64,000 nucleotides of DNA, from the NCBI RefSeq assembly GCF_000204055.1, contig NW_006768782.1:881079-945078 (forward strand), in the 5' to 3' direction. Under the pieces are notes generated by a model. That model had not been told where the DNA came from and did not search any database. It saw only the letters and a program-made list of their open reading frames with translations. The DNA comes from Melampsora larici-populina 98AG31. Lineage: Eukaryota > Basidiomycota > Pucciniomycetes > Pucciniales > Melampsoraceae. Shown one piece after another: positions 1 through 64,000 of this stretch (positions within the stretch are counted from its first letter, which is position 1; every line of letters begins with the position of its first letter). The translations under genes and the position numbers were made by a program.

Positions 1-2
1 TG

Positions 3-617
3 GCGATAAGGAGACTGCCGGAAGCGGTAAGGACAGACCTAATAGAGTGGGAAGAAGTCTTGAGGAATTTCGAGAACCATAGGTTGATACCGAGGAAAGG
101 GGTAGAAAACGTAGGATGGGTCGGTGACGCATTGACGGGGTACGGGATAGGAGTGATAGTAGGAAAACATTGGACACAGTTGAAGTTTAAAGCAGGGTGG
201 AATAAAAGAGACAAGAAAGGTTTGAAGAGGGGTATCGCTTGGGCTGAGACGGTTGCCATACGAGTAGGCCTGGAAATGGTGAATGTGCTGCATAAGACGA
301 AAGGAAGGAGATTTCTAGCGATTACAGATAATACAGGAACTGAGGCGGTGATAAGGAATCAGAAATCGAGGGATCGGTCAGTGAATGATGAATGGAAGAA
401 GCTACAAAAACGTTTGACTTACTTGGGGTGTGAGCTAGAGGAGAAACACGTAGCATCAGGTGACAATAACGCAGATGCGCTATCAAGAGGAAAGAGGGGA
501 AAGAAATCGATACACTTCTACTTGCAACCGGACTTACCGAGCGACTTAACATCTTTACTAGAATACGAGAAGAGAAATGAAGACGAACTCAGGAGGGAAA
601 GAGAAAATCAGCTTTGA
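3..617 (+). CDS. Reverse transcriptase C-terminus and RNase H of YR retrotransposon copy 1 (5' partial)
   Basis: The reading frame is open from the window edge to a TGA at 617, so this is the tail of a longer polyprotein rather than a gene starting at the TTG near 60. The RNase H part has the four acidic positions expected for the DIRS/Ngaro type: GWVGDA, AWAETVAIR, TDNT and ADALSRGK. RNase H removes the RNA strand of the RNA-DNA hybrid during reverse transcription. No stop or frameshift interrupts this segment, unlike the equivalent junction in copy 2. It overlaps the following recombinase ORF by 41 bp in another frame. Confidence 0.85.
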   Translation, partial: AIRRLPEAVRTDLIEWEEVLRNFENHRLIPRKGVENVGWVGDALTGYGIGVIVGKHWTQLKFKAGWNKRDKKGLKRGIAWAETVAIRVGLEMVNVLHKTKGRRFLAITDNTGTEAVIRNQKSRDRSVNDEWKKLQKRLTYLGCELEEKHVASGDNNADALSRGKRGKKSIHFYLQPDLPSDLTSLLEYEKRNEDELRRERENQL

Positions 618-1041
618 CACATCGACAAAGATAGAAGGAACAGGTGAACAGAAGGAAAAAGTGACGGAGCACTTGGTGAAGGGAGCCTGGAAACCGGGTA
701 CGCTGAAAGGGTACAGTAGTGCGGTACAGAAGTTTAAGACCTATATTGAGAGCACGGGGAGAGAGTTCAAGAACGACGAGCCGATGGCGACAGAGGACGT
801 ATACGGTTTTATTGTGTGGGCAGGACCGTCGGAGGTGGGAAAGAAAACGGCTCCGGGGAGAGAATTAAAACCGAAGACCATATCAAAGTACTTGGCAGGA
901 TTGAGAGCTTGGCATATGGCAAAACACCATGAAGAACCGAAACTAGATAAGCAAATGGTGGACTGGTTAATAAAGTCAACGGAAAGATCAGAGGAAAAGA
1001 AAGAACTGACGAAGGAAGAGAAGTTGAACAGAGAGAAGAAG
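577..1041 (+). pseudogene. Tyrosine recombinase, N-terminal part (split by KDZ insertion)
   Basis: The ATG at 577 lies inside the end of the RNase H ORF. The product begins with a charged leader and then the SAM-like core-binding domain (WKPGTLKGYSSAV, FIVWAG, KTISKYLAGLRAWH), which aligns along its length with the intact recombinase of copy 2 (24012-25088). The frame runs without a break to EKKPIS and is then interrupted at 1049 by the KDZ element. Anything read beyond 1050 is transposon sequence. The catalytic half is at 17627-18331. Confidence 0.85.
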
Positions 1042-1049
1042 CCAATCAG
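1042..1049. repeat. 8-bp target site duplication, left copy
   Basis: CCAATCAG directly precedes the left inverted repeat and recurs directly after the right inverted repeat at 17627-17634. With one copy removed, the recombinase reading frame continues from KKPIS into VKDLF, matching the same place in copy 2. This fixes the insertion site. An 8-bp duplication is the length known for KDZ/Zisupton and hAT elements. Confidence 0.9.
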
Positions 1050-1357
1050 CACCTGCACGTGCACGTCCATACCAAACCCCATTCGGCCATACAGTGCATC
1101 CTATCACCAAATGAGGTTCGACGGCCTCTGCCAAGATGAATCATCCTCCTGAGAAGGATCTTGGGTAACCAGAGAAATGGCTAAGTTCCACTTTCTCTTA
1201 AGGGAGACCAACCCCGTGTAGTGTGATACTACAACCACACCATACCACCCTTAACCCACGCCCATACCCCCCTTCGAAGTCAAGCCACCCCCCTCAGCAC
1301 ATGCACCCCACCACCTTGAAACATAAACACCCCTCCCATACCACCCTTCATTTAACC
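1050..1357. repeat. KDZ element, left terminal inverted repeat
   Basis: It matches the reverse complement of 17324-17626 from the tip (CACCTGCACGTGCACGTCC) to CTTCATTTAACC, after which the two ends diverge. The differences I can see are five one-base indels, mostly in C runs, and about one substitution. The tip contains the palindrome GTGCAC. The inner part holds copies of CCATACCACCCTT, read as AAGGGTGGTATGG on the other strand. Confidence 0.92.
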
Positions 1358-1740
1358 ATACCCCTTCTAAGAAATTACCTCACCACTACCCCGGGTCCAC
1401 TACACCATCCTTCATCAAGCCCATACCGGCCCAAGAGATCAACTCACCACCCCGAACACACAAACCCACCACCTCAAAAACTTGTCAAACTATCATCAAG
1501 TTTCCCACCACGAAACAAAAACCCACCCCTAACCCCTCCACCCTCAAGCATACCCAGCTATACCGCACAACCTGTATAACACCTTGCCCGACCTCAAGCT
1601 TAGCAAACCCACCCATTCCTCACACATAACTTACACTAACACCACCACCCCTAAGAAAACCTCTGGTGGCTATCGTCATCTCCCATAAACACTTGTTAAA
1701 CACTTCCACCAACGCCTCACCTGGACATCTACCCTTCTCT

Positions 1741-4586
1741 ATGGCAAACACAATCCCAACCACCAACCTACTACTACCTCCTCCATTCGACCTCGTTGCT
1801 CCCGATTTGTCCAAACTTCAAGAGGCTCTTGATGCTCACGCTGAAGCAAACGGATACAAGATTGTCACTCGATCATCTGATTTAAAAAAAAACAAGATTC
1901 GCTACATCTGCCATCGATCTGGAGTCAAACCGTCTGAAAGCTCAACATCTCAGAAAACCGATTGTCCATTCGCCATCACTGCCTCCCAGGTCAAAGCACC
2001 CAATGTTCCAGATCACCTCCAGAAGATCGCTCTAGGCCCAAATACCACCAGTTCCCTTCCTCCAGTGGGTAGCTGGACAATCTACGTCAAACACCCTGGT
2101 CATAACCATGACCCAATAAACTCTAGAGTAAGTTCAATGGTTCGTTACTCGCACAACTTTCAAAAGTGAATCTCATAACATTTACTACCCATCTCTAGCC
2201 ACCAAAGACAAAGGCTGTGGTTGCAGAGAGCTTAACAGAGATCAAGCAGCGATCTAATCTGGTCAGTTATCTCTGTGTATTCCTTTATGACTCATTTGAC
2301 TCAAACTTCTACCTCTTTACCACCTCTAGATTTCCAACAAGCTGTCTCTGCTTTCAGACGTTGATCGCTCACAAGCCCTAGCCGAGATTGAACAAGTTCT
2401 TGAAAAGTATTACCAGGCACCCACTCACGATCAGGCACCCAGTATTCCCTCAGAACATCAAAAACCGACACCCATTGTATGTTCAATCCCACCAACCAGC
2501 TCAACCACTTTAACAACCACTGCAACAATCGATCAAGTAAGTCATGGAGAAAACATTATAACATCACCCAGAGCTATGGACTGACTCAATCTCCCCTCAT
2601 TTTCAAAGCATCGTGATCCTCTTTCCCCCAAGAAGAAGCGCAAACAGACCAAACTCAACACCATTTCAGTTCACAACCAAGGATCAAATGGCAACTTAGC
2701 TCCTTCATTTCTTCAGCCTCCATCACCTCCACAAACGAATCCGGTCATGTCTACGTTGAGAAACGAAATAAATCAAAACCTGAACTCAACCACAATCACA
2801 TCAGAAGGGGTCAGTTAAGCAATCAGCTTCTGTAACATCCCTTACACCTACTCACTAGATATGTATGTACTCACACAATTCAGACTACGGCTCCTCCCCC
2901 AAAGAAGAAGCACAAGAAGATCAAAAACCCAGATCAAACGGTATCGTTCAAGTTAGATTTAGAATCACATCACAGCTCTGATAGGTCAATGCGAAATTCA
3001 TCACCTCCAAAACCCAGCCAAACTTGCCTCCGGGAACCATCAACACGCTCAGCTGAAAAAATTCAAACAGCCCTACATCTGACCTCCCCAGCACATGAAG
3101 TCGATATACCTACTCAGCTTCCTTCTCAACCAATCCCAATTCACTCAAGCATTTCCGATCATCTCAGTGGCTTGGTTGACTATGATTCAGAACCTCTTGT
3201 AAGTAACCTTCAAGTTGTCCTTCTCCACAATACACTACAACTGAAATATGTATTATAGGCTTCTACCCACTTATCGCAGGCTTCAACTCCTCTGAGTCAC
3301 CCTACTGATCCAGCACTGGAGCCCATGGCAAGTCAGCTTTCACCAAACGATCTTCCACCTGCGGATCCAATGTCTTTGGTTAGTACTCAAATGAAACCAG
3401 TGCTCAACGCTTGAAAGCGCCCATCAACTTACAGCCTGATTTCCATAGTTTTCTCCACCCGGCGGTCATCAGGACGATGGCGACGAAAGTTTCAAAATTG
3501 AAAGTTTGATTCCACCCACTACAGACCCGAACCCCTGTACCACACCCACACCCGATTTACCCCCCGTTCCAACTTCCATATCACCTGTGAGTCGCATGCT
3601 TCCTTTTGCATGTGCTATCACTCAAACCTGATGCATGGTGTAGGTAAAGGTAAACCAAAAACGGTCGGTCAGGTCAAGCTTCAATCAGGAAGGTGACACT
3701 GGAGATCAAAGGACCACCCTTCGAAAGTCTACAAGGAACCAGCCAGACTCATCTCATCATACACTTCGGAAGTCCACCAGGAACAAGAAGAACTTGTCAT
3801 TAGTTGGTAGTGGGAAGCCTAAACACCAGCGCACCACAAAAAAAGTGTGTATGTTGCCCATCTACATCTTCCTCAAGAATTTGAAAGAAAGACTGACCAT
3901 GTTATGTGATTGCATAGGACAATCGCGTGCCCATTTGGCTCCACGACTACATCTCTGAGGTTGGTGACCCTGTTGGCGATGGACACTGCGGCTATCGAGC
4001 AATTGCAATGTCCTTAGGTCGAAGTGAAGATAACTGGCGCTCAGTATGTGAAGAACTGGTATCCGAACTGCAGTCAAAACGTGAATTCTACGAATGTCAC
4101 CTTAAGAAACGAAGCAAAGGGTACGGCGATGTACTTCAGCACATCAAAGACATCCAAACGGACAGGGACGAAGTTTTGGACACCCCGTCATTATGGCTCA
4201 ATTCACCTAGGTTGATGTATATCATCGCCACTACTTACAAGAGGCTCTTTTGCATTTATGGTAAATGTGTCGATGACAGTTTTTCAGCCCTGCCCCTGGA
4301 TGGTTCCGTGAATGATCACAATCCCATCTTTCTTTGTTACGATCACAAGGGTGTACATTTTTTGTCACTTTCTATCTCTTCCCCTATTTCAATCATCCCC
4401 ATACCAAAACCATGGCAAGAATGGTACAAGCTTGCGTCCCCAGAGGCCATCACTTGGGCTGATAGATACCAAATTCAGTTTGGTATCTTTGATCAATCCA
4501 TCAAGCCGATCATAGTTACAGAAAATCCAATGTTGTATTCCTCCCGCAATCAGCCTGTAGAGTTACATTCTTCCTCCGATTTGTAA
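1741..4586 (+). CDS. FAR1-like DNA-binding and OTU cysteine protease domain protein (multi-exon)
   Basis: The first exon, from ATG 1741, encodes a FAR1/WRKY-GCM1-like zinc-binding domain (YICHRS, TDCPFAI, HPGHNHD). A donor follows at about 2130. Short exons then give a helical stretch (SNKLSLLSDVDRSQALAEIEQ), Lys/Pro-rich linkers with KKKRK- and KKKHKK-type basic motifs, and two LRKSTRN repeats near 3730-3790. The last exon (from about 3919) is an OTU domain: catalytic Asp/Cys in DGHCGYRAI and a late His in GVHFLSL. OTU domains usually remove ubiquitin; FAR1-like domains bind DNA. The protein may act on transposon chromatin or silencing, which is inference. I did not resolve every splice site. 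Confidence 0.72.
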
Positions 4587-4860
4587 ATCTCAATGTAGTG
4601 TCAATAGTATTTACTGTTTCATCATTCCACTTGACACATAACTTGACATGTAAGTATGTCTATTGATTGATCTATTGATTGAGTGCGTACATATATGTTA
4701 TCGATTAGTTGTGGTGAGTATCAATATGTCACACCGGCCACCTCAACTGTCAAGAAGCCTTTTACAGGGCGTGAAAGGCGTAGCTTCATGTTCAGAGGTA
4801 TGTGTATACAACCCCAATTGAAATTCAAACCACTACACTTCACTTCACTTTTAAACCAAG

Positions 4861-7800
4861 ATGGCTCGATTCAAAGGACGCCACAAAACCTTTCATCCTC
4901 AAAGACCTTATTGGCTCAAGCCCCCCAAGACCGCTTTACAGAAGGCCCATTTCAACCGCATGCTCGCCGCCGTCCTTGCACAATCAAACCGACTTGCAGC
5001 TCAAATTCGCCACGATCAGAATCACGGTGGTCTCGACGGTGACGATGAACCGCTCTTACCAGAAGAAATCTGCGACCACCTTCCTCATCCGGATTTCATC
5101 GAGGAGATATATCGCGAAAGAATTGAAGAAGAGCGACGTCAACGTGTTCTCCTTCTGGAAAGGTCATCACCTGAAATGTTTGATGCGTACATCGAATGTC
5201 ATCTCAAGACTTCTGAATGGGGGAATCCAGTGCTTTGGGACTTCAATCACAAGCCTGCGTGTAACTGCCCACCTAGTCAATGGCGGGTAAGACAAGTGGA
5301 TCTCATTGACATTTTATGTAAGTATCACTCATGTCTTAATTGAAGTGATGTCTTCTATTATATCACTGATACCTACATTACACCTCCAAACGCTGGTAAG
5401 TCCGACGCAAGGCTAGCATTCGATTCTGTTCATGTCACAAAAGTGATCTAACCAGGCTGATCCTCATGGGATACATTGGCGGCTCACCAAAGTATCCTGT
5501 GACAGCTTTTTCCATAAGACTCCTCCGATTCTACCATGTCATATGGAAATATTGTACAACACGGGTGGCCCCATTCGCGCGAGGCCTGGACGAGTTTCTG
5601 GATGCGTTCAATCCACTCATGCTCACCAAGAGCGATCAGGTATGACATTTTTTTTCACTATCAACCATTAACACACAACAAAATTAACACCTTGTTTTAC
5701 TCCTATTGTTTTTTAGCCTTGTCAATGGCACACACCTTTGTACTGGGCGATCGACACGTATCGAATGATGCTTACAATGACGGAATCCGTCCTGGATACT
5801 CAACTACAACTTACCACCCTGGACAAGCTAGCTGAAAACTGCCCTCGGTGCTTTGGGCCTCCGGTTATGAGCGGTCTCATCTTATCTGAGCCGGACATCA
5901 TTGTTTGCCTCGATGGGAATTTCCAACATCGAAGGCATATAAGTGCTGGAACCAAAGCGGCCAAGACTCTGACGAAAATGCCAAAGCTGTTTATTCCGGA
6001 TCAGCAAGTCACTGAAATGGAACAACGACTTTCCGGTATGTCGGACAACGACTTTGTAAGTACTGATTCATATTTTCAAATGAGAAAAAAAATGACAAAT
6101 TTCTGGTTAATATGTTTCTATCCTATGCAGCAAGCGTGTGCCAACCAGCACACTGCAGCCAATGATACTCGCGGCAAGGGCCACTGGGCCGGATGCGATG
6201 AAACCGGTCTCATGGCAATGACTTGCCGTCATGACCACCCGCTTCGATATACAAATATAGTTCAAAGCGGGGAAAAGTGGGGTGAAGTGTCTTATAACCA
6301 GTGAGACAGACAGAGAGTCTGACTATATCATTGGTTTGTTCGATTGCCACTAGGCTCCATTATTCCTATACGCTGATCAATTGGATCTTGACTGTAACTG
6401 TGGATCTTGGTATTGATCCACAGCGGTTAGGCTTTTTGTATGACATAGGTTGTACAATTGAGAATGGGATTGTAAAGGTATGTTAGCACAAGCTAATTAT
6501 TCAATCAGTTATGGAATCAATACCTGATATCTTCAACCAGCGCGAAATGTTTGTAGAAGAACGGCGGCTTGGAAGACTGAAGTTTGGTACTAGTGTCTTC
6601 CACGCATATGTTCATCGATGGGCTTGCCAGCTGCTGTGGAATCCGAGGCTCAACGTGGGTTGGGGACTTTCTGACGGGGAAGGGTGTGAGAGAAATTGGA
6701 TGGATCTTGTGCCACTGGTGGCACCTTTACGATATTCAACGCCACAACATCGAGTTAACGCGATCAGCATGAAGGCCGACCACTGCAACTTCCATCGCCG
6801 TCACCATGCAGGTGCGTGATGAATTTGGTTGTAATTCTTCCATCAAGATACTGACAGATATCTACCAGCCCGAAATCTTGTCCGCAGAAAGAAGGAGGTA
6901 CATGCAAGGCTTCATGATGCGGAGCAGACACTCACCACCCTTGAGACTCCAGATGAAGAGTACCCTGGCCACGATTCTCATTTCTTTGAGAACTTGTGGA
7001 ATACTCGAAAGGCCCATGACCTGGACGCAATGAACAAGCAGAAGAGTCGTAAAAAGGAAATGATTGCAGTTTTACTGGGCTTAGAGGAGGAGCTCATAGG
7101 TGCTTGGTGATATCGTTTCATGCCTTTATTGTCGTATACAGCTGTTTACTCTGCTGGACTCTATCTCCCTCAATATCAGCGAACGACTTCGGACAATCCA
7201 AGCAACCCGACGAAGGGCCCGAACGGACGCTGACAACAATGAACTCATGGCTCTACCAGGGACGGTTGTAGATGTAGAAGAGCAGATTGAGGGTGTTGCA
7301 ACCGCGTTAGGAGGTGTTGCGTTTAGAGCTTTGGCGGGTGCGACTGGTGAGTTCTTTCCAATATAACTTATGAAGCCCAGCTAACATATCGTTCTTTGTG
7401 TCTCATAAAAGACAACAAAACTAATGCATTGATAGCCATATCAATTGCACGAAGTAACCTTTATGAGGCCAGAGTTGGCCTCACTGAATCCAGGCTACGC
7501 CGCCATCAGAATACTGGTAAGTGTTTAATATGTACACTTGTGTCATCTCATACTGACTTGACACTTCTCAATGAAATTGATAGGGCAGCGAGCTGCGCAA
7601 TACAATGCGCGTCAAGACAGCAAGAAGACTGCCAACCTACGCGTGAAGTACCAAACCTATGAGCGCAAAGTTCAAAAGTACCATACCGATTTTCCAAGGG
7701 CGGTACGTGTTCAACTCCCTGACCTTGTCACGGTCATGCGAATGTCATTAGAGGATAATTTCTGGAATCGGGGTGAGGTGGATGAAGAAGAGCACGGTGA

Positions 7801-8371
7801 TCATGCTGATAAGTTTAGAGCTGGTATAGACGCAACCCTACTGCAAAGGAGGGCGGTCGAGGAGCTGAGACGCATTGCCAGGGAAGTCCGTCAGATGATG
7901 GGTTGGGCATTTGAATATTATGAACAAATCATTTCATTTAAAACGCAATTAGAACAAGGTGGGTGAGCGCACTTCTATGTTGACATTCCAATGTAAAACT
8001 GATACCACCTGCCTGCAATTTCAGAAGGCGATCTAGCCTGTCAGACTAGGAAGAGGTCTCTACACAGCATCATAACGAGGAGATGCTGCAAGCTGTGGAA
8101 GAATTGAAGCCGAGACCTGAAGCATGAGCTTCAGGAGACTCGTGCATATCTGGATGATTGTGCTGAGCTAGATGAGGCTTTGGAGGTGTCTTGGGGTAGG
8201 GTGTGCGTCTGGGCTGGGCAAGAGTGGATGAATCTTGGAGGTGCTCTTGTAATTCGAGCTGAGGAGCCCGACGAGTATGAGGAACAAGAAGATCACATGT
8301 ATGACCATCTATATGACATGAATGGTGAGGTTCTATATGACATGAACCGTGACCTGTTAGGCTATGAGTAG
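4861..8371 (+). CDS. KDZ (CxC-type) transposase, multi-exon
   Basis: ATG 4861 starts an N-terminal region with a cysteine cluster (PACNCPPSQWRVRQVDLIDI), then MGYIGGSPKYP, typical of CxC-type KDZ transposases. The RNase H-fold core follows in order: VCLDGNFQHRR, GCDETGLMAMTCRHD, FLYDIGCTIENG and, at the end, WGLSDGEGCERNW. These supply the conserved Asp residues and a terminal Glu. Next come FGTSVFHAYVHRWACQ and coiled-coil-rich C-terminal exons ending in LLGYE. About nine introns of 60-130 bp break the ORF; the first junction (5320-5460) I could not place exactly. No in-exon stop or frameshift was found, so the enzyme may be active. It would cut and join the element ends. Confidence 0.85.
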
Positions 8372-9801
8372 AGAAGTGTGTAGTATACATTTACTTCATT
8401 CCTATAAACATCTATATCCTTGTATAAATATTATGAAATATTGTCTCATGATAAATACATTCCTGAGATGCCATTCCTTGAACAAAGCAATGAAGACTAT
8501 GTGCATGATCCCATATATATCATGAAAGGTTACATGTTTGTATTATAAGAAAATTGGATCACCTCTGGCAACTATTTGAAATGGATCATTTCTTACCAGG
8601 TTGTTTCATTTTTAACTGGATTTCTAGTTGAGGTTAGTGCACGCAAAGCTATTAATAAACTTTGCAAGACTCACATCAACATCAAAAAAAAACATGTTGA
8701 TAAACTGTGGCATTATGTTTGGGTTGGTTGATTAGGGGGGTGGTTGGCATGTGGGTTGATTTGACTCACACCATTTGGTGAAATCTTTGTATCATAGGAT
8801 GGCATCACATCCATTCATTATCAAATTGATCACAAATGTCTTGAACTGGTCACAAGAAACTGCATTACATGTAGATTTATCATATGGTTATATTATATCA
8901 TTTGACTTTGATTTGTTCTTACATTTGGTGATCAATGGAATAACCGCCAGATAAAAGATCACACGCAGAATATAGTCCTAAAACTGATGAAGTTAAATAC
9001 CCTGAACTGATAAATCTAATAGGAATTGGTGCAAGGTTTTGATTTAATTCTTTGATTGAATAAAACAATTGAGTAATTAATGGATCAGTTATATTTATAT
9101 AAATCAATAGCCCTTCATTGAAGTCTTTGGTGGAATCTATGAAACTAGGTTGGGGCAAATTGTAAGGTGGATCATATAAAGTCTCAATCCAATCATGCAT
9201 TGATTCTAGTGAAGTGTTTGGTAAAGGTGATAATTTGACCATGAGTGTCTGTTGGTGATTGATGATGCATTGTAAGGACTTTATTGAGTTATCACTGTCA
9301 AGATAGATCAAGATAGAGGTGGAGTTCGTTTTTGCATTGAGGAATGGAATGAGGAATGAACCAAGTCTTACTGATTATGGTGTGCTGGAGCTGGTGCTGA
9401 TCCTGGGTTGTCAGTAGCACTCTTTCTTGAGCTATCACTGTCCAGATAGAATCCAGATAGAAGTGAAGTTGGTTTTGGGTTTGAAGATTGGATCCAGAAA
9501 TGACAGAAGACTCACTGCTGATTACCTGCTGGGGCTGGTGATCAGTGGGTAGCACTGGTTCTATTCATTCTTGAAACTCAAAAATTTGGTGAAAGATGAT
9601 GGATATTGATGTGATTGGAATTGGACTTCAGGTTGATGAAGACTACAAACAATATCAAATAGTTGCTCAAGCAAGTTAAACAAAAGTTCATCACGCTGGA
9701 AGCCAGTGTAATTAAGGAGTTTATAAGGGATCAACACAGGGTTAAACCAATGTTGATCACGCTGAACATGAACAAAGTATATGAACAAAGTTTCAATATG
9801 C

Positions 9802-10432
9802 CCTTATAATCTCCTCTTGGCCAAGGGAGAATATATGTGAGCCATTAGGATTAACACAGTGGTTAACTCCTCATCCCTTATCATCTCCTTGCACCATTAC
9901 CAGAGTATAAAGGATAACTTAAGTTGATCACGCTGAACAAAAACATAGCACCCTGAACACAAACAAAGTATCAAGGTCACCCTGAACAAAAACTGGGCAA
10001 GCCACAAAGAAAGTATCAATATTTCTATTCCCTTATAATCTCCTAATGGCAAAAGCAGATTATAAGGAGATTATAAGGTATTCAGATTGACACACTGGTT
10101 AACTCCTAAATCGGATATAATGCCCTTTCCAATTAGGATATTCTAAGGTATTAACACTTGACACACAGTGTTAAACCTATGTTGATCACACCGTGATATC
10201 TGATATCAACATAGTTGCCATATCAATTCTATTCGATTATAATCTCCTTATTAAAATACGAGATTAGATTAGGATGAACTGGGTGGTAAGTACAAACTCC
10301 TATTAACTTATAATCTCCTTATCTTATAAGGTAACTTGGAAATACCAAGTTACGCACTTTATGAGATTCAACACCTTAAGCACTTTATGAGAATCATTCA
10401 TCAAGCAATACCTTATAATCTCATTATAAGGC
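9802..10432. repeat. Cluster of CTTATAATCTCC motifs in both orientations
   Basis: Variants of CCTTATAATCTCCTTA occur at about 9802, 9876, 10030, 10235, 10306 and 10411, and on the other strand as AGGAGATTATAAGG near 10058. Several pair with an adjacent inverted copy, for example CCTTATAATCTCATTATAAGG near 10411, and could form hairpins. Function is unknown. Confidence 0.7.
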
Positions 10433-10456
10433 AAGGAAAAGAATTAACATGTTATG

Positions 10457-11116
10457 CACCTAATGAGAATCTTCATCATACTTCATACTTAACATTCAAT
10501 GTTAAGCCATGATGACCAGTCTGTTTGATATGTGAGTTTGGACTCTCAAAAGTAAGTATATTTTGCATTGGACCTGAGTGGACCAAAACAAAGAAATGAA
10601 CCAAGTGACAACAATCACAAAGAAAACAAAGAGTGAACCAAGAGCCCCTGAATGTTAGAACACCAACAACTTATAGGCCCAATTATATACATAAACACCT
10701 TATAGGCCCAATTATATACATAAAGAATACTATTAGAAAATTGAATGTAACCATTTCACTGGATATGAATCAAATCTTCCACTGCACACCTAATGAGAAT
10801 CTTCATCATACTTCATACTTAACATTCAATGTTAAGCCATGATGACCAGTCTGTTTGATATGTGAGTTTGGACTCTCAAAAGTAAGTATATTTTGCATTG
10901 GACCTGAGTGGACGAAAACAAAGAAATGAACCAATTGACAACAATCACAAAGAAAACAAAGAGTGAACCAAGAGCCCCTGAATGTTAGAACACCAACAAC
11001 TTACAGGCCCAATTATATACATCAACACCTTATAGGCCCAATTATATACATAAATAATACTTTTAGAAATTTGAATGTAACCATTTCACGGGATATAAAT
11101 CAAATCTTCCACTGGA
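10457..11116. repeat. 330-bp tandem duplication
   Basis: Two adjacent units of 330 bp start at 10457 and 10787 with CACCTAATGAGAATC and differ at only a few positions. Each unit itself contains a ~34-bp doubled piece (TTATAGGCCCAATTATATAC). The near identity of the units suggests recent duplication. Small ORFs in the units are not convincing. Confidence 0.9.
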
Positions 11117-11418
11117 CCACCTCAAGTATGGTGTTTGCGGATTCCTTTCATCAGGGGTAGTATCTGACCTAACCCCCACAACTTGTTTATGATCATTTGG
11201 GTGGCAAGGTTTACTATTTAATTTCTTGTTGGGCGCGGGATGTTATTTTATATTTATACTCAAAAGTCACCTTCTGGAATAGCTTAACCATTGTTTGTGG
11301 GCACACCTGACAACAAAAAGTTCATAAGACAACAAGAAGAAAACATGAATGTATTATTTCGAAAATGATGACTTGATACCACAACCAACATTAGAAAATG
11401 TGTTCTTTTACTTGTAAA

Positions 11419-13253
11419 CTATATATCGAGGGCTGATAGGTAAGTTTGAGCAGCCTGGTGAGCAGCAGAAGCAGCTCGCGCCTTGTGCCTCCACTTTTTT
11501 TCCTCTTTTCTCAAGACCTTTCTGAAAGTTGGAACTGAGAATCCAGGTGGCGGAAACGGTAACCTCATGGAACCATCACTATATCTGGCTCTCCCAATGC
11601 AATCACTTCTAGCACCTGACACTCTTGCTGTACTGGCATACACGTCAGCGTGAGAGTACAAAGCCACAGATACTCGAAGAGGTCTGTTGCGACTCCCTGG
11701 AATTGGAAGTATTGTAGCCACCGAGTGATCCAGAAATTTGAAGCGGGCATGTAAGGAATAGCCAGGATCAGCACAAAAGCTTACACCTAGGGATCCAAAG
11801 TTCCAGCGGCCGCCGGAATAGTCGCGACCATAAGCAAACACTGAATCAATCAGATTGGAGTTTTTGCCATCCCGATGTGGGGCTACCTGTATATTATAAT
11901 TAACATGCTGTCCTGAAACATAAACATATTCAAACTGTTAACATAGGAAAGATATATATCAGGTTTGGATGAGGATGACTTGCCATGGATGATGTGGTTG
12001 TCCGTTCTTTCCAGGTGTTCCACAAACAGCGGATCGGAGTTTTTTTTGAGATAGCTGATAACATTTTCAGCCACTTCGTAAGTCTCAGGCTGGACTGCTG
12101 CGTTGACAACTCGTGACACCTCGTAAGCCCAATGCAATTGTTGGATTCTTCTGGCATTATCGACCCTCTTGAAAAGGCAATCCTCACCCAGCCCCATGAC
12201 TTTGGGGAGATGTCGGTCAGAATTGGGCCAGTCCCCACAATCTTCAAGCCTGTAGCCCTGGCGGTCGAAGCCCAATTCCATCTTGGTATCAGCAAGGGCA
12301 TCAGGCTGGCTTCATATAATCAGTTTGAAGTTTGCGACTTTGGCTGTGAGCTTAATCATAATGTACTTACAGAACCAAGGCCAAAACCGTAGGTCTCATA
12401 AGCGAGGTGTCCATTCAGGGCCCCGGGGACAGGAACTGGATAGTTTCCAAGGTTTGAGTGTCGTGCGGTCGCTGAAATGGAAGGGCTGAAAGCACTATCA
12501 GAAGATGAGATTTTGGCTTCTAGGATGTTTTTGTTAATAGGTCCAATGAAACCAGGTAAAGCGTGTAGATGTGCAGAGCCTTCTAAAGCTTTGAGACCGC
12601 TTACCTGTCATGTAAAGCGATAATCGGTTATATTGTTAGAAAGGATTACATGGTGAACAACTCACGGCAGCTACTGAAGCTTTCGCATTGGGAGGAAGGC
12701 CCATTGCCAGGAACCGTCCAGCCAGATCCACCAAAACAATCGCCTTATTCGAATTCAAAGGGCGGGGTGACTTAGATCTCTCAGCAATTAGGACTTGTAA
12801 GGCTTTGAAATTGGGGTAGCGGAGACCGAAAGGCCGTTCAGATCCAGGTTGTGATTCGTGGGCTATGATGGTTGACTTGATGTATAAAGCGCAGGTTTCA
12901 ATGTCATGCTGGCGAGAGTTGATGGGAAACAGGATATCCAGATCGTTCAGGACGATGTCAATAGATTGAGGTATATTGGGTAGGGAGAGGTGATTCGTTT
13001 CGAAAAGAAAGAAAGTCACAGCCAAGTCGAAGTCAATAACTTCAGGCGTGATATCCCCTAGGGAATCATCTACTAGGGATTGCCGAACGAATTGGTCGAC
13101 CATCGAGTTGTAGTTGAATCGATTTTGGTAATGATAACCAGGTTTTTCTGGCTTGAATCTGTCGGGTAATAGTGCAGTGCGTTTACTATTACCCTTGCCT
13201 GCTGGGTAAGGTTCGATCGGAGGTTTTCCGGGCTGCTTTCTGTGGGGCGGCAT
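11419..13253 (-). CDS. TET/JBP-family 2-oxoglutarate/Fe(II) dioxygenase
   Basis: The start is ATG 13253 (MPPHRKQPGK; an in-frame ATG at 13271 is an alternative). There are four exons, with introns near 12604-12667, 12310-12370 and 11887-11945. The last exon holds the dioxygenase core: iron ligands His and Asp in APHRDGKN, then GGRWNFGSLGVSF, DPGYSLHARFKFLDHSV (distal His) and RPLRVSVALYSHADVY, whose Arg should bind 2-oxoglutarate. This pattern is the fungal TET/JBP type; family members oxidise 5-methylcytosine or thymine in DNA. All key residues are present and the exons are open. It lies inside the KDZ element, as reported for this family in basidiomycetes. Confidence 0.85.
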
Positions 13254-13271
13254 GCTGGGTAAGAAGAACAT

Positions 13272-14213
13272 CGATTAGCATCATGACACAAACACGATCA
13301 ATAAAAGGAGACAGAGTTGAACGATGAAGGAAGAAAGGAGGTGGAATGTTGTTTAATGGACTTGAATATTATCAATCCCCATGTTGCAACCGTGGAAGAG
13401 TGGATTTTGCAGCCTGAATATTATCAGTCCTGCACCACTGGGAATGAGGAAGTCGGGGGGTGATTGAGATGTGATGTGGGAAGATGGAAAAGGCTTACCT
13501 TTGAAGTGTAGATAGGTTTTTAGTGCAAACACGATGGAAAAGATGTAAGTGACGAAGTATGTGTGGGAATCGGGGGTGAAAATCGAAAGCAAAGGACTTA
13601 CCTGATGTATAATGGCTGTGTGGTTGGAGAGCAGGGGCGGGGATCGAAGGAAAGGGGAAAAGGGAACTGTTGACCTTACGAAGACGGTACAGATTTTTCA
13701 CTTGGATTTCAGTATTGGTGCGTCTTGGTGACACGTGACCCAATTGTATGTGAAACCGTTGCGAAGTGTAGGTCCAGGCGACACCTAGACCTGAATTGAG
13801 GTTCATGTAATTTTGGTTTGTTGGGAACCCCTGACTGAGGTGGCCACATATGGGTGATGTGTCCCACTCTGCTAGAAGCTGCTTGCGCTGACAGGCAAGG
13901 CGGCCAGGCAATCAAGATCCCCTGTTCGAGTTGCGGACACGGCCCTTTTTTAGCTACCCAATCAGTAGCAAGGCGCCTATCTTGTTAAGTTATTGGGGAT
14001 TACTTCCTGGGTATTGCTATGATGTGGGCGTCTCACTTATTCACTTATTATTCCAGGGGTCCCTCATGAGTGAAAAGTTTGTAAATTTCAAATTGGATGA
14101 AATGAAGGACAGATGATGTCTATAAATTATGAATTGAAATCTATAATTTTATGACTTTTGATCAATTTTAAGCACAGCATGTTTGTGATATTTAAACACA
14201 ACACTACATCATA
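13272..14213. other. Spacer between the two minus-strand KDZ passenger genes
   Basis: About 940 bp with no convincing gene. It should contain the promoter of the TET/JBP gene at its left side and the 3' untranslated region of the unknown gene at its right side. Open frames at 13353-13911 on the minus strand lack a recognisable domain and overlap each other in different frames. Confidence 0.55.
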
Positions 14214-16203
14214 CTACAACATGGGTGGGTGGTATTCAGCAGGAGTGACTGGGTTCACAGGAGTAACAAGTTTTACCGTGTAGCGTCGCGCCAAGATATT
14301 GTCGTACCAGGTCTGCATCAGATCTTTATCATTCATGATTTCTGCAGGCCCACGTGATAGCATCTCGGCAGTGACCTTAGAGTCACTTGTTTGATGCACC
14401 TCGAGTTTGATACCACTTCGCAATACATGGTCGCAGTTGCTCCTCTTTGGATGGTTATGGACTCGAGGTTTGATGAATTTGCTATTGACGTTTTCAAGGT
14501 GGTTTACTTATATCATACCCAAAGAGAGTCAGAGTCAGGGATCTAAAACCGGAAGGTTTGATAGGGTTCAGGTTCAGACACGAAAGGAAAACACTTACAA
14601 ACAAGACCATTCAATTCAAATGTAAAGTCCTTGCGTAACTGGTCATTTGTACTGACGCCAGAACCGGTAGGTTTTGCCTTATGGTTTGAGGAGTTATTGT
14701 GTCCGGTAGCATAGTGATCAAATCGCTCCAGGAGATGATTACGAGAAGAAAATGTAGCGAGGTACACGAGATCAGAGCTATACTCCTTACTCCAGCCTGC
14801 TGAAGGGTTGGTGGTCGTAGGGTTCCATGACGCTGCCATGAGGTGGTATTGGATTCCGTATGCCTTGTGGGTCACCTCAAGCTATGGTTCAACATGACTT
14901 CAGTTGTGGTGGTTGTTCGAAAATGGCAATCACACACTTACAGAAGAGTGTATTTGTTCAATCTGCGCAATGCCTTTTTCTTGGTACTTCGCACTTTGAG
15001 TTATGTCGCGACTCAAAGCCATATGATCTTTTACCTTCTGGATGTTGATGAGGCGTTCAAAAGCCGGCTTAAATTCTGCTTCTTCCACAGTTAGTAATTG
15101 GTGAGGTTGAAGATTGGCAGGATCGTTCGATACCACAAGAGCAATGCGGTCGAATAAGACCTTGTCAAATATGGCAACATCGGTAGTTAGCTTGACTTTT
15201 TGCCAAGCATCGCAAACGATTTCGTTGTAAGTTGCCAGGCGATCTGATTCCTCTGGACTGACGTCTTCACCATTTGGTGGAACCACTTGAGGCACTGTTT
15301 TTGAAGGGATTGATGCTTATTTGTTAGCAAGGTCTGTCGCGGCATGAAACAAGACAGTACGTACTTTTGTTGTCAACTGTGGCCACCAAACTGAATTTGC
15401 GGAAGAGATGGTAGGGTGAGATATCCATTTCGCGTCCTCCCCGATGACTGCCAAGAAAAAAAAAAAACACCGTCAGACCAAACTTTTGCTTTGGAGATGA
15501 AGATGAATAACTCAACACCCCGTATCTGAGGGTGTCATATGTAATCCCCCCAGCCAGACTCAATACTTTCAGGCGAGTTATGAGTTGTTCTTCAAGAGCC
15601 CTGGCTTCGGTGAGGATGTTAAATCCAATTCGGTTGTGACCAGAGGCTTTTGCACAGCGTAGATAGTGTTCCAGTTCCATGTCAGTCCATTCGGCAGCAA
15701 GTTCCTTATAGTTGAAAAGGGTGGGTTTGGTAATGGGCTTTTTCGGGAGCGGCATGCCATTCAAATCGACAGGTGGTGCAGCAGAAGCGTCCGGTACGGG
15801 CAATTCTTCTTCTTGATGAGGATTCTTACTCTTTTTGCTAGCCACCTTGCGGCGTCGACGCCGCTTTTTTGGTAAAGAACCACCTTGACCATCTTCTGAG
15901 TCCGGCTCTGGTTCAGATTTGTCTGAATCTGAATCTGATTTTGCTAGTAATGCAACATAGGATTTGTAAGTTTGTAGTGACCTACACAAGGAATGATAAA
16001 TTTGTGACTTACTTTGGTATGATGATGAAGAGTCATCAGAGTCATCGCTATTGGTCCCATTCAAATCTGAAAAAGAAGACCAATCAGAAAATCATCAGAA
16101 TGCATTATTAACGCTGAACTAAATAGAATAACACACCTTTTTCATCCTGGACATCATTCTTTTTATTCTTTTCCAGAGATCTACCACGGGTTTTAGGTGC
16201 CAT
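14214..16203 (-). CDS. Unrecognised passenger protein of the KDZ element, acidic N-terminus and basic cluster
   Basis: ATG 16203 begins MAPKTRGRSLEKNKK. Short exons then give a Ser/Asp-rich acidic stretch (NSDDSDDSSSS, SDSDSDKSEPEPDSED), directly followed by a KKRRRRRK basic cluster that looks like a nuclear localisation signal. A folded region follows: ELAAEWTDMELEHYLRCAKAS, then PQVVPPNGEDVSPEESDR, then SWNPTTTNPSAGWSKEYSSD and HLLERFDHYATG, ending PAEYHPPML. At least six exons are needed and are free of stops in the frames followed. I do not recognise the family. Position and strand next to the TET/JBP gene suggest a nuclear partner in transposition or modification, which is inference. Confidence 0.6.
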
Positions 16204-17323
16204 CTGATCTGGGGGGACGATTTGAAAGATCAAAGACGGCGGGGAGGACTGTAATAGATCAAAGAAGGCGGCTGGAATAGAAGTGAATAAAAGGGTAAGG
16301 TGAATAAAAGGGTAAGGCGGATTTTTTCTGGAGGTCAGTGGAGGTAAACAGTCAAGACTCTTTGGGGCGGTGTGTTTTATTTGAAGGAATTTCATTATAG
16401 TATATTAGGTTTGTCTAGATGATGAATTGACTTTTTTTGAATTATTTTGGATTGGATTTTTTTCGATCTAGTCATAGTAAGGCTATTTGAATTTGAATCA
16501 ATTGTGTGTGTATGGATATTTGTGGGATCTTGGGGTGGAGGAGTTGGATTGTGGAGTTCGATTGGTAATAGATGGTGTGAGGAAGATGTCAGATTCATAT
16601 GAATTTGGTCCGATTTGATACAACTGGTTGAGTGGATGTGAAACGTTTTGGTGACAGTACGCTAGTTGAGGAGGTGGTTTTGGTGAGGGTGTATTATTCG
16701 ATCATCTTGATGTGTGTAGAGGGAAAGATTCGATAGGATAGGGTGGGATGAAAAGGATGTTGAGGGCAATCGAAAGAGATTGATTGTTCTAATTTGGAAT
16801 CAGTACCATACATTTTGTTGAGATCTGAGAGATGTGGTGAAGGGTGATGTGTTGGCTTGGCATCTTGGTATAAGGTGCGTGAACTTATGTACATTGGTTG
16901 AGCTGTTGAGGGGGTGGAATGTCCACTAAATGAGTGGATCAAGGGGGTATGATATGGCTAAGATGTGTATATGAGTTATAAAGTGGAGCTAGCTGGTTGA
17001 TGGGGTGACGTTCTGGGGTGGTGTGGTATGTAGCTTCTTAAGATGGGGATGGTCTGGGTGTGGTATTTGAGGAGACTGGTTGGTCGGTCTTATGGGGGTG
17101 GGCTGGTGTCTGGACGGGGTGTATGGATTTCATGGCATGGTATGGTGGGTGTGGTATCGGGCAAGACACACGGTTCTGTGTTGAAGTGGTGGGGTGCTGT
17201 TGCTGCTGTTGGGGTGGATCGATTTGGAAGGGTGGTATGGTAGTGGTGTGATATCCCAGAAATACAGAGGGCTCTGTCATGAGGTGGTGGGATGGCCTGT
17301 TGAGGGGTGGATAGGTTTCCCTG
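16204..17323. other. Right subterminal region of the KDZ element, G-rich on the plus strand
   Basis: No gene seen. The upstream 200 bp should hold the promoter of the unknown minus-strand gene. From about 16600 the plus strand becomes strongly G/T-rich and C-poor, with repeated GGGTGGTATGG near 17228, 17334 and 17420, the last two inside the inverted repeat. The many open frames here are low-complexity consequences of this composition. Confidence 0.6.
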
Positions 17324-17626
17324 GGTTAAATGAAGGGTGGTATGGGAGGGGTGTTTATGTCTCAAGGTGGTGGGTGCATGTGCTGAGGGGGTGGCTTGAC
17401 TTCGAAGGGGGGTATGGCGTGGTTAAGGGTGGTATGGTGTGGTTGTAGTATCACACTACACGGGTTGGTCTCCCTTAAGAGAAAGTGGAACTTAGCCATT
17501 TCTCTGGTTACCCAAGATCCTTCTCAGGAGGATGATTCATCTTGGCAGAGGCCGTCGAACCTCATTTGGTGATAGGATGCACTGTATGGCCGAATGGGGT
17601 TCGGTATGGACGTGCACGTGCAGGTG
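17324..17626. repeat. KDZ element, right terminal inverted repeat
   Basis: Reverse complement of the left repeat, ending ...GACGTGCACGTGCAGGTG at 17626. It is 303 bp against 308 bp on the left. Confidence 0.92.
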
Positions 17627-17634
17627 CCAATCAG
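17627..17634. repeat. 8-bp target site duplication, right copy
   Basis: CCAATCAG, identical to 1042-1049, lies directly after the right inverted repeat and continues into the recombinase coding sequence. Confidence 0.9.
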
Positions 17635-18331
17635 TGTGAAAGACCTCTTTGAGATGGTATCGGAATTAAACAAGAAATCACCCCAACACGAATTAGCAAT
17701 GGTGATAGGACTGGTGGCCTTTTGGGGAATGGCAAGATTAGGAGAACTGCTACGAGAGAAGACGGAAGATGGGGCAATAAAAGTCGAGGATTTGAGTTTC
17801 GAAAGAGGAAAGAGAGGTAGGATAGCAGTGATAAAGCTGATGAAGGCAAAGACGGCGAGACCGGGAGAAGCTCAGTACATAAGGTGAGTGAGACGGGTCT
17901 GACGAAGCAGGAAAGTAAGATACTGATGACGATGAGATCGGGGAAGTAGGATGCACGAACAATACTCGGTCCTGGACCCAGTATCGGCGCTGGTAAGGTT
18001 CTTAGCACAGGAACACCCGACGAGAAGAAAAACGGATATACTTTTCTCCACAGCAGGGAACGGAGAACGAGAGACTATATCAAAAGCGAAGTTCATAAAG
18101 CTGATGGAGTCGGTATGGGGGTCGAGCGGAGTGAAAAAGGGAGGATGGTCTGGGCATTCCTTTAGAGTAGGCGGAGCATCCCTAAGATTTAATATGGGGT
18201 GGGATAAAGAGAGAATTATGGAGGCAGGAAGGTGGAAATCTGAAGCGGTAGACTGTTACTTGAAAAGATGCTCGGATGAAGAGAAAGAAGAGACAAAACA
18301 ATTCTTATGGGTGATTGACAAAAGGAATTGA
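17635..18331 (+). pseudogene. Tyrosine recombinase, catalytic C-terminal part (copy 1)
   Basis: This continues the gene broken at 1049. The catalytic set is visible: Arg in GMARLGELL, His and Arg in GHSFRVGGASL, and the nucleophile Tyr in DCYLKR after GRWKSEA. A 66-bp intron at 17884-17949 (GTGAGT...TAG) removes an in-frame stop and joins YI to HEQYSVLDPV, which matches copy 2 (SVLDPVKAL). The stop is at 18329-18331. Apart from the KDZ insertion I see no inactivating change, so the host gene was probably functional when hit. The intron is absent from copy 2. Confidence 0.85.
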
Positions 18332-18668
18332 AGAGGAAGGGCAAGCCACGGGGAGATAATACGCGGAAGCAATAGAAATGCAACAAACTTTGATCTCGCG
18401 TAAATTAATTTACAGAAGTAATCACGTAGCTGAAGATAGCCAAGTAACAATACAATTGACTGAGCAAGATCTTTAAGTTTAAATATACAAATGAGTAAGC
18501 GATGAGTCTTGAGTCTTGAGTTAAAACTGAGCAAAGCATGCCCCAAGAACCCACTGAGCTAGTGGTGAGCCCGCGCGAGTTGTGGGTCCCTCAACAAGTT
18601 GAGACTCTCACGAGCCTCCACTAGAAAGGAGGGATGAGGAACCCACAAAGGGATCGACAAAACCAAAT
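18332..18668. other. Presumed terminal region of YR retrotransposon copy 1
   Basis: Non-coding. It contains short inverted motifs such as CTCAACAAGTTGAG near 18593 and doubled GAGTCTTGAGTCTTGAG near 18507. No copy of the A or B repeats of copy 2 is seen here. Confidence 0.45.
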
Positions 18669-18919
18669 AAGGATCTGCATAGCGTCTGCGGGGATTAAAC
18701 CGAGACGCAAAAGAGAGCCGATCCCCCGCCCGGGCTCCCCCAAACACTGTTCGACCTCAGCCATGATAATAGGCCAAGGTCGAACTAAGATGACCAATAA
18801 TGAAAAAGATCTAATAGTAGAATTAGGATCTACAAGTACATAATTTAATAAAAGAAATAAAATTTAAATTATGAACTTAAAAAGACCTTACCTAACACGT
18901 AAGGAACTCAAAGAATGGA
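18669..18919. repeat. 251-bp direct repeat X, left copy
   Basis: It runs from AAGGATCTGCATAGCG to AACTCAAAGAATGGA and recurs at 26247-26497 in the same orientation with two or so substitutions. The two copies bracket YR retrotransposon copy 2 but lie outside its A and B repeats (96 bp before A1 and 132 bp after B2). It has no LTR-type TG...CA ends. Confidence 0.85.
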
Positions 18920-19015
18920 TTGGTAGTCTTAACTAAGGAACGGCTTAAGGCATAGTTCCATGATTGAGTTGGGACGTAAGAGGGTAAACCCATAAGTTGG
19001 GAAAACAGAGTTTTC

Positions 19016-19226
19016 ATGAGTAGGACCAGTAAAGGCACGTATTGGTGCGCGTGTCCACTAGGTGACATGTAATATACATGTCACAAATATAGTTACGAAG
19101 TTGGTGTTGGGGGAATGAAACGAAATTTCCCCACTTCGTAAGAATTCTTCGACAGCTGTTCCTCAAAGTATTCAACTCAAGCGTTTATAGCTTGATTCAA
19201 ATCTTTTAGTTGTGAATTTTTAGATA
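19016..19226. repeat. Split direct repeat A1
   Basis: Starts ATGAGTAGGACCAG and ends AATTTTTAGATA. It matches A2 at 25574-25798 except that A2 has 14 extra bases after GTGTCCACTAG. It includes a short inverted pair GGGGAA...TTCCCC near 19110. Confidence 0.88.
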
Positions 19227-19277
19227 ACAAACATTAAATATTAAATTTAATTTCAGAATCTTTTAACGATAAAAACA

Positions 19278-19798
19278 ATGTCTTTCTTAGAACAGTTAGA
19301 TCAGACAAATAATCAGTTAAATCAGGATCAAACACAACTCAACCAAGATTTAAATCAACAAAACACTCCGAGAGATAATACAAATCAACCTAATGTGGAT
19401 CAGATTAATCAAAACGAAGATCGAATCTTGACTCGCGCCGAGGCAGCTGCAAAAGGAATTCAACCGAGTTCGAGACTTCTGACTCCGAAACGCGGTACAA
19501 ATGGAAGAATTACCGGGAGGAAAAGCAACGGATCTCGTACGAAAAGCCTTTGAGGAATTGGAATACCAAAGCGAGGTCGAAGACCGGTAGGAATCAAGAA
19601 AGCAAAAGGAATTAGAAAAGAACATAAGAAGAAAAACGAGAATAAGCAGAATGAAGATAAAGAGGATCAGTTAGAAGATCATCAATCAGGAGATCAAGAA
19701 ACAGAAGAATGGGGTGGAATTGGAGATGTTGGAATGGAAATAGTGGAGGAGGAAGGGATAAAGGAGGGTAATGATGGTGGTCAGTTTGGTAAGTAATA
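19278..19798 (+). pseudogene. Leading ORF of YR retrotransposon copy 2 (Gln/Asn-rich, then basic and acidic), one in-frame TGA
   Basis: ATG 19278 begins a Gln/Asn/Asp-rich segment (LDQTNNQLNQDQTQLNQDLN), then RAEAAAKGIQPSSRLLTP. A TGA at 19551-19553 interrupts the frame, which then continues in phase through an AT-hook-like PKRGRRP, a Lys-rich part and an acidic tail to TAA 19798. A change of CGA to TGA would explain the stop. No known domain. It sits where copy 3 has its own charged leading ORF (57891). Confidence 0.6.
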
Positions 19799-20150
19799 GA
19801 CATTTATCTTATGAAAAAATTCTTACATCATCTTATCATATCCGACCAATTCCACATATTTCAAAAAAATATTCTATCAAAGTTTCTCCTTTTACATAAA
19901 CCCAATTTCATTCGCTAGATTCTTTAATTCTATCTTTTTCGCTTCAAATTATAAAATTCTTCTGCTACGGGAAAGTCCAAAGTGAATTCAACGTCGCAGT
20001 CCACATTGACATTAGGAAAACGTAATGCATACCTATATATTGGTGAAGAAATGCTTACGGAAGTAAAAAAGAAGTTACCCTTGATTTGCTTCCTTCTGAA
20101 TACTAGTGTCGAAATCGAGTTATGGTCAGAGGACGTCGTGAAATCAAGAA

Positions 20151-20480
20151 AGCCTGGCCCGGCTAAGAATAGGAGCCCAGCCTGGCCCGGCTAACAATAG
20201 GTGTCCAAAGCCTGGCCCGGCTAACAATAGGTGTCCCAGCAAGGGTCCGGCTTAAAACAGGACCCCAGCCTGGTCTGGCTTACAATAAGAACCCAGCTAG
20301 CCCAGCTCACAATAGGAGCATAACCACGATTGGTTTAGCCGAGTATAGGCACGGGATTGGGCCCCAAAATTCGTAAACCCAGTAAAAGGCTGGTCGTTGT
20401 ACCCAGGATCATCCAGCCAGCCCAGCTTATAATAGGAGCATGACCACGATTGGTTCTAGCCAAAATATACAGGCAAGGGT
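20151..20480. repeat. Cluster of AGCC-N6-GGCT inverted motifs upstream of gag (copy 2)
   Basis: AGCCTGGCCCGGCT occurs at 20151, 20179 and 20209 and AGCCTGGTCTGGCT at 20267. Weaker forms are near 20238, 20294 and 20416. They are spaced by about 28-34 bp, most separated by (C)AATAGGNGNCC-like linkers. Each can fold into a 4-bp stem with a 6-base loop or pair with its neighbours. A similar cluster lies ahead of gag in copy 3. Confidence 0.8.
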
Positions 20481-20597
20481 TTAGATCCCAAGTTCAAAAT
20501 TCATAAAAGAGATTCGGTGGTTGTCCAAAGGAGAATTTAAATGGAAACCTGAGAGACAAAAGGAGTTTTAGCAAGGATAAGAAACTAATGATAGATT

Positions 20598-21887
20598 ATG
20601 AATCTTATTTCGTTGGTGGATGCGACAGACTCACGAAGACAAGTTTTGGGTAATCTAATCCAAGAGGCCTATGATCGAGGAGATGATGCAGAAGCTACGT
20701 CATTGTTGAAAATCTTAAATAAGGATGACAATGGTAGGAAAGGGAGGAACGAGACAGAGTACGTAATGGACGAAGATGATTCAATTTCAGAAAAATCAAA
20801 CTCAGTAGCTTTCATCCGTGAAGTAAGACCGGCAAAAATTCAAGTCGACAAATCAATCGGTGGAGTTGAAGTGCAAGTAGTACCCAACAATACGACAAAT
20901 GTACCAGTTCACGTCCCCCAACCGGAAACACTACCGATCCAAGATAAATCAAAGTGGTTTCAAGGAGCATCATCGAAAGAAGAATCTGATAAAGCATTCG
21001 CGGTACTAGCCTCAAAGAAAGAGACTTTAGAATTAACAAACGGCGATGTCATTCATAATGGAAGGATCTTACGAAGCGGAAACGCTCAAATGAAACAATC
21101 CTTAGCCCCTTTATCACCTGGCTTGACAATTATTCTTAAAGGACTTACATCATACATTCAACTAACGGTCTTCGATGAAGAATGGTTAATAAAAGATCAA
21201 AAAGCGTGGTCTTCAAGAACTACAAAATCCGATAAGAAGGAATCAGGAGAAGCTAGAATATACGGGGGAGAAGCACCTGTAGAAGAACTCACTATTGACT
21301 ATGAAGTTTGGGGAGATTGCATAGAATTATTCTGCACCCATTTAACAGAATGTGGATGGAAACCTGTAGCAGACAAATTTGAAAGTCATATTGCGGTGGT
21401 GAAGAAGCTCCGTAAAGACTTCGGATGGATGGTAGCCTTGAGGTATTGCCGATTGGTGAGGCAAGGTGTAATGCGCGAAACCGTGGATAAATCAGTCGGT
21501 AACTACGCGGAACTTCAAGAAGCATTATTAGTTGAAGCAAAGACCACGGCAGAAAGTTACAATGAAAGACATTATAAAACCAATCCATACGCACCGGGTC
21601 GACCAAAAGCTCATTTATGTCCTTTAACCAACAAACCGAAGACCATTACGACGACGAGAGAGTCATCTGGAACGGTTGAGAACCGACACGCCAATACCAG
21701 TAGCTATAAAGGTAATGGAAGGCGTGGAAAAGGCGGTGGTAATTATAAAGGAAGACATGATGATGGAAGGAGCTGGAGGAAAGATGACCGCTATGGAAAT
21801 GATCAATACGCTAGTCACAGAGACAAAAGCAGAAGCCCCAACCGTAGAGATAAGGATGGTAAACCTGTCAAAGGAAAAAGAGCGTGA
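20598..21887 (+). CDS. Gag-like protein of YR retrotransposon copy 2
   Basis: ATG 20598, 429 residues, uninterrupted. The central part (ELTIDYEVWGDCIELFCTHL, FGWMVALRYCRLVRQG) and the following TNPYAPGRPK correspond to the gag of copy 3 (KHKCWMVGLRYHLIIR, GNPYAPGQKK). The C-terminus is Gly/Arg/Lys-rich (GNGRRGKGGGNYKGR, RSPNRRDKDGKPVKGK) and probably binds RNA; no CCHC zinc knuckle is seen. It would form the particle in which reverse transcription occurs. The name gag is by position and similarity between copies, not by a named domain. Confidence 0.7.
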   Translation: MNLISLVDATDSRRQVLGNLIQEAYDRGDDAEATSLLKILNKDDNGRKGRNETEYVMDEDDSISEKSNSVAFIREVRPAKIQVDKSIGGVEVQVVPNNTTNVPVHVPQPETLPIQDKSKWFQGASSKEESDKAFAVLASKKETLELTNGDVIHNGRILRSGNAQMKQSLAPLSPGLTIILKGLTSYIQLTVFDEEWLIKDQKAWSSRTTKSDKKESGEARIYGGEAPVEELTIDYEVWGDCIELFCTHLTECGWKPVADKFESHIAVVKKLRKDFGWMVALRYCRLVRQGVMRETVDKSVGNYAELQEALLVEAKTTAESYNERHYKTNPYAPGRPKAHLCPLTNKPKTITTTRESSGTVENRHANTSSYKGNGRRGKGGGNYKGRHDDGRSWRKDDRYGNDQYASHRDKSRSPNRRDKDGKPVKGKRA

Positions 21888-21914
21888 GTCATAAACGGGA
21901 GAGGACTATTCTTT

Positions 21915-23753
21915 GTGACCCCTTTTGAAATAATAAAGTCAAACAGACACGATTGCGGACTAGTAAAAGGAACTGACATTCAGTTATGTGTTTGCGTTGG
22001 TATTGAATTTGCCTTTTGCTTTTGCCAATTGCCTTTTCAATTATCAACAAGCAGATCGAGATGTGAGGATCCAACTTACCAAAATGATCCGCTGAGATCT
22101 GTGAGTCAAAAAGGCAGAGTCTGGCCAAAACGACCGTCATGTGAGATGAACCTTTCAGTCTGGAAGTCAGAGCTGAAAAAATACGGAATCGAGGTGAAGT
22201 ACAAACACATATTAAGAGGTTTTGAACACGGATTTAGTCAAGGAATAATTAATGCGGAGGTTCAAGGAATGAGCTACTATTGCCCAGAAAATCACAAATC
22301 GGCACTAAATGCTAAAGAGAAAATTGAAGAGAACATCAGACAAGAGATCAAAAGAGGAAGAATGTTTGGGCCATGGACTAAAGAAGAGGCTTACAAACAT
22401 TTCGGGTTTTTTAGGACAAACCCTCTAGGTGCGGTGATCAACGGGGACGGTTCCTTTAGACCGATCAATAACTTATCCTATCCAAAGAACGACCCTGATA
22501 TCGAGTCAGTAAATTTTTGGGTAGACAAAGACGACTTTGAGACTTCTTGGGATGATTTCAAAGAAGTCGCTTACTTTATTACATGGTATAAGGGTAGATT
22601 AGTTTTAGGAGTATTTGATTGGGCCAAGGCTTACCGACAAATACCGGTAGCAATGGATCAATGGCGGTTCTTGATGGTCCTAGGTTTTAACAGAATGGTA
22701 TACGTCGATACAAGAGTTCAATTCGGAGGTGTTGGCGGTTGCGGCACGTTCGGCGAAGCGGCGGAAGCTTGGAAAGAAGTTATGATGAGAAAATTCAATT
22801 TATTGAAAGGCTTCCGCTGGGTAGACAATACCCTCTTCTTGAAACCTGCGGACGGATCAAATAAAGCTACAATGAAGGAATTAGCGGCAGCAAGCAAAGA
22901 GATGGGAGTCGAGACTAACGAAAAGAAATGGAGGGAATTCGACATAGAACAGAAATATTTAGGATTTATTTGGAATGGTGACAATAAAACTGTCAGATTA
23001 CCAGAAGAGAAGATTAATTTAAGAATGAAACAAATAGAAGAATACGTACAAGAAAGACAACAATCCTTTAAGAAAACGGAAGTGCTGGTGGGAAGATTAA
23101 ATCATATAACGTTTGCATTTCCTCAAATGCGGGTGTATACATCAGCAACGCATAGAATGTTGAAAACGTGGGGTAACAAGTTCGCTCTTCGCCCAATTCC
23201 GGATGAAATCGGAGAAGATATGGATGTGTGGTTGAGGACATTAAAGAAAGCAGACCCCTTGAGAGTTATTCCGAAGCCTTAAATACGGAACGTGGGTTGG
23301 GTGGGTGATGCATCAACCTCATACGGAATAGGGATAATAGTTGGGAAGAAATGGTCTCAATTTAAATTAAAACCTACTTGGAAAGATCCAGAAAGAAATG
23401 GAGATAAACGCGGCATTGCTTGGGCGGAAACAGTGGCAATCAGATTGGGTTTACTAATGGTGGAAGACATAGAGATGGTGGAAGGTAGAAATTATTTGGT
23501 ACTCACAGATAATACGGTTACCGAAAACACCGTTATCAATGGAAAGTCGAAAGATCCACTGGTAAACGCGGAATGGAAGAAAATCCAAGACAGGTTAATA
23601 AATAAACAATACGCGATCACAGCCAAGAGAGTAGTCTTGGCTGATAATGCGGCGGATGCATTATCCAGAGGGAAAACCTCTAAGAAAAAGAGAGAGGATA
23701 AGATGACAATTGTCTTACCTAAAGACTTAGAAACATATTTGACCCAGATGTAA
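21915..23753 (+). pseudogene. Reverse transcriptase/RNase H of YR retrotransposon copy 2, with stop and WVDN active site
   Basis: The first in-frame ATG that fits is at 22146 (MNLSVWKSEL); the frame is open from 21915. Reverse transcriptase blocks are visible: TNPLGAVINGDGSFRPINNL, VFDWAKAYRQIPV (first Asp), FGGVGGCGTFGEAAE and FRWVDNTLFL. Copy 3 has WVDD at that place, so the second or third catalytic Asp has become Asn. A TAA at 23280-23282 separates the part ending VIPKP from the RNase H (GWVGDAS, AWAETVAIR, TDNT, ADALSRGK), which continues in the same frame to 23753. In copies 1 and 3 this junction is open, so a nonsense mutation is likely. Confidence 0.82.
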
Positions 23754-24011
23754 TCCTTGATGAAGAAAGATTGATGTAATGCATTCTGAAATGAGTTGCC
23801 AGATGAGATCCTTAGTTGCCTGAGGAAACACGAGATGCTCGGTGAGCATCCATAAACGAGTATAGGATAAGGGAGAGAAAACGAAACTGACAGAGAGAGA
23901 AAATAAGTTCCGACGAAGACAGGATTCGAAAGGAAAGATGGAAACCGACTAACCCAAAGAAGTCAAGCAACAAGGCGGGTTTCAACTGTGACCCAAATCA
24001 GATCAGTCCGA

Positions 24012-25088
24012 ATGCCTCGTATCAGTGGTGCGAGACGAGTAAACGAACCTCGGAGACCATACGATACGCCAGGACACTTTGGCAGAGCTGCAAAGAAAGC
24101 AACGAAACCCGGAGCACATTTAGCGATCGGCAGCTGGGCTAGGACGACTCTTTCTGGCTACTCCTCCGGCTTATCAAAGTACATCGCATATGTAGAATCG
24201 ACTGGTGGAGAATTTGATGAAAAGAAGCCAATCAGTAAACAAGAGATTTATAGCTTTATAACATGGGCTGGTAGGACAAAAGTCGACATACCAAATCCTC
24301 CTAAGAAACCGATTACAGCAAAAACAATCGATAAATACCTAGACGGTATCAATGCTTGGCACATCGTAAAGCACTTAAAGAAAATCGAATTAGACACGGA
24401 TATCGTCAAGATGTTGTTACGGGCTACGAGAAGGGAGGAAGAAGGCGTTGTTTTAGAATCTAGTAAAAAGCCAGTCATCGTTCAAAAACTTTATCAGTTA
24501 CTTAATAAATCGCATGGAAAATTGGAAGTGCAAACCTTGGTAGCAGACGTCGGATTGGTAGCTTTTTGGGAGATGATGAGACTAGGAGAGATCTTCAGAA
24601 CGACTAAGAAGGAAGGAGCGTTACTAAATCACCACGTCGAGTTCGGCCGATCCCAGAAAGGCAAATGGGCTAAACTGCATCTACGTAAGGGAAAGACCGC
24701 TGGCCCGAATGAGATACAAGTCATACATTTTCAAGCTCAACCCTCGGTGTTAGATCCGGTAAAAGCCTTAAAACAAATAATGTTAGCAAACCCGAAGAAA
24801 GGAAGAGAAGACTTCCTATTCCAATCTACGGAAGGTGTTTTACCTAAGAAAACTTTTGTTCGAGAAGTGGAAAAAGTTTGGGGAAGATCTTTGTTGGAGA
24901 AATGGTTGGGTCATTCGTTTCGTGTAGGGGGTGCTTCATTGCGAGCAAATTTAGGAACTTCAGAGAAAATAATAAAGAAAGTGGGTCGTTGGAAATCTGA
25001 GTCCTTTAGAAGATACATAAAAGAATTTACGTACGAAGAGAAGGAAGCCACTAAGAAGTTTTTGGAAACTATAAGATTGCGAATCTGA
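24012..25088 (+). CDS. Tyrosine recombinase of YR retrotransposon copy 2
   Basis: ATG 24012 (MPRISGARRV); the frame is open to TGA 25088 without an intron. The core-binding domain includes WARTTLSGYSSGLSKYIAYV and FITWAG. The catalytic domain has Arg in EMMRLGEIFR, the His-Arg pair in GHSFRVGGASLR, a conserved GRWKSESFRR and the nucleophile Tyr in RRYIKEF. This enzyme integrates the circular DNA copy of the retrotransposon by strand exchange, in place of a DDE integrase. All catalytic residues are present, so it could act in trans even though the reverse transcriptase of this copy is damaged. Confidence 0.9.
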   Translation: MPRISGARRVNEPRRPYDTPGHFGRAAKKATKPGAHLAIGSWARTTLSGYSSGLSKYIAYVESTGGEFDEKKPISKQEIYSFITWAGRTKVDIPNPPKKPITAKTIDKYLDGINAWHIVKHLKKIELDTDIVKMLLRATRREEEGVVLESSKKPVIVQKLYQLLNKSHGKLEVQTLVADVGLVAFWEMMRLGEIFRTTKKEGALLNHHVEFGRSQKGKWAKLHLRKGKTAGPNEIQVIHFQAQPSVLDPVKALKQIMLANPKKGREDFLFQSTEGVLPKKTFVREVEKVWGRSLLEKWLGHSFRVGGASLRANLGTSEKIIKKVGRWKSESFRRYIKEFTYEEKEATKKFLETIRLRI

Positions 25089-25327
25089 AGCATGAGGATA
25101 AAGTGGTAATACAAACAGAGTTCGACGTGCATGCAAATGTGAGACAAGGTTCGAGTACGAAAACTGGCGCGAAATCCCACGCTTAATGAACGGTGGGATC
25201 AGCGAGATAGAGAGTATGGTTAGCCATGCAGTATATGGGGTGGTCTGCCCGGCCAAGGACGGCATGGCTACTCCATACCTTCTTGGAGTAGGGGAAGCAG
25301 ACAACCCCAAATACAAAGAGGACCCAA

Positions 25328-25574
25328 GCTACGAGTTAAAAGCCAATGAGTTGGATTAAGCAAACCAACTCATTGGTTTCATCGAACCAAGTTTTTGGTT
25401 TAAAGAAACCAAAAGTTTGGTTTTAGAAAACCAAACTCAGGGCTCCCTCCGGGCGCTTTCCCATACAGCACTTACCTCACCACAAGGCAAGGTAAGAGCA
25501 AAGATGGTGATTGTTAAATCACATATCATGTAATAAAAAACATAGTCACCTAAAAGATAGGCTTTGAGAGTGGA
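25328..25574. repeat. Split direct repeat B1 with strong hairpin
   Basis: 247 bp, matching B2 (25868-26114) with one or two differences. It contains a perfect 12-bp stem at 25343-25376 (CCAATGAGTTGG / CCAACTCATTGG, loop of 10) followed by AACCAAG/CTTGGTT-like inverted pieces. Confidence 0.9.
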
Positions 25575-25798
25575 TGAGTAGGACCAGTAAAGGCACGTAT
25601 TGGTGCGCGTGTCCACTAGCTACATATCACTAGGTGACATGTAATATACATGTCACGAATATAGTTACGAAGTTGGTGTTGGGGGAATGAAACGAAATTT
25701 CCCCACTTTGTAAGAATTCTTCGACAGCTGTTCCTCAAAGTATTCAACTCAAGCGTTTATAGCTTGATTCAAATCTTTTAGTTGTGAATTTTTAGATA
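25574..25798. repeat. Split direct repeat A2
   Basis: Same orientation as A1, directly abutting B1. It carries 14 bases (CTACATATCACTAG) not present in A1. Confidence 0.9.
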
Positions 25799-25867
25799 CC
25801 ATCCCTCCCACCCTACATAAAAATTAGAGCTAACAATAACCATCTTTTCGATCAGGGCACGGAGGGG

Positions 25868-26114
25868 GCTACGAGCTAAAAGCCAATGAGTTGGATTAAG
25901 CAAACCAACTCATTGGTTTCATCGAACCAAGTTTTTGGTTTAAAGAAACCAAAAGTTTGGTTTTAGAAAACCAAACTCAGGGCTCCCTCCGGGCGCTTTC
26001 CCATACAGCACTTACCTCACCACCAGGCAAGGTAAGAGCAAAGATGGTGATTGTTAAATCACATATCATGTAATAAAAAACATAGTCACCTAAAAGATAG
26101 GCTTTGAGAGTGGA
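25868..26114. repeat. Split direct repeat B2 with strong hairpin
   Basis: Second copy of B, with the hairpin at 25883-25916. It is separated from A2 by about 70 bp. Confidence 0.9.
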
Positions 26115-26246
26115 ACCTAAGGGAGATCCAGGAAGACTACACTTCCAGATCTCCCACGAACCCTCACAAGTCCCAATCTCTCATTTTGAACATTCCATTC
26201 TTAAGGTTAAGGAATTTAATTTCCAACCCACCCACCCAGCTGGGCG

Positions 26247-26497
26247 AAGGATCTGCATAGCGTCTGCGGGGATTAAACCGAGACGCAAAAGAGAGCCGAT
26301 CCCCCGCCCGGGCTCCCCCAAACACTGTTTGACCTCAGCCATGATAATAGGCCAAGGTCGAACTAAGATGACCAATAATGAAAAAGATCTAATAGTAGAA
26401 TTAGGATCTACAAGTACATAATTTAATAAAAGAAATAAAATTTAAATTATGAACTTAAAAAGACCTTAACTAACACGTAAGGAACTCAAAGAATGGA
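26247..26497. repeat. 251-bp direct repeat X, right copy
   Basis: Same orientation as 18669-18919. Both copies end at AATGGA. Confidence 0.85.
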
Positions 26498-29400
26498 CCC
26501 ACACACCGCTGTCAAAGCATGGATACACAAACCTACAATAATGGATATCACCATGTCAATATCCTTGTAGCACGTCAACATGCACACATGGAGAGTTTTG
26601 AAACAAATCTGAAAGTCTTTTGGTCAGATATAGACTGAGATTGTTGTTGAGAACCCCGTGTGAATAGTAATTTATTCATGGGATTTGTGCAACCATTTGT
26701 CTTCAGCTGGGGTCAACTGAGAAGGGGAAGATGCCCCTGTTGTGGCACCTCTTTGATGGGTCTTTACAGGTTCTAAGGAAAGACCTTTGTGTGTGTATGT
26801 TGATGTGCTGCAAGGATGTTTACATATGTAGTGTCTGCTGAAGTGGGTCCCACCAAACTTGTTGTTTGAAAAGCAAAAGACAGTATCTTATGTACCTGTC
26901 ATAATCCTGCATGCAGTCAAATCTCTAAAATCAACCCTGCACCCGCAATGTTGATGTTGCATGCTGCGTGGCAGGACATTGCAGTATTTTGGTCCCGCAA
27001 TGTTACAAATATACCTGCCAAATGTTGTGTTCGGTATTGCTAAGTTACACACATTCCAGATTTTGTGTTTTTCTTGGACTGCTAAACTTTGGTTAATGTT
27101 ACAGTCACACACCAGTAAGCAATGGTGTTGTCTTCTTGGGTTTTGATTTTGGCACCATCCCCAATTCACCTTACATAGGCAAGGTACTCTTATGGTAGCA
27201 CTCAAGCTCACACCCAGAGCCCCAAAGCCTTCAGGCACCCTGGAGGGGCACATGGCAAGGGCCAGGGCTCCAGGGCTTAGGCCACACCTGAAGACCCAAG
27301 TGCTTCACTGCCTTCACAGGGCATCAAGTTCAGCTAATCCCCCCCTAAATATTGTCTAAAGCAGTGAGTAGCAACTAAAAATGAGTTGGGCTATGATTGG
27401 GTGTTCCTTGAATAGCAGGCCATGGCCCTGGCCACACCCTGGGCCACAAAAAAGTGCCAGGTGTGAGTTTGAGTTAGCACCATATTCCTCAAACAACCAA
27501 TTTCCAAAACCCCAAACAAGACGGCCTTATGCCTTGGTTTGTTCAACAAAGTTTTAGAACCTATAACCCAACAAGGGTTATACAGAGCATGAAGAGGATA
27601 ATCTACCAACAAAAGACTAGTAGAAGATTTCTATGGACTGCCCTCCTAAAGCAAGAAAATCAGAAAGAGGAAATCCGTTGAATTGAGTACTGATAATGCA
27701 CCAGAGAAAAGTATAAAGGACCAAAAGCACACAGATTTTAATTCAAAAAGCACAATGTAATTTCTCTCAACACTGCTATAGTGTTATTCCAATATGATAA
27801 CTAAGAAAGATAAAGCAATATCTTTTTGATATAATTCCCAATAAGTCTTTTTGACTAAACACTAAAGTAAATTTCTCTTTATAACTATGATAAAGGGTGT
27901 ATTTAAGTGACCAGGTGCTGCTAAAATAAGTTTATAATGATAGACAAAATGATAACTGCGTAGATGATAAATAAAAAGGGAGACAATGATCCCAAAATAA
28001 TCCTTGAGTATATATATACATGTTTTACAGCTCTTACAATGGACAACAGCCTCAAAATCCAACCAATTTTGACCAAAAACCCCTAAAAACCATATGGTGA
28101 CACAATGTAATGACTTTGTTACTAATAGATGATGTGATTTACACAGCCACGGTGATCAATGATGTAATTATATGCTACACAGCACTTCTTATGATGAATA
28201 CAGGTGATTTATTCCTTGTAATCTGGCTGAAAACCTATTTTTGAAGTTACGGGTTTTTTCAGATGATGCCCGATTTTTGACTACTAAAGTGCATCATGTA
28301 GAGCTTGTGATGCTGATTAATAAATGGCACCATATCAAGTATGTTGATGAGTAATGGATGGGTTATTGAGTTCTGAAGCTAAGGTTTTGTATGTAAATGT
28401 TGTTACATGTATGCATGTAAGTGTACAATTCAAAGTTCACACCAATTTCTTATTTGTCCTATAAATTTCTTCACACACCTCTGTTACTAATGATTTAAAG
28501 TTTGCACATTATGTAATGTATTCTTCTGCATTGAATGAGCCATCTACCATCTAATTCTGACGTCATTTGACATATGGAATAAGCTGAAAACCTCGCTTTT
28601 TGACAAAATTCACACCTTTTCACCCCTTTACACAGCTATTGCTACCAATCTATTGCTCCTGTAATGTGACATCATTTTCTATAGCCTTCAAAATCCCAGA
28701 AAATCCTCTTGGCAACCTTAAATATTACTAATACCACCATTACATAGGTAAACTACCTGCAATCCCTTGATTACCAGCTTTGAAAAATACTGTTTTCTTA
28801 ATAACTTCTATTCCTTCTTATCAACCATCAATCTTAAAATCTTTCCTGTACAATATCATGCTTTCCTTCCATATTCTAGCGTACAATACTCATAAACCTA
28901 AAGATTACTACCCTAAAAACCATTTCCAAGCCTGTATACCTATATTTTTGAATTTTTCTTATGTTTTTCTTTCTTTTCTTTTTGTGATTCATTTCTTGAT
29001 AATCAATGTTGATCTTAACAATTTTTTTCAGGTAATATGACCTAATCATGATGTACTGTGCAATACATAAGCCTTAAAGAGCTTCTATTGATCAGATTCC
29101 TTCAATTTTGAGTTTTCTTTTCCGCTGACATTTTCTAATGACTTTGGTAAACTACTATAACCAATTTGTCAATTGATCCCATAAATTGATCAACACAACA
29201 TGTCCAGCAAGTGGGCGACTGGCTGGGAATGTGAGTGTTTTCCCTTCTTCCATTCCTCATTCTGTCCAATTTGTTTTCTTTCCCTCTGAGTTAGTATACT
29301 TACTACTTGAACTTTGTCCTACCAACCATTTCCTTCTTACCTAGTCTACCAATCCATCAAATCACCTTCCCCAAACAGTCACTATCTCTGCTTCTTCCTA

Positions 29401-29691
29401 GTTTTAATCTGACCCACCCATCACTTGGATCTCCTTACCTACTAATCTCAATCATATTACTTCATCCCATTGTGACTTTTTACTCCTTTTTTCTTTTACA
29501 ATACACTTCTGTAATACAATTCACCTTTTTCAAATACTATTCCATTAATATCAATACACTTGTTTTAATTTTTAAATAGATCTTATTATTTTAAATACTT
29601 CTAATTGTGTGCTAAATATGTTTTACATTATGACTCAAGAAATCTGAATATGTTTTTTCTGCCTTTATTGGCACTGGTATTGGAGCAGTTG
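26498..29691. other. 3.2-kb stretch without a recognised gene
   Basis: AT-rich, with no convincing coding exon on either strand. 26495-26852 may be a decayed foldback element: GGACCCAC near 26495 faces GTGGGTCC near 26845, and ATCCTTGTAGCAC faces GTGCTGCAAGGAT. The open frames at 26888-27253 and 29307-29579 have no recognisable domain. The rest shows only simple composition. Confidence 0.5.
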
Positions 29692-30118
29692 CCACTACCA
29701 GCATGAAGTAATTTTCCCATAGAAAAGATGATTACATTCAGAGCAAAGAATCATTGAAAATGCATTAAATCTGCATTATTCTTCATTCAATCTGCATATT
29801 TGATTATATAATTGTACTACACAAAGTTCTTCTGGAACTTTTCCACAAAGGTTCCAGAACACTTTTCCACAAAGCCAGAAAAGAAAATTTTGGCTGTGTT
29901 CTGGCTTTGTGGACTTGTGGAAAAAACCCACTTTGAATGCCTTTTGCCTGGGTCCAAAAGACTCTGTGATACAACCCTCAAGGCCTCTTCATCTTCCCCC
30001 GTCAATCACCACTCAATTTCTTCACCCCACGTCCAGCTTACACCTCCGTCCTCATACACCACACTATGGCCGGAAAAGGACACCACAAACAACCAGAACA
30101 CTACATACATCTGTCAAC

Positions 30119-33100
30119 CAACGTTGGCCCAGTTGCGCTGCGGACACGCGCAGCGCAGCTACAACGTCATTATTGCAGTTGCGCTTCAAGGGCCCGTCAG
30201 CGCAGCGGGTACCAGTTGCGCTGCCGGACCGGGAATAATCCCAATTTTATTATCCGCTGCGTTGGAGCTGCGTTGTCGGTCCCCGGGAAAAAACGAGTTG
30301 CGCTTTGGCCCGCTGTACCGCTGCCAGCGGTACAGCGGGCCAAGTATAGGTATGCAGGGGGATATGACCCCACTAGTCTCGATCCATCAACAATTCCACT
30401 TGTACACACCTCTTCAACACCCCTTCCGTCAATCTATCACCCCATTTGGCCAACTTTTGAGCCAATCTGATAACAAGCAGGCTAAATGACTCGAAACGAA
30501 GAATATCATCATCAAGGACTTACTCGCCCCCCTGAAAAATGGTTGGATCTTGAAGGTATGTCAAGATCAAAATCAAGACCCTTCATTCCTGTCCGTCTTC
30601 CTACCAATCTTCATTCTCGAATCTCTCTCTTATCCTTATCTCATATTTCGATTCCACTCATTGTACCTTTCACTGCTCCTTCAATTCTCCCTAATAAGGT
30701 CATTCGGAAGGTTACTTGGTCACCAATCGTCTATCTTATCTCACCGCCCTTCCAAGGTTTCATCGATATCATTCTGAAGGCTACGTTGTCAACGAGCGTT
30801 TATCTTATCTCACCACACTGCTAAATTTACAACGAATATTCTATTCCGAAGTTCTCAATATCATCATTTTTCTTTATCTCACTACTTTTACTTCCAATTT
30901 CAAATCTCCGATAATCATCGCAATAATGCCTTCCTCACAATCGCAAGCCAATTCAGAGGTGCCCCATACCCCTTCAACTTCTACTCGGTCCATACGACTT
31001 CGTAAAGCCCCAACGCACCTTGGAAATTTGATATCACCGTCTCCAGACTCTCGTAGACGTGTTATCTTAGATTTAGATGATCCGCCAGCCACCAAGTCTG
31101 GTCCATCTAAACGCAAAAGGACTGTAATCGACCTCAGTGATGGTGAAGAATCTGACGCGCAAGAAGACAAGACCGAACACAGCGTGGATGATTGTCGGAA
31201 GAAGGGCCAGTCGGTCCAGAAGAAAAAGAAGCAGAAAAAGAAACACCATTACGTACGTGAAATGTGCTCCTGCTTTTGGTCTTTTACTGTTATGTTACTC
31301 ATCGCTGAATTACTTTCAAATTCAAACAAACATTAGTCATCATCGACGGCCACAGGCTCAGTGTTTTGTCACCAAGAAGACCATGCAGGCCGATTCCGAT
31401 GAAGAGAACAACAAAGTTAAGCGTCGAGGTCGACGTAGTGAGGCTGCGCAAGACAAAAACCACGCACTACTAGAGTACTATGATCCGGAGCCATGGCACC
31501 GGAAAGGAGATGTAAGACTGCGCTTTTCTCACATCATCTCGAATCAATATCATTAATCAAACTGATTGTTTATTTTTATTTTTTTCAATGCTTCTTTTAC
31601 TTATATAGGATGTGACCAAAGCCCCCCTTAGCTACGGATGTACATGGTGTAGTGATGACCCCGCAAAACCAACAGAAGTACGAGTTGGTCTCAGTAACCT
31701 CACCAGTAACCTGCAAACCCATCGAGATGGTTCCACCGCCACTGGTCGCTCGAAGATAGGATGTCCGGGCCGGCTTCGAGCTCGTGCGGCAGGCCTGGAG
31801 GTTCCACCTTCAGTTGCTGATCGTGAAAATGCCAAAGCGAACGACAAGAACAACAAGGGTTCTCTTGCATCCTTTGTCACGATTGGACCAAAGAGCAAAT
31901 TCGATAACTTAATCTTTAATCAGATCCTCTGTCTGTGGATGACGTCAAGAGCTCTTCCATGGAATCGGATGTCTGACAAGTGGCTGCGAAGTGCCGTTCA
32001 ATACCTGCGACCTGATGCCAAAATGTATGGTCGCAAATGGGCGGCGGAAGAGTCAAAGCGGTTGAATTTGTCTATGAAAGAAGTTGTTTTCAATGAGCTC
32101 CGGGTCAGTGTTTCAATGTTCTCAGTGACGTTTCAATTCATCTCAATCTAATTGTCGAATTTATGTGATCACAGGGTTTGAGCAGCAAGATCAGCTTGCA
32201 GCAGGACGTATGGACTACCAAAGGAAATCGGCATGCTTTTCTTGGTGCCGCTGTAACGTATATCAGTTCGGACTGGAAGTTTATATCGCGCCACTTGACA
32301 CTAAAGCTAGTTGCATGGGAGCATAAGGGCAAATGGCTCGCTGAGCCAATTGTCAACGTCTTTGTCAAACGCGGTCTAGTTAATAAGATAAGTATCTTAT
32401 TATTTTTACTTTTCCTTGATATATATATTTTAGACTTCAACCTGATGTTTTTAATTTCGTTATGCACCTCCTCTGCCAGACAACAGATTCTGGGTCAAAC
32501 AATAAGACCATGGCACAGGAAATGCATACACAATTTCTTGCACAACCCGACCAACTGGACTACACCTGGAACCCCGATCGAATGCACATCTTTTGCTTCT
32601 GTCACAAGATGGCGCTGATCGTGGGTTCGGGTCTTGCTGCTCTTGGACTCAAGACTTCGCCACCCATGAAAATCAAGAATGCTTTGCGAGGAACTTTCCC
32701 CGAATTCAACTCGACCGTGATTGAGGAAGAAGAAGAGCCTGAAGAGACTGTACCCTTATCGGAAATACCTGATGTAGCCGTTCCGCCAGACAATCCCGAT
32801 TCTGATAGTGAACTTACTCTTCAGGCCGTTGTTTCAAGAGATGAAGAAGAGGACGAACCAGCTGTGATTCATGACCCAGACGAAGAAGAAGGCTGGGATG
32901 CGGCCGATGCAGCCGACGAGGCTGATCCGGTCCTTGTAGTTGAAAGAGACTTGGGCCAGCCCCAACCGACTCATCGTCGTGAGGCCAACAAGCTCGACGC
33001 CCTTTTAGACAAGGTCAGAATATTCCATTCACTCACATCATATTGCTTCGATTCTAATGTGTCTCTCTCTTGGCAGATTGACTTCATCCTTCGTCGAATA

Positions 33101-34804
33101 ACACGATCTGCCGCCTGGCGCGAGGAGTACGATCGAGTAATGAAAAGTATGGGACTCCAACTGGAGTCCCTCATTGCAGTGTATGGAATACGCTGGAACA
33201 TAAAGTATATCAGCAGGGAAAAGGCTTGGAAAGCTCGAGATGTAGGTTTTCAAATATTTACCTTAAGCTTTGTACCATTTAAAATTACTGACACTCACTT
33301 GTGTTTTTTGTCAGGTCATTGATCAGCTGCTCAAGGATGATCTTGCCCGAGTGCACGCTAAAAATCGGCGGCCTCGCAAGAACGGAAAACCCCACGGGTA
33401 CTTCCACGAGGTGACAATCACCCCTTCGGAGTGGGCTCAAGTTAGGAATCTTAATGCCGAGCTCAAGGTAAGATTTTTGAACTTTTAATGAGGTCAATAG
33501 ATGTGATTTCGCATTGGCTAATGTTGTTGATATCAAATCTAGATCTTTCTGGACGCGACAAAACGTATGGAGGGTAGGAAAGCCACTGGTTCAATGGTTA
33601 TTCCTGAGTACGTTGAATTACGCAAGACATTACAAGGTCGTGTGGATGTCCTCGATATGTCAGACGCTCTCTACCCAATGCTCGCGGCGATGTTGGCGAA
33701 AACTCAGACTTATTTGGACGAAGCCCTATCTTGCGACACCCTGGTCATGTCCATTATGTGTCATCCAGCTTTCCGGATTCGTTTTTTTCATTCTTTCTTC
33801 GGCAAGACCTCATCTCAGGCAATTGAAGCCGAAGCTACTTTCACTCGAGAATTCAAGGCCTACCAACTGAAGAATTCACACAAGGGACTCAGAAAAACAG
33901 GTAATTCATCGAGTCAACCTCAGGCTTCAAGTTCCAAGGCATCATACTTCAATGTCTACAGTGAGGATGAAGGTGACGATATGGGCGATGACAATCAACT
34001 CACCGACTTCCTGCGTGGATGTGATCGGATGAAGGACGGTGCTTATGATCTAAGTGACCCGAACTCTGCACTAGCTTGGTGGGCGGTCAGTACCTCCTCA
34101 AACTCTTACTGATCAACAAAACAAAGAGCTTATACTATATGTGCCTGATTGTTGACACATCAGGCACATTGTAATCGGTACCCGGTGGTTGCCGAAATGG
34201 CAAGGGATTTTTTGTCCTGCTCAGGCTCTTCGAGTGAACCAGAGAGGATGTTCTCTACTGCAGCAGACGTTTGTGTTGCAAGTAGGGGTCGACTTCTAGT
34301 TATTTCGATCGAACGGCAGGTTTCTTGCCAGCTTTGGCTTGCAGAGGGGGTACCCTTGGGCAAGGACTTCAACAAATTGATGGACGTTTGTAATATAACT
34401 GATCCATGATTATATCACAAACGTCTCTTCTTATCCTATCTCATTTTTCTTACTATACTATTTCAACTTGTTCTTTCTATCCCTTCTTTTATTTCATAAT
34501 AATCTTGTTCTTTTCATTTGTTTCCTTTATTGAATGTTACAATCCCAACTTGTTTGTTTGTTCAACATCATTTAATATGATCCTATTCACTTTTGGGCCT
34601 TTTTGACCTCTGCAGCGCGCTGCAGCAGCGAAACGAACGCTGCGGGCTTGTGGGTTTTTATGCAGCGGCTAACCGCTGCGCTTGGGTCATCAGCGCAACG
34701 TTGTGAAGTTGCGCTGCACAGGATGGTTGTTCCTGCAACGTGTTTTACGCTGCGCTGTCGTTGAATGGCCCGAAACGCTACGAAACGCAGCGGGTCCAAC
34801 GTTG
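30119..34804 (+). mobile_element. hAT transposon, apparently complete
   Basis: The ends read CAACGTTGGCCC on the left and GGTCCAACGTTG on the right. They are flanked by TGTCAAC on both sides (30112-30118 and 34805-34811), a 7-bp direct repeat, or 8 bp with one mismatch; hAT elements make 8-bp duplications. Both subterminal regions (30125-30350, 34610-34800) are rich in GCAGCG/CGCTGC and TTGCGCTG motifs. One hAT transposase gene fills the interior. Confidence 0.8.
30926..34409 (+). CDS. hAT transposase with BED-like N-terminus and hAT dimerisation domain
   Basis: ATG 30926 opens an N-terminal exon rich in charged residues (KKKKQKKKHH). After introns at 31253-31355 and about 31512-31608, a BED-like zinc-binding part follows (YGCTWCSDD, TSNLQTHRDG). 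The RNase H-fold core shows VWTTKGNRHAFLG and TTDSGSNNKTMAQEM, then NPDRMHIFCFCHKMAL. An acidic insertion precedes VYGIRWN. The last exon is the hAT C-terminal dimerisation domain (YPVVAEMARDFLSCSGSSSEPERMFS). Introns near 33015, 33241, 33466 and 34086 have standard ends; the junction near 32390-32480 is not clear. No stop is found in the exons, so it may be active. Confidence 0.82.
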
Positions 34805-34811
34805 TGTCAAC

Positions 34812-35539
34812 TGATGAAATGAAACAAGCATCACATATTCGAGTAGCTACCATAAGGGGTGTTTTTTTATCATTCCTTTCTCTTTCATAATTTATGTTCC
34901 TTGTTGACCGATGTGTTTAGATCATTACTCTTTACATTTTGAAATGTATCAACTCACCGATTTGATTGGTCAATATGTTCAATTTATGAGTGTAGTTTTT
35001 TTCAATGGGCTTCAATTCAATCATTGGTCTCAGTTCTTATAACTCTTGATTCCATCATTGTGATTATCTTAGAAGTTCATCTTATGTGATTATAATTGAT
35101 TTGGAGAATCAATCATAATCATTAAACTCAAATCGAGTATATGATTACCTTCTTAACACTCTCACTTATTGATCGGGACTTGTAAGTATGTCTTACTAAT
35201 CCATTGAAAGAATTGATTGCTCATTGATTGGAAGAATCAATTAGAATCAAATCAAGTATATCCACACATTTTTAATGAACTGAATCTCATTAGGATTTGG
35301 AAGAGCCTGATTGATTCTGAACAATATCAATTTTAATCTGTTCACTGAAATTGATTCAAATGAGATTGACAAGCTTAATAGGATGAAGTTCTATTTGATA
35401 ATACATACAAACAAAGATTGAAATAGACTGTTGGATCTTGAACAAGATCAATATTGGTCTGACTTGGTTTCTGAGTCAAAAATTAGAACTTGAACAACAT
35501 TGATAGTTGATATTTCAACTGACAGCCTCTCGGATCAAG
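34812..35539. other. Interior of the long-inverted-repeat element, right of the hAT insertion
   Basis: AT-rich, with no gene seen. TTGATT/AATCAA steps recur frequently, for example near 35210-35260 and 35300-35400. This is decayed non-coding sequence. Confidence 0.5.
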
Positions 35540-36043
35540 AGTTGGAAAGCAGGAGGGGTCAAGATTGGTGGTGGTATTTTGTGTGGAGTCATTGGTGAGG
35601 TTCTTGAAGAGAGGGTCTTGTCGGTCATTTTGTGATGGTGGATGTGGGAGTTAGATTGGGGATGTGGAATTTGATTAAAGTCCAGAAAGCCAGAACGTAT
35701 TCTGCCTTCCTGGCTTTGTGGAAAATCTATTCTGGAACCTTTGTGGAAAAGTTCCAGAAGAACTTTGTGTAGTATAAATGCATTAAATGTAATCATTTTT
35801 TCTGCAGGAAAATTACTTTATGCTGGCAGTGTGCTCTGTTGTGCTGTGGTGTTAACTGGCCATAGTGCATGCTAGCAATACAGTCAAACCCCTCTAAAGC
35901 AGTACCCCTCTAAAGCCTTAACCCGTCTATAGTGATGGTGTTTTGGTTCTTCCAAGCTAGGAGGGGCCAAAATTTGTGAAAAACCCATAGTTCTGTATAA
36001 CCCCTTAACCCATACCCAGAATCCAAAAAAAAACTATCTTTTC

Positions 36044-36661
36044 ACACCGCGGGAATGATTAAGTTCAAAACCCGATTGAGTGAAGTTGCGGTGTCCGAGT
36101 CCGCAACTTTGCTCAATCACGGATTTTGTTCGCATCTCGTTCACATCTCGTTCACAGGTTTCCCTCGAGCTATCCTCTGCTACACCAAACTCATTCTATT
36201 CTCGACACATGGTCATATGTAGTACATACATAGAATCCCTTGCGAGTCATCAGGCATCCTCCTTGCTACTATGTATTCTGGTATTACTTTCCAGGTTTCA
36301 TTGCAGTGCTTTTGTCACGCTGCAAGAAGCATTGTCCCGACACCGTTTTTTAGGTCGCTCACCGCTGATGCTAAACAACAATGAAGTTGGTGGACCTTTT
36401 GAGATACGGACAGGGAATTGGTGGAAGGTGTGATGGAAAATATGACCTTTGGTTGTGATCCAGATGATTGATCAACAAAGAAAGGAGCTCGGTACGGACA
36501 AATTGAAATTTGATCGTGTACAAGGGAGAGTACAGCTCAAGGGAAACCTGTGAACAAGATGTGAACAAGATGTGAACCAGATTGACGATTGAGCAAAGTT
36601 GCGGACTCGGACACCGCAACTTCGCTCAATTGGGTTTTGAACTTAATCATTCCCGCGGTGT
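36044..36661. mobile_element. 618-bp MITE with ~150-bp inverted repeats
   Basis: ACACCGCGGGAATGATTAAG at the left is matched in reverse complement at the right end (CTTAATCATTCCCGCGGTGT). The similarity continues inward for about 150 bp through a GTTGCGG(T/A)...GTCCGAGTCCGCAAC palindromic part and GGTTTCCC. No clear target duplication. No coding sequence. Confidence 0.82.
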
Positions 36662-36666
36662 CAATA

Positions 36667-36818
36667 GGGGTACACAAACATCTCAACTCAACTAAATAAA
36701 ACCCATGGCAACCCAATTGATTTTTGGATTTTTTAGCGCCAAAAACTCAAAATCAATCGGGTTGGCACGGGTTTTTTGGATGGGTTTTTAAGGTCGGGTT
36801 GAGATGTTTGTGTACCCC
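36667..36818. mobile_element. 152-bp foldback MITE, TA duplication
   Basis: Nearly the whole unit is one imperfect palindrome: GGGGTACACAAACATCTCAAC faces GTTGAGATGTTTGTGTACCCC. It is flanked by TA at 36665-36666 and 36819-36820. Probably mobilised by a Tc1/mariner-type transposase. Confidence 0.82.
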
Positions 36819-36877
36819 TAATGTAAAGCCATAGAAAAATGGCTAATAGGGAGGTATGAAAGGGGATACCTCCAACA

Positions 36878-37054
36878 GAGGCTGATGCTTTGAAGGCAGT
36901 ATCTTTGCTTACACAATTCATTGAAAGTACTGATATGCCCAAAGCAACAGCTGTTGACCCCCTTCTCCCTGCTCTTGAAAGCGCATTGACCAGCAAGACC
37001 TATTTTGCCAACAAAATTCAGCCCTCCATCACTTTCTCCTTTAGTAGAAATTAA
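36878..37054 (+). pseudogene. C-terminal remnant of the pogo-type transposase
   Basis: An open frame of 58 codons (EADALKAVSLLTQFIESTD..., ending ITFSFSRN and TAA) resembles the end of fungal pogo/Tigger-type transposases, where a helical segment precedes a short hydrophobic tail. Neither the DDE core nor the helix-turn-helix part is present. The call rests mainly on its place inside a pogo-type shell. Confidence 0.45.
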
Positions 37055-37312
37055 ACAAATCTTGTGATGTAGTTACAATTTTACATGTATTCTTCTCACA
37101 AAAAAATAACATGGCAGATACTGAAATATTTGATAGCAAGTTAGACTTTTTCAACAACAAGACCCGTATAAAGTCCTATTTTCTATGGCTGTAGGGGGAC
37201 CACCCTCTAAAGCCATGTTTCCATGTCTTTACAGGGATATGTTCGATGGTTGTGGAATGTCCACCCTCTAAAGCCATGTTTTTCAATGTAAAGCCATGAA
37301 TGTATGTCTATA

Positions 37313-37841
37313 TAGTGCGTGGAGGCAAGAGCTTGGCAATTTGAAATCGAGTAAATACTTGATAAATTGCCCTTTTGGCCCCGTCAGCTCAAATTTCAGA
37401 ACCTTCAATCAGGTTGGATTCTGAAGTTTTCATCCTAATTGTTCATGGCTCATTCAACTCGAGCTCGGTTCACTGTTGCACATCCACGAGCCCTTGGGCT
37501 ACACGTTGTGCTTCTCCTCAATTTGCCATGACAAAAATTCACGTAGATAAGATACAATTGGTAGAAAAAAAGAAAAGAACAACAAATGATTGTTTTTCTC
37601 TAAAAAGATATGCAGGGATTGCTCCCGATGAGAGCATTCCAAAACTCCAAAAAAAACTTGAAAAATTTGATGGCTTGGTATGGATTTGTTGTTTTGAAAA
37701 AAACAACAAAAAAGATATGCATGGAATCCTCTCGGTGAGAGCATTCCAGAACTTTGATCGGCTGGTGAATACAACAAGTTTTGTGGTCTAGCCATTGTTG
37801 GCCTTGGTTTCAAATTGACAATGATTTGCCTCCACGCACTA
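37313..37841. mobile_element. 529-bp MITE, TA duplication
   Basis: TAGTGCGTGGAGGCAA at the left is inverted at the right end (TTGCCTCCACGCACTA), with TA on both flanks (37311-37312, 37842-37843). Inside, AAGATATGCA and GAGAGCATTCCA(A/G)AACT each occur twice. The open frame 37375-37791 has no recognisable domain. Confidence 0.82.
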
Positions 37842-37872
37842 TAGAGGGGTTCCTCAACAAAGACATGTCCCC

Positions 37873-37877
37873 TCTAT
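37873..37877. repeat. 5-bp target duplication of the gypsy element, left copy
   Basis: TCTAT, repeated at 45667-45671 after the other LTR. Confidence 0.9.
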
Positions 37878-38228
37878 TGTAAGGTCTCTCAGACCTTCAC
37901 TGGGAAGTCCGGAAACTTAGTCCGGCGCGACTTCTCGAGAGAGCACGGTGGGAACAATTAACTTAGAACTTCGGTTATATTGTGAACTAGCTCCAAAGAA
38001 TCCCAAGGTTAGCTCTCTGAGGAGTCAGGATAGTACAAGTAATTGAAAAGGAACCAGAGAGATATGAAAATAACTGAAAACTCACCTAGCTCCAAAGAAT
38101 CCCAAGGTTAGCTCTCTGAGGAGTGAGGATCCTTTGAAGCCGGGCGCTGACAACAAGATATATAAGAAACCCATATAAACCCATGCTTCTCTTAACCATA
38201 CCGCCTATGTCTAAGTGTAACCCTTACA
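37878..38228 (-). repeat. LTR (3' LTR relative to coding strand)
   Basis: 351 bp. It begins TGTAAGG with a 7-bp hairpin AAGGTCT-CTC-AGACCTT. It contains a doubled block starting CTAGCTCCAAAGAATCCC at 37987 and 38096. Confidence 0.95.
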
Positions 38229-38240
38229 CCCTCCCTTCCT
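38229..38240 (-). promoter_or_regulatory. Polypurine tract of the gypsy element
   Basis: On the minus strand AGGAAGGGAGGG ends immediately before the LTR (TGTAAGGG). This is the expected place for the primer of plus-strand DNA synthesis. Confidence 0.75.
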
Positions 38241-38569
38241 AAAAATAAACCCGTACCCTTAATGATCCCAAATTGAAAAGAGAAAGAAAAGAAACAAAGA
38301 AACAAAAACAATCATCAAATGGTATAACTTGCTCCAAAATTCGACCATAACTCGTCACCATGAAAAGAGAAAACTTGATTGAATTGTAAAAAATTGAGTA
38401 AAATTTGAAACAGAAAGTTTTGAATTTAATGAAATCTTGAAATCTTGATGTAAGTAATTAATTTAATTTGAGTGTTGAGGTCTTGAAGTTAGTATTGTAA
38501 GCATGAATTCTTGACGTAAGTAACTTGAGGTTTTGTCGTAAAGAAACTTGAGCTTTTTCTTTCCGTCCT

Positions 38570-38990
38570 TGTTGCGGTAATCTGTTATTCAAGAGAGAAA
38601 ACTGCTTGCCAGCCATTTCGGGGAAATTGAAAGAAAAAGAATGTTTTATCGAACTCACATTGCGGGGGTGTTAGCGCATCAATGCGATGCACACCCCCTT
38701 GTCAATTATCCTAGCATTCCCCAATGGTCTCCCAACTGTTGCTCCATGGGGTTGTTTTCGGATTTGACAAAATCACCACAGTGACTGCAAGTGGTTCTTT
38801 GTGTTTCCAATTCGTGTCCATCGTCTTCGCTTCGAAAGTGAAAACTGTTATTTGGGAGAGAAACTTGCTTGCCAACGTTTTCATGAATAGGATTTGAAAT
38901 AAAATTATCACACTCACATTGCGGGGGTGTTAGCGCATCCATGTTGATGCACACCCCCTCGTCACGTTTTGTAGCGTGCCCCACGGGCTC
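38570..38990. repeat. Duplicated block at the 3' end of gypsy coding region
   Basis: TGCGGGGGTGTTAGCGCATC followed by GATGCACACCCCCT(T/C)GTCA occurs near 38660 and 38920, each preceded by similar sequence (AGAGA-AAACT-GCTTGCCA). The period is about 260 bp. Each copy can form a GGGGGTGT/ACACCCCC stem. Confidence 0.75.
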
Positions 38991-41900
38991 CTTTGTAGGA
39001 CCTTCGGGGATTGGTTCCGGATGTGACGAGACCATTTTCATGGTCGCAATGGTTTCGCCGTCCGCGTCTTCAGCTTTGCTATGATAGGCCTTCAATTTTG
39101 AGATGTGAAAAATAGGGTATGTTGAATCGTCCGCTTGAAGCTTGAGTTTGAAATCACGACCTCCATTCAACACCTCCTGAATTTCGTACGGCCCATCATA
39201 ACGAGCTCGGAGTTTTCCAACGCCACGACTTGCGCCACCTACCACCTGTTGTCGATCATGACTGTCAATCATCACCAGATCACCCCTCTTCAATGTGTCT
39301 CCCACCCGGCGGCGCTTGTTGTATTGCACTGCCTGGTCCACTCGACTACCCCAGAGGTGATCCCGCCAGGATGCCCATTCGGACTGACGTCTTTGAATCC
39401 ATGCATGTACGTCTTCATCTTCTTCTTTTGATGGTAATTCAACCGGAAATAACCGTGGGATGCGTCCGTACACAAATTGAAACGGAGAGACCCCTGTTGA
39501 AACGTTCACCGCGGAATTAATGGCGAATTCGGCAGAAGGTAAGGATTCGAGCCATTTGCCGTGTTTGTTTGAAACTGAGAGTCTCAAGATCTGGCCAATG
39601 GTCTTGTTTGACCGTTCACTGCGCCCGTCTGCTTGAGGATGGTAAGCCGTAGACAATTTAACCCGCACTCCTAATAAGTCGTGCAAGCGTTGCCAGAATC
39701 TAGAGGTCCACGCCTTATCTCAATCGCCAATGATGGACTCTGGCAGACCGAAGATTGACGACCAAGAGTTGAATAACCGTGTGGCTGATCGCTCGGCTGT
39801 GTCACGCTGAGATGCAGGAATTAATCGTACAAAACCTGTTAGACAACACGTGCAAGATAAGATCATGTCGTAGCCGGATACCTTTGGGAACGGTCCGATG
39901 AAGTCGATTGTGATCGCTTCCATTGGATGAGCAGGAATTGGGTTAGCTTGTAGCTTGCCGGAGATTGTAGTCGTTCTTGCCTTGTTTCGTTGACAGGAGT
40001 CACATGTTTTTAGTTGTTTTTCGACGTCTTTAGTCATACCTGGCCAAAAAAAAGTATGCCTCAACCGAGTAAGAGTCTTGAAAGGTCCTAGATGCCCCAG
40101 CGCGGCGTGTGCTTGATTAATGAAGTTTTGTCTCAGTCCCGCATAATTCGGTATGACCAAGCGTCCGTCAAGATACAGAAGATCATCTTTGACAATACAG
40201 TCCTCCCGTAGCGGCAACACCTTGCGTAACTTGACGCAGAATGCATCCTGCACCGAACCTTCACGGATTGCCTTTAGCTCCTCGTCGCCAAACCCTGATT
40301 TAATCTCGCATGGAGCCATGTCGTCCCTGCGTGATAAGGCATCCGCAACGGAGTTACCTTGTCCTTTGAGATACCTGATATCCAAGTCAAACTGTGACAG
40401 AGTTTCCAACCACCTAGCCTGTCTCCTGCTCAGATTTCGCTGCGTCAGAAGAGTCGTCAGTGAATGATGGTCCAACATAACATTGACCTTCATGCCTAAT
40501 AGCAACAATCGCCATTTGTTGAGGGCGTTGATTACCGCTAACAACTCCTGTTCATGCACTGGATAATTCCTCTCGGCTGGATTCATAGTACGGCTTTCAT
40601 AAGCTACTGGAGAAGCTGTATCCCACTCCGCGCCTTGAAACAATGCAGCACCCAGTCCGCTTCCACTTGCATCGGTGAAAAGCCAAATGGGTTCCCCAGA
40701 GTCATAATCGAGATTGTGTAAGACCGGTAAAGTTGTAATGAGGCGCTTGATGTTATTGAAAGCATCTTCTTCAGCTTTTCCCCAATGGAATGGTTTACCT
40801 TTCAAAGTTGTGCTTGTCAGTGGTGTGAGAGTAGCAACGTAATGAGACAATCCGTCGATGAATTTCTTCATCCATTAGACTGTGCCTAAGAACTTGAGGA
40901 GTTGCTTTGAAGATGACGGCGATGACCATTTTGAGATTTTTTCGACCTTTGCATCGTCTGGGCAAACTCCTGCTTGGCTGATTTCGTGGCCTAAAAAGTT
41001 TATTTGTCATCGAAAGAGCTTGCTTTTCTTGATGGAGCAGTACAGTTTTGCTTCACGTAATTTTTCTAGAACCATCCTTACGTGGGCTTCGTGCTCCTCA
41101 ACAGATTGCGAAAAAATGACAATGTTGTCAATATAAACAACACAAATCCTTCCAACTAGGTCACCTAAAATTTCTTCATTACGTGCCTGATGAGTTGCGG
41201 GACCGTTTGTTAACCCCATAGGCATCACTACCCATTCGTGTAGTCCCCATGGGGTCTTCACTGCAGTCAGAGGGATGTCCTCTTCTCGCATCCGATCCTG
41301 AAAGAATGAGCTGATTTGATCAACTATTGACCAAACTTTCCCCGTTGCTACCAACCGTACTGACTCATCCACATTGGACAACGGCGCCCTATCCTTCACC
41401 GTGAATTTGCTCAACCTCCTATAGTCACAAACCCATCGTGGCAATTCGGATGGGTCCTTCTTCGGTATAAGCATCGAAGGGGATGCATATTGACTGTGAG
41501 ATCGTCGCAGTCGTCCAGCCTTTATATGTTGATCCAATAGTTTTCGCCAGGCCTCGCGGTGTCTTATAGGATACCCGTATTGCTTTTCGTTGATAACTAC
41601 ATTAGGGTCAGTAAGCACGATTTTATGCCGTACCTGTCGCGATTGGTCTGGCATATTCTCGGGAAAGATCTCGGCCGGCGCTTCCCCTTCCTCAACTGGA
41701 GGTAGTTCTGCTGGGAGCAAATCTTCAAACTCCTTAAGCATACTATCTTCTTTCTTACTTAACTCTTGCACATCACTCAGTTTTGTCAAATTCTCAACTG
41801 CACACAAAATTCTTTGAAGTTCATTTTTCATTTCTTTCTCATACAAAATTTTTCCGCTTGAGGTATGAATAACACAACGCCTATGTAACGATACATCTAA

Positions 41901-44180
41901 TTTGAATTTAGATAAAAACGGAGAACCAAGAATCATATCATATGTTCCTCCTAGCGGCGCCAGTTTGAAGAATACGGCCCCAAATCGTATATTCGGTTCC
42001 TCACTTTTCAAATTAGCAAAAGCGAATTCCGTCAGAACAATAGGCTTTCCCTCTGTAGCAACAGCCAAGCGTACCTCAACTGGGGAAACCAGTGGTCGAC
42101 CAGGGATATGTAGATTACGTGCTACCTTCGCCGCTAACAAATTGGTCCCTGCACCCGAATCGATCAACGCACGGAGAGGTTTCCCATTCAAGGTCAGCTC
42201 CAGGATAATAGGAGATTGCGGAACTTGTGGTACGCACGGAGTCTCCATTCCAACTTCAGCTTCAATTTGTCTTTGTAACTCTCTATCCGCCTCTTCATAC
42301 GCAGCAATGTCCTCCACCAGCATATCCGGAAAGGTCTCTACTGACGCGATTTGCTTGGAAGTGGTTGTGGGCGCTGGGCGACCCGCTGGGCGTTGCGTTG
42401 CAGCTCCTGGTGGATTCAATCTTGCTGCAGGCGTAGTACGAGAGGGTCTTGGTCCCGCGTCGAAAGTAGCAGGGACGGATAGAAACCGGTTTGATCGTTT
42501 GTTACATCTCGGATCGTTGCACTTTTCCTTGCAAACGGCACAAATGCCATTCCTTTGCAGGTATTCATGATAACGCCAACCATTATCAGCACGCTCCTCT
42601 TCGGTTCGAGCTCTGGGAGTGATTGTTTGACGATTGTTGCTGAAAGTCGATCCAGCGCTTGTGCTGTACGCTTTGGGTTTAGCAGTTGGGTCGGGTAATA
42701 ACTTGCTATGGATTAAGATGCGCCATATACCATCTGCTGCATCCTTGAAAACAGGGAATACAAAGGGATCCGCAAACAGGAGTTTGTCTTTGTCAACCAT
42801 ATCTCGAAAGAGTTGAGGGGCGCCCCAGGTGATATGTTGAGCTAAGTGTCGATCCGTAACCTGACCTTGTCTCTTGATCAATCGATGTAACGCTTGAGCA
42901 CGCGCCACATAAGCATTAAAAGATTCTTGAGGTTTCATTTCTAGCCTCCTGAACGCTTCTTCCGTATCCGTGAGCCAAGCATGGGGTAAGGTTCCCATTG
43001 CCATTGTTTCCATCGCCTCATTCCATGAACCATGACGTAAGCTTTCTTTGTTAGACTGGTACCATGCCGCCATGGCCTCGTCGTTCAGCAGTGATCCAAG
43101 CAGTTTCATCCGCTCGCCATCATCAATGACATTCTTGACTTCAAATGTCTCTTTGATTAAACTACGCCAATGAAAAAGGTCGGCAGGTACTCCGAATTTG
43201 CCAGTAAATTTCGGGAGATCACTAAGCTTGACACAATTAGCCGTGGTCAAGATTGGTGTTGCTTGCAAGAATTGTTCAGGGACTGCCTGATGGAAAGATT
43301 GCATGTGTGGTACACTAGTAGCTCGAGCGTACTGCGGAGATATAGCAGGGACCGATTGATAATGAGGCGATGGGGCTTGCCTCGGAGAAAAAGGTCGAGG
43401 AGGACTTGCTGCACGGTTTCCTAGGCCCGGTATCGTCTGTCCTACAGGTGTAGACTCGAGAGGCGGCGCTTGCTGACCTTGCTGTCTTGCTTCTGGCCCA
43501 GACTGATCACGAGGTAAGGGCGAAGGCGACGCTGGAGTTCGTCGAATGTACCGGTCGAAGACGTTAGGCATGTTCGCCGAAGGTGGTGCAGATGCGGCTT
43601 CCGCTGCTTGAGAGTGTTGGGCTTTACCCTCCAGTAACTCCCGTACCAACCTTTGAAGGTTCAAGTTTTCCTTCTCCACCCTTTCCAATCTTTCATTTTG
43701 AAGTCTCATGGCTTCCAGCTGTTGGCGTAACGAGTCGACAGAGTCTTCGTTTCCAGGGTTTGGATTCGACGTCTCGCCTGTCATCGTGACAGAAGTTACG
43801 TCAAGTGTCGGACGAGATACCGTTGGTGTTTCTGTCGAAAGATGTCCAGGTGGATGAGGCGTGTTGATACCGCGCTTTTGTTCTAGTAATTTCTTGAAAT
43901 GCTGCTCAACAATAGTGGCTTCAGAATGAGAAGGTGAACTCGGTGGTGGTGAAAAACGCAATCTAGTCAATTCCGCTGTGTTCGTCTCCCTTGCCGCACT
44001 AGATGCGTAAAGGATTCGATCGGTAGGAGCCGGCGATCCAGTAACGACCGTCTCCGGCCGCCAGGAAAACTTTGCTGGCGGTGGTGCTGGAGGAGTCTCG
44101 ATGACTTCGGCTTGTTTGCCTTTTCTGAGGTTTCGAAGCAGTACTTCGGGATCGTCGAGGTAGTATTCCGGCTTACTCAT
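38706..44180 (-). pseudogene. Gag-pol polyprotein of the gypsy element, three stop codons
   Basis: ATG 44180 (MSKPEYYLDD) is the likely start; frame upstream of 44220 is MITE sequence. Domains in order: gag capsid-like region (FHWRSLIKETFEV), a Cys knuckle CAVCKEKCNDPRC, protease ALIDSGAGTNLL, reverse transcriptase (WVCDYRRLSKF, WSIVDQISSFF, VVYIDNIVIF), RNase H (LFTDASGSGLGA, VADALSRRD), integrase zinc finger (HAALGHL...CDSCQ), integrase core (ITIDFIGPF, IIGD, GRSERSNKT) and a GPY/F-like end (YDGPYEI). Stops interrupt after SKLFR (TGA, about 41007), after KFLGTV (TAA, about 40876) and after SIIGD (TGA, about 39720). The catalytic YIDD box reads YIDN. Confidence 0.9.
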
Positions 44181-44222
44181 CCGGTGGAATACAGAACAAG
44201 TAAGGTTTGGGTTGGCAGGATA

Positions 44223-45142
44223 CAGTCTAACCCGCGCTGTTGTATACCCGCGCATATGCATATCCAGCCAAAATGCATAGGTTTTGGTCTCCACCACGCT
44301 GGTGCGGGCCAAAACAAGATTTTAATTGCATATTGCATAATGCATAGGGTCAAAGCAAAAAAAATCATATCTTGGAAGCGGTATTGCATAGGTCAAACCC
44401 AGTGATGTGGTGGTGATACTGACAAAAAGCAACAGCAGTTGTGCTTTGGAATGATCAGTGAAGTGATATCACCCACCTCACACAATCTTCAGCTCCCTTA
44501 GATCACTTTGCATCTTTCTTCATCATGTCTGCTACTGAAAACAAGGAATTAGCACACATAGAGGGCACTGGTACAGCTTCTGGTCTCAAATTGGACAACT
44601 CTTTGCAGAAGTATGCCGAGATGCTTGAGTCCGAGTTTTTTTGGTAACAAAAAACAAGTGGCAATAACTGATTTCTTCCAACGTGTGACTATATCTAACA
44701 CTTGATTATTGATCGATCTCCACCTAGAAATTACCTTCAAAAATACTTCAATTTCTTTCTTTTTCTACATGTCGTACCAAATAAGCACAAGTCCTCAAAA
44801 GTTATTGTTTGTTGACTGCTTTTTGTAACACATTGTATTTGATAAACCATGTTCTTGAAAACAATTGTTTTTGTTTCTTTCTGTACATATCGTACTAAAT
44901 AGACAACAAATGTCCTCAAAATTGAAAACTTTCTTACTGAAGTTTTGCCACCTTCACCCTCTCTTGTCCCATATGGGTGGGGCAATACAATAACCGTACT
45001 AATGCATAATTCTATGCAATACACCCCAAAATCTAAATGCATATTTTTATGCATTTTGGGGGTGTAGGTCAAAAAGCATAACCCGTCTAATTGCATAGGA
45101 AAGTGAGTCTCCCCAAATTATGCATTAGCGCGGGTTAGACTG
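44223..45142. mobile_element. 920-bp MITE in the leader of the gypsy element, TA duplication
   Basis: CAGTCTAACCCGCGCT at 44223 is inverted at the right end (AGCGCGGGTTAGACTG, ending 45142), with TA on each side. It lies about 40 bp upstream of the gag start codon and so separates gag from its LTR promoter. The interior repeats GCATA-type words and contains no recognisable gene. Confidence 0.85.
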
Positions 45143-45315
45143 TATACAAGCCGTCTTTTCAGATTTGCTTTGACAGAGACCTATTGGCCGATTGACAGAT
45201 GACAGAACAGATGACCGAAGATAAAAAAAATTGTAGACTGATGAGAAAAAAAAAAAATTGATAGCTGATATTGAACTCCGAATAGATGGTTTCAAAGTTG
45301 ATAAGTTAAAAAAAG

Positions 45316-45666
45316 TGTAAGGTCTCTCAGACCTTCACTGGGAAGTCCGGAAACTTAGTCCGGCACGACTTCTCGAGAGAGCACGGTGGGAACAATTAAC
45401 TTAGAACTTCGGTTATATTGTGAACTAGCTCCAAAGAATCCCAAGGTTAGCTCTCTGAGGAGTCAGGATAGTACAAGTAATTGAAAAGGAACCAGAGAGA
45501 TATGAAAATAACTGAAAACTCACCTAGCTCCAAAGAATCCCAAGGTTAGCTCTCTGAGGAGTGAGGATCCTTTGAAGCCGGGCGCTGACAACAAGATATA
45601 TAAGAAACCCATATAAACCCATGCTTCTCTTAACCATACCGCCTATGTCTAAGTGTAACCCTTACA
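45316..45666 (-). repeat. LTR (5' LTR relative to coding strand)
   Basis: 351 bp, one difference from the other LTR. The adjacent internal sequence (minus-strand CTTTTTTAACTTATC) gives no primer site that I can assign to a particular tRNA. Confidence 0.95.
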
Positions 45667-46011
45667 TCTATACCCATAGGTTTCCCCTTCTCCCAAGGGG
45701 TATGGCTTTAGAGGGGTTTGACTGTAATTCTGTAGCTTCTGTGGTGCTACTCACTGCAAACATTACAGCCTCCACTATTGTTACAGTAAAATTACTGTAA
45801 TGGTACGGTACAAACATGTAAAGTACAGTATCATTAGATACTGTATGGTGGGACTCCACTATTGTTGAAACAAAACCTGCACAGTACAGTAGGTAATGTA
45901 CAGAAAACAGTTTGTCCCGCTATCGGAGTTTTTTTACTGAACCGTAAAATTGATCATCAAAGTGTAAATCCCAAATCTAATCTCAAACCTTCTGAAAACT
46001 TGATTTCCAAC

Positions 46012-47397
46012 ATGGTTGCTCACAATCCAGAATATGAATTACAATGATATGAACTCCTGTCAAACTCCCTTCTGTGTAATCATGTCCGACGACTCCAGCA
46101 ATACGCAGCAGATGATGATGATAGTGACAAGGCTTTCTTGGCCCTCGAGTTGATGGATGAAGAAATGAATTATGAACAAAAGAATTGAAGAAGAAGGATA
46201 AGACGTGAAAGAGAAGAGGCCAATGCACGGCTTGGTAGAGATTACTTCAATGAAAACACTTGCTGGGCTGGAGTTTTTGACAGACATTTCAGAATGAGCA
46301 AGGAGCTGTTTTTGGATATCTGTGAAAAACTGGAAGCCCATGATATCTTTTGGGTCCAAAAATATGTGGGTTTTTCTTTCTACATCATTTTAAATTGATT
46401 GGATCTGAATCTTATTTTCTGTGTTCTGTAGGACTGCTGCCTTCAGCTTGGCCTATCAACTTTACAAAAGGCCACTTGTGCTATTTGTCAGTTGGCTTAT
46501 AGAGTTTCAGCTGATATAATAGATGAATATGTGGGAATTGGCGAGACAACTGCAATTTTATGTTTGAGGAAGTTTGTACAAGGGATCATTGAAATCTATG
46601 GACCTGAATTTCTCCGCCTGCCAAGGGGGTGAGCTTGAAAAAATTACAAAAGGGTGCGAAATGCGTGGATTTCCAGGTTGCAAAGGTTGCATTGATGGAA
46701 TGCATTGGGTTTGGAAAAATTGCCCAGCAGGATGGGCTGGAAAGTTTCAAGGGAAAGAAAAGAAAGCCACAATTGTTCTGGAAGCTGTGGCCTCAAAAAG
46801 CACCCGGATATGGCATGCATTTTTTGGGGTTCCTGGCTCTCTCAATGATATCAACGTACTAAATCAAAGTCCTCTCTTTGATAGATTTTTGTCTGGTAAG
46901 TAATCATTTGTATATTTTTAAACACTGACAAACTGATGATTGGTCAAACAGGTACCAATGAATTATTGAATTTTGAACTCAATGACAATCACTACACACG
47001 AGGTTATTACCTTGCTGACGGGATCTACCCAGCTTGGCCTGTTTTGATAAAGACAATCAATAACCCGGGAGATGACGCATCAGCACATTATGCACAGTTA
47101 CAAGAAGCCGCTTGAAAAGTTATTGAACAAGCGTTTGGTGGCCTTCAATCCCAATGGCATATCCTTGTTGTATTATGCAGACTTTGGACTTTGCATGATA
47201 TATGTAGGATTATGTACGCATGTATTGTTCTTCACAATATGAATGTGGAAGATAGGGAGGTTGTTGATCCCAAAGTTGAAGACTTCCCCACAAACACACA
47301 GATCATTCCAAATCACCGTGATCCTCAAATCCGACAAACACCTAATCAGTTGGTATCAAATTATCTTCATTTCCAAAATTCTGAAATACATTGTTGA
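46012..47397 (+). pseudogene. PIF/Harbinger transposase, broken
   Basis: Motifs of the DDE_Tnp_4 type are clear: WAGVFDRHFRMSKELFLDIC, then GFPGCKGCIDGMHWVWKNCP (first Asp), GSLNDINVLNQSPLFDRF (second Asp), YYLADGIYPAW, and KVIEQAFGGLQSQWHIL (Glu), ending in MYACIVLHNM. Introns near 46366-46430 and 46893-46950 look normal. Breaks: a stop after YEQKN, a frame change around the G run at 46622-46631, and a TGA at about 47114 just before KVIEQAFG, where related transposases have Arg, so CGA to TGA is likely. The gene is probably dead. Confidence 0.85.
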
Positions 47398-47608
47398 CTC
47401 ATGAGCAATCTCAAGATTCACAACTGGATGGCACGAGGGGCACAAGGTGGTCAATGAATTCAGACATTTTATTGTGTTAAGTGTCTCTACAATGTGTCTC
47501 CACATAGTACCAGAAGCAACATGAAACAAATGAAAGAAATAAGAACAAACCATAGAAAGAAATAAGATGAGACAATAAAAAGAAAGAAGATAAAAAAATA
47601 ACATGTAT

Positions 47609-49107
47609 TTAGAAAAACATGTATTTAGAAAAACATGATGACTTTGTGTGTGTGTGTGTTTGAAGAACAAAATCAAGTTTTTGAAGAAATAGAAATATTT
47701 GAGTTGGATTAATGGATTCTAGAAATGGCGGGTGGTTGTGAGTATTCTTTTTAGGGTTCTTTTCGCCGTCAGAGGTGACCACCCATCGTCCCTTGGAAGA
47801 ATGGAAGTTGAGAGACACCTCAAAGGTGCAACCGGTCTTCTTGGATGAAGAGGATTGAACTTTTGCCGGGTCCTTAGGTTCATCGGTTTTGAGTGGAGGT
47901 TTGATCTTGATGTGACTATTGGCTTTTGAACACTCAAGATATGTCCGGATGACCCGTTGTTTGTCGGTCTTGTGGCTTTTGATCGATAACACATACCCTT
48001 GATGGCGTGCAACCGCGTTCATATACATAAGGCCATTTTCCCGGTCAATGAATCGTTTCCCAATCTTCGGTAATTCCATTTTCTGCACTGGTTCAGCCCC
48101 TAGAGATGAGAACATAGCACATTAACCAGATTGATTTGAGTATGATTAAAGTCAAGATAAGAAAAATCTTACCAATAGGGGGCCAATCGGCGTCTTGTTT
48201 GGTGTCAAAATTGTCCAGATCTGAACTCATTTCTTCTTCATTGGCCTCGTCTGTGGTGCGTAAGCCAAAAACAGGTCAATGTGAAACACCTAATACTCCA
48301 CTCAAACAAAATTCAATATACATACCAGTGGTGTGAAGTACAGGCAACGGGCTGTTCACTTCGAAGTGATTAGGGAAGGAAGGTGGAGGTGGACCGGCTG
48401 AGTTCGAAACTGTTTGAAGGGCTGGGTTTGGAAAGGAGAGGGATCCGTTATAAAGCGGATTCAAGATGAAGGCTGGTTGTGATTTCTGAGTGTTTTTAAG
48501 TTGAGGAACAATAGCATTTCCGGCTGGGTTGGCAAATAAAATAGGGTTTTGGGAAGGGGATCCATACTTGGGGTGGTATTGGCGAAGGTTGATAAAGAGA
48601 TGAAGTGTAAGGTTCGGGAGGAACCTTCACTAGACACGTCGAGCGGGACACTGTGAGACACAGCGAAGGGTTTCTAGAACCCAAGAGACCTGATTTTGAT
48701 TTCAAATCCAATCGAGAACACGTCTGGTTCCGAAGGATAGAGGGATTATAATCAGTCCCGATATCTCTAAGGATAACAATAGTAATAATAAAAGAAAAGA
48801 AAGAAATAAGAGAGTAATGACTATACCTGGTTCCGAAGGATAGAGGGATTATAATCAGTCCCGATATCTCTAAGGAACCAATCGGCAAGATCGAAATGAA
48901 AAGAACTATATATAGAAAATGAAATTTAAGATTTAAGTATTTAATATTTAAGTAATATCATTACGTGTCTTTGTAATGACCGTAGGTCTTACATGAAGCT
49001 GGATAGAGAGAAGAGGACTGTGTTGCAGTTGATTGGCTTGAGCTTGAGCTTGAGCCGATTGGAGTTGAGGCCGTTGACTGGATATTGTTTTGCTTATGCT
49101 TAGACAT
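47609..49107 (-). pseudogene. FAR1-like DNA-binding domain gene, split by a solo LTR
   Basis: ATG 49107 (MSKHKQNNIQ) starts a Ser/Gln-rich leader that is cut by the solo LTR 48606-48993. Beyond it, after removal of the LTR and one TGAAG, the frame goes PASSLYQPSP and then needs a one-base shift to reach GNAIVPQLKNTQ. Later exons encode PKIGKRFIDRENGLMYM, YVLSIKSHKTDKQRVIR, KKTGCTFEVSLNFHSS and THNHPP, a FAR1/WRKY-GCM1-like zinc-binding fold. The end after 47690 is unclear. The domain class matches the first exon of the KDZ passenger at 1741, but the sequences are not close. Confidence 0.6.
48606..48993. mobile_element. Solo LTR, 388 bp, with 5-bp duplication
   Basis: It begins TGTAAGGTTC and ends GTCTTACA, with TGAAG at 48601-48605 and 48994-48998. 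It starts with a hairpin AAGGTTC-GGGAG-GAACCTT and holds a doubled 50-bp block (CTGGTTCCGAAGGATAG) at 48724 and 48827. This is the same plan as the gypsy LTRs at 37878 and 45316, though most of the sequence differs. It probably arose by recombination between two LTRs. Confidence 0.9.
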
Positions 49108-50054
49108 CCGGCTGAACAGCGATAGAACACAGGAAAGGTCATAGGAATGCCAAGTGAGAAAGGTGAATGGGGGCTGTAGAGGTCAAAATGATTGATTGAT
49201 CAGTTAGTGAAGGAGGAAGGAAATCGTATTCAAAAGGGAGGGGTACTGACCATCATGAGGCAAATCATCTTGCGTTGTTGATTTGCCTTGATTCAATGTT
49301 GGTTGCCCTGCATACAGGGCAAGAGGCGTTGGTGTTGTGGTGGTTAGTTCCGTTGGTTGGTTTGTTCATGGTGGTTAGCTCAATGGATGGACCGATTGGG
49401 ATATAAGTGTCCAACCTTGATATCGCCCTGGTGGAATGGCGGTTTATTACGCAAAACTGCCCGCTTTTGTAATTCCAGGCTGCACTCCCCGCAAAATTTG
49501 CCCGGTGAACTGCCCTCCGGGGCCACTGCTACACCAAAATGGCTTGGTACAGCACGGGTACTTGCGGGTATTACCCCAAATAAAGGGGGCTTTGGGTTTT
49601 TTCTTCCGGGTGGTAAATAGTGGTTTCCATTTCAGTCAGACCAATTGATTCTAAGAAAGCTTGTTTGTTTTAAATTGATTGAATCTGAAAATTTGAGTTA
49701 AAAAATCGAAATATTTGAGCTGGATTGAAAGATTGTAAGAAAACTAAAACTTGTTTGTTTTATATTGATTGAATCTCAAAATTTGAGCAAATTGATTGAG
49801 TCTAAAAAAATAGAAATATTTGAGTTGGATTGAAATATTGTAAGAAAACTAAAACTTTTTTGTTTTATATTGATTGAATCTCAAAATTTGAGCTAAATTG
49901 ATTGAGTCTAAAAAACTTGTTCAAGATTCAGTGATTGAGTATCAAAAATGTATTCAAGTTAAATTGATTGAGTAAAAGAAATTTATTTGAGTTGAGTTGA
50001 TTGTGTCTAAAATGAAACTGAGTCTGAAGCGTGTTAAATTGATGAGGATGAAGA
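49108..50054. other. Spacer with short tandem repeats inside the Harbinger region
   Basis: No gene found. 49360-49620 is more GC-rich and has open frames without domains. 49660-49925 carries the tandem repeat listed separately. From there to 50040 the words TTGATTGA and AAATTGAT recur. Confidence 0.5.
49660..49925. repeat. Three tandem AT-rich units of about 90-105 bp
   Basis: Units begin CTTGTTTGTTTTA (49660), CTTGTTTGTTTTA (49750) and CTTTTTTGTTTTA (49855). Each contains ATTGATTGAATCT and AAATTTGAG; the first two also contain GAAATATTTGAG. The third is truncated. Confidence 0.85.
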
Positions 50055-51010
50055 TTATTCCTGTTGATAATTTTCCTTGAGGCGTTGTTGCATCATTCTG
50101 AGCACCTCCTTGGCAACAGGAGTGTGGCAATTTTCCTCTGACATCATCAAGACCTTCAGCTTGTTGACTTGGACCAAACTAGCTTTGGCCTCTGCATCAG
50201 CCTTAGCCATATCCTTTGCCACCTCATTACCTTCTTGAATCACCTTTAGTCGGAGTTCAGCTTGATCATTGCTGAGTTTGATTTGTTCTTGGTGTGTCTT
50301 TTCCACCTCTTCAGCTTTTGCATCTTCAACACGCTTACACTTAGTTTTTTTGGTCCCTATTGGTCGAGTTGGGCTAGAGGGATGAGGTGTACTGGGATTG
50401 GAGGACTCAGAGGCTGCATTGCTTGAGGGGATGCTAGCAATCGCCATTGCTAACAGACCAGGAGGAGGTTGTGGTACAATCCATTTGGGTGCAGTCAACA
50501 GAATCCTTCAAGCTGGTAAGGATTTGAAGTGAGATCAAGGGTTTGCTTTGTTGTAGATCTTGATTGCGAGATCTGGCCAATTGGTCTCAACAGTGCCGCT
50601 GGGAGGCTCGTGTTTGATCTGAGCGTAGATTGATGAAAACTTGAGGGTGGCTGTCTTCGAAGAAGCCCATCTAAAAAGTAGAATACAAATAATTAGTTTA
50701 ATTCATTGGATTCAATCAATATCAAAATTTATCTTTACTTGATTTGAACTGAATTTGTGTCTCACTTCTCAAAAGGTGAGATCACATTGAGATGATTGGT
50801 TACTTGTTAAAAGAAGGCCTCACCGCTCTGGTTTGTTCCAAACTTGGGTTGCTGGCTGATGTGGAGCCAAGCCTCGGCTAGCTTCTCCTCTTTGCCAGAT
50901 GACCAGTTGTTTGATTTCTTCTTTTTTTGATTTGGTTTGATTTTGATTTTCTTGATTTTCTTCTCTTTTTTTTTCAAAAGTATCAATTGATTGTTCTTCA
51001 AATGCTTCAT
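50055..51010 (-). CDS. Myb/SANT-like, NAM-associated partner protein of PIF/Harbinger
   Basis: ATG 51010 starts a Lys-rich leader followed by NWSSGKEEKLAEAWLHISQQ and GTNQSGEAFF, the trihelix/SANT-like start common to Harbinger partner proteins. A later exon gives KTATLKFSSIYAQIKHEPPSG and WPDLAIKIYNKA. The last exon (50498-50055) has RPIGTKKTKCKR, corresponding to the usual RPMGxKxxK motif, and a long coiled coil ending QQRLKENYQQE. In Harbinger elements this second protein binds DNA and brings the transposase to the nucleus and the ends. Splicing around 50520-50800 is not resolved and a frameshift cannot be excluded. Confidence 0.65.
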
Positions 51011-51209
51011 TGAATTTGTTCATGATTGTTTGATAAATGAGATGTTCAATTGAGATCAATATTGATATTGTTGAATTGATCGATATCAATGAAAAGTTGA
51101 ATTGAGATTGATTATTGATGAAAGTCGAAAATGGAACCAAAGACCAATGGATGTGTGTAGAAAGAGTGAAGTCTGCTGGGAGGCTTTGGTAGATTGTGTA
51201 GATACTGAC

Positions 51210-51247
51210 TTGGTAGAGGTCCAGTACATTTGCTGGACCTCTACCAA
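51210..51247. repeat. Perfect 15-bp hairpin
   Basis: TTGGTAGAGGTCCAG, loop of eight bases, CTGGACCTCTACCAA. It lies about 200 bp upstream of the Myb-like gene start, possibly near the end of the Harbinger element. Confidence 0.85.
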
Positions 51248-51444
51248 ATTATGAGTGAATCCCTAAGTATTGATCTGTACTTTGAGCACGATTGGGGTTT
51301 TTTGGGCTTGGTACAGTAATGTTTACCGTACCGAGCCAACCTACCAAGAGGATAGCGGATGCTCTTATTCAACTTCCCTGAGTGGGTGGGAAAAAATGAT
51401 TGGGATTATGATTTTTCATAAAATGATCTATCAATCCACCCTTG

Positions 51445-51985
51445 AGCCATAACACCCACACTACACATGTGTAGCAGGCTCAGTGATGAGGTGGTTTTCA
51501 TGTACAGTCCCCTCCAAGTGGTTTACGTAATCATTCAAGTTCTGCAGTGGCGGGGCCAGGGCCTGTCGCAAACCCGATGATTACAAATCCTAGGCGTGGG
51601 GACATGTACATACAGTTCTGCTCAGTTATCATCTCATCAAGATAAGTTATTCATATGTAATACATGCTGTAATTTTTTCAGATTGACAAAAGCATTTGAA
51701 AGATTGACTACATACACTGACTCAACGTTTTGGTGTAATCTCATCAACACAACTGCATGTAACACCCTTTCTGATACTAAGCAGTAGCTTCAACAATAAT
51801 GCTTGAGCAGCTATATAATCACATGTAGTGAATTTTTGGGCCAATTTTGAAGTCAAGAAAGTTACATGTGGTATAACATGTGATTTATTTGTCCTGATGG
51901 GCAAAAAACTGAGCAGCCCTGTATGTACATGATAGACAACCGTTTACTTAGTTTGCTGCACATATGTAGTGTGCGTGTTATGGCT
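51445..51985. mobile_element. 541-bp MITE
   Basis: AGCCATAACACCCACACTAC at the left end is inverted at the right end with two differences over about 28 bp (right end reads GTGTTATGGCT). No target duplication is evident and no gene is seen inside. Confidence 0.7.
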
Positions 51986-54149
51986 GATCAGGTGTGCAGT
52001 TTTGGATCCTTTTATGACAAACAGTACTATTGATCATTTTCCTCCTCAAACTTAGGGAAGTTGAATGATGTTCACAATGGACTTCTGGAATGCGGCCAGG
52101 AGCTGAGCTACCACCAACTAGTATGTCATGTTGTGGTATGACATGATACATTACAGATTTAGTGGTCTTTTGTTGCTTGTGACAGAGCAATGCTAACAAA
52201 AATACACATTTAATGTGATGTTGTGTAACTGGCGCATGGTTGCTAAGATACAGGCCTCCAACATTTGTTATTCAATAGGATGCAGTTGAACTTTTCTCCA
52301 CCAATTTGGTCTCCCAGGAGGGATTTTGACTCTGGAATGTGGTAATCCATTACAATTTATAACATCTTATTTTTATTACAAAAAAAGGGCAAAAACTTTT
52401 CTTTCCCTTGCTTAGCTTGTGTCTAGGTGAGGGAAAGTAGTATAGCGGGAGTTAAGTCTCTGCTGTCAAGGATAGTTCCTTCCTATTTTGGAACTCTCCT
52501 CTCTGCGGGACTTGGTATTGGAGGAGGGTCTCATAGGTGTCTTGTGTAGAGACTTCTATGTTGGCTAGATCTCTCCTTTGGTTAGGAGGGGTCTTGGGCC
52601 AATACAGTACCTTTTGATCACCTCTGATTAGTGATTGACTGTTGTACAATAAGGTCAACCTGTAGGGCAGGTGGGGGGCACGAAATTAGCTAGCTAAAAG
52701 TAGATGAGTTATAATTTACTTGTAAGTAAAACAAATTGTAACTATGGATAAAGTTAGGTGGAAAGCAGGAAAAATCAAGAGAGAAGTAAAAGGAGGTGAA
52801 AGATAAGTGGGAAGACGGGAAAAGGGAGCCCTTAGCCTGAGTGAGTGCCTTCTCTACTCTACAGGAAACCTTTCTGTTTTTGTCTAAGCTACCTGTTTCC
52901 TTGTATCTCCACGGGATCCATATTGGGATTCATTTCATCTACGTATATCTCCTTTGGTGTATGTATTCTGATGAAGTTACTCTATTAATGGATGAATCTA
53001 GTTCAGCGTGCCTCAAGCAAGAGGCTAACTCTGCTAGCTGGTACAAGAGGTGTGCATCAAGTGCAATGAATTTCAGCAATTTGACTGTATACAAAACTCT
53101 ATCAAGGGGTCTGAAGTTGTGGTGTTTATGTTGTCATATGCTACAACAACTTGCCCATTGTTGTAGATCATGTGTAATTTCTTAAAACTGGAGCATCTTT
53201 TGAGGTTCCTGAATTAAACATACATTGGTTTCATGAAGATTTTCTTTGGGGGCAACTTGTCTGAGTTTTTAAAAATTATGTAAAAAATAATCAAACTTGA
53301 AACCCCTCTTCATCTGCACTTCAAACAACCAGCTTTGTATCTATTTGGAATGTTTTTTTTTATTTTTGGGTGCACCTCAGAGGCTGGGTGCACCTTTGAA
53401 AAGCCAAAAAGCAGTGTCCTGGTGCATTCCAAATCAAAAACCATCCCCTCACATGAATTCTGGAGACTATGAGTATGTATGTTTAATTTCCCTTTGAACC
53501 TTGACCAAGATTTTTCAGGCTGTGGCACAATGTTGCAAAATCATGATCCCAATGATAAAATCAGCAAATTTACAGGATCTAGCATGGCGATTGAACTCAC
53601 ACTTATAGGTATGTTGAAGTACAGATAGTACCAGGGGTTTTCTATATAAACATAATTGTGTCAACTGTCCTCAAAAAACATAGGGTTTGATGGAGATAGC
53701 ATGATTTAATCCCCATTAGGAAGTCCACTTTTCAAATTCAAACATGAAGCAAAGTATTGACAACCCCCAATAGGTTCAATTTGAGACTGAGGTGAAGTGA
53801 GCACAAGTAATTGAGAGCCTTTTCCCCCCTCATGAAGTAGCACAGGATTAACATGCCCAACCTACAACTTCCATCTTAATCCTACACTTCAAATATTTAC
53901 TCAGAAAAAGGCATGAATCCTGAAGTTCTTTGCGGCATATTTCTCACAATACATAGTCACAATGAACACAGGGCTATCCTAACAAAAAGGTACAAAACAA
54001 CACATAATAATACACACCAAAATCTCACTCATGGAGAAATATGGTTCAGACAAGATTGCACATTGATCATGTGTGAGAAAACTTGGAGCAGGCTGTAAAA
54101 AAGATGATGGCTGGGTTAATATGATGTACTTGAGTTTTCCACGCACGAC
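51986..54149. other. 2.2-kb stretch without a recognised gene
   Basis: Open frames at 52841-53185 and elsewhere have no domain that I recognise. GGGTGCACCTCAGAGGCTGGGTGCACC near 53370 is a small repeated motif. The last part should include the 3' untranslated region of the DyP peroxidase. Confidence 0.5.
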
Positions 54150-56326
54150 CTAAGCGCCTAACTTAGTTCTGATTGCTTCAATCGACGGCGAGAAGAAATA
54201 TTCACCACTAAAAATTGGGGTAAAGGGGATATTGTCAATACCTTGTGCAAGGAAAGATATCTACTGGCTGGAAACTCACCCCAAGGTTTTGATGAACTCG
54301 GTCGGAGCGGTAATGACGTTGTTTGGATCAGTCTCTCCTGCCATCCCCTGTATATTTGTGCATTGATAGAACAAATTTATTTCTGGTGAGCCTCAAGTTT
54401 CAAGAGAGGGGAGATTGAAGAATAAGCTGGTGAACTAACATTAGAAGTAATGTTCTGCGCAGTGCGAGGACCTCCATTGCCGCTTTGTCCAATGAGTAAA
54501 TCAAAACCCGGAGTCACCTTTGCAGGGTTCTTGATGGGGAAGTCGACATTGTTACTCCAAGACTGGTGTTATGAGCACAAAAGTTGACCATAGGAGTACG
54601 CTCCCAAGCGCGACAGGAAGACAGTGCTAAGATCAATCTCAAGCCGACTGGAGCGGGTGACAAATGAAGCCTCGATCCACAGACCTTTTGTACAAACTGG
54701 AACCCGTTCTCTATCTTGCTTTGGTAAGATACAAACAAAAGGCCTCGATTGTGTTTTGTTTGCTTTTCCTCAATTTCTTCTTTAGTCAATTCGGGACCTA
54801 ATCGATACATAGGAGGTTGAGAATCTTACGCGTCTATTACACAATCACCTGCAAAAGATAAGAACAGACATAATCATTCACCGTAGGGTATCCCATTTCT
54901 GACCATGAGGTGCGGCAAGACAGCGGTTTCGGGTTCAAACCCGGCAAAGCCTTTTCGAGGATTCGTTTTTCTAGGAAATTTTGAATTGGACAGCCGGCGT
55001 AAATTTCAAAAGATAGTTCGATTACAAAAAAAAGGAAAAGAATCACCTAACGTGGGCAGCGTATGGGCAGCGCTGTTGCTCCAGCTCGTCCGCATAATCG
55101 AAGTTTTGAGCTCCAATCAGCTTTGAGTTATCCTCAATCGGCGCAAGAGTGAGGGGGGCACCTGATATTTCATACAACTCTATGAGCTTAGCGACTCGAA
55201 GGATAGACAAAACACGCAAAGGCATGTAGGAAGACGTGGAACCCATAGCAGGAAAGGTGACTGACCCGATTTCCAGCGTCCAACGACTCTCGCACCAATG
55301 AATTCACCAGTGACACCGGGGATCGGGTTCTTCTTCGCAGTCTCATCACAGAACTTTTGAAATTCTGGGACGAGTTGCTGAAGCTCACGTATAGCAAGGA
55401 AGGATCCGTCTTTCATCCATGCTGGTGATGTAGTTGATGGGTTGGTTTCATCCGGGTGCCCAACTAAGATCACACTCGGGTTTACAACGCCGGCTTGCTC
55501 GTCCGCTTGGGTAGAATTGAAGCCCTTGATTTTCGGAGTCGAGATACCATCCTGAACAAAAAACAAGATGTGAAACACGAAGTGGAGGGAGATAGTAAAA
55601 CCTAGTTGAACACATACCAGAAAGCCAAAATGCTCATGCCCAGCTTCAGAACCAGGTCGGACATTTCCAGTGCGTGAAAATTGACGAGATATAGAATCTT
55701 TAACGATGGTCTTGATTTCGTCGATCTTACGACATAATGACTCCTGGTCCGGAGCAGTAATCAAGATCACAGCGTCTATAGAGTGTTGAAGAAAATCAGG
55801 GGACCAGGTCAAGAGCTTTTGACCCTTTGAATCAACAGGGTCGCCGAGATTCGTCACTGCATCAGACTTTTGAGTGGCAATGAAAGCAGCATTGTCACTG
55901 GGGATCTCAGTATCACCGACTCCTAATTTCTTTAATCCAGATGCACTGAAGGCAATATTGAACTGAGTGATCGGTAAGATCTTCTTAGGCTGGCCGGGCT
56001 TGGTTTGACGTTTGCTCTCATCTATCTTCCGTTGAGTTTCGAGGACTTGTTGAGTGGTGGTGATCAGAGGCAGAAGCTTGTCTTTCAATGTTCGACGGAA
56101 GGCTAGTCGAGACTCATTGTCATCCTTCAGTGTCAAAAACAAAAAACATTCGACACGCTTGATGAGTCCAATGACAACGTCGCCCTGCACGTTATTGGCA
56201 TCGACGATGCTGAGGATATATCAGGGTGAAGATGTCATATTAGCAATCAAATTGAAAGAGATTGGTAGCGAAAGGTGCAGACCTGTTAGAGCTTGGAGTA
56301 GATTGGAATACGGTTTGAGAGGACAT
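54150..56326 (-). CDS. DyP-type (dye-decolorizing) heme peroxidase, nine exons
   Basis: ATG 56326 (MSSQTVFQST). Exons: 56326-56283, 56209-55618, 55551-55266, 55161-55047, 54970-54882, 54797-54685, 54562-54440, 54347-54280 and 54207-54150; all introns are GT-AG and phases agree. Motifs: NVQGDVVIGLIKRVECFLF at the N-terminus, the distal-side GFLDGIS (GxxDG motif with the catalytic Asp), CPYAAHVRKTNPR with the probable proximal His, VRNGIPYG with the probable distal Arg, ENGFQFVQ, and NNVDFPIKNPAK. It ends SIEAIRTKLGA and TAG 54150. DyP enzymes use hydrogen peroxide to oxidise dyes and phenolics. No signal peptide is evident. The gene looks intact and single copy, the only clear host gene here. 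Confidence 0.92.
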
Positions 56327-57890
56327 GTTTGATCAAGTGGTAAAGTAAATGTGGATTGGGACGAAAGGTTATTTTCAACGGAGGGGAGAAAACTACGGGA
56401 TCAAGAGGAATTGACAGCTTGTTATATAGTGGGAAAGGTAGCCTGATTACCTCTTTTGTGGACAAATCCCCCCGACCAATCAGCGATGCGACAAAGCATT
56501 TGAGATGCAGCTCGACAGTGCCTCATCTGGCTTGGCTTACTGTGAGAAGCGATCACTTTACCGTCTTGATCTATAATTCTGCTAAGAAGCTTACATATCT
56601 CCACCACCTAAATCCGGCTGTGAACCACAAGCGAGTTGGCTTTCAATGACGCGTCATCAAGACTGCTGTGAGCTGCTGTGCTATGACAAGCCAGCGGAAG
56701 GTCGAACTTGACAATTCTGTTCTTTCAGCACACCATTCAGATCGACATGGTTAGATGACAAGGCCAAAGCCTTTTTCATAAAAGACCAAAATTCCATTTT
56801 GAGGTTTCTGCCTTGACGGGCTCGTCACAAACTTAACTGTTAGGTCCATTCATAGGGGCTTACAAAGTTTGGGCTCACCACAGCAATTGACGACGTCATG
56901 AACAAAGGCCCGACTTCCCGACAGATTTCCACACACAAGGCGAACGGAAAATCTCTCCCTCGCACACAATCCATTTCACCGGTTCTTCTTGCTTAAAGAC
57001 TCAAACATAAAGGCCGCCAAAATAAAACTCAGCCGGCCAGCGAGTCGTAGACGCTCTCGGGTGGCGTGGTAAGGAAAATTCCGCACCACGCAATCCGAGC
57101 CGGCCGCCATCCCGACAACCCTACCCTCGTAGTACATCAAGTACGAAAGGGAGGGCTTGAGTGGTATATGAGAAGTTATATACATAGCACTCCCAAATAC
57201 TCATGCGCAAGTCCCAGAAACTTGCTCTCATAAAATGGGTCATACATGATCAAGTACATCCGACCGGTTCGACAAAGATGAATGCGATCAAAATTCTGCA
57301 ATCCTTGTCCAAACAATTTTGCCGCTTTTCACAAGAAGTTTTTGTCTAGGTCACGTAGCATGGAAATGGGAATGTGGAGGTCATTCTTGGCCTGTAGCTC
57401 TATGTACTGGCCTCTTCCCTTGACACATTCGGTGATTGATCGAAGTAAAACATGAAGGATATCAATGTCAATCAATGGCGACTTTCAAATCTTAAGTTGA
57501 AATATGACTTATATGTACTTGTCAATGAAGATTTTTGAATGGTCAGCGTCTCCCAAAAAGGCTTGATGAAGGTTAGAAGAAAAATTGGTAGTGTTCCTAG
57601 CCTGCGACGGTACTCTGAATTCCATTCACGGAAGAGAGAGGAGGTAACAGGGCAGCAGGGAATTCACAGGAGGTTGTTAAGTGTCACACGTAACAACCAG
57701 GAATTTGGAAGTTAGGTGGAAAGAAATTTTCCTCCTCTTCCCACTCCCATAATTCCCCCAGCTTGTCCCTGTCACCTCATAAGACTGTTTCGTCGCTTCT
57801 AGCTAGAAACCTTTTCTAAAAATTATCTTGATTAAATCCATCGAATCACAAGTCTTATTACTCATTCTTCTGACGAAATACACCCCGTGA
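56327..57890. other. 1.56-kb intergenic stretch, DyP upstream region and 5' region of YR copy 3
   Basis: The left 200 bp should include the DyP promoter. No gene is seen in the rest. Around 57700-57760 an inverted pair GGAAAGAAATTTTCC lies in the place where a split repeat A of copy 3 would be expected, similar in form to the GGGGAA...TTCCCC pair in A1 of copy 2. The left end of copy 3 is therefore probably near 57600, but I cannot define it. Confidence 0.45.
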
Positions 57891-58414
57891 ATGTGGAGAA
57901 AACTCAAACCAAAGAAAACATCAAATATTTTTCATTCGAAGAAGATGACTGAAGCAGCTAGAATAGAAGAGGAAAAGAAGCAAGCACACGCCCTGCGTCT
58001 GAAGGAACAAGCGGAGGAAAGGGAGAGGAGAGCAGGTTCTAGAGACCCAGGCTCAAACAACAACTCATCGACAAATCTCACGTCGACAGAGAATACGATT
58101 GCGACTCCCAAGAATGTTACAACGTCAAACACTCAAGCATTACCCACTACGACGAGTAACGAGCCTGCAGAAGGAAGCGGAAAGGTCATTAGCAAGGGAG
58201 ATGATAGGTTGGTGTTCAACATCAGTGATGAAGAAATTGGAGACGGAGAATCGTCGTCAGGAGAAGAAGGAGATGGCAGCAAGACAGAGAAGAAAGAGAA
58301 GGCGAAGAAGAAATCAAAAGGAAAAAAGAAGAGAGGAAAGAGCGTAGATTCAGGGGACTTACAACATGAAAATCTTGTAATGAAGAAGAATAAAACTCTG
58401 TATGCAGGTTTAAT
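57891..58414 (+). pseudogene. Charged leading ORF of YR retrotransposon copy 3, cut by a hAT element
   Basis: Starts at ATG 57891 or 57945 (MTEAARIEEEKKQAHALRLK). It has a helical, Glu/Lys-rich start, a Ser/Thr/Asn-rich middle, an acidic patch (ISDEEIGDGESSSGEEGDG) and a basic patch (KKSKGKKKRGK). The frame enters the inserted element at 58415 and its natural end is expected just after 59699. No known domain. The position and charge pattern parallel 19278-19798 of copy 2. Confidence 0.55.
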
Positions 58415-59690
58415 CAACACCCAAACCCCGCCGCAGCGTGGCGGATTTTTGGTCCACGGAGGCAGCGGTGCGATCGACCCCAGTTTTACGGGGACCTCAC
58501 CGCAGCGCTGCCGCAGTGAGAAAAAATCTCAAGGGGACCGCGGCGCGCTTGAGACCATCGCAGCGCGCCGCAGACTGGGGTTTTATTTCCCTAAATTTGA
58601 AAAAATGAGATTAATGCCAAAAAGAAAAAGACCTGCTTGAAAACCCTCAATCTGACAAAGTTGATCGAGAGACGACAACAGAATAGAAAAATGCTATTCA
58701 TGATAGTAAGCGACCCTCTGTTGACGGTTAAGAACCTTTGACCTTTGTTGACTGATTTTGATGCGAATTTCTATGACCTTTAGCTTGTGTGATACATCGG
58801 TTTTTTGATACCAGCAGTACTCAGCTATCTTTCTTTGGACACTTTCAACTCGTATCTGGTTTGGCTCCTGATTCACTCACTGCTTTGTTATGAAATTCAC
58901 ATCTTTCAGTCTTGTATCGGCACCCGGTCATCTCACCTGCGCCACCTGCTCCTCTTCACCCTCCTCTACCGCCTCCACCCGACCAAATGGACCCCAATTA
59001 CTCCCATGAGACAATGCTGGAGGGTCATGCAATCTCTCAAAGTCTCGCGCAGGCTGAACTAGAGGATCAATCCCTACATACATTCAATAAAGATGAATGT
59101 GGAGTACCTAAACTCTTCAGTCTGGTAACGGATATGGTGTTTCTGAATGAGCGCCATATTGTTTGGGAAAGCTTAGAGGATGTTGAGGGTGGTATGAGTG
59201 AGTTTTATGATGAGAATCAACTACAAGTCGCCTCAAAGCCCCAGCTTCACGTCAAACAGGTCAACATGCTGCCAGCGGTCCGCCGCGCAGAATTTCTGTC
59301 CCACCGCACGACACGACAGAGCCCAATCAGCTCAACAACGAGTGCCTCTTTTACTATAGCCCACACGTCCTGTCGGAGGTTTCAAGTTTGGTATTTTGTA
59401 CCTTTAGATAACCTCTGTGAAAACACGAGTTGTGACTGTTCATCTGAAGTTTGAACTAACAATTGGACGTGTCAGGGGTTGAATATGTACAGTCTAGGCT
59501 ATATGAGCCAAACTGGGCCCCTGGGTCCCCCCTGGGGTACCTTCAATGGGGCAGCGGCGGGTTGGACCTCAGTAAAAACTGGGCCCCGGCGCGGTTTTAT
59601 CCCAGTGAGCGTTCAGTAGACTGAGGACGCGGCGGGACCCCCGCGCTGCCGCAGCGCTGCCCCAGTTTTCCGCGGCGGGGTTTGGGTGTT
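58415..59690. mobile_element. Non-autonomous hAT-like element, 1,276 bp, 8-bp duplication
   Basis: The ends CAACACCCAAACCCCGCCGC and GCGGCGGGGTTTGGGTGTT are inverted copies, and GGTTTAAT flanks both sides (58407-58414, 59691-59698). Subterminal regions are GC-rich with GCAGCGC/GCCGCAG motifs (58430-58570 and 59550-59670), as in the hAT element at 30119. The ORF 58912-59454 lacks a recognisable transposase domain. Confidence 0.85.
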
Positions 59691-59782
59691 GGTTTAATCG
59701 AACATGATCACAGTAAGTTTTCCACATATTAATTTCTTTAACCATCCTAAGTAGGAAGGATGTCTTTCCAAACAACAGTTGT

Positions 59783-60020
59783 AGCCTGGTAAGGCTCCTG
59801 AATCCAATTTCAATTCCGCACAGGGTTGTAGCCTCACGGGGCTCCCCAACCTCCCCCACACCTCTTCACTCCTTTCCTAGACATCGAGCAACAGTTGTAG
59901 CCAGATTAGGCTCCTGAGGGGTTTGACTGGTAGTAGCAATAGATAGCTCCCGATTGAGTCTGTTGAGAAAGACGGAAGAGCAATCCAAATAAAGGAACAA
60001 GGTTGTAGCTATTCATGCTC
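59783..60020. repeat. Cluster of AGCC-N6-GGCT inverted motifs upstream of gag (copy 3)
   Basis: GTTGTAGCC...GGCTCC units: AGCCTGGTAAGGCT (59783), AGCCTCACGGGGCT (59830), AGCCAGATTAGGCT (59899) and a weaker AGCTATTCATGCT (60007). Each is preceded by GTTGT. The stem is the same as in the copy 2 cluster, while loops and linkers differ. Confidence 0.8.
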
Positions 60021-60308
60021 CCAAAGATCCTCTGACGATCAGACCACGTGAAAAGGTCAAAAGTCAAGACAGTATCCCCATCTTATACAGCAGATGTGTC
60101 GGATGAATACGCACCGGTTATCCAAATTCTTCTACCTTTTTGAGTGAAGAAGAGACCATGCAAACACATTGAATCGGAAATGCTCCGGATTATCTGTAGT
60201 AGCATTTGCCGGAATACTCGCATACATCAGTCCTCTATTTTTCCCATCTCAATAATTTAACATCCGTCAACAACAGATGTAAGAGAGTAGGGTTACTGAC
60301 ATGTACTA

Positions 60309-61880
60309 TTGACCGGTCATTCAGTAGGAACGCCTCCAATAGTGGGGAGCCAACCAACCCAGGAGACTAATGCTCCAACCCTGATCAAAAACGATGTCGA
60401 CAAAGCTCCCGTCACATCTACTCCAGATGTGCGTCCGGCGGTAGACCGCCTAGCGGACGCGATAAATCAATCCAAAGATCTAGACTTGATAGAAATTCTG
60501 AGAAGAGAGATGGTTAGGGAAGAAGAGTTTAAAGCCTTGAAAAAAGAGGTAGAGATGCTGGAGAAAGCCAAAAAGAAGGCAGAGAAAGGAAAGGGGGTGA
60601 TGAAGAAGAAGAAGAGCGGTAAAGCTGAAGGGAAGAAGGCTAAATCTGATAAGAAAAAGTCGAAGAAGAAACGGAGAAAGACACCTTCATCCTCCTCTAG
60701 CTCGAGTAGCTCATCTTCATCCTCTTCTGAAGATTCTTCCTCCTCTTCCGAGTCGGACCGAGACTCCTCAAGCTCTTCCTCGTCAAGTTCTGGTTCTTCA
60801 GACTCCGACTCCGCGTCAGATTCAGAAGAAGATGGTTTATTATTGTCGAAAGCCAACGTAGAATTTGAGAAACTTAAGGCACTCTCTGGCATGGATTTAC
60901 CGGATTTGCCAGAACACTGGGACAAATGTTTCAAAAAGCTTAAGAGATACGTCCCGCTAGCGGTGTTCAAACAATCGTACATTGATGCTTATCATTCGAC
61001 AGTCGATGACGGACTAGGGAAGAAGAAGAAAGGTTTCAATCTAGCAACCTCAGAGAGAGACCTAGAGAAGCAGTTGACTTACGGGGATTTTATGCTAGCG
61101 TGTGACCTAGAGACTCGGTATGCTTCAGAAATTTACGGCCACAAAGCCTATGCGAAATACATCACGAAACACAAAGAAGTCGTTAATCATTTGATGGTCC
61201 AACACAAGTGTTGGATGGTAGGCCTGAGGTATCACTTGATCATTAGAGCCATCATATTCAGGAAAAGATCACGGATCTTGTACAGGAAAAAGAAGAATGG
61301 AAAGAGAGGAAGGAAAGTAGAGAAAGTTGTGTTACCTGATGGAGTCCAATTAGAAGCAGCAAAGAGAGCAAGGTGGGACGCAGAGACCGCAGGAGACCTA
61401 ATGTTTGAGGGTAATCCATACGCTCCCGGCCAGAAGAAATTTGGGTTCGATTTCCACACGGGTCAACCAATGGCGAGAGCGGCCCAGTTTGCAAGCACTT
61501 CGCGGCTTCAGGTAGAACACCAGCCAAATGAGGCAGATTCTACAGACCAGAGTGGTAGTGGGAAGAAAAAGAAGAGAGGTGGAAATCAAGGGAGAGGTTA
61601 TAGAGGAGGAAATCAATTTCAGCAGAAACAATTTTTTCATCAAAGAACCCCATTCACAAACCATCATCAAGGATTCCCAAGTGGGAACCAGTTTCAAAAT
61701 TTTCAAGGAGGAGGAGGCTACACACCTAATTACCAGTATTATACCCCTCAATACCCTCAGACATCCGCTTATGTTGGCCAGGGAGGACACGACTGGGTGT
61801 CGCATGGTTATCAACATGCTAACAAACAAGCAGCGAACCCGAAGGGGAAAGGCAAAGCCCATGATAACAATGCTTGGTAA
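60309..61880 (+). CDS. Gag-like protein of YR retrotransposon copy 3
   Basis: The frame is open from 60309 to TAA 61880; no ATG is near its start, so an upstream exon or a downstream ATG (for example MVREEEFKAL) must serve. Features: a coiled-coil Lys-rich region (EMLEKAKKKAEKGKG), a run of Lys then a long Ser-rich acidic tract (about 60690-60830), then a folded part (DLPDLPEHWDKCFKKLKRYV, CWMVGLRYHLIIRAI) and GNPYAPGQKKFGFDFHTG. The tail is Gly/Gln/Asn/Tyr-rich with RGG-like patches. It corresponds to the copy 2 gag at GLRY and NPYAPG. No zinc knuckle is seen. Confidence 0.68.
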   Translation: MTGHSVGTPPIVGSQPTQETNAPTLIKNDVDKAPVTSTPDVRPAVDRLADAINQSKDLDLIEILRREMVREEEFKALKKEVEMLEKAKKKAEKGKGVMKKKKSGKAEGKKAKSDKKKSKKKRRKTPSSSSSSSSSSSSSSEDSSSSSESDRDSSSSSSSSSGSSDSDSASDSEEDGLLLSKANVEFEKLKALSGMDLPDLPEHWDKCFKKLKRYVPLAVFKQSYIDAYHSTVDDGLGKKKKGFNLATSERDLEKQLTYGDFMLACDLETRYASEIYGHKAYAKYITKHKEVVNHLMVQHKCWMVGLRYHLIIRAIIFRKRSRILYRKKKNGKRGRKVEKVVLPDGVQLEAAKRARWDAETAGDLMFEGNPYAPGQKKFGFDFHTGQPMARAAQFASTSRLQVEHQPNEADSTDQSGSGKKKKRGGNQGRGYRGGNQFQQKQFFHQRTPFTNHHQGFPSGNQFQNFQGGGGYTPNYQYYTPQYPQTSAYVGQGGHDWVSHGYQHANKQAANPKGKGKAHDNNAW

Positions 61881-62152
61881 GCGACAATGTTCTGAGTAGA
61901 GAAAGAGACCAGAATACTGACTTGTTGTGACTCCTCGATTGTGACCTAACCAACCGGATGGCTGGCTTCGATTGACACTCTTTCTTAATCTATCCTCTTT
62001 TCTGTTCGTTCCACTTACTTGCCTCCTTTCCACCTGTAACTTGTTCCCGGTTCGACATTGGTATGAAGATGTTCTCTTATCTCATAATCCATGTTGTGCG
62101 CGTCTGTGGCTGTTGCGGAAATGATAGATCACACAGAAATGAATCTAAGTAA

Positions 62153-64000
62153 TTGAATTTGTTTACTACGCATACAGACCCCAGCCCACGCGGCCCTCGC
62201 CAATGGGTGCTAGAGAACAGAGAGTTAGTGTTGAGACATGCCGATGAGTCGGACCAGAATTGGCCCGAAGAAGAAGAACAAGTCGACTCCCTGTTGAAGG
62301 AAACTGGCACGACTAGAGAGAGCCTATTGAGAGAAGGAGGATCATCCACAAAAGAAGAAGTGGAAGTAAATAATTCTTCTTCGGATACAGAGTCAACATC
62401 GTCAGTAGAAGAGAAGAAAGTCTTACCATTGAAAGAAAGGAAACTATTCAAAGTAAAAGAGTCAAGTCAATGGCCAACTCCAGTAAAGTGCGACATGGTC
62501 ATCGACAAGTGGAAATCCCTAATGGAAGAGGCAGGTTTAAAGGAGGACGTACCATACATTCTAGATGGGTTCATGGAGGGCTTCTGCCTAGGTATACCCC
62601 AACACTACTTGGGGAAAAGGAAATGGTACACCCCCGACAATCACTCCTCAGCTTCAGAAGTCAAAAACGAGATCGTGAGAACTCTAAAGAAAGAACTCCG
62701 GGAAGGTCGAATAGCAGGTCCCTTTACGCATGAAGAATTGTACAAAGAATTCGGTTTCTTTCGATCTAGTCCGATGGGAAGTGCAACGAACGGTGACGGC
62801 TCCGTCCGACTGATTAATGACCTGTCGTATCCGAAAGATGATGATGAGATTCCGTCAGTTAATTCATTTGTGGATAAAATGAATTATGAAACATCCTGGG
62901 ATGATTTCAAAAGAGTAGCGAAATTCTTTAAAGATAACCCAGGCGAATGGGAACTTGCCGTGTTCGATTGGGCAAAGGCATACCGGCAACTACCGGTACA
63001 CCATAGCCAGAGGAAGTACCTGATAATCAAGGACTTTGAGGGTAGATTATGGGTGGACCTGGCGGTTGGGTTTGGTGGAGTCGCGAGTTGTGGTGTGTTT
63101 GGAGCCCCGGCAGAGACCTGGAAGAAAATCATGCTTAATCAGTTAAAGTTCCCTGTTATTTTTAGGTGGGTAGATGATAACCTCATCCTAAGAAGACCGT
63201 CAGAGAAACACTCACTACAAGATGTGACCGACTTAAGTAACTCTATGGGAGTCAAGACCAATCCAAAGAAGAATCACGAGTTTGCCGAAGAACAAAAGTT
63301 TCTAGGGTTTATTTGGAATGGGAGAAAACATACAGTTAGACTTCCAAAAGAAAAACTGGAGGAGAGGTTGGCTCAAGTAAAAGAATTTCTGGTTCCAGGA
63401 GAGAAATGGTCTTTCTCACAAGTTGAGAAGTTTGTGGGGAGACTCTGCCACACCGTCCACATTGTTCCTCACATGGCCGCATACCTCAATTCGCTCTATC
63501 GATGGAAGAAGTCCTGGAAAAACGTTACAGCAACAAGGTCAACTCCGGAAGATGTTGTAGAAGACCTACTCGAATGGGACAGGTGCCTTGATGGATTCGA
63601 GGCATGCAGGATTGTCCCAAACCCGACCCCAGAAGAGGTGGGCTGGGTTGGTGACGCAGCATCTTCATTTGGGTGAGTCAAGACCATGACTTTAACGAAG
63701 AGCAGAAATGGGTCTCCTTTGGGTGGCTAATTGTCTTCTAACTCTTCGATGACGCTGATAGGATAGGAGTCCTAGTTGGCGAGTACTGGGCTTGCTTCAA
63801 GTTCGTAAAGGAATGGGAAGGAGAGGGTCGTAAAGAGAGGAAAAGGCGGATCGCGTGGGCTGAGACGGTCGCCATTCGACTCGGCCTACTAGTTCTCCAG
63901 AAGGTGACGGGTGTTCGAGGTAGACGGTTTTGGGTGCATACGGATAATACGACCACGGAGTCGGCGATCCGTAAGCGGAAATCGAGAGACCAAGACGGAA
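62153..64000 (+). CDS. Reverse transcriptase and RNase H of YR retrotransposon copy 3 (3' partial)
   Basis: The frame is open from 62153, but an acceptor-like TACGCATACAG just after suggests a spliced start. The N-terminus is acidic. Reverse transcriptase blocks: SSPMGSATNGDGSVRLINDL, VFDWAKAYRQLPV, FGGVASCGVFGAPAE and the catalytic FRWVDDNLIL, intact. RNase H begins at GWVGDAASSFG, is split by an 89-bp intron (63673-63761, GTGAGT...TAG), and continues IGVLVGEYWACF, AWAETVAIRLGL and TDNTTTESA to the window end. No stop is seen in the exons. This is the best-preserved reverse transcriptase of the three copies. Confidence 0.85.

What the first reader, a model, noticed from the sequence alone, without database searches (positions are those of the whole stretch)
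1050..17626. A 16.6-kb KDZ transposon carrying transposase, TET/JBP dioxygenase, FAR1-OTU protein and an unknown nuclear-like protein
Sharp ends, near-identical ~305-bp inverted repeats, an 8-bp duplication and four apparently intact genes point to a recent, possibly active unit. KDZ/TET-JBP association is known in basidiomycetes. A four-gene cargo with an OTU protease/FAR1-like fusion and an unidentified acidic/basic protein would be a self-contained mobile system that may edit both DNA methylation and ubiquitin marks. The joint function is inference.
Basis: partly seen in the sequence, partly recalled or inferred. Interest (0 to 1): 0.88.

Follow-up and report, generated by a model that had tools for sequence, protein, structure and literature searches.

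The report
Jumping gene carrying mark-erasing enzymes
A jumping gene of a poplar rust fungus carries, beside its own mover gene, a gene whose enzyme is predicted to oxidise methylated DNA, a gene whose enzyme is predicted to strip ubiquitin, and a gene of unknown role; some sister copies in the same genome hold different versions of these parts, so it is likely a mix-and-match kit for escaping the fungus's silencing defences.

Summary
The element is real: window 1050-17626 (16,577 bp), 8-bp duplication CCAATCAG, inverted repeats of 308/303 nt with 301 of 303 aligned bases identical. Host: Melampsora larici-populina. Transposase: KDZ (Pfam 9.6e-58). The four genes form one unit: the order FAR1-OTU / KDZ / dioxygenase slot / unknown protein recurs in diverged copies, and tested exons of all four evolve under purifying selection (dN/dS 0.13-0.25). 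The OTU domain rests on fold.

Corrections: the transposase has a premature stop, losing 87 codons. The dioxygenase is optional: none was found in full-length copies C4 and C7, and C39 holds another Tet-like dioxygenase (PF20515) in that slot.

New here: parts reassort in some copies. C4 and C7 differ by 9% in KDZ protein but 43-44% in FAR1 and OTU; C133 and C180 share a dioxygenase (16% different) but not the rest (36-45%).

TET-carrying Dileera (KDZ) transposons of this species are published (PMC12730594), whose main text mentions neither OTU nor FAR1. Function is inference. New variant of a known kind.

The parts
1042..1049 (.). 8-bp target-site duplication, left copy (CCAATCAG)
1050..1357 (+). 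left terminal inverted repeat (308 nt), begins CACCTGCACGTG
1741..4586 (+). FAR1-OTU fusion gene, 9 exons, 766 aa: FAR1-like zinc domain (exon 1), low-complexity linker with basic stretches, OTU domain (last exon)
   Evidence: relatives P0006-P0012
1741..2127 (+). FAR1-like exon; C-x17-C-x45-HxH spacing in the window copy; sister C4 copy scores FAR1 PF03101 E=0.0045, below the curated cut-off
3918..4586 (+). OTU domain exon (DGHC box and later His present in 7 of 7 aligned copies)
4861..8371 (+). KDZ transposase gene, 11 exons; KDZ PF18758 9.6e-58, CxC1 PF18802 9e-27; premature stop at 8105-8107
8919..9374 (-). possible fifth open frame, 151 aa, with matches at C38, C9, C12 and C32; coding status uncertain
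11419..13253 (-). TET/JBP-like dioxygenase gene, 4 exons, 545 aa; HxD, His and Arg present in 5 of 5 aligned copies
14214..16203 (-). unknown gene, 7 exons, 518 aa, acidic/basic N-terminus; relatives found only in Melampsora
17324..17626 (-). right terminal inverted repeat (303 nt)
17627..17634 (.). 8-bp target-site duplication, right copy (CCAATCAG)

Best explanation
This is a 16,577-bp KDZ-family DNA transposon of the poplar rust Melampsora larici-populina, one of a family of diverged sister copies in its genome, that carries a transposase gene, a FAR1-OTU fusion gene, a TET/JBP-like dioxygenase gene and a gene found so far only in Melampsora, and it likely uses the dioxygenase and the predicted deubiquitinase to counter host silencing so that its predicted cut-and-paste transposase can act. 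Shown: ends, TSD, genes, recurring gene order, purifying selection on tested exons of all four genes, uneven divergence that marks exchange of FAR1-OTU (C7 against C4 and C126) and of the dioxygenase (C133 against C180 and C59), and a different Tet-like dioxygenase family in the same slot in C39 (read here) and, by match coordinates, in six other loci. Inferred: the dioxygenase oxidises methylcytosine on the element; the FAR1-like domain brings the OTU protease to element DNA, where it removes ubiquitin from chromatin proteins or from the transposase; the unknown protein is a partner of the transposase. The window copy is recent but its transposase is truncated, so it may now depend on a sister copy to move.
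Against: No activity is shown for any enzyme. The TET match is below Pfam's cut-off (22.1 against 34.9 bits) and finds nothing in the PDB by sequence. OTU by sequence alone is weak (Pfam E 0.096) and the model's mean pLDDT is 54. No dioxygenase was found in C4, C7, C126 and C187, so the unit can persist without it. CpG content gives no support for protection: the TET-carrying window copy has the lowest CpG o/e (0.58) of 10 elements compared. TET and PF20515 are never within 15 kb of each other (0 of 27 TET loci), but shifted controls give only 1-4 of 22-23, so exclusion is not proven. Exchange is not general: of 11 pairs set out (picked), C4-C126, window-C59, C187-C2 and C2-C39 are even or nearly so. 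The correlation contrast is fragile: without C7 KDZ-OTU rises to 0.44; among the five copies outside the C18/C4/C7/C126 group KDZ-OTU is 0.71 and KDZ-unknown 0.85; and FAR1 and OTU, parts of one gene, correlate at only 0.48.
Confidence: 0.5

Rival explanations
1. The OTU protease protects the transposase or another element protein from proteasomal breakdown and has nothing to do with chromatin marks; only the dioxygenase is an anti-silencing tool.
For: For DUBs of Helitrons this role is proposed in PMC9741609 (passages). OTU and the dioxygenase can occur apart: C4, C7, C126 and C187 have OTU without a dioxygenase found. Outside one group of copies OTU and KDZ distances correlate (0.71, ten pairs).
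Against: OTU is fused to a FAR1-like domain, which points to action on DNA; over all nine copies OTU divergence does not track the transposase (r=0.15).
Confidence: 0.3
2. The extra genes are passengers captured by chance and carried without benefit to the element.
For: Dioxygenases were found only in some copies.
Against: dN/dS 0.13-0.25 on tested exons of each gene, similar order and spacing over diverged copies, and two different dioxygenase families in the same slot, without BLASTP similarity to each other (best E 0.29 for the pair).
Confidence: 0.08
3. The uneven divergence between genes reflects old duplicated lineages sorting differently, or uneven rates, and not exchange of parts.
For: Most pairs are saturated at synonymous sites; ten copies besides the window were read in whole or part; several pairs are even.
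Against: C4-C7 have 4-fold differences of 0.23 and 0.24 in KDZ and the unknown gene against 0.67 and 0.69 in OTU and FAR1 (Fisher p 9.7e-9 and 7.1e-7 against KDZ), while C4-C126 is even; C133-C180 shows the reverse for TET.
Confidence: 0.15
4. The four genes sit in separate nested elements.
For: The dioxygenase slot of the window has no DNA similarity to that of C4 and C7 beyond the transposase end.
Against: At 25 nt or more, no inverted-repeat pair inside the element brackets a single gene; one 26-nt 81% pair (3323-3348, 11963-11988) spans several. Same order in diverged copies.
Confidence: 0.03

Closest known systems
TET+ Dileera (KDZ) transposons of Pucciniales (Kojima 2025, PMC12730594; abstract, introduction, section 19, second third of the Results and first part of the Discussion read; passages searched)
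   Same: KDZ transposase, 8-bp TSD, TET/JBP gene inside, families reported from P. graminis, P. triticina and M. larici-populina; transfer of TET genes between transposons reported
   Different: No mention of OTU, FAR1, protease or ubiquitin in the main text; exchange is described between superfamilies for TET, and I saw none described for FAR1-OTU parts among copies of one KDZ family. I could not see its Table S1, so this family may be listed there.
Zisupton of fish (name from zinc finger SUMO protease transposon and Ulp1 domain in one isoform: recalled, no call shows it; 8-bp TSD from PMC12730594)
   Same: KDZ superfamily, 8-bp TSD, a protease of the ubiquitin/SUMO class
   Different: Here an OTU, not a Ulp1, in a separate gene fused to a FAR1-like domain
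Helitrons with OTU and VTD deubiquitinase domains (PMC9741609, PMC6431247; passages)
   Same: Transposons carrying deubiquitinase domains, OTU among them
   Different: Rolling-circle elements with the domain in the element's large protein; no dioxygenase mentioned in the passages read
VANDAL elements of Arabidopsis with VANC anti-silencing proteins (PMC5735166, PMC10398659; search listing with start of abstract)
   Same: A transposon-encoded, DNA-binding anti-silencing protein; works-like comparison only
   Different: VANC is neither a dioxygenase nor an OTU protease (recalled); different transposase family
IS3EU elements of rusts with transposase, TET and alpha-kinase (PMC12730594)
   Same: Multi-gene rust transposon with TET between two other genes
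   Different: Different superfamily (6-bp TSD) and a kinase in place of FAR1-OTU

Membership tests
KDZ transposon superfamily | KDZ transposase domain (PF18758) with CxC cysteine cluster | tested here: met
   KDZ 9.6e-58, CxC1 9e-27, both over cut-off
KDZ transposon superfamily | terminal inverted repeats and 8-bp target duplications | tested here: met
   window, C4 and C7; C180 has repeats but its flanks hold no matching 8-mer; not resolved in the other copies
KDZ, Dileera subgroup | placement of the transposase in the Dileera clade | not tested
   no reference tree built; PMC12730594 reports TET+ Dileera from this species
TET/JBP dioxygenase | Tet_JBP profile match | tested here: inconclusive
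   22.1-23.6 bits against cut-off 34.9
TET/JBP dioxygenase | HxD ... H ... R residues of the Fe(II)/2OG site | tested here: met
   present in 5 of 5 copies aligned; roles of HxD and H from PMC12730594, of R recalled
TET/JBP dioxygenase | oxidation of 5-methylcytosine | not testable with these tools
   needs an enzyme assay
OTU cysteine protease | OTU fold | tested here: met
   (model pLDDT 54, pTM 0.56)
OTU cysteine protease | catalytic Cys and His | tested here: met
   DGHC and HF[LM]S present in 7 of 7 copies; roles recalled
OTU cysteine protease | curated Pfam match | tested here: inconclusive
   E 0.096, below cut-off
FAR1 DNA-binding domain | PF03101 match | tested here: inconclusive
   C4 copy E 0.0045, 18.1 against 28.1 bits; none for the window or C7 copy; profile A3 finds AFT2 (4lmg) at E 0.057

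The most novel reading that the evidence does not exclude
Rust KDZ elements are modular counter-silencing vehicles: a transposase plus a Melampsora-specific partner form the chassis, and a DNA-guided deubiquitinase (FAR1-OTU) and one of two different Tet-like dioxygenases are interchangeable cassettes that shuffle between elements much as phage modules do, so that one transposon removes both methyl-DNA and ubiquitin marks that silence it.
Probability: 0.3. Interest if true: 0.82.

Novelty: new variant of a known kind. Interest (0 to 1): 0.62.

Why it matters
It would add a second, protein-level arm (ubiquitin removal) to the known DNA-level arm of transposon counter-defence in fungi, and it gives a natural experiment: closely related transposases (window, C4, C7, C126), one with a TET and three with no dioxygenase found, in one genome. 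A slot filled by either of two different dioxygenase families would point to selection for that activity, and the genome holds at least 150 matches to PF20515, a family that no paper in one search names.

Tried and rejected
AlphaFold of the unknown protein (P0002 with four relatives) failed: pLDDT 37, pTM 0.20; no fold claim made. Its profile finds nothing in the PDB at E 10, and Pfam gives nothing at E 1. Its homologues in the protein database: five (query 421 of 518 residues), five, all Melampsora; that search needs shared words and similar length, so remote kin may be missed. CpG and TCG content as a test for protection from hypermutation: no support; stretches of C39, C133, C126, C59, C187 and C2 there include some flank. 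Of the two TIR substitutions one fits a TCG-type transition, too few to read. First automatic gene models over-split exons and were dropped for hand-checked ones. The idea that OTU never tracks the transposase was checked again and weakened.

Rows dropped before the counts: 6 of 48 unknown-gene matches and 1 of 42 FAR1 matches (two more merged), as second pieces of a locus; 150 OTU rows became 149 loci; for TET, two extra pieces dropped and two loci added. KDZ and PF20515 lists are partial (the listed rows of 207 KDZ matches plus 44 rows; PF20515: 150 of 263 candidates scored), so absences are not proven by them. Two of the 12 close loci with a dioxygenase within 15 kb (C12, C65) have it on the far side and are not counted as slot-filled. 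C2's fetched stretch holds 5.3 kb of N and its slot is left undetermined. In C59 no OTU was found genome-wide; its stretch holds 2.9 kb of N and ends near the transposase start. C32's stretch holds TET and the unknown gene only.

Literature: the listings of searches showed no paper on an OTU gene in a KDZ transposon; listed papers other than those named here were not opened, apart from passages of PMC9297572. Iyer et al. 2014 is not held. The library holds open-licence papers only, so this is no proof of absence from print.
Full report
OBSERVATION. The element runs from 1050 to 17626 (16,577 bp). CCAATCAG stands at 1042-1049 and again at 17627-17634. The termini align over 308 and 303 nt with 301 of 303 identical bases and five 1-nt gaps. 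Joined flanks with one TSD copy align through the junction to uninterrupted paralogues (L035, L036, L037, L039). The target is an already decayed tyrosine-recombinase-like frame (weak Phage_integrase match, E 0.0055; further stops), 38% identical to an intact frame at 23907-25088.

HOST. The window is G000:C18:881079-945078 of a 98.3-Mb, 243-contig genome. P0004 is MELLADRAFT_106551 of Melampsora larici-populina 98AG31; it matches the typed unknown protein at 99% over 19% of the query and contains nearly all of the window's TET model.

FAMILY. Whole-genome searches give 28 close OTU loci. Of these, 26 have the FAR1 exon within 3.2 kb, 15 have the unknown gene within 22 kb and 21 have KDZ within 15 kb. 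The dioxygenase slot on the KDZ side holds TET in 3 and PF20515 in 7 of 28. I read ten copies besides the window, some with gaps of N, and a 4-kb piece of C38. C4 and C7 have the same CACCTG...CAGGTG ends and perfect 8-bp TSDs; C180 has the ends but no matching TSD. Dioxygenase status in the eleven: TET in the window, C133, C180, C59 and C32; PF20515 in C39 (2.4e-44; also found without any join); none found in C4, C7, C126 and C187; C2 undetermined. TET and the C39 enzyme share no BLASTP similarity (best E 0.29 for the pair). KDZ points the same way as OTU in the window, C4, C7, C126 and C133 and the opposite way in C39, C180, C187 and C2.

WIDER LINK. Among all OTU matches, 56 of 149 lie within 15 kb of KDZ (controls 4-14 of 122-136) and 55 of 149 near PF20515 (controls 6-9). 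For the 121 distant OTU loci, KDZ and a dioxygenase are both near at 28, against 0-3 of 54-108 in shifted controls. So OTU, a Tet-like dioxygenase and KDZ go together beyond this family. TET and PF20515 are never within 15 kb of each other (0 of 27), but controls give only 1-4 of 22-23.

SELECTION AND EXCHANGE. dN/dS in pairs with pS under 0.6: FAR1 0.14-0.21, OTU 0.25 (one pair), KDZ 0.14-0.16, TET 0.13 (C133-C180) and 0.23 (window-C32), unknown 0.17-0.25. Divergence differs sharply by gene in some pairs. C4-C7: KDZ 9%, unknown 12%, OTU 44%, FAR1 43% amino-acid difference. C133-C180: TET 16%, KDZ 41%, unknown 36%, OTU 43%, FAR1 45%. C133-C59: KDZ 19%, unknown 19%, TET 62%. C4-C126 is even at 15-17%. 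The window's transposase is 17-18% from C126, C7 and C4, while its OTU is 39% or more from every copy. Of the 11 pairs set out, chosen, C4-C126, window-C59, C187-C2 and C2-C39 are even or nearly so. Across nine copies KDZ and unknown distances correlate at 0.86, KDZ and OTU at 0.15, but also FAR1 and OTU, one gene, at only 0.48; without C7 KDZ-OTU rises to 0.44, and among the five copies outside the C18/C4/C7/C126 group it is 0.71 against 0.85 for KDZ-unknown. I read this as a KDZ-unknown chassis with FAR1-OTU and dioxygenase parts that were exchanged in some lineages; exchange is shown for particular copies, not as a rule.

MECHANISM (inference). The dioxygenase likely oxidises methylcytosine on the element, as argued for TET+ transposons in PMC12730594. 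The FAR1-like domain likely guides the OTU protease to the element, where removal of ubiquitin from chromatin or from the transposase would help transposition; the second idea has a precedent proposed for Helitron DUBs (PMC9741609). The unknown protein may work with the transposase. Base composition gives no support for protection from hypermutation.

KNOWN AND NEW. TET+ Dileera transposons with 8-bp TSDs are published, this species included (PMC12730594); its main text has no OTU, FAR1, protease or ubiquitin. New here, as far as the listings of searches show: the FAR1-OTU gene and the unknown gene as parts of a KDZ element, the alternative PF20515 dioxygenase in the same slot, and reassortment of parts in some copies.

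Noticed in passing
window 8919-9374 minus: Open frame of 151 aa inside the element with matches at C38, C9, C12 and C32 of the same genome (51-67% identity for the main matches); frame broken in C38; possible fifth gene or remnant.
   Followed up: partly
window 10457-11122: 335-bp tandem duplication, 97% identical, inside the dioxygenase slot.
   Followed up: no
window 11419-16203 minus: The public model MELLADRAFT_106551 joins the first exons of the unknown gene to TET in one protein; likely a merged annotation.
   Followed up: partly
window 562-1049 and 17635-25088: The element sits in a tyrosine-recombinase-like frame; downstream lie an RT-like frame (21888-23282, RVT_1 E 0.0096, below cut-off) and a second, intact recombinase-like frame (23907-25088): likely DIRS/Ngaro-type retroelements.
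   Followed up: partly
window 38706-44321 minus: Retrotransposon frames, one with RNase H and integrase zinc domains (39720-40874), likely Ty3/gypsy type.
   Followed up: no
window 55180-56220 minus: DyP-type peroxidase N-terminal domain (PF21105, 2.7e-39), an ordinary host gene candidate.
   Followed up: no
P0006-P0012 and window FAR1-OTU linker: Short motif LVDY[DEK]S[ED] in the linker of all seven relatives and of the window protein; role unknown.
   Followed up: no
genome G000: At least 150 PF20515 Tet-like dioxygenase matches in this genome, about a third near KDZ transposases (50 of 150 within 15 kb, controls 7-13 of 124-139).
   Followed up: partly
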